A stretch of 23,076 nt of DNA, taken from a virus. Of this stretch, positions 1 to 23,076 are shown piece by piece (positions within the stretch are counted from its first letter, which is position 1; every line of letters starts with the position of its first letter). The DNA is taken from positions 1 through 23,076 of IMG/VR virus record IMGVR_UViG_3300037555_000192; one strand, given 5' to 3'. Below the pieces are notes generated by a model. The model did no database searches and was not told the DNA's origin. It saw only the letters and a list, made by a program, of their open reading frames with translations. The position numbers were made by a program, and so were the translations under genes.

Positions 1-595
1 GCGAGGACCGACTGTCACGCTGGACCATCGATTGGAGAGTCTGCTCTGTGATCAGGTCATTGCGAACCGGGTCAAACTGTGCCTGTGTCGCAAGCATCTC
101 ACGAGCGCGCCCGTCTTGACCGTAAGGGTCACGGGAAGAGAAGCCGCTGCCAGCCATGTCGGGCCGCGTCAGCGATGGTTCTTCCAGAAACACCTGACGC
201 TCTGGCTGACGAGGGTAATCTGGTACTTCTAGTGGCGCTGGCTCTTGTCGCCATGTTTGTTCCTGAGCACCCGCCGCTGGTGTGTGTGGCGAAGGCAACG
301 GAATCTCGGTCGGCACCACACCCGCGCCCGCCTGGGGTGCGTGAGCACTTGGTGATACGGAACGTACAGGTTCTTGAAGTTCGGCAAATGTGCTAACAGG
401 AGGTCGAGGGGGTTCATTCAATGGTGCCTGCTGAGTTGGTTGCGGTTGCTCAAATACACTGCCTGCCTCCATCAGATCGACCTCTGGTGTTTGTGGAGGT
501 GGCGCAGCGGCAGTGATCTGCTGGTTGATAGCAGAGCGAAGTATCTGCGCGATCTTACCGCTCAGTTTTTGTTCGAGTTCGTTAATTTCATCCAT
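1..595 (-). CDS. Pro/Gln-rich phage protein, C-terminus cut by the left edge
   Basis: The frame starts with ATG at 595 (MDEINELEQKLSGKI) and stays open to the window edge, giving about 198 visible codons with no stop. The first 25 residues look like an amphipathic helix. Residues about 35-150 are a low-complexity Pro/Gln/Ala/Glu region that is probably disordered, and the visible end becomes more ordered (MLATQAQFDPVRNDLITEQT). It lies 6 bp downstream of the tail-tube candidate in the same leftward operon, where many siphophages carry tail assembly or tape-measure genes, but nothing in the sequence proves either. No family is recognised. The Shine-Dalgarno site is weak, so translation may be coupled to the upstream gene. 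Confidence 0.7.
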   Translation of the reverse strand, partial: MDEINELEQKLSGKIAQILRSAINQQITAAAPPPQTPEVDLMEAGSVFEQPQPTQQAPLNEPPRPPVSTFAELQEPVRSVSPSAHAPQAGAGVVPTEIPLPSPHTPAAGAQEQTWRQEPAPLEVPDYPRQPERQVFLEEPSLTRPDMAGSGFSSRDPYGQDGRAREMLATQAQFDPVRNDLITEQTLQSMVQRDSRSS

Positions 596-601
596 TGGTT
601 C

Positions 602-1543
602 TTACGCGGTGTTGTCGTTGGTTACAACGAGTTCATTCGTCGACCCGACCTTACGGGCTTGGGCGTTTACGATCAACGGGACTTCTTGCTTGCCGTTGAT
701 GATTGGCGTCTCAATAGGCCACTGAAGCACGCCGAAAGTGAATAAGGTCGACTTGGTAGATGTCGTGAATTTAACCGTCGCCGTAGCCCCTGCCAGCGTG
801 ATGTTGTAGAGAGCTACGTTGCCTGAGTTCCAAGGCACCTGCGCACGGAACCCGATGTCGCGGTCACGAGGGATAAGCGAGTGAGGAACCAACGAGTTGA
901 CGTATCGAGCATAGATGTGATTGTCCCCGTAGATCATGAAGTTTTCGATGATCCGGGCTCCACCTTGGAGCGTGACAGCGGCGTCGCAGTCGGCGAACTG
1001 GTAGTACGTGCCAGTGTCCAGCGATGGAGCTGATCCAGGCCACGAGGTGCCCTTGGCGCTATCGCTGCCGATGATGTAGAGCCTGAGCATCAGCATGTCA
1101 GGTTCGCCGCGTTCGAGCAGTTCAGGTGCGCGACTACGCAACACCCACCGATCGACACAGCAGTTCTTGAACTCGAACGTGTCGTAGTCCATGTCGATCA
1201 GGATGCCGAAATACGGTTGCAGCTCAGTGAGCGAATGCACATCCCCCGACACGCTGTCACCGATCATGTGCGGCAGAAAGTCGGCGAACTGCTGGGAGCT
1301 GACCATCATGTCGATGTGGCCGGTGAAGTAGCTTGGGCCGTACCTCGCACGCTCGGAGCGATGCGAGCGACTGCCTGTGATGCCGTTGTCGGCACCAATG
1401 ACGCGACCTGTCTCCTTCATCGTGACGCTCGCGTACTCGATGATGGTTCCGTTTCCGGTGGAGTAGTCATGTGTATCGGTATCACCAGCCGCACTGATGA
1501 TGACCTTGGTAAAAACGCCTTGTGAGTGTGATCCGGCCGTCAT
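602..1543 (-). CDS. Putative major tail (tube) protein
   Basis: This is a 313-residue protein with a good ribosome site (GGGAG, 8 bases before ATG). It has mixed beta-rich composition with a block typical of phage tail tube subunits: an aromatic/basic stretch followed by a helix (YGPSYFTGHIDMMV, residues about 69-83), then FADFLPHMIGD (about 86-97). The C-terminal third is beta-strand rich and ends in Thr/Asn/Val repeats. Length and position, after the neck genes and at the start of the tail region, fit a tail tube protein of a long-tailed phage. The assignment is an inference from fold-like features and context; another virion structural role is possible. Confidence 0.55.
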   Translation of the reverse strand: MTAGSHSQGVFTKVIISAAGDTDTHDYSTGNGTIIEYASVTMKETGRVIGADNGITGSRSHRSERARYGPSYFTGHIDMMVSSQQFADFLPHMIGDSVSGDVHSLTELQPYFGILIDMDYDTFEFKNCCVDRWVLRSRAPELLERGEPDMLMLRLYIIGSDSAKGTSWPGSAPSLDTGTYYQFADCDAAVTLQGGARIIENFMIYGDNHIYARYVNSLVPHSLIPRDRDIGFRAQVPWNSGNVALYNITLAGATATVKFTTSTKSTLFTFGVLQWPIETPIINGKQEVPLIVNAQARKVGSTNELVVTNDNTA

Positions 1544-1547
1544 TGGT

Positions 1548-1865
1548 TTACTCCCTGTTTGGAGTCCCTGGAGATTGCGGGGTATAGTCTACAGTCTTTC
1601 CCTTACTTCTGGGAACGTAACTCGCAGAAAGGCTCGTCACGCTTGGGGTGTATCCGGCCGCTTGGCCCTTAGTTAACGGCCGGTAGTCAATACTTGCACC
1701 CTTGCTTGAAGCGTTGTAATCACTCGAATGGCCGGTGGTTCTCGGAATGTAGCGGGTGATAACGACGTTGGCGATGAGAACAGATGCTGAACCACGGAAC
1801 ACACCGCTAGCGAACACGTTCGCCGCGAATGTCTTGGCCTCGAATGTGTCTTTTGCACTAGCCAT
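1548..1865 (-). CDS. Small virion protein made of six 11-residue Tyr-Pro-Lys-Gly repeats
   Basis: This is a 105-residue protein whose ATG overlaps the stop of the fibre-like gene by 8 bp, so translation is probably coupled. Residues 1-38 are a Phe/Ala/Val-rich segment. From Tyr39 to the end the protein is six back-to-back units with Tyr at 39, 50, 61, 72, 83 and 94. The consensus is Y-x-P-x-(S/T)-K-G-x-x-x-D, for example YVPRSKGKTVD. The period is exactly 11 residues (the last unit has 12). No family is recognised. The regular spacing suggests a beta-structured or extended fibrous segment, perhaps a fibre accessory or adhesive component, given its place between the fibre-like gene and the tail-tube candidate. 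Confidence 0.75.
   Translation of the reverse strand: MASAKDTFEAKTFAANVFASGVFRGSASVLIANVVITRYIPRTTGHSSDYNASSKGASIDYRPLTKGQAAGYTPSVTSLSASYVPRSKGKTVDYTPQSPGTPNRE
1551..1751 (-). repeat. Six tandem 11-codon repeats
   Basis: This region encodes six consecutive units of about 33 bp, each starting with a Tyr codon. The units are conserved in protein pattern (Y-x-P-x-x-K-G-x-x-x-D) but have diverged at DNA level, so they look old and selected rather than recently duplicated. Confidence 0.75.
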
Positions 1866-3609
1866 ACACCACCGCTGTTCTATTTCCGCTGCTGTCTACC
1901 GTTACGGTGGCTCTAGTTGTCGCGCCGTCAAGCCCGACAAAGACCTCTGTTCCTCCTCCAGCACCAGATATCTCACCGCCGCAAATTGCTGCGATGATCT
2001 GCAGTGCGGCCGGCATGGTCTTGCCGTCCACGAGCACGAGGTCGAGTCCAGTCGACACGAGCGAGTACCCGGTTTTGGTTGTCGGGACGGCGTCGATCAG
2101 TGTCTTAAGCGCGCCAAGCCCATCTGTCCCGTTACTGAGATCAGTGTTCACTGTGTCGACCAGCGTTTTCAATGCTCCCAGTCCGTCAGTTCCGTTACTG
2201 AGATCAGTTTGGATTCCATCCGCGACAGTGTCTAACGTGTCTATCAACGCCTTGAGTGCGCCTAGTCCGTCCGTGCCGTTACTGAGATCGGTCTGCAACG
2301 CGGCGATCTCGGTGGCTATCGCGCCAAAACTACCGCCTGCAACATGTGAAGATTGGGTTTCGTCCCAAACTTGGTCAGCGATTGCGTTAGCTGTGGGTGG
2401 CGTGCCTGTATAGGCGCTGTCAGTACCGCGCATTGCTGTGGTTGGGATTGCGTCGATTAGGAGATCGAGACGACCGCCGTTGATCCAGTCGGTGCATGTA
2501 GCAAGACGAACTTCGGTACACACAGAGGCAAGGGCGGCAGAGTCGGTGCCGCGCATGGCGGTAGTCGGGATGGCGTCTATTGCTGTTTTCAGCGCGGTGA
2601 GTCCATCAGAACCGTTCGCTAGTTCGTCCCTGATCGTATCGAGCAGGCTCGCGCCGTTCTCTTCGAGTTCGGTTTGAATTTGAGCTACGGTCGGTGGCGT
2701 TCCAGTATAGGCGCTGTCAGTACCACGCATGGCGGTAGTTGGGACGGCATCAATCAATGTCTTGAGCGCGCCTAGTCCGTCCGTGCCGTTGGCCAGATCA
2801 GCAATAATGGTGTCTTGTTTGGCTTCAGTGGCATCCCCACCACCACCACCACCGGATGGCGCTTGCTCCAATGCGTTGGTGGTGAATCTGGATACGCCTG
2901 AGTCACTCTCGACAATTTCATTTAGTAGTGCGGTCGACGTTCCTGGTTTGCTTGCGGGATCGTAGTTAACAGCCAACAGATGGTCTAAGTGAATGTCAGT
3001 CAAGGCTGTCGCCACGTTCGCTGGGGTTGCAGCGCTGTCAGTACCACGCATGGCTGTGGTTGGGACGGCATCAATCAATGTCTTGAGTGCGCCTAGTCCG
3101 TCCGTGCCGTTAGCCAGATCAGCCATAATGGCGGCTGTATTGGTGGCGAGCGAGGACGCGGAAACTATGCTGCCACCACAGGCGATGAGATCCACTTTAG
3201 GTAAGCCTGCAATCGATGTGGCGACACATGCCGAACCGAGCCACTTAGTCACGTCAGCGGAACGTGCGCTCAGCGGGATCAACTGGGCTTCCGCTTTAAC
3301 ACCGGTAAAGAAAATGTGGATAATGACGTAGTCCCCGGCAGAGACAGCAGCGTCTGGTAGATCCAGTCGGTAAAGCCCCTTGGCATTAGTGGCGTCAACC
3401 TCCTTGAATCCCCCGTCTGCATGTAGGGACGAAGGGTTGCCAAGAGTAACCAAACTAATGGTCACTTCAGTACCGCGATTGCGAGTGTACGAGCACTTGA
3501 CACCTGCCGAGTTGTAAAGCAGTCCTGTCTCTTCCAAGAACGTGGTGGAATCTACGAGCATAAAGTAGATCGTTACGTCCGTGTCACCGGCTACGATTCC
3601 GTAGTCCAT
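1858..3609 (-). CDS. Repeat-rich modular tail fibre/baseplate-like protein
   Basis: This protein has about 583 residues. ATG at 3609 lies 5 bases after a G-rich ribosome site and overlaps the upstream stop (TGATG); GTG at 3612 is an alternative start. Residues 1-115 resemble the N-terminal domain of modular phage fibre/baseplate proteins (VDSTTFLEETGL, SYTRNRGTEV, GLYRLDLPDAAV). The middle, about 165-512, carries roughly seven copies of a unit containing L(A/S)NG(T/S)DGLGALKTLIDA, several followed by PTTAMRGTDSA. A six-Gly linker lies at about 254-259. The C-terminal 70 residues form a small hydrophobic and beta module (ALQIIAAICGG, then VTVDSSGNRTAVVYG). The role in host or surface binding is inferred from architecture and position. 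Confidence 0.7.
   Translation of the reverse strand: MDYGIVAGDTDVTIYFMLVDSTTFLEETGLLYNSAGVKCSYTRNRGTEVTISLVTLGNPSSLHADGGFKEVDATNAKGLYRLDLPDAAVSAGDYVIIHIFFTGVKAEAQLIPLSARSADVTKWLGSACVATSIAGLPKVDLIACGGSIVSASSLATNTAAIMADLANGTDGLGALKTLIDAVPTTAMRGTDSAATPANVATALTDIHLDHLLAVNYDPASKPGTSTALLNEIVESDSGVSRFTTNALEQAPSGGGGGGDATEAKQDTIIADLANGTDGLGALKTLIDAVPTTAMRGTDSAYTGTPPTVAQIQTELEENGASLLDTIRDELANGSDGLTALKTAIDAIPTTAMRGTDSAALASVCTEVRLATCTDWINGGRLDLLIDAIPTTAMRGTDSAYTGTPPTANAIADQVWDETQSSHVAGGSFGAIATEIAALQTDLSNGTDGLGALKALIDTLDTVADGIQTDLSNGTDGLGALKTLVDTVNTDLSNGTDGLGALKTLIDAVPTTKTGYSLVSTGLDLVLVDGKTMPAALQIIAAICGGEISGAGGGTEVFVGLDGATTRATVTVDSSGNRTAVVYG
2070..3125 (-). repeat. Dispersed in-gene repeats of the fibre-like gene
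   Basis: Blocks encoding NGTDGLGALKTLIDA and PTTAMRGTDSA recur, notably around 2070-2140, 2240-2290, 2410-2460, 2540-2620, 2710-2800 and 3030-3120. The copies near 2716-2805 and 3030-3122 are almost identical at DNA level, so copy number could change by recombination. Confidence 0.7.
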
Positions 3610-4166
3610 CACATCCCCCCGCTAACTTGAAATCCACCGGACAGTTGCGAGTGTACTGGCGATCCTCCTGCTGGCGAACCCGCGTCTGGGCACTCAAACC
3701 ATGCGCGATTAACATACGACGTTATCATTGCGCCCCCACTCGTATCAGTTGCAGTAATCACCAGATTTAAGTCAGTATAATCAGTTAGCTCAGTGTCGAT
3801 ATCGGTTGAAGCCAAAACCATCGTATAATCAGTCCCCGATTCATCTGCCGAATACGCTACGGAGAAATCCTGATTTTTAAGAGACGTGGTCCCCTGTTTC
3901 AAGTTGATATTAAGCGTGACGCTTCCCGCATACTCATCGTCCACATAGGCATTAACCACCACCTTGTGGTTAGTGTGATCCGCTGGATCTGTTACGTTAC
4001 CCAAGGTAAATGTAGCTTCTTCGCCAGAGTCGTCCGAGTGTGACACATATATGCTGTCCGTCCCTCCCGAAACCTCATCAATGGCTTCGTATAAATCACC
4101 CGACATTGCGCTGCTCGCCCAATTCCCAATAGCAGTGTCAGAATCTGGTCGTCCGTATTGTGTCAT
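3609..4166 (-). CDS. Virion-associated protein, beta-rich and acidic
   Basis: This is a 185-residue protein, acidic and rich in Thr/Ser/Asp/Val, with alternating hydrophobic strands (KVVVNAYVDDEYAGSVTLNINL, split over residues about 68-90). It looks like an immunoglobulin- or jelly-roll-like beta domain. The start follows RPDSDTAIGNW and a Glu/Asp-rich loop. The Gly/Ser-rich C-terminus (GGSPVHSQLSGGFQVSGGM) resembles a tail-fibre linker. There is no clear Shine-Dalgarno site; the ATG overlaps the stop of a 20-codon ORF (ATGA), suggesting coupled translation. It precedes the repeat-rich fibre-like gene, so a fibre or tail accessory role is inferred. No family is recognised. Confidence 0.7.
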   Translation of the reverse strand: MTQYGRPDSDTAIGNWASSAMSGDLYEAIDEVSGGTDSIYVSHSDDSGEEATFTLGNVTDPADHTNHKVVVNAYVDDEYAGSVTLNINLKQGTTSLKNQDFSVAYSADESGTDYTMVLASTDIDTELTDYTDLNLVITATDTSGGAMITSYVNRAWFECPDAGSPAGGSPVHSQLSGGFQVSGGM

Positions 4167-4225
4167 ACTTGCACCAGCTCGTTTAAGATATTTACGCAGC
4201 TTGTCGATGTGATCGAATCAGCCAT
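4163..4225 (-). CDS. Possible 20-residue coupled leader ORF or gene remnant
   Basis: This is a short frame beginning MADSITSTSCVNILNELVQV. It overlaps the preceding 15-codon ORF (4218-4265) and ends in an ATGA overlap with the next gene. Its start resembles the start of the upstream 155-residue neck protein (MADPVYVQALNEV), so it could be a decayed duplicate or a coupling peptide. Coding status is uncertain. Confidence 0.25.
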   Translation of the reverse strand: MADSITSTSCVNILNELVQV

Positions 4226-4265
4226 GCGTCACCGCATCGCATTCGTCCGATGTTTCCCAAGCCAT
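4218..4265 (-). CDS. Possible 15-residue coupled ORF
   Basis: The ATG lies in a TGATG overlap with the stop of the 155-residue gene, and the frame stops after 15 codons inside the next short ORF. It may serve only to hand ribosomes across the 99-bp gap between 4166 and 4265. No function can be read from it. Confidence 0.15.
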   Translation of the reverse strand: MAWETSDECDAVTHG

Positions 4266-4732
4266 CACACGTCCCGTGGTTCAAGAAAGTGCGTCCAAAC
4301 CGTCCAACTGTAAACATCTACGTCTTTGTTACTGAACTCTGCTGGTGGCCTCGGCCCATCAGTGACCGTGGTTGTCTGCTCGTCGGTGCCAGTGTCCACG
4401 ACTCCCGACATGACCCTTTGACGGTGGAACTTGCGAATCAGTAACTGCCTGAGGGCGTGAACGGCAATCAAGTCAAGGGACATCTTCATCTCGTGCGACT
4501 TACAAACGATCACGTGGCAAGGGTAGCTGTATTGATCACGCTCGTTGGTGCCGGATCCAGGGAACTCTTTCGGCATGTCCTCGAACCGGATAGTGACGCC
4601 GCCAACGTCAAAGATATTTCGCCAGTTCAGTCGCAGGACTTCTACCGCGTCCGTGCGCAGGCCCGTCTTGGTCAGCGCTTCAACCGCTGTCTTGACTTCA
4701 TTAAGAGCTTGGACATAAACGGGGTCTGCCAT
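4265..4732 (-). CDS. Putative neck/tail-completion protein
   Basis: This is a 155-residue protein starting MADPVYVQALNEVKTAVEAL, an N-terminal helix, followed by a mixed alpha/beta body (VGGVTIRFEDM, then VIVCKSHEMKMSLDLIAVHALRQLL split around residues 82-106). Tail-terminator and neck proteins of long-tailed phages are often of this size and sit between connector and tail genes, as here. The ribosome site is weak. It is followed by two tiny overlapping ORFs. Functional assignment is contextual and tentative. Confidence 0.75.
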   Translation of the reverse strand: MADPVYVQALNEVKTAVEALTKTGLRTDAVEVLRLNWRNIFDVGGVTIRFEDMPKEFPGSGTNERDQYSYPCHVIVCKSHEMKMSLDLIAVHALRQLLIRKFHRQRVMSGVVDTGTDEQTTTVTDGPRPPAEFSNKDVDVYSWTVWTHFLEPRDV

Positions 4733-4740
4733 TTCAACTC

Positions 4741-5922
4741 TTACCGGGTGAAGCTGGAGTCAATGGAGTTAGCAATGTATGTCAAGTTGCCAGACTGGCC
4801 ACCTGAGGAATTCGTCTGAATGACTCGGTCGTCAAATGCCCCTGCTCGCCGCAGGCATTTCTGCGAGTAAGCGAACCTGTCATCAAACGTGGATCGATCG
4901 AAGATGCGAGCACACTCTGCCTCGGCCAAGGCGTGAAGCGCTTCAAGCATGGACCCGGCCTCAATGTTGAGAGGATCAGAGATAGTGAACTTGGTTGACG
5001 ATGCGATGTTGCCCGTAATAGACGCATCGATAGTCAGTGTTGTTGTGTTGGATAACCCCGATATGATCCTCTGCTCAACAAACGGATTGTCCACACCAGC
5101 AACGTCGCCAATGACGCTAGTCGGCTCGTCTGTCGTGTCACCGAACCGCAAGACGGAACCGACCATGTGCTTGGTGAACGTGGTGCCAACCCCGGTTACG
5201 GTTGTACCCGAAGTTGACACAGTGCCGGTCGAGTACTTCTCAACTCGCAGCGAGTTACCCTCTCCTCGCATCATGTACTCGTACGTTCTGGCTGTTGCCG
5301 GTGGCTGTCCGAACCCAATGGCCATCGTTCCGAAGTAGTTGTGATCACCGAAGATCGAGTAATACCACGGCTGACCTGTCGTCACGTACCCCAACTTACG
5401 TTGCAGGAACTCGTTGGGGTCAACGTACTCAAGGACCTTAGACACTGACGTCACGTCGATAATGTTGCCGGCCGTGATGAAGTTGATCGGCAGCGGATAA
5501 GAGTCTCGATACCACTGGTACGCCGTTGCCGCAACGTCAGCAGCAGGGTTGGAGTTCACGGACAGTGTCAACACTGTGTCGCTGACTCGTGTCTCCACCT
5601 CGTAATGCACCTGGGAAATAATGACGTAACCAAATGCTGCATCACTTGGCCATGCACCCCCAGTGAGCGTGACCTCCCGTTCGTTGGTGCCTCCGGTGTG
5701 GTCATAGACAAGAGTCCCAGTCCCGTAAGACGCGGTCGTTTGAAGCGACCTCTTCTGCAGACTATGCGACCAATTGCGGGCTCGGTAGAGTGAACGATAC
5801 CCGGCGAGCGCAGCACGCTTGGCACCACGCAGCTTTCTGCCTGCGCGACTGAGATCGAACACATCGAGCAAGTGCTCGACAAGGTCCTGAAACGTCCACA
5901 GTGCGGTTTCTGCGGCAGTCAT
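4741..5922 (-). CDS. Putative head-tail adaptor/connector protein
   Basis: This is a 393-residue protein with ribosome site GAGG 5 bases before ATG. Residues 1-60 form helices of the adaptor type (TFQDLVEHLLDVFDL, then ALAGYRSLYRARNW). The middle is beta-rich with inserted Thr/Gly repeats resembling Ig-like or barrel strands (TVSTSGTTVTGVGTTFTKHM, about 235-254). The C-terminus returns to helices (MLEALHALAEAECARIFDR, about 330-348), followed by a flexible tail. An N-terminal helical bundle with a large beta insertion downstream of the portal is common in connector proteins. The match is by architecture only. Confidence 0.7.
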   Translation of the reverse strand: MTAAETALWTFQDLVEHLLDVFDLSRAGRKLRGAKRAALAGYRSLYRARNWSHSLQKRSLQTTASYGTGTLVYDHTGGTNEREVTLTGGAWPSDAAFGYVIISQVHYEVETRVSDTVLTLSVNSNPAADVAATAYQWYRDSYPLPINFITAGNIIDVTSVSKVLEYVDPNEFLQRKLGYVTTGQPWYYSIFGDHNYFGTMAIGFGQPPATARTYEYMMRGEGNSLRVEKYSTGTVSTSGTTVTGVGTTFTKHMVGSVLRFGDTTDEPTSVIGDVAGVDNPFVEQRIISGLSNTTTLTIDASITGNIASSTKFTISDPLNIEAGSMLEALHALAEAECARIFDRSTFDDRFAYSQKCLRRAGAFDDRVIQTNSSGGQSGNLTYIANSIDSSFTR

Positions 5923-5929
5923 GAGTTCC

Positions 5930-6301
5930 TCATTCGGAGAGCGTTAGGAAGACATCGCCGTCGTTGTCACTCTGAATCTTGACGGCAGTTGCACCATGCA
6001 ATTCTGGCGGGAGCAAGTAAGCCTTGGTCGCTGCAACGGTCTGGGTGATCGCTGTGCCACCTTCATCGTGAAGGGGAATGAACGTGCCACCCATCGACTC
6101 AGCTACGTGAAAGGTTAGCAATGTTATCGTCGATCCTGTTGGAATGATGATATGACCCAGTCGCATTCCAGCGAACGGGATCTCGGGAGTGTCAGCGACG
6201 ACCGAGTCGAGCGTCTTTGATAGTTCTCGGCACGTGTGCCCGCCTGTTGGCGCGAGGACAACCCGATCTGTGTTTTCCATACCTAGTGCGTCTAAAGACA
6301 T
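5930..6301 (-). CDS. Small beta-rich virion protein
   Basis: This is a 123-residue protein with a Thr/Val-rich, alternating pattern (LGHIIIPTGSTITLLTFHVAE, split over about 48-68) and a C-terminal Asp/Gly strand pair. It looks like a single compact beta domain, as seen in head decoration or neck accessory proteins. Its start at 6301 lies 15 bp after the stop of the 49-residue basic protein; the internal Met8 is a less likely start. No named family is recognised, and the structural role is inferred from neighbours. Confidence 0.7.
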   Translation of the reverse strand: MSLDALGMENTDRVVLAPTGGHTCRELSKTLDSVVADTPEIPFAGMRLGHIIIPTGSTITLLTFHVAESMGGTFIPLHDEGGTAITQTVAATKAYLLPPELHGATAVKIQSDNDGDVFLTLSE

Positions 6302-6315
6302 GGCTGGATGATTCC

Positions 6316-6465
6316 CTATTCAATGCCCACCGACGCGGCGATCTTTCCGCCGATACTGTCGCCGTGCAGGCGTTTAAGCTGGATGACCTCTAGTTTGGTC
6401 AGTTTCATTGACGACGCTTTCTTGGCGGCGGGTTTCGCCGCTTTCTCGGCTTTTTCCTTACCCAT
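6316..6465 (-). CDS. 49-residue Lys/Ala-rich basic protein
   Basis: This short gene has a strong ribosome site (AAAGGTGA, 7 bases before ATG) and ends at TAG 6316-6318. The N-terminal 20 residues are Lys/Ala/Glu-rich (MGKEKAEKAAKPAAKKASS). The second half, LTKLEVIQLKRLHGDSIGGK, looks like one helix followed by a turn. It lies between two virion genes and is co-directional with them. The basic tail could bind DNA or an acidic capsid surface, but no function is known. Confidence 0.6.
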   Translation of the reverse strand: MGKEKAEKAAKPAAKKASSMKLTKLEVIQLKRLHGDSIGGKIAASVGIE

Positions 6466-6510
6466 CGTAGGGTCACCTTTGCGTGGAATGACGGTCAGTT
6501 ACTGGACGAT

Positions 6511-7047
6511 TTACGACGCGATGGCTTCAAGTTCAGTTAACTTGATGTCACGGTAGAAGACGCGAATCTTCAGCGGACTGTTACCCGTGGTGACTTCGCC
6601 GGAGAGGATGTGAACCACGATAGCCGCATTGGCTACAGACGCGATCACGCTGGTCAGGTTGGTGCCACTGGGACCAACGAGGGCAAGCGAGTCTGAGGTC
6701 TGGTCAAGGAAACCAGTGGACTCAACCGTCTGCGAGACGTTGACGCCGGCAGCGTTAGTGTACTTGAACACAATATCCTCTCCACTAGCGATGCCTGCAT
6801 AGGCCGCGCTGTTGTAGTCGATGAGGATTTGAGCGCCCAAGAACTCACGGTAGATGCCGGCACCTGGAGCGGCAGCGACCTCGATCGGAGTGGCGTACAG
6901 CGCCAGCACTTGGGCAGTCGTGATCAACTTGTCGACGTACTTTGCGCCTCCGGTACCGTCGAGAGTGTTGAGCACTTCCTCGCCGGCAGCAGCGTTTCCT
7001 AAGCCAACGAGAAGTGCGTTCCGTGTTTGTTGTGACATGAGAGTCAT
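6511..7047 (-). CDS. Virion structural protein, head fibre/decoration type
   Basis: This is a 178-residue protein with ribosome site AAGGA 9 bases before ATG. The sequence KLITTAQVLALYATPIEVA followed by AAPGAGIYREFLGAQILIDY and a Tyr-Thr-Asn strand (about 43-95) is a pattern seen in small phage virion proteins that form a beta sandwich on the capsid or neck. The C-terminus is strand-rich (AAIVVHILSGEVTTGNSPLK). Position among neck/head genes agrees. The exact role (decoration, head fibre or neck) cannot be decided from sequence. Confidence 0.7.
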   Translation of the reverse strand: MTLMSQQTRNALLVGLGNAAAGEEVLNTLDGTGGAKYVDKLITTAQVLALYATPIEVAAAPGAGIYREFLGAQILIDYNSAAYAGIASGEDIVFKYTNAAGVNVSQTVESTGFLDQTSDSLALVGPSGTNLTSVIASVANAAIVVHILSGEVTTGNSPLKIRVFYRDIKLTELEAIAS

Positions 7048-7082
7048 GGCGTATTCCTTTTCGGACGTGAGGTCGTGAGTGG

Positions 7083-7847
7083 TTACTTCGTCTTTTTTCG
7101 GGGGTTCTTCTTTCGCTTAGTCTTCTTGAGGTCTTTACTTGTGAACGCTGGCTTGATGTCCGGTGCGTTCTCGAACTGACCGAATAGATCGGAGTCGGCC
7201 ATGCCATGTCTCTGCTTCATCGTCTGGGCGATTTCATCGATCGACGAGCCCTGCGCATCAGGGTTGGTCATCTTCTCGACCATCGCCAGCTCGCGTGAGC
7301 GGACGGGGTCAAGGTGTTTGCCGCTCGGAGTTCCTTCCTCGTGCCGGCTAAGGTCGGCGTTTGTCTTGACCATCCCGTCGCAGGACCAGTTGCGTTGTTC
7401 GCAGATCGCTTTGATGTGACCTCGACCACCGGTCGCAGGAATGAACGCTTCAGGATCTCCCTCGAACCGTGCCAAGGCTGACGAGTACATATCGTGGATG
7501 CCGGGGTTATATCCGTGCGAACGTGCGATGCTGGCCAGATGGTTGAGCTGCGCCTCGCCACCTTCTCCGCTGAACTGTTTGTCGAGCGTGCCAATGTTCT
7601 CGAACAGTTCCCGGTCGGTGACTGCTGACGCGGACTGCTGACAGGCCGTCATCGCCGCCCACGCGTGCGCCACACCCTCAAGTCGCTGGCTGAAGTAGAA
7701 CAGGAGCATGACCTCGTTGTCGGCTATCTGCGAGTCGCGGCATTCCGGGTACGTCTCAATGAGATCGTCGAGGTTGTGCGTGCCGTCCCGAAGCAGTTGA
7801 GCGACTTGCCGGGCACCTTCGAGGATGTATGGCATTTGAATTGGCAT
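7083..7847 (-). CDS. Hypothetical head protein with Lys-rich tail
   Basis: This is a 254-residue protein directly downstream of the portal gene and coupled to a 23-codon ORF (TAATG overlap). It is mostly helical (LEGARQVAQLLRDGTHNLDD, then ELFENIGTLDKQF). Asp/Glu-rich loops lead into a strongly basic C-terminus (about 240-254: Lys, Arg, Asn and Pro only). The basic tail suggests contact with DNA or with acidic partners inside the head. No protease or nuclease motif is apparent. The family is not recognised. Confidence 0.7.
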   Translation of the reverse strand: MPIQMPYILEGARQVAQLLRDGTHNLDDLIETYPECRDSQIADNEVMLLFYFSQRLEGVAHAWAAMTACQQSASAVTDRELFENIGTLDKQFSGEGGEAQLNHLASIARSHGYNPGIHDMYSSALARFEGDPEAFIPATGGRGHIKAICEQRNWSCDGMVKTNADLSRHEEGTPSGKHLDPVRSRELAMVEKMTNPDAQGSSIDEIAQTMKQRHGMADSDLFGQFENAPDIKPAFTSKDLKKTKRKKNPRKKTK

Positions 7848-7918
7848 TATGATTCTTTCACTATTTTCAAGAGGCGGTCGAGTTCTTCATCCGTTCTGTT
7901 GCCTGTTGCTTCTATCAC
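7847..7918 (-). CDS. Possible 23-residue coupled small protein
   Basis: GTG at 7918 overlaps the portal stop (GTGA), and TAA at 7847-7849 overlaps the next ATG (TAATG). The peptide is MIEATGNRTDEELDRLLKIVKES, an amphipathic helix of believable composition. It fills the 67-bp gap between the portal and the next gene exactly, which favours a real or coupling ORF. There is no strong ribosome site. Confidence 0.4.
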   Translation of the reverse strand: MIEATGNRTDEELDRLLKIVKES

Positions 7919-10155
7919 TTCTTCGCTTTCCCGTTGCTTGATCCATTGGAACTTGGCTTAGCGGCAGCGGCCTTCTTGGCCAGCGTGATCTTGGTTCGGT
8001 GAGATTCCTGCGCCTGCCTGATATCCTGATCGTGCTTCTCTTCGTCCTGATCGAAGTCCTGTGAGAACCGGCGCTTGCCCTGCAACATCTGGCCGACTTG
8101 TTCCATCGACCGCTGTTGATGTGATTGGCTGGCCTGTTGCATACGCTGGCCGTGCTGTTCCGTGCTTTGTTGCATTCGCTGCTGATGCTGCTGTGCGGCC
8201 TGCTGCATATCCTGCTGCCGCTTCTGTGCTTCCTGCTCTGCTGCTGGATCCTCTTCTTTCTGCTCAGGTTGAGGAGGCTGGTAGAGCATCCCAGAAACGT
8301 CCTGATCGGACGCCTTGCCCCACAGGATCTTGGCACCGTTCATCGGGCCGAAGTCACCCGTCATCTGAGCGTACATCTGATCGAGCGGAGCGAAGTACTG
8401 CATGAGCTGTTGCAGGTTCTCGGCGTCGCGTCGCTTGTCTGGTCGGCGGGCACTGTTGGCCAGCACGGTCGCCTGCAGTTGTCGCGTGATTACATCGGTA
8501 TCGGCCGATGTGACGTGCTTCTGCCACAGGTATTGCTCGACCGGGTTGAACAATCCACTGAGGTCTTTGGCTTGAACGAACCAGCGGGCACACATCTTTT
8601 CCATGCTCGCGCACACGGACAAGGCGTCTTCCACCTTGCCGGCCATGTGCTCTGGTCGGATCTTAGTTTGGTCTGCTCGCTGTTTCACATCCTCGGCAAC
8701 TCGCTGCACCTTGCCACCCTGCGACAAGCCGGCCATCAGCTCGGTCAAGCCAGTACGGCGATCGAACTGGTACATCAGTCGATCAATGATCTGCCAAGTG
8801 TCGGTGTTGAGCGTAGGGTACTCAAGGAACTTGACCTGTTTGTCAAGGTCGAGGTCATGGTCGTCCAGCTTGATGATGCTTAAGTCCTGTCCGCTCCGAA
8901 TAAGTTGTTCATTGATATCGCCAAGACTCTTACGCATGGCAACGAACGTACGCGAAGCGGTGTGAACGTGACTGGCCAACGCACTCATGAGGATGTTGAT
9001 GTACGTCAGTTCGCCCAAGCCGGGCGCGAGTGGTGCAATAGCCCACGGGTCGTTGGGCTTGTTGTAGTAATCAAACAACACAACCGGCCACAGTCCGTCT
9101 TTCCAGTAAGGGATGGGCCACGCGAACCGCTCTGCGATCTCCGCGTCGGACGCTGACTTGATCAACTCGGTTGGAGCGTTCAAGAAGTAGTTACACTTGT
9201 CCGACACGACGCAGTAGGCGTAGTCGCCAACAACCTTGTCAAACGCTTCAGTGATTGGATCCGGCTCGACAGCCATGCCAGAGAGCCGTCCCCCGACGCC
9301 ACCCTTGGACCATATCTTGTAGATGGTTCCCATGTCATACGAGACACCTGGCTTGCCACTGATCTGTGAGTCCCACTGAGAGTCACGACCTTCGGTACCA
9401 CCTTGTCCGCTTGCGCTGGTGTGGGTTCCCTTGCCTCGCATGGTTCCCCTGGGAAGCGCAAACTCTCGTTCGATCTCCCACAGTGGTTTGGTTTCTTTCT
9501 TGATGATGTAGCGAGCGTCGTTGATCGTGGTGGCATCAGGATCGATAAACAGGTTGTCGACGCTGTCATAGAAGCAGCCGGTTAGCACGCGATCACTGCC
9601 CGGTGCAGCATAGGGCATCGGCCACAAGCACCCTCTACCCTTCACCAGTGATTCAGTGATCGCTTGCTCGGCGTGCCACGCAAGTCCGTTCGGTTGCTCG
9701 GTCGGCGTGTAGTTGAGGTACGCTGACAGCAGCATCGAGATCATGCTGTGATCCATCTTCTGCTGCTGAGTCATCTGCTGCGCCATCTGGAACAACTGTT
9801 GCGCCTCAGGACCCTGACCGAAGTGTTGCGGTTGGAGTTGGATCTCGGTGTCACGTGGATTGACGATGCGTATTGGGTTGCGCCAATAGAGCGTAGGGCC
9901 GAAGAGGGCAACCAGCTCGAACGCCTTGCAGATCGTTATCTTGAACTGAGGCGCTGGCACCGTTCCCAGAAACTCCCGCTTGAACTTCTCGTCATACATG
10001 AAGCCCATTGCACCAGAGAAGAATCCCATGCATTGATCAGCAACCTTTTGGAAAGGCTTCTTGTGCGTAATGCATTGCTGCAGTTTGCCCTTCCACTGCG
10101 ATACCGCAGGGGACATGACATCATGCGTGATTGTATCTCTTACGTACGCAACCAT
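7915..10155 (-). CDS. Portal protein
   Basis: This 746-residue protein forms the dodecameric gate at the capsid vertex for DNA entry and exit and is the docking site of terminase. The N-terminus is alpha-rich (AVSQWKGKLQQCI). It is followed by the core with ALFGPTLYWRNPIRIVNP (about 83-100) and the conserved YDSVDNLFIDPDATTINDARYI-type strand/loop (about 197-218) typical of large portals. A long helical region follows (RRTGLTELMAGLSQGGKVQ, about 469-487). Residues about 630-720 are a Gln-rich coiled coil (repeats of QQ, QHQQR and SHQQR), a barrel-like extension, and the end is Ala/Lys-rich. Its position after the terminase large subunit supports the call. A 23-codon ORF is coupled to its stop. 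Confidence 0.85.
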   Translation of the reverse strand: MVAYVRDTITHDVMSPAVSQWKGKLQQCITHKKPFQKVADQCMGFFSGAMGFMYDEKFKREFLGTVPAPQFKITICKAFELVALFGPTLYWRNPIRIVNPRDTEIQLQPQHFGQGPEAQQLFQMAQQMTQQQKMDHSMISMLLSAYLNYTPTEQPNGLAWHAEQAITESLVKGRGCLWPMPYAAPGSDRVLTGCFYDSVDNLFIDPDATTINDARYIIKKETKPLWEIEREFALPRGTMRGKGTHTSASGQGGTEGRDSQWDSQISGKPGVSYDMGTIYKIWSKGGVGGRLSGMAVEPDPITEAFDKVVGDYAYCVVSDKCNYFLNAPTELIKSASDAEIAERFAWPIPYWKDGLWPVVLFDYYNKPNDPWAIAPLAPGLGELTYINILMSALASHVHTASRTFVAMRKSLGDINEQLIRSGQDLSIIKLDDHDLDLDKQVKFLEYPTLNTDTWQIIDRLMYQFDRRTGLTELMAGLSQGGKVQRVAEDVKQRADQTKIRPEHMAGKVEDALSVCASMEKMCARWFVQAKDLSGLFNPVEQYLWQKHVTSADTDVITRQLQATVLANSARRPDKRRDAENLQQLMQYFAPLDQMYAQMTGDFGPMNGAKILWGKASDQDVSGMLYQPPQPEQKEEDPAAEQEAQKRQQDMQQAAQQHQQRMQQSTEQHGQRMQQASQSHQQRSMEQVGQMLQGKRRFSQDFDQDEEKHDQDIRQAQESHRTKITLAKKAAAAKPSSNGSSNGKAKK

Positions 10156-10158
10156 TGG

Positions 10159-10710
10159 TTATCCCACTTCTTGCATCTCGGTAAGAACTTCGGTAACCAG
10201 TACTTTCGTCAGTCCCTTCGTTCCTCGGAAGCTTCTGAATATCTGCTCGGACGACCATTCCTCGTGTTGATTCGCTACATGAAGAATGGCGGCCTTGAGT
10301 TCTTCAAGGCTTGCCGGGGCTTCTTCAGGGCTTGCCGGGGCTTCTTCAGGTGCCTTCGGTTGTGTTGGCACCGTTGCTGCAGGGCTGTCGTTGAACACTG
10401 GAGTTGTTTGATCGTAAAGCGGTATCGACCTGGGGGCTTTCTTCTCTGGTACCGTGGCCTGCGACACCTCGGAGAACACACCGTCACGCTGCCGATTGTG
10501 GGGGTGGCGTTCGAGGTCTAGGTGGTTAGTGTGCTTGATGCCTTCTACGTAGCGCATCTGTCCACGTGACAGGATGGCCAAGTTGGCCACCGTTCCTTGC
10601 TCGTTGACACTGATGTCTTCTATCCACGCCACGCGGGCCTCGCTGTAGACGGGGTCGCCTTCAGGGTAGAAATAGACTTGTGAACCTTTGCGAAGGGGGG
10701 AATCGCTCAT
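10159..10710 (-). CDS. Hypothetical protein between terminase and portal, with Pro/Glu linker
   Basis: The start is ATG at 10710 (AAAGGA 7 bases upstream), giving 183 residues; an upstream in-frame ATG at 10815 would overlap the terminase gene. Residues 1-65 look like a small beta barrel (GSQVYFYPEGDPVYSEARVAWIEDI, split over about 9-33), with KHTNHLDLERH after it. Residues about 100-140 are a Pro/Ala/Glu linker with a duplicated EEAPASP unit. The C-terminus (about 140-183) is a winged-helix-like or helical domain (WSSEQIFRSFRGTKGLTKVL). No family is recognised; it may mediate terminase-portal or terminase-DNA contact by position. Confidence 0.75.
   Translation of the reverse strand: MSDSPLRKGSQVYFYPEGDPVYSEARVAWIEDISVNEQGTVANLAILSRGQMRYVEGIKHTNHLDLERHPHNRQRDGVFSEVSQATVPEKKAPRSIPLYDQTTPVFNDSPAATVPTQPKAPEEAPASPEEAPASLEELKAAILHVANQHEEWSSEQIFRSFRGTKGLTKVLVTEVLTEMQEVG
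10310..10351. repeat. Perfect 21-bp tandem duplication
   Basis: Two identical 21-bp units (10310-10330 and 10331-10351) lie in frame in the linker of the 183-residue gene. They encode the duplicated EEAPAS block. The identity suggests a recent slippage event that lengthened the linker by 7 residues. Confidence 0.9.
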
Positions 10711-10726
10711 TGGTCGTCCTTTCAAA

Positions 10727-12427
10727 CTAGGATGCAGGTCCACAGGTGACAGACATCCCCTGCTTATCCTTAGGTTGTCCACCCTTCCACATAGTGTGGA
10801 AGCTGGCGAAGACACTGTTCGGTGCCTGCGACGGTGGAGGTGGTGGAATGTATTTGAACTGTGCCATCGCCATGTACCGCGTCGTGTCCATCAAGTGATC
10901 TCGCTGACCCGTTGCTGGCCTCTCGTCAGCTTCAGAGCGGCCGACGTGCTTGCGGTATGTTTTGATTTCTCTGACCCAATCGGGGACGTGTTGCTCGATC
11001 ACCTTGAGTCGTGGCTGGCCGGTGCGATTCTCAATGCCGAGCAACTCTCGAACGGCGAGGAGTCCTGTCTCAACGTCGTCGCTTCCGTACTCGAAGTTGG
11101 AACCCGTGTTGACGCACTTGATGCCCTGCCGATCGAACGCTTCGGCGTAAATCTGCCGAAACGTCTTGGCTAGACCGGCGATGCTCTGCCGGCCCATTCG
11201 ACGATCCATCACCATCCTCTGGATCCACCGACCCTGCACCTTGGCTAGAACGGCCTTGGCTACCTGATCGGCATCTTTCATTCGCAGGTACAAGCAGTCG
11301 TAGAGGACAATGTGATCGATGCGGTCAAAGTCCGTTGGTGGAGGCACGGCCCAGAAAGAGATGGCAGTGTAGGAGTGACCTGGGTCCATCGTCAGATAGA
11401 GGGTCCAGTCGTAGGGGATCTGGTACTTCGTCGCGTGGAGGTGCAGCTCCAGCTTGGTCACGTCTGGATGTTCTGGTGGTCGTACCGCGTGAATGTCTCG
11501 ACTGTAAGACGGGTACATCAGCACGGACTCGGTGACGAACTCACCCTTGTCACGTGCGCGAAGCACGTCATTGCCGTAAGCGGACCAGTCGGCAAGGGTC
11601 TTGACCTTCTCGTCTGGTGGCATGTACGGGTTCTCGGAGAACCGGTACTGGAAGTAAACGACCAGTGGATCCTCTTCTTCCTCTTGCTCCTTCGCCCGGT
11701 CACGCATGGTGAGCAGTGCCGGGTTTGAGATTCGAGGCCAACTCGACCAGATCATCTTTCCGCTGTGCGCGGTGAGCCGAGCGTACCACTCGACCACGTA
11801 ATCGGGGAACTGAATGTCTTCGTCGATCCAAATCAGATCGCACTGATCACCTTGCTTCACATCACCCTTGCTGGTGAACAGGCGAATGACGGTGCCGTTC
11901 TTGAGTTCCACTTTCTCAAGCAGGTTGATTGTCTTCTTATTCCAGCCCCACTTGGCGACGTCTGACTCATTGATCAACGGCGGCGACGGGATACGCTCTT
12001 TGGACAAATGCTTGTCGACCGGGTCATCGAACCCACGCCATGCACGCCAGCGTTGCGTATCAGGGTCACGGACTATGGAGAACAGGCCGGGCTTGAACAG
12101 CTTGTCAAAGATCGTGTCAGCAAGGTGATCTTCACCAAGTCCGATGATCCAAATCAGCAGCGGCCACGGTCGCTCCTTCTTGCTCCAACAGAAGCCTGGG
12201 ATCACCTTCCCGTCCGCTCCGTAGACTGGCCGGCGTAGTGCGGCCGACGCTGTCTCGACGGCGCAGACCGTGGTTTTGCCGGATTGGTTTCCTCCACCCG
12301 ATAACCTCGTACGCGCGGGCGAAGAAAAGAATGGCTCTTGCCTGGGTTGAGCACGAAACAATTTCAGCGCATCGCGATCGCGGCGTTCAGCTTCGTCGGC
12401 GATTTGTTTGCGAAATAGCTGGCTCAT
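10727..12427 (-). CDS. terL: Terminase large subunit (packaging ATPase/nuclease)
   Basis: This 566-residue protein powers DNA packaging into the prohead and cuts concatemers. The Walker A motif is GGGNQSGKT (residues 44-52), and Walker B is DLIWIDED with Asp202/Glu203. The C-terminal RNase H-like nuclease shows acidic residues at about Asp348 (LTMDPG), Asp408 (MVMDRR) and Asp514 (HLMDTTRY). Length is typical of the family. ATG at 12427 overlaps the preceding stop (ATGA), so translation is coupled to the small-subunit candidate. The next gene (183 residues) follows after 16 bp. Confidence 0.95.
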   Translation of the reverse strand: MSQLFRKQIADEAERRDRDALKLFRAQPRQEPFFSSPARTRLSGGGNQSGKTTVCAVETASAALRRPVYGADGKVIPGFCWSKKERPWPLLIWIIGLGEDHLADTIFDKLFKPGLFSIVRDPDTQRWRAWRGFDDPVDKHLSKERIPSPPLINESDVAKWGWNKKTINLLEKVELKNGTVIRLFTSKGDVKQGDQCDLIWIDEDIQFPDYVVEWYARLTAHSGKMIWSSWPRISNPALLTMRDRAKEQEEEEDPLVVYFQYRFSENPYMPPDEKVKTLADWSAYGNDVLRARDKGEFVTESVLMYPSYSRDIHAVRPPEHPDVTKLELHLHATKYQIPYDWTLYLTMDPGHSYTAISFWAVPPPTDFDRIDHIVLYDCLYLRMKDADQVAKAVLAKVQGRWIQRMVMDRRMGRQSIAGLAKTFRQIYAEAFDRQGIKCVNTGSNFEYGSDDVETGLLAVRELLGIENRTGQPRLKVIEQHVPDWVREIKTYRKHVGRSEADERPATGQRDHLMDTTRYMAMAQFKYIPPPPPSQAPNSVFASFHTMWKGGQPKDKQGMSVTCGPAS

Positions 12428-12924
12428 GAGTATGTCTTGTCGTCTACGATCGTTTCGGGTTGGACAAACTGGAGGTCAAATCTCTTGGCGAGTTCGATAA
12501 TTATGTTGGGGTCAAAGTTTGGGATGCGCTCTACGATGTCCAGCAGCAGGGAATTCTCCTTGGTGATCGCCTCTACAAAAACTTCTGTGCTGAACATCAC
12601 CTGCAACTGTTCGTGATTCTCTACTCCAGTGAAGTCCACTTGCGCGTCAGCTTCGTGCAACAGCGCCCACACTCGGAAGATGTCCTTGCAGGCGTTGACC
12701 GATCTAACAGACCCTTGTACGTCCGCTGTCACCATCTCCTTGACTTGATTGGCCCAGAGTGCCACCAACCTTTCTATCCCGCCAAACTCCTTCTCGATTG
12801 CATTGGCAGCGCGCCGGATGGAAGTGATCTGATCGCCACCGTCTTTAGCGGCGTTGATCATCTCCATCACGCGGGAGGTGGATACCTTCTCCCACCGTCG
12901 TTTTGTTTTTTCTCGTGTTGCCAT
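12424..12924 (-). CDS. Putative terminase small subunit
   Basis: This 166-residue protein is largely helical. It has a basic start (MATREKTKRRWEKVSTSRV), a helix pair around 20-50 that could be a DNA-binding helix-turn-helix (VMEMINAAKDGG, then IRRAANAIEKEFGG), and a C-terminal helical region (EAITKENSLLLDIVERI). It overlaps the large subunit by ATGA, the position where small subunits normally lie. The ATG follows directly on the T-run of a terminator and has no ribosome site. A downstream GTG/ATG pair near codons 19-20 has a purine-rich stretch before it and may be the real start. The role is inferred from context. Confidence 0.7.
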   Translation of the reverse strand: MATREKTKRRWEKVSTSRVMEMINAAKDGGDQITSIRRAANAIEKEFGGIERLVALWANQVKEMVTADVQGSVRSVNACKDIFRVWALLHEADAQVDFTGVENHEQLQVMFSTEVFVEAITKENSLLLDIVERIPNFDPNIIIELAKRFDLQFVQPETIVDDKTYS

Positions 12925-12963
12925 AAAAAGAAAGCCGCTTGCCGCGCGGGGCGGCGAGCGGCT
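12925..12963 (-). terminator. Rho-independent terminator after the capsid genes
   Basis: On the minus strand, arms AGCCGCT-c-GCCGC and GCGGC-a-AGCGGCT (7 + 5 bp with one mismatch) close a 5-base loop and are followed by TTCTTTTT. It lies between the 180-residue capsid-associated gene and the terminase small-subunit candidate. The T-run touches that gene's ATG. Confidence 0.85.
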
Positions 12964-12993
12964 ATTCCCGTCGTGTAAGAAATAAAACGTGGG

Positions 12994-13536
12994 CTACAGG
13001 ATGCCCTTCACGTTTGCCTTGAAGGCGGTGTTGGAAACACTAGCCGCTTCTTCGGCGATACCGGCCATCGACTCGACGTCGGCAACTGCTGGAGGATCGG
13101 CACTGGTTTTGAGTACCTGACCGTTCGCGGCCATGATGCACTCGTCATCGAATGCCACAGCGGTTCCACCGCTATGTCGTAGCAGCGTTGGACCGGCGAC
13201 TACCATCAGGCAGTATTCGTCGTCGGCAACACCGGCTGCTGGAAGCCACGGATCAAGGAACCCGTCTGGCCGCTCGCCGGAACCAGCGTAGGCGTTGATC
13301 CCTAGCCCCGGCTTGAGGGTGTCAAAGACCACACCTCGTCCAGGCAGCAATGCACCACCACTGATGTTTCTGACAACCTTACATATTGTCGTTCGCCCAT
13401 CGACATAGGCACCGCCACTCTGCGAGCCATCGATTTGCATGTTTGGAAGTTCAAACATGCCACCGTAAACTCCATTGTTAAGGCGTGTAGGGTGTTCACC
13501 GATTGCAAGTCCAACAGCATCCGAGCCAAGTGCCAT
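12994..13536 (-). CDS. Capsid-associated/decoration protein candidate
   Basis: The start is ATG at 13536, 9 bases after AAAGGAA, giving 180 residues; the longer open frame upstream overlaps the capsid gene in the wrong frame and lacks support. The sequence MALGSDAVGLAIGEHPTRL leads into beta-rich repeats with Gly/Ser/Pro turns (GGALLPGRGVVFD, YCLMVVAGPTLLRHSGGTAV). It lies immediately downstream of the major capsid gene, as capsid decoration and stabilising proteins often do. A strong terminator follows. The family is not certain. Confidence 0.7.
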   Translation of the reverse strand: MALGSDAVGLAIGEHPTRLNNGVYGGMFELPNMQIDGSQSGGAYVDGRTTICKVVRNISGGALLPGRGVVFDTLKPGLGINAYAGSGERPDGFLDPWLPAAGVADDEYCLMVVAGPTLLRHSGGTAVAFDDECIMAANGQVLKTSADPPAVADVESMAGIAEEAASVSNTAFKANVKGIL

Positions 13537-13618
13537 GATTATTTCCTTTTTGAAAGTGCCTTTTAATGCTGCCGTGTTCGCAGATCGCCCGCGACCAATA
13601 AAGCAGTCCGTTTTTTGG

Positions 13619-14764
13619 TTATGACGATGCGTATGCGGAAAGTTTCGCGAAGTGCTTCGGGCGATAGCGGGCGTTGCCCCAGAATCCGACATAGAAGAGG
13701 TACGCACGGTCACGGATCGAGAAGTCAGGACCCTTGTAACCGAACAGGACCTTGTCCAGGCTGGCGAGTTCCATGTTCTGCACGTTGAACGCGTAACAGG
13801 TACCGGACGGCACCTCGAAGTCATAGGCCAAGGCCACGCCTTCTTGGTTGATGGCGTCTGCGAAACCCATTCCCTCGGACTCACGATGTGGAATCCGAAT
13901 GCGCTGCTTGGCTTCCTGATGGTTCAAGTAGCCAGCGTACAGCTCGTTGCTCATAAGGAACAACTTCGGACGACCCTTTTGACCACCACGATTGGTCAAC
14001 CAGATCACGGTCTGTCGCAACGCTCGTTCGCAGTTGCTTTCCCACGTGTTGGTTCCGGTTCCCCACGAGGTGGACGACCAGTTCACCAGCAACGGGCTGA
14101 TGTAGTCATACTTGACCGGACCATTTCCATGAGGCCAATCGTTGGCCAATGCGGCACTCGGGCGGTCAGCGGCGGCAAGGTCGGTCGACCACGTTCCACC
14201 TTCGGTTCCGAGAACAGTGCTATGACCGGCATAGCTATCGTTCGGTTGCGCGACAAGATCACCAACAACTGGAGTCGTCTCGGCAAGGAATGATTCGTTT
14301 CCGTGAATCCGGTTATCGTTGCCGGTCGCGTTACCATCGATGAACAACTCGCCGCCGAAATGATCGGTCATCGCTTCCATCAGAGATGGAATGATTTCAC
14401 CGTAGCGATCGAGGATCCGGCCGGGGCCGGCGTTCATCAGCATTTCTTTGTCCGTCATCATGTCCGTGCCGACGTACCCACGCCAGTTGAGCATGGCTTG
14501 ACGCTGCAGATCGTGCCGGTTGAACGTGAGCGTTCCTGAATCGCCAGCGGCCTGGATGGGCTGCTGATTGAACTTGATGTTCCACTGACACACGGGGCTA
14601 TTCGCGCCCAACAGGATCCTGCCATTCTTTCGCAGGTGCGCCAGTAGTATCCGGTTGCGAATGGTTTCGTCAGCGTAACCGGAGAAGAACTTCGGCGCTT
14701 GTTCGTGAATGACGCCGATCCATTCAGTGTCAAATGTTGAAAGTAGTGTGGCTGTGTTCGTCAT
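13619..14764 (-). CDS. Major capsid protein
   Basis: This 381-residue protein forms the icosahedral shell. It starts MTNTATLLSTFDTEWIG (ribosome site AAAGGGGA, 5-6 bases upstream). Visible features fit an HK97-type fold: an early helix (DETIRNRILLAHLRKNG), a strand-rich domain (RQAMLNWRGYVGTDMMTDKE) and a long spine helix (about 118-135). The C-terminal region, KVLFGYKGPDFSIRDRAYLFY followed by GFWGNARYRPKHFAKL (split over about 332-371), matches the usual axial-domain ending of phage capsids. It lies directly downstream of the scaffold-like gene. I see no prohead protease nearby, so maturation may not need one. Confidence 0.85.
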   Translation of the reverse strand: MTNTATLLSTFDTEWIGVIHEQAPKFFSGYADETIRNRILLAHLRKNGRILLGANSPVCQWNIKFNQQPIQAAGDSGTLTFNRHDLQRQAMLNWRGYVGTDMMTDKEMLMNAGPGRILDRYGEIIPSLMEAMTDHFGGELFIDGNATGNDNRIHGNESFLAETTPVVGDLVAQPNDSYAGHSTVLGTEGGTWSTDLAAADRPSAALANDWPHGNGPVKYDYISPLLVNWSSTSWGTGTNTWESNCERALRQTVIWLTNRGGQKGRPKLFLMSNELYAGYLNHQEAKQRIRIPHRESEGMGFADAINQEGVALAYDFEVPSGTCYAFNVQNMELASLDKVLFGYKGPDFSIRDRAYLFYVGFWGNARYRPKHFAKLSAYASS

Positions 14765-14798
14765 CGGATTCCCCTTTGAGCGGAATTAAACTCGTTGG

Positions 14799-16253
14799 TT
14801 AATAGGCGTCGGGATGGACTAGGCCACGAGCAACAGCGGATTGCCGTAGCGCAGCGCCGAAATTCTGACCGTGGTCCTGCGGAATGGCCGCGTTGTTTGC
14901 GGCGCTGGCAATCGTTCCGTTCGTCTGCGGCGTGAAGAACGCCGGGTTGTTAACGGCCTGATTGATGACGCCTGGTTGTTGAACCAAGGTTGGTTGCGGC
15001 GCTACTGCAGGCTGGGGAAATACCTGCGGTTGCGGCGCGGGAGCAAACTGTTGAACGGGTTGCTGACCCCATTGCTGGGGCTGGGGTGCTTGTGGTTGCT
15101 GCGAGGCCGCCGCTTCGATCATCGGTTGCACAGCTTGCTTCAGGAGCCATTCGTCTGGTTGCGTTCCGTAGTTAACCTGGAACTCTGCGGCGAACTCCTG
15201 TTTCCGTTGCTCCACTGCTTGTCCGAGCTGTGTGGGCATTGGTTGATGGTTGTAAGGGCTGATCACGGCCTGACCTGTGTTCGGATCGATCTGCTGCAGG
15301 AGATGCTGATTGGCCGAATAGAACTCCCTTGCCGAATTGACTGAATTACGTTCGGCTTCACGGTTGTCGATGATTCGCAGTATCCGTTCCTCGCGCGCAT
15401 CGAGTTCTTCAGAGAGCCCGTTGTCGTTGATGTACGCGAACGGGTCGGCGACGATGGCCTCGGCGCGTTCTCGCTGAACTGCTTGTCGACGGTTGGCAAC
15501 CTGTGCGATTTGGGCGGCGACGATTTCGTTACCCTGCTTGGGCTTGTAGAGTCCGTTGGCCGGATCGATTTCCAGAAGGGAACCCCACTCCTCATTCCAC
15601 GGTTCCTCTTGTGTCGTAGGAGTCGCTGGCGCTGCTACTGGAGCCGGCCCCACTGGTTCCTGTGAGATCGCTTGGCGACCGATGTCGGCCAGTCGCCTGA
15701 GTTCGGTAGCTTCGTTGGATGCATTCCCGATATCGCCCAGGAGCTGTTCATCGTTCAGGTAACTGGAAACCGGGTACCCCTGCTGGACCAACGTATCGCG
15801 TAGGTTGGTCGGCGATACCATCGGCATGGTTGGCACGTTGGCCGGTGGTTGCTGGTAGACCTGTTGAGGCACCGGTTGTTGAACCGGGGCTTGCACGGGC
15901 TGCTGCAGCGGTTGTTGCATGACCGGTTGTGGTTGCGGAGTTTGCGCTACCGCCGGCTGCTGTTGAGGTTGAATCTGCGGAGCTGGTGCTGGTGCCGGTT
16001 GGCCGCCACCCATTGGTCCACCGAGTTGAAGATTGTCTTTGAAGTCGTATGGCTGAGTCGTTTGAATCGACTGATCAACTGGCTGTTGCCCGTTGCCGTT
16101 GCCATTTGGGCTGTATTGTGGCCAGCTCGTGTCGGCCACTTGGCCGGTATCTGGAGCCATTGGGGTGCCCTGCGCTCCGGGGTTCATTGTTGGAGCGGGG
16201 GCACCGCCTATTCCACCAAAGCCTACTGGCGCGCCGCCAAGTGTAGTTGCCAT
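14799..16253 (-). CDS. Scaffold-like Gln/Pro-rich protein upstream of the capsid gene
   Basis: This is a 484-residue protein. Residues 1-150 are low-complexity Pro/Gln/Gly. The middle (about 160-360) is charged and helical (LLGDIGNASNEATELRRLAD, then REERILRIIDNREAERN). The last 120 residues are again Gln/Pro/Ala-rich before a short helical end (GAALRQSAVARGLVHPDAY). This disordered-helical-disordered plan, and location just before the capsid gene, fits an internal scaffolding protein that is expelled at maturation. It is the first gene of the leftward block, 8 bases after GGAG. Function is inferred; an internal head protein is an alternative. Confidence 0.7.
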   Translation of the reverse strand: MATTLGGAPVGFGGIGGAPAPTMNPGAQGTPMAPDTGQVADTSWPQYSPNGNGNGQQPVDQSIQTTQPYDFKDNLQLGGPMGGGQPAPAPAPQIQPQQQPAVAQTPQPQPVMQQPLQQPVQAPVQQPVPQQVYQQPPANVPTMPMVSPTNLRDTLVQQGYPVSSYLNDEQLLGDIGNASNEATELRRLADIGRQAISQEPVGPAPVAAPATPTTQEEPWNEEWGSLLEIDPANGLYKPKQGNEIVAAQIAQVANRRQAVQRERAEAIVADPFAYINDNGLSEELDAREERILRIIDNREAERNSVNSAREFYSANQHLLQQIDPNTGQAVISPYNHQPMPTQLGQAVEQRKQEFAAEFQVNYGTQPDEWLLKQAVQPMIEAAASQQPQAPQPQQWGQQPVQQFAPAPQPQVFPQPAVAPQPTLVQQPGVINQAVNNPAFFTPQTNGTIASAANNAAIPQDHGQNFGAALRQSAVARGLVHPDAY

Positions 16254-16320
16254 TCCTGATTCTCCAGTGGGGGAACTGAGAGAGAAAAAGGATCCGGCAG
16301 GGCTAGTGATGAAACAACTT

Positions 16321-16358
16321 TGGGAATCGGCTCACCACTAACCAACTGCCGATTCCCA
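16321..16358. promoter_or_regulatory. 11-bp perfect inverted repeat in the divergent region
   Basis: Arms TGGGAATCGGC (16321-16331) and GCCGATTCCCA (16348-16358) flank a 16-base loop between the divergent leftward and rightward gene blocks. It sits just upstream of a rightward promoter candidate, so an operator or other control site is more likely than a terminator, since no T-run follows. Confidence 0.55.
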
Positions 16359-16380
16359 CCGTAAAAGTAGTGAAACCGTC

Positions 16381-16409
16381 TTCACGGTGCAACACCTTTC
16401 GCGTAGACT
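16381..16409 (+). promoter_or_regulatory. Promoter candidate for the first rightward gene
   Basis: TTCACG (16381) and TAGACT (16404) are separated by 17 bp; each box matches the sigma-70 consensus at four of six bases. A ribosome site (AGGAGG) lies 9 bases before the 16443 ATG. Inverted repeats CACCGT/ACGGTG and GTGAA/TTCAC surround the -35 box. Confidence 0.35.
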
Positions 16410-16442
16410 GTTACTTGTATCGCACACAGGAGGAAATGACTG

Positions 16443-17024
16443 ATGACCATTAAAACCTGCTTATATTGCAAGGAAAAGTACGACGATGACACGCACTGCG
16501 AGCCCTGCCCACACGTAAAAATGGCGGCAATGTACGGTCGTTCTGAACTGCCACTTAGTGGCGACGCGCTGCAGCATGCGATTGACGACGACTTCAATTC
16601 TGCGTCGGCCGAAAGCGAATTAGATCGCCTTGCGAAGATTCCCAACTCACGTCCGCTCACTCTAGCGGACATCGTCGGCAACCCGAAACCAACGCCACCG
16701 GAAGACCCGGATGAGCTGGTCGACATCACGTTGATCGGCGGATTGTTCGATGGAGAAGTTCTTCGCATGAAAGCGATTCACGCGCATAATCTTGATGAGA
16801 TCATGCCTCAAGTGAACGGCTCTGGAAAGACTCGTGTTGCCATCTACTGCAACAAGCACGACGGGACATTCGTGTTTGACCAGATGGGTGATCTTGAGGA
16901 GATCAAGGGAACGATCTTCGGTTCAGTTTCCAAGTCAGAAATCCCACAGGTGGAACCGGACGACGAGGAAGAAGACGAGGACGAGTACGGCCTGTTCAAT
17001 GACACACCTTGGACAGATAGCTAA
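16443..17024 (+). CDS. Zinc-finger-like protein with acidic tail
   Basis: This is a 193-residue protein with AGGAGG 9 bases upstream. The N-terminus has Cys6, Cys9, His18, Cys19, Cys22 and His24, a probable zinc-binding knuckle. The middle carries TLIGGLFDGEVLRMK (about 97-111) and a compact beta region. The end (about 176-188) is very acidic, rich in Asp/Glu, then NDTPWTDS. A short metal-binding head plus an acidic tail suggests a nucleic-acid or host-protein interacting regulator, but no family is recognised. As the first gene after the divergent control region, it may be early-expressed. Confidence 0.7.
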   Translation: MTIKTCLYCKEKYDDDTHCEPCPHVKMAAMYGRSELPLSGDALQHAIDDDFNSASAESELDRLAKIPNSRPLTLADIVGNPKPTPPEDPDELVDITLIGGLFDGEVLRMKAIHAHNLDEIMPQVNGSGKTRVAIYCNKHDGTFVFDQMGDLEEIKGTIFGSVSKSEIPQVEPDDEEEDEDEYGLFNDTPWTDS

Positions 17025-17033
17025 CGCCCCGGT

Positions 17034-17087
17034 GGCGGCGGGTCAGTGGCCGATTCGCTCCCGGCCTCACTCCAACGGCCCGCCGCC
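17034..17087 (+). terminator. Long GC-rich hairpin between two genes
   Basis: Outer arms GGCGGCGGG (17034-17042) and CCCGCCGCC (17079-17087) are perfect. The loop holds a second helix (GTGGCCG with CGGCC-t-CAC). It is followed only by CCTCTTT, so termination may be partial; RNA stability or leader control is also possible. Confidence 0.5.
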
Positions 17088-17114
17088 CCTCTTTAATCCT
17101 AATGAGGAGACACT

Positions 17115-17462
17115 ATGTTTGAAGAACGACGAGGTCTTGTCCTGTCACGAGTTATTGAGCTGGCAGTTTCCGGCAAGCACCGCGAGATTGCCATCTTATT
17201 TGTGGACAAAGCGCAGGCCGAACGGGCGCTCAACTACTTGGCAAGGAACCTGGAAGCGCAGCGCAACGACACCAAGGACACGTTGCTTTGGCTGGACGGC
17301 GACGTCACTATTCACTTTCTCGTGCATGATCATGAGCAATCTTGGCCACCCCTACGACAATGCCCAGGCTTCATTTTCTCGGACGTTGACGCGGTTTCCA
17401 GTCGCTTTATCGACGACACGAAATCCCCTTTAGACGCATTACAGGTGGCTACTGTCATTTGA
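17115..17462 (+). CDS. Hypothetical protein, 115 residues
   Basis: The ribosome site GAGGAG lies 5 bases before ATG. The protein has mixed alpha/beta composition: a helix (VLSRVIELAVSG), a strand (EIAILFVDKAQAERALNYL, about 24-42), then TLLWLDGDVTIHFLVHDHE and a C-terminal strand/helix (CPGFIFSDVDAVSSRFIDD). It looks like a compact alpha/beta domain without visible catalytic residues. The hairpin at 17034-17087 precedes its ribosome site. No function is recognised. Confidence 0.65.
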   Translation: MFEERRGLVLSRVIELAVSGKHREIAILFVDKAQAERALNYLARNLEAQRNDTKDTLLWLDGDVTIHFLVHDHEQSWPPLRQCPGFIFSDVDAVSSRFIDDTKSPLDALQVATVI

Positions 17463-17467
17463 ATGAG

Positions 17468-17497
17468 TTGAATTTTCCTCGGAAAGTCTGCTACGAT
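17468..17497 (+). promoter_or_regulatory. Promoter candidate before the 61-residue gene
   Basis: TTGAAT (17468-17473) and TACGAT (17492-17497) are separated by 18 bp, each matching four of six consensus bases. The -10 box lies within a small GTCTG/CAGAC inverted repeat, and a T-rich stretch (about 17516-17525) follows. Confidence 0.35.
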
Positions 17498-17542
17498 ACC
17501 AGACGGTTAACCAACTTCTTTTTTTAGAGACGGAGAAATATC

Positions 17543-17728
17543 ATGGACCAAGGCACATCACACGTCGGCAATAAGTCCACGAAAGGCAGCGACGGTTCGG
17601 CTTCGGATCGCAGCGAATCTCTGACCGCTGGTGGCAAAACAGAAGGCTTCGGCCAAGGCGATGCAAGCAATGTAACGCCCGGCAAGATGACAGGCTCACC
17701 CGGTGGTGGTTCCGACGAGACGCGCTAG
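17543..17728 (+). CDS. Gly/Ser-rich disordered small protein
   Basis: This is a 61-residue protein with GGAG 8 bases before ATG. The composition is dominated by Gly, Ser, Asp, Thr and Lys (MDQGTSHVGNKSTKGSDGSA), without hydrophobic core residues, so it is predicted to be disordered. It lies alone between a promoter candidate and a strong terminator, suggesting its own transcript. No family is recognised; it may be a host-directed or virion-associated peptide, but this is open. Confidence 0.55.
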   Translation: MDQGTSHVGNKSTKGSDGSASDRSESLTAGGKTEGFGQGDASNVTPGKMTGSPGGGSDETR

Positions 17729-17742
17729 GCAATACCAAAAAC

Positions 17743-17780
17743 GGTACGGCCGGGTGCGATGACAGCCGGCCGTACCTTTT
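17743..17780 (+). terminator. Rho-independent terminator after the 61-residue gene
   Basis: Perfect 11-bp arms GGTACGGCCGG (17743-17753) and CCGGCCGTACC (17766-17776), with a 12-base loop, are followed by TTTT. It lies just upstream of the recombinase ribosome site. Confidence 0.9.
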
Positions 17781-17811
17781 CAACGCTACCTACAGGAGAG
17801 GCAACGCGAAC

Positions 17812-18867
17812 ATGAATGATACTAACACAACGACTGAATTAACTGAAGTAGAAGCCTTGCGAGCTGAACTCACACAGCTCAAGGCTGACAACCGCCTGAT
17901 GCACGAGGCTTTGCTAGCCAACGAGGATCGGCGGAACTGGCACCCCAAACTGGTCGATCGCAAGAAGCCAGTATCTCGACGCGGCAGACACGTGTACTGC
18001 TACTGCCGCGTATCTCACCTCGACAGCGTTGAGTCGGGCCTCGGCCTGGACGTCCAAGTCGAGCTGTTCCAAAACTGGTGGAAGTACAAGAAGACTCACC
18101 CCGACTTTGCCGAGATGAAGATGGGTTCTTATGGTTGGCGTGGCGGAATGGTTGCACAATACGCCAAGGCTCTTGGCGGTCATGCGATACCACACTCTGA
18201 AGGCAAGGGTTATTGTGATGGCTTGTTCATCGACCTTGGTGTGAGCGCTTACAGCAATGCGTTCTGCGCACGGCCGGCAGGCAAGCAGTTGGATAACATT
18301 CTTCGCCCTGGCGACATCGTTGTTATTCCCAAGATGGACAGAGGGTTTCGCAATCTTCGGGACTTCGCCAACACGGAGGCGATATGGCGCGAGAACGGCG
18401 TTTGTCTTGTCTTTCTGTCTCCTGACGTGGACCTCTCGACTGCAACTGGCATGTTGACTGCGCAAGTGATTGCTTCCGTGTCTGAATTCCACAGCGCCCT
18501 GTTGAGCGAACGCATGTGTGAGACTTCCAAGTCTCGATTCATCAGGGGGTTCAACCCCAACGGCGGCAAGGCTCGTCCTGGCTTCAAGCGAACCGGAAAG
18601 AACACGACTCAACCCTATTGGCTTGAACGTCGATTGATCCATGAGATTCTCGTTAAGACCGCCGATGGATGGTCGCTGAATAAGATCACCGATTACATCG
18701 AAATCTTGCGTTCCCAAATTGAGCACAAGAAGCCCGGCCTGAGAATTGTATTCAACCCTCGGACGCAGAAGGGTTACCGCTGGACCGCTGGCATGGTTGG
18801 CCGTATCCGCGAGAACCAAATGAAGTTTCCAATGTCCCCCCTGTTTCCCCATGAAGAGAATAACTGA
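17812..18867 (+). CDS. Serine recombinase (resolvase/invertase family)
   Basis: This is a 351-residue site-specific DNA recombinase. Residues 8-40 form a likely N-terminal coiled coil (EVEALRAELTQLKADNRLM). The catalytic domain starts at VYCYCRVSHLDSVESGLGLD with nucleophile Ser68. It then has an insertion before FIDLGVSAYSN (about 139-149), then RPAGKQLDNILRPGDIVVIP (154-173) and KMDRGFRN with Arg177/Arg180. A conserved block follows (DVDLSTATGMLTAQVIASVS, 205-224, and the SER/E helix). Residues about 245-330 are a helical DNA-binding region. No zinc ribbon or long C-terminal coiled coil is present. ATGA overlap with the next gene implies an operon. It could act in integration, inversion or dimer resolution; no att site is seen. 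Confidence 0.9.
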   Translation: MNDTNTTTELTEVEALRAELTQLKADNRLMHEALLANEDRRNWHPKLVDRKKPVSRRGRHVYCYCRVSHLDSVESGLGLDVQVELFQNWWKYKKTHPDFAEMKMGSYGWRGGMVAQYAKALGGHAIPHSEGKGYCDGLFIDLGVSAYSNAFCARPAGKQLDNILRPGDIVVIPKMDRGFRNLRDFANTEAIWRENGVCLVFLSPDVDLSTATGMLTAQVIASVSEFHSALLSERMCETSKSRFIRGFNPNGGKARPGFKRTGKNTTQPYWLERRLIHEILVKTADGWSLNKITDYIEILRSQIEHKKPGLRIVFNPRTQKGYRWTAGMVGRIRENQMKFPMSPLFPHEENN

Positions 18868-19421
18868 TGAACCAAATAGACCCCAATGAGCGTGAACCTC
18901 TGCCTTTCGGTAACCCCGGCGCGACTCACAACGAAGCGATGGCCCAGGCACCGGCAGAGGTTGGCGTTGTCACTGAACAGTTTGTGATGCCAAGCGCTGA
19001 ATCTGCCGATGACGCATTGCGAAGCATTCGCGACTTAATGTCGCAGAATATGTCACCAACGGACACGGCCGACGCGTTGGAGCGACTGACGGCCGACGTA
19101 TCTGGCGTGTCCGCTAGTTTCATGACGCAGGCCCCACAGCCTGCGCCGGTGCCTCAGTCTGTGCCTCAGTCTGTGCCCATCGATACGTCTCAATCGCGCG
19201 AGCGGAACATGGCTCTAGTGGAGTCGATGAAGAACACTCGCAACGCTTCCGGTCTGCTTGGCCACCTGCTGGAAATCATCGACACGCTTCATCGCCGATC
19301 TGACGGTCGGTTCTCGTATGACGAGGCAGTCGAGTTCCTCTGTGATACCGCGAATGTTCTGCGCGACCCTGACGCACAGAAGACGATTAACCTACTTGCA
19401 GCATCCCCACGGTTGGATTGA
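18867..19421 (+). CDS. Hypothetical protein in the recombinase operon
   Basis: This 184-residue protein overlaps the recombinase stop by one base (TGATG). The N-terminal 30 residues look disordered. A helical segment lies at about 50-80 (ALRSIRDLMSQNMSPTDTAD), a Pro/Gln linker at about 90-108 (PQSVPQSVPID), and a C-terminal helical domain at about 115-184 (LLGHLLEIIDTLHRRSDG, then YDEAVEFLCDTANVLRD). No motif identifies it. Coupling to the recombinase suggests a related role, possibly an accessory or directionality factor, but this rests on position only. Confidence 0.65.
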   Translation: MNQIDPNEREPLPFGNPGATHNEAMAQAPAEVGVVTEQFVMPSAESADDALRSIRDLMSQNMSPTDTADALERLTADVSGVSASFMTQAPQPAPVPQSVPQSVPIDTSQSRERNMALVESMKNTRNASGLLGHLLEIIDTLHRRSDGRFSYDEAVEFLCDTANVLRDPDAQKTINLLAASPRLD

Positions 19422-19579
19422 TGACCAAGCCCACCAAGACCAGCTTGCGCTTAGCGAGGCTGTTGAAGTCTCCGCAAGGTAAGCGGATTCGCGCCCGCGA
19501 ACTGAAGCGCCAGTACAAGATGAAACGACTGATGATCGCCAGAGATACGGCAGCGATAGCGCACAGAGAAGAAGACTAG
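19421..19579 (+). CDS. 52-residue basic protein
   Basis: ATG at 19421 overlaps the preceding stop (TGATG). The peptide is rich in Lys/Arg (KSPQGKRIRARELKRQYKMK), with a helical C-terminus, so nucleic-acid binding is likely. It is the last gene of the recombinase operon. Its size and charge are compatible with an excisionase-like helper, but no signature is present. Its TAG stop overlaps the convergent minus-strand frame in the sequence CTAG. Confidence 0.6.
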   Translation: MTKPTKTSLRLARLLKSPQGKRIRARELKRQYKMKRLMIARDTAAIAHREED

Positions 19580-19695
19580 ATTTCGCCTTCGCCGATCTCG
19601 CATTCCATCAGGTCAGACTCGGCCTGTTTGTACGCCGTGCATGCGTCACCTTTGAGCATGTATAGCGAGTCGCGGATCTCCCGCAGGGTGTTGAT
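19576..19695 (-). other. Out-of-frame continuation of the membrane coiled-coil gene
   Basis: In the frame one base ahead of the gene at 19646-19870, the minus strand reads INTLREIRDSLYMLKGDA and continues to TAG at 19576-19578. It has no ATG with a ribosome site, but it continues the helical pattern of the upstream frame. A +1 shift near 19696 would give one product of about 97 residues. It may be a mutation, an assembly error or programmed frameshifting. Confidence 0.5.
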
Positions 19696-19870
19696 CCTCT
19701 TCCGTGAGGCGTATGACTTCAGCAAGTTGACTCTGAATTTGTATCAGCATGGGAATCACATCAGATGACAGTGGTATTGGTGGAGGTGGCGGCTGTTGAC
19801 CCCACACTTCATACCAACCAATCAAGAGTATGATCGACGCCGTGAGAACCCCCATAAACCTGTCACCCAT
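19646..19870 (-). CDS. Small membrane protein with coiled coil, frame switches near 19696
   Basis: The start is ATG at 19870 (GAGGAA 6 bases upstream), overlapping the preceding stop by 8 bp; 74 residues are read before TGA. There is one membrane segment (MGVLTASIILLIGWYEVWG), then a run of five prolines, then an amphipathic helix (SSDVIPMLIQIQSQLAEV). After about Glu58 the frame degrades to an unlikely tail (DQHPAGDPRLAIHAQR), while the +1 frame continues the helix. It is the third of three small membrane genes, so a lysis-type or membrane-anchoring role is possible. Confidence 0.6.
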   Translation of the reverse strand: MGDRFMGVLTASIILLIGWYEVWGQQPPPPPIPLSSDVIPMLIQIQSQLAEVIRLTEEDQHPAGDPRLAIHAQR

Positions 19871-20057
19871 CGCGATTTCCTCGCTTGTGATCATCGATTG
19901 CTTTCCGCAACTGTTTGATCTGCTGGCTCATGTCTTTCAGTTGCTTCTTTGGAACCGAAAGTAGTCGCATCCACAGCATGTACGCGCACAATGCTAACAG
20001 ACAGTACGGAATAAATCTAACGAGATCCGTACCTGCCGAATCTGCAAGGTAGTCCAT
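19863..20057 (-). CDS. Small membrane protein with basic coiled coil
   Basis: This is a 64-residue protein with AAGGGG 6 bases before ATG. It has one hydrophobic segment, FIPYCLLALCAYMLWMRLL (about 15-33), followed by a basic amphipathic helix (KKQLKDMSQQIKQLRKAID). The architecture matches many small phage membrane proteins, including accessory holin or anti-holin proteins, but no family is recognised. It overlaps the next gene by 8 bp and follows the 93-residue gene by 46 bp. Confidence 0.65.
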   Translation of the reverse strand: MDYLADSAGTDLVRFIPYCLLALCAYMLWMRLLSVPKKQLKDMSQQIKQLRKAIDDHKRGNRDG

Positions 20058-20103
20058 GCGCGCCCCTTCTGTGCCACCAACGGGTTATGTCTAACCCCGG
20101 AAA

Positions 20104-20385
20104 TCACCCTGATTCAGGCTCGTCTTCGAGTTTATCGATTCTCCTTGAGTGATCTCCGATCTGCGTTTCAAAACGCACCCGGTCAGTGTCGCACTGCGAT
20201 GCGTGCAAGCGAAGTTCGTTGATCATCACCGTCATGTCCCCGGCCATCGTGCCGACTTTACTCTCCAGCTTGGATAGCGACCAGATGCCCCGCGTCAGCA
20301 GCCCAAGAAGTGCTAATGCAAATCCCGCCAACGCGATCCATTCTCCAGTGGACAAATTCTGCGCTGCCGACAAGCTATCTTCCAT
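20104..20385 (-). CDS. Holin/XhlA-like small membrane protein
   Basis: This is a 93-residue protein with GGAGG 5 bases before ATG. It has one transmembrane segment (WIALAGFALALLGLLTRGIW, about 16-35), then a long helix (LESKVGTMAGDMTVMINEL) and a charged coiled-coil end (RVRFETQIGDHSRRIDKL). An N-terminal membrane anchor with a C-terminal coiled coil is shared by XhlA-type and other lysis-associated phage proteins. It is the first gene of a leftward three-gene island of membrane proteins. No endolysin is visible in the window to confirm a lysis role. Confidence 0.65.
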   Translation of the reverse strand: MEDSLSAAQNLSTGEWIALAGFALALLGLLTRGIWSLSKLESKVGTMAGDMTVMINELRLHASQCDTDRVRFETQIGDHSRRIDKLEDEPESG

Positions 20386-20456
20386 CTTCTCCTCCGCTAT
20401 TGGGGACTTTGATATCGGACTTTACCATATACGCATGTAAACAGGCAATTCCCGGC

Positions 20457-20485
20457 TTGACCCATCAATTCCAATAGCCAATACT
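20457..20485 (+). promoter_or_regulatory. Promoter candidate for the 20631 gene
   Basis: TTGACC (20457-20462, five of six consensus) and AATACT (20480-20485, four of six) are separated by 17 bp. It sits in the space between the divergent membrane island and the 118-residue gene and is followed by a long hairpin leader. Confidence 0.45.
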
Positions 20486-20529
20486 GCGTGTGCCAAAGCC
20501 GTGTATCTTTCCTTCCCCCACGTACAAAG

Positions 20530-20614
20530 ACCCTTTCTCCGGGGGTGCGGCCTGTGTTTCGCGCTTGAAGCATGGCTTTGGCAACCCGCCCTCCGGTGAA
20601 AGGGTTTTTCTTTT
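20530..20614 (+). terminator. Terminator-like hairpin in the leader of the 20631 gene
   Basis: ACCCTTTC (20530-20537) pairs with GAAAGGGT (20598-20605), extended inward by CCGG/CCGG after one T-T mismatch. The loop is about 50 bases, and TTTTTCTTTT follows. It lies between the promoter candidate and the ribosome site, so it could attenuate the downstream gene. Confidence 0.7.
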
Positions 20615-20630
20615 AACAAAGGATGGTGCG

Positions 20631-20987
20631 ATGCCGGCAAACCCCGAAAATATCTTCGGACCTCTCAGTGACGACCAGATGCGTGAGATCCAGCTCAAGG
20701 TAAACGTGGCCGGCACCCACCGTCCAACCCTTGATTCCATGAAGTCTGACGCTGTGAACAGGGATGAGATCACGAGTAAGCTTCTGGGCACATTTCTCAA
20801 TGACCCTGGAAGCGGTCTTTCTCTCAGCGCAATAACAGTCGCCCCAAATCCACAAGCCCACACCGAGCCGCTGACCTTGCCGCCGCTGCTAGTCTTGGAA
20901 GAAAGGCTTAGCAAGGTTGACAAGCCAGCGAATCCCAGCCGCGTGGAGCCCATCGACCTCGAAATGAAGAGGAGATTCCGATGGTAA
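20631..20987 (+). CDS. Hypothetical protein, 118 residues
   Basis: The start is ATG at 20631 (AAAGGA 7 bases upstream); an in-frame upstream ATG at 20490 would run through the hairpin leader and is less likely. Visible segments are FGPLSDDQMREIQLKVNVAG (about 8-27), a helix SKLLGTFLNDPGSG and a Pro/Leu-rich stretch TEPLTLPPLLVLEERLSKVD (about 78-97), with a basic end (EMKRRFRW). No family is recognised. Its stop overlaps the start of a 46-residue gene by 7 bp. Confidence 0.65.
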   Translation: MPANPENIFGPLSDDQMREIQLKVNVAGTHRPTLDSMKSDAVNRDEITSKLLGTFLNDPGSGLSLSAITVAPNPQAHTEPLTLPPLLVLEERLSKVDKPANPSRVEPIDLEMKRRFRW

Positions 20988-21121
20988 GCCTCTGGGAAGT
21001 ACAGCGCGTGTACCTCGAAGACTGCATGCGCCGCATAGAGGAAGGGTTGCTAGCGGTGCGCCCGACCATCGACGAATTGAATCTGGAACTAAGCACATTT
21101 TCACGGGAGAACTCATCATAG
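20981..21121 (+). CDS. 46-residue helical small protein
   Basis: ATG at 20981 has a strong ribosome site (AGAGGAG, 6 bases upstream) and overlaps the preceding stop. The sequence is one or two amphipathic helices (LWEVQRVYLEDCMRRIEEGL, then VRPTIDELNLEL). No family is recognised. The last codons form the left arm of a 12-bp inverted repeat with the downstream leader. Confidence 0.6.
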   Translation: MVSLWEVQRVYLEDCMRRIEEGLLAVRPTIDELNLELSTFSRENSS

Positions 21122-21159
21122 TCGCAAGGTGTCGTCGGCGGGCGCTGGTTCTCCCGTGA
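21101..21159. repeat. 12-bp perfect inverted repeat across a gene end
   Basis: TCACGGGAGAAC (21101-21112) and GTTCTCCCGTGA (21148-21159) flank a 35-base loop that contains the stop of the 46-residue gene. There is no T-run, so RNA stability, a protein-binding site or leader folding is more likely than intrinsic termination. Confidence 0.7.
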
Positions 21160-21189
21160 GAGGTTTACGCCAGTACTCCACTATCCGTA

Positions 21190-21239
21190 GGTGACCCGGT
21201 GCATCTCACCAATGCACGACGCCAACACCGGGACCTTTT
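21190..21239 (+). terminator. Terminator-like hairpin with overlapping alternative stem
   Basis: GGT-ga-CCCGGTG (21190-21201) pairs with CACCGGG-ACC (21226-21235), and TTTT follows. Inside, GTGCAT (21199-21204) can pair with ATGCAC (21212-21217) and shares the GTG bases, so the two stems partly exclude each other. It lies 33 bases before the next ATG. Confidence 0.6.
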
Positions 21240-21272
21240 CACACCAAAATCATTAGTCCAAGGAGAAGATTT

Positions 21273-21803
21273 ATGCCCTACGAAAACGCTGATTTGTCCG
21301 CTGTAGACATCGAATTGACCCAGATGGAACAGTACGTTGCAGCCCAGATCGGCATCGCCAGAACCATGCGGAACAGACGCCTTGGAAACACGCCTCGTTT
21401 CGGCCAAAAGGTAGAAAATACATGGGCCAACGACATTGAGGGTGCGATGGGAGAGATGGCACTGGCCAAGTTCCTGGGTGTTTACTGGACCGAGAACAGT
21501 GCCCCGCAGGCCCCAGACGTCGGCGAGAACGACGAAGTTCGCACCACTGAATACGTTAACGGGCACCTTCTTCTCCACAAATGCGACCACGACGACCGCC
21601 GATATTGGCTTTTAACGGGCGTAAACGGGAAATACGTCGTCCGTGGCTGGCTGTTCGGCAGGGAGAAGGACGATGACCCCGACTGGTGGCGAGGGGAGAT
21701 CGATCGCCCCTGCTACTACGTGCCACAGGACGATCTTCGTGCGCCAGAAGAAGTGCAAAGCCACGTTGTTCGCGCGAACAGTGAAGAATCACCTACTTTT
21801 TAG
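21273..21803 (+). CDS. PD-(D/E)XK-like hypothetical protein
   Basis: This is a 176-residue protein with AAGGAGAAG 5 bases upstream. Visible elements are a helix with Glu56 and Glu61 (NDIEGAMGEMALAKFLGV), then PDVG with Asp82, and EVRTT with Glu88 and Arg90. A strand pair follows (YWLLTGVNGKYVVRGWLFGR, about 111-130). This order of helix, Asp and Glu-x-Arg strand matches a restriction-endonuclease-like fold; Arg replaces the usual Lys, so activity is uncertain. The last 12 residues are encoded by a palindrome/direct-repeat element, suggesting the C-terminus was extended by that DNA. Confidence 0.7.
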   Translation: MPYENADLSAVDIELTQMEQYVAAQIGIARTMRNRRLGNTPRFGQKVENTWANDIEGAMGEMALAKFLGVYWTENSAPQAPDVGENDEVRTTEYVNGHLLLHKCDHDDRRYWLLTGVNGKYVVRGWLFGREKDDDPDWWRGEIDRPCYYVPQDDLRAPEEVQSHVVRANSEESPTF

Positions 21804-21838
21804 TGAAAAATCACCTACTTGTGTTCGCGCGCGAACAC
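21767..21838. promoter_or_regulatory. Composite palindrome and direct-repeat element
   Basis: A 14-bp perfect palindrome, TGTTCGCGCGAACA (21767-21780), is followed directly by GTGAAGAATCACCTACTT (21781-21798). Then come four bases, GTGAAAAATCACCTACTT (21803-21820), and an 18-bp perfect palindrome, GTGTTCGCGCGCGAACAC (21821-21838). The repeats are 22 bp apart with one mismatch. It resembles an operator, iteron set or small mobile insertion; no known element is identified. Confidence 0.8.
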
Positions 21839-21867
21839 TTCTGACACTGACAGTCGGAGAATCGCTC

Positions 21868-21896
21868 TTGACAAAGCCGGCCCGGCGCGGAATCAT
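21868..21896 (+). promoter_or_regulatory. Promoter candidate for the 22022 gene
   Basis: TTGACA (21868-21873, perfect) and AATCAT (21891-21896, four of six) are separated by 17 bp. It is 30 bp after the composite repeat element and before an intrinsic terminator in the leader. Confidence 0.5.
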
Positions 21897-21954
21897 CACA
21901 AATGTCAGGTACGTCGGACAACCTCACAACAAACCGGCGAAAGCCGCACACCCC

Positions 21955-21999
21955 AGCCCGCACGGCGTGCCTGACATCACTTCTGCGGGCTGTTTTTTT
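21955..21999 (+). terminator. Rho-independent terminator upstream of the 22022 gene
   Basis: Perfect 8-bp arms AGCCCGCA (21955-21962) and TGCGGGCT (21984-21991), with a 21-base loop, are followed by GTTTTTTTG. It ends 23 bases before the next ATG, downstream of a promoter candidate, as an attenuator would. Confidence 0.85.
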
Positions 22000-22021
22000 G
22001 TACCTACAGCAAGGAATCGCC

Positions 22022-22333
22022 ATGACTTCTCCAATTCACACACCCATCAGCAGCAGAGACACTGGCCCCCACCAATCCATGCCCGATCCAGTCGGCAACA
22101 TCGAAACGCAACTTATGCGATTAAGTGCCGTGTCCGACCATTCCAAGGCCGTAGTGGATGCCTTGGAAGGGCGACTAAACCCGGTTCTTCACTTCGCTCA
22201 ACCAGCAAGTCCAACGAATGTTCCGGCCGAAGCGGTCGGCAGCAGCTTGGCCGTTCGTCTGGAGAGCCTTGTCACGCAGATCGAAAACGATATGGCTCGC
22301 CTTGACAACATTCTGGGCGGAATCGACCTGTGA
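22022..22333 (+). CDS. Hypothetical coiled-coil protein, 103 residues
   Basis: The start is ATG at 22022 (AAGGAATC, 6-9 bases upstream); the longer frame from 21902 crosses the terminator and is not supported. A 20-residue disordered start (SPIHTPISSRD) is followed by a helix (VGNIETQLMRLSAVSDHSKA) and a second helix at the end (RLESLVTQIENDMARLDNIL). Two amphipathic helices suggest an oligomeric helical protein. No family is recognised. Its TGA overlaps a GTG start (GTGA). Confidence 0.65.
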   Translation: MTSPIHTPISSRDTGPHQSMPDPVGNIETQLMRLSAVSDHSKAVVDALEGRLNPVLHFAQPASPTNVPAEAVGSSLAVRLESLVTQIENDMARLDNILGGIDL

Positions 22334-22497
22334 ACCGCGTCATTCCCATCACCGCGATCAGCCGAAGCCGACAAAACAGGGCCGTCGGGCACCAGCGATA
22401 CTGGGACCGAGAGCTGCAGAAGTACGTTTCTCGGCTGCATTACGAGAAACACCGCCATGAACGGTGGATACGGCTATCAGAAAGGGTTAAGCCATGA
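22330..22497 (+). CDS. 55-residue basic protein, GTG start
   Basis: GTG at 22330 overlaps the previous stop (GTGA), and TGA at 22495-22497 overlaps the next ATG, so it fits a coupled operon exactly. The peptide is rich in Arg, His, Lys and Tyr (GHQRYWDRELQKYVSRLHYE), one long basic helix likely to bind nucleic acid. No family is recognised. Confidence 0.6.
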   Translation: MNRVIPITAISRSRQNRAVGHQRYWDRELQKYVSRLHYEKHRHERWIRLSERVKP

Positions 22498-22823
22498 CCC
22501 ACGCCGACACGATTCGAGAGCTGAGAGCCGCTTTATGGCTTGAAATCGGCCGCGACAGGATGCCGAGCGAGTTTGAAGACGAATACGACCGTCAGACCTT
22601 CCTGTTGACGCGTGGTGTGGGCGTTAAAACGGGGCGTCGAGGCCACCGAGGAATGGCCGAACGGTCATGGCACCCCCGAATACGACGTTCAGCCGGTGAT
22701 GGGTTGCCAGCTCGTGCGACCCAATATCAAGTGGGACACCCCAAATCAAGACGAAAACCACCCTGCGCCGACGTCCGAGGTGGCGCAGAACAAAATGACC
22801 CCGGATCAGCCACGCGCGAATAA
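22494..22823 (+). CDS. Hypothetical protein, frame likely switches near 22610
   Basis: ATG at 22494 has AAAGGG 7 bases upstream. The first 40 residues are well composed and acidic/helical (TIRELRAALWLEIGRDRMPS, then DEYDRQTFLLTRG). Past about residue 40 this frame becomes Arg/Gly/Pro-rich and unconvincing, while the +1 frame (22612-22830) reads as a normal protein. A +1 shift at the CGTGGTGTGGG stretch would join them into about 112 residues. No family is recognised. Confidence 0.55.
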   Translation: MTHADTIRELRAALWLEIGRDRMPSEFEDEYDRQTFLLTRGVGVKTGRRGHRGMAERSWHPRIRRSAGDGLPARATQYQVGHPKSRRKPPCADVRGGAEQNDPGSATRE

Positions 22824-22830
22824 CGCTTAA
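22612..22830 (+). CDS. Continuation frame of the 22494 gene, or overlapping GTG gene
   Basis: This frame opens after TGA at 22606-22608, starts at GTG 22612 and ends at TAA 22828-22830. It reads VWALKRGVEATEEWPNGHG, then a Pro/Asn/Gln-rich end (WDTPNQDENHPAPTSEVAQN). It has no ribosome site of its own, so it is more likely the second half of the upstream gene than a separate one. No family is recognised. Confidence 0.45.
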   Translation: MVWALKRGVEATEEWPNGHGTPEYDVQPVMGCQLVRPNIKWDTPNQDENHPAPTSEVAQNKMTPDQPRANNA

Positions 22831-23076
22831 TCACCAGCGCAATAAAAAGGTAAAGGACTGCTTGGAGTGAGCCCCGTACGCCCAAAACAAGAGAGATACG
22901 CATCCGGCCTAGAGGATGCGCACACGCTCATAGTTGGGAGCGAGAGCCAAAGACAAGGCGAATGGCCGATGTCCAGCTCGAAGGGAGTGAATCCAAGAGG
23001 TTGCTGTTCGTCCAAGGACTACGGTAAACCGTTCAAGGTTCACCGAAGAATAAGGACTTACAACTTAGTGCATACC
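22831..23076. other. Unassigned right edge, 246 bp
   Basis: No firm gene is seen. On the plus strand, GTG at 22867 (AAAGGA 9 bases upstream) opens 70 codons to the edge, but with many AGA/ATA/TTA codons unlike the neighbours. On the minus strand, TTG at 23015 reads LGFTPFELDIGHSPCLW, which resembles the GxTPFxLxxGxxP motif of retroelement integrases. Several short hairpins exist (CGCATCC/GGATGCG at about 22899-22921, ACGG/CCGT at about 23021-23032). Confidence 0.4.

Follow-up and report, generated by a model that had tools for sequence, protein, structure and literature searches.

A palindrome-bracketed pair of direct repeats at a gene boundary of a phage genome fragment, a candidate compound operator

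What is the role of a compact 72-base element, at 21767-21838, in which two palindromes stand outside two direct repeats at the end of a gene? The element lies in IMG/VR record IMGVR_UViG_3300037555_000192, of which we analysed a stretch of 23,076 nucleotides (here called the window). The window is a phage fragment with matches to a terminase, a portal protein (weak), a major head protein, a minor tail protein and a resolvase-family recombinase. A preliminary description of this DNA had left the choice between an operator, origin or partition iterons, and a miniature inserted element. We consider the element most likely to be a protein-binding cis-regulatory array, that is, a compound operator, and give this reading a little less than an even chance.

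Anatomy and non-randomness of the element

The five parts of the element are contiguous, as follows:

21767-21780: palindrome 1, TGTTCGCGCGAACA, perfect, 14 bp, of the form TGTTC-N4-GAACA
21781-21798, + strand: direct repeat copy 1, GTGAAGAATCACCTACTT, with a GTGA-N4-TCAC dyad at its start (21781-21792)
21799-21802: spacer TTTA, whose last two bases and the base after it make up the TAG that stops the upstream ORF (21801-21803)
21803-21820, + strand: direct repeat copy 2, GTGAAAAATCACCTACTT, with a GTGA-N4-TCAC dyad at its start (21803-21814)
21821-21838: palindrome 2, GTGTTCGCGCGCGAACAC, perfect, 18 bp, of the form TGTTC-N6-GAACA, one CG longer than palindrome 1

The preliminary description had given this arrangement of two palindromes around two 18-bp direct repeats exactly to the base, and the repeats are identical at 17 of 18 positions. 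It had missed the short GTGA-N4-TCAC dyad with which both repeats open, and the element thus comprises four dyads in a row, two of the type TGTTCG(CG)nCGAACA outside and two of the type GTGA-N4-TCAC-CTACTT inside, with centres at 21773.5, 21786.5, 21808.5 and 21829.5 and spacings of 13, 22 and 21 bp. The claim of helical phasing held for the direct repeats, whose phase of 22 bp corresponds to 2.10 turns (the 21-bp step is also near two turns), but not for the palindromes, whose centres are 56 bp or 5.33 turns apart (10.5 bp per turn), which is not a whole number. As single-stranded DNA, the 76-nt stretch of the element has a strong predicted fold (z -4.0), because the outer palindromes also pair with one another through mutually complementary 10-bp arms (21767-21776 and 21828-21837). 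As RNA, the + strand folds no better than shuffled sequences (z -1.3), and the reverse strand reaches z -2.8.

The element is clearly non-random; chance does not produce its palindromes and repeats. Palindromes 1 and 2 are the only perfect palindromes of at least 14 bp in the whole window. Among 200 second-order Markov randomisations of the window, none contained such a pair (at least 14 and at least 18 bp, within 80 bp) and none a 17/18 direct repeat within 60 bp; 17 contained a single 18-bp palindrome. GTGA-N4-TCAC is found in the window only at the two repeat starts (0.44 expected), and a pair of such dyads within 40 bp occurred in 0/300 randomisations. Elsewhere in the window no further copy of the 18-bp repeat was detected, even when 3 mismatches were allowed, and weak repeat-like matches were not above background. 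Both dyad types are confined to the element within the window, except for one TGTTC-N2-GAACA at 7595.

Perfect inverted repeats are also enriched at the gene boundaries of the same arm, with 10 at five places (randomised mean 0.5), these places including the element itself and one inside an ORF; the others are 16321-16358, 17739-17780 and 21101-21159. The repeats at 16321-16358, in the gap between two gene arms, and at 21101-21159, before the upstream ORF, are perfect over 11 bp and 12 bp, respectively. The former is followed by AAGTAGTGAAACCGTCTTCAC, whose gapped resemblance to the direct repeat is not above background.

Upstream gene and searches for relatives

The element overlaps the end of a gene, as had been described:

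21273-21803, + strand: ORF P0001, 176 aa, phrog_18407, function unknown, with a PD-(D/E)XK-like motif

The last codons and the stop of P0001 come from the element, and palindrome 1 lies inside the coding sequence, which counts against the operator reading. The C-terminus of P0001 is longer than that of most aligned homologues by the element-encoded stretch. At 49 loci with P0001 homologues (a few being the same phage twice), the 500 bp downstream contained no cluster of palindromes and repeats like this one; since these homologues are only 20-47% identical, the absence neither proves an insertion nor excludes regulation. Within the family, G57, G60-E61, D82, V89 and T91 of the PD-(D/E)XK-like motif are invariant, and K90 is nearly invariant and replaced by R in this phage. 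The AlphaFold2 model of P0001 had a mean pLDDT of 76, and its best PDB matches, which include HincII and PvuII, were non-significant. The large terminase gene adjoins the P0001 homologue in L013/L014 and in Synechococcus phage S-CBS4.

A second record, IMGVR_UViG_3300037580_000143, represents the same virus; it matches window positions 1-17360 at >=99.99% identity, extends 5.28 kb further leftward and stops before the element. None of 50,697 deposited phage records matched the terminase, portal or head proteins, so that no related genome was comparable at the element junction. The absence of a relative covering this junction in the collections searched leaves conservation in a close relative without an example and counts against the operator reading. 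For the serine recombinase (resolvase family, 17812-18867, 3 kb from the element), no relative was found in viral contigs. On the minus strand, ORF 1858-3612 contains four to five degenerate coding repeats of ~80 bp (2087-3152).

The motif search in other genomes, proposed in the preliminary description, returned the repeat in its context in no viral or genome contig searched. In the whole collections ten contigs, one viral and nine from genomes, contained the 18-bp repeat. None of them had palindromes or a second copy, and their number is about the chance expectation when 257 billion bases are searched with an 18-mer that has one ambiguity. A looser repeat pair was not found in viral contigs, the element DNA gave only matches of E >= 0.4 against phages and plasmids, and the DNA of the right arm gave no match against phages. 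Contig L004, which matched over 27 bp, was rejected as a relative, as it has no palindromes. The sequence of the element is new to the collections searched, and the kind of element is familiar.

Searching for the palindrome pair TTCGCGCGAA...TTCGCG returned at least 120 stretches, mostly due to chance, and the stricter pair GTTCGCGCGAAC...GTTCGCG, which demanded the palindrome core, returned 30. Many of these 30 were dense GTTCGC/GCGAAC clusters in ORFs coding for VRANSERT-like repeats (L025:1353-1480, L085:585-680, L126:2040-2160, L142:3125-3240, L155:11855-12020 and others), which we set aside as a different phenomenon. The ORFs that bear them start like MxWFKVDDxxxxHxK in several phage contigs, and the clusters might be repeats resembling an origin, within replication genes, or no more than protein repeats of the VRANSERT type.

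One contig found by this pattern search, which demanded these very palindromes, deserves separate mention. IMGVR_UViG_3300009103_000209 (L164, also L212 and G004), an unrelated phage contig of 18.7 kb, carries two perfect TGTTCGCGCGAACA palindromes (ACTGTTCGCGCGAACAGT and CTGTTCGCGCGAACAG) at a distance of 66 bp from each other. They stand in a non-coding gap, with no convincing gene, ahead of the structural genes, as we judged by eye on the translations. The first palindrome is followed by GTGGAAAATCA, close to GTGAAGAATCA of the window, and the remainder aligns poorly. The contig thus shares with the element the 14-bp palindrome core, its pairing and a gap without a convincing gene, but has no clear 18-bp repeats between the palindromes, unrelated genes and a spacing 10 bp longer. 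Chance does not easily account for two perfect copies within one short gap, which suggests that the paired palindrome is a recurring kind of site. Tandem GGTCAGCCTCC repeats are located just before the paired palindromes (L212:1715-1810).

Downstream promoter match, leader and small ORFs

Downstream of the element, the following features were identified:

21868-21896, + strand: sigma-70-like promoter match TTGACA-17-AATCAT, 10/12, weak evidence of a promoter
21902-21916 and 21963-21977, + strand: inverted repeat ATGTCAGGTACGTCG / CGGCGTGCCTGACAT, 15 bp, possible antiterminator helix
21955-21962 and 21984-21991, + strand: intrinsic-type terminator AGCCCGCA / TGCGGGCT, followed by G and TTTTTTT (21993-21999)
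22022-22333, + strand: first downstream ORF P0002, 103 aa, without a family match and with AAGGA ahead of it at 22011-22015

The TTGACA that had been noted downstream is indeed present at 21868; its promoter match is the better of two in 19400-23076, and the element ends 29 bp before it. Chance alone would give about 2 matches of this quality in the 3.7 kb scanned, and this nearness to chance expectation counts against the operator reading. ATGTCAGGTACGTCG starts six bases past the promoter match, at the predicted 5' end of the transcript, and its pairing with CGGCGTGCCTGACAT includes G-U pairs. Because CGGCGTGCCTGACAT, the 3' arm of the inverted repeat, is part of the terminator loop, only one of the two folds can form at a time unless a pseudoknot arises. 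Their predicted energies are -30.6 kcal/mol (long helix) and -32.9 kcal/mol (terminator fold), and the predicted best fold is the long helix up to 21990 and the terminator from 21995. The leader (21902-21999) may possibly be attenuator-like or a small RNA: like transcription attenuators, it has two nearly equal, exclusive predicted folds, the last being an intrinsic-type terminator before a gene, but unlike known attenuators it matches no Rfam family (the Rfam search, leader included, gave no match) and offers no homologues for a covariation comparison. The small ORFs downstream of the leader span 22022-22823, and from this layout we infer that 21767-22022 may be read as one control region. 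ORF P0009 (22494-22823) looks frame-shifted near 22615; the frame from 22603 reads VVWALKRGVEATEEWPNGHGTPEYDVQPVMGCQLVRPNIKWDTPNQDE..., which is more protein-like than the continuation of the listed ORF, and a sequencing error, a broken gene or a programmed shift is possible.

Weighing the explanations

Among the options of the preliminary description, the operator is the best supported, since four dyads of two types precede small ORFs, their attenuator-like leader and a promoter match. The inverted repeats at other gene boundaries of the arm and, with the reservation that the search selected for them, the paired palindromes of L164 also favour it. Binding by proteins, use of the promoter, attenuation and the identity of the regulators are, in what follows, put forward conditionally. 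Dimers of one regulator would bind the outer palindromes and dimers of another the inner dyads, the regulators being encoded by the host or by the phage outside the known fragment, and once bound they would set the activity of the predicted promoter at 21868-21896. Counted from a start site near 21903, the dyads would be centred at about -73, -94, -116 and -129, which is a better fit to activation or looping than to a direct block of RNA polymerase. The leader of the transcript would then fold as the long helix or as the terminator ahead of the ORFs at 22022-22823, and so decide on read-through. HTH_3, S24, LexA, ParB_N and Rep_3 had no match in the window or in the overlapping contig of the same virus; as the genome is incomplete and five families were covered, this absence of a regulator gene is weak evidence. 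Compound phage operators (lambda OR/OL and multi-dyad sites) resemble the element in their row of dyads, the spacing of about two turns and the position beside a promoter and a gene boundary. The element differs from them in its two unrelated dyad types and its symmetrical outside/inside layout, and in that no regulator is identified and the sites are far upstream of the predicted start.

The element could instead be a small replication origin or a partition centromere, where an initiator or ParB-like protein would bind the two 22-bp-phased repeats as iterons and the flanking palindromes would be secondary sites, which we regard as doubtful. A repeat phase of about two turns, such as 22 bp, is typical of iterons, and the P1 parS site mixes two motif types, so the two-motif composite may resemble P1 parS in design; the strong single-stranded fold would also suit an origin. 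However, iteron origins usually combine an AT-rich unwinding stretch with at least three adjoining direct repeats. Here there are only two repeats, most 50-bp blocks near the element have a GC content of 0.54-0.64 and thus offer no such stretch, neither ParB_N nor Rep_3, the one initiator family covered, is matched in the available, incomplete sequence, and a promoter match with an attenuator-like leader follows directly. The origin or partition option of the preliminary description is therefore left without support. A recombination site or miniature inserted element, with the palindromes as TIR-like ends around a core on which the serine recombinase would possibly act, has a very low probability in our view. 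The mutual complementarity of the outer palindromes, the element-encoded extension of P0001 and the presence of a resolvase-family recombinase in the window point in this direction; against it, no 4-8 bp target-site duplication was found when the ends were slid by up to 4 bp, the element is present as a single copy in the window and has none in the scanned public contigs beyond chance 18-mers (in viral contigs, only chance single matches), the recombinase gene is 3 kb away, and 72 bp is short for a mobile element. The insertion proposed in the preliminary description is thus not supported.

A role in RNA, in which the upstream gene's mRNA would carry hairpins that block RNases or belong to a terminator, appears just as improbable as an insertion. 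Each palindrome is able to fold into an RNA hairpin, and the reverse-strand fold has z -2.8, but neither palindrome is followed by a U-tract or T run, a terminator consensus scan lists none here, the + strand folds no better than shuffles, the direct repeats have no part in such a model, and a terminator-like hairpin exists 120 bp further downstream. Slightly less improbable, and still quite unlikely, is that palindrome 1 is a LexA box of the host SOS system that places the downstream ORFs under DNA-damage control, the other parts being phage-specific sites. The LexA motif of Verrucomicrobia, according to Erill et al. in 2016, is reportedly TGTTC-N4-GAACA. Palindrome 1 fits this form exactly and is its sole perfect instance in the window, though the motif is verrucomicrobial and may not be that of the host, and both palindromes of L164 fit it too. 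Palindrome 2, with its 6-bp spacer, does not fit, and palindrome 1 is ~95 bp upstream of the predicted -35 hexamer, which is far, and an unusual position, for repression. A paper entitled 'The Verrucomicrobia LexA-binding motif' is cited in PMC8565304 and PMC7739468, and our literature search for the palindrome core found nothing relevant. Since seventeen LexA motifs have been reported (PMC8565304), fitting one of them is no strong argument.

Returning to the compound operator, a bolder form of it, which we consider distinctly unlikely, is a two-protein nucleoprotein switch of undescribed layout, in which one dimer on the outer palindromes and another on the inner repeats would be coupled to the terminator/antiterminator of the leader, possibly tying phage genes to the DNA-damage repressor of the host. 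Iteron origins and P1-type parS share with the element the 22-bp-phased direct repeats and a second motif type, and differ from it in repeat number, in an AT-rich stretch and in an initiator or ParB gene, of which none was found in the available sequence.

The element offers a precisely bounded putative control site, from which gene control could be approached in a phage that has no deposited match to its terminase, portal and head proteins. If palindrome 1 is a LexA box of the host, gene control of this phage would be linked to the host SOS response, with a hint at the phylum of the host; otherwise, the element would be an ordinary though unusually neat regulatory array.
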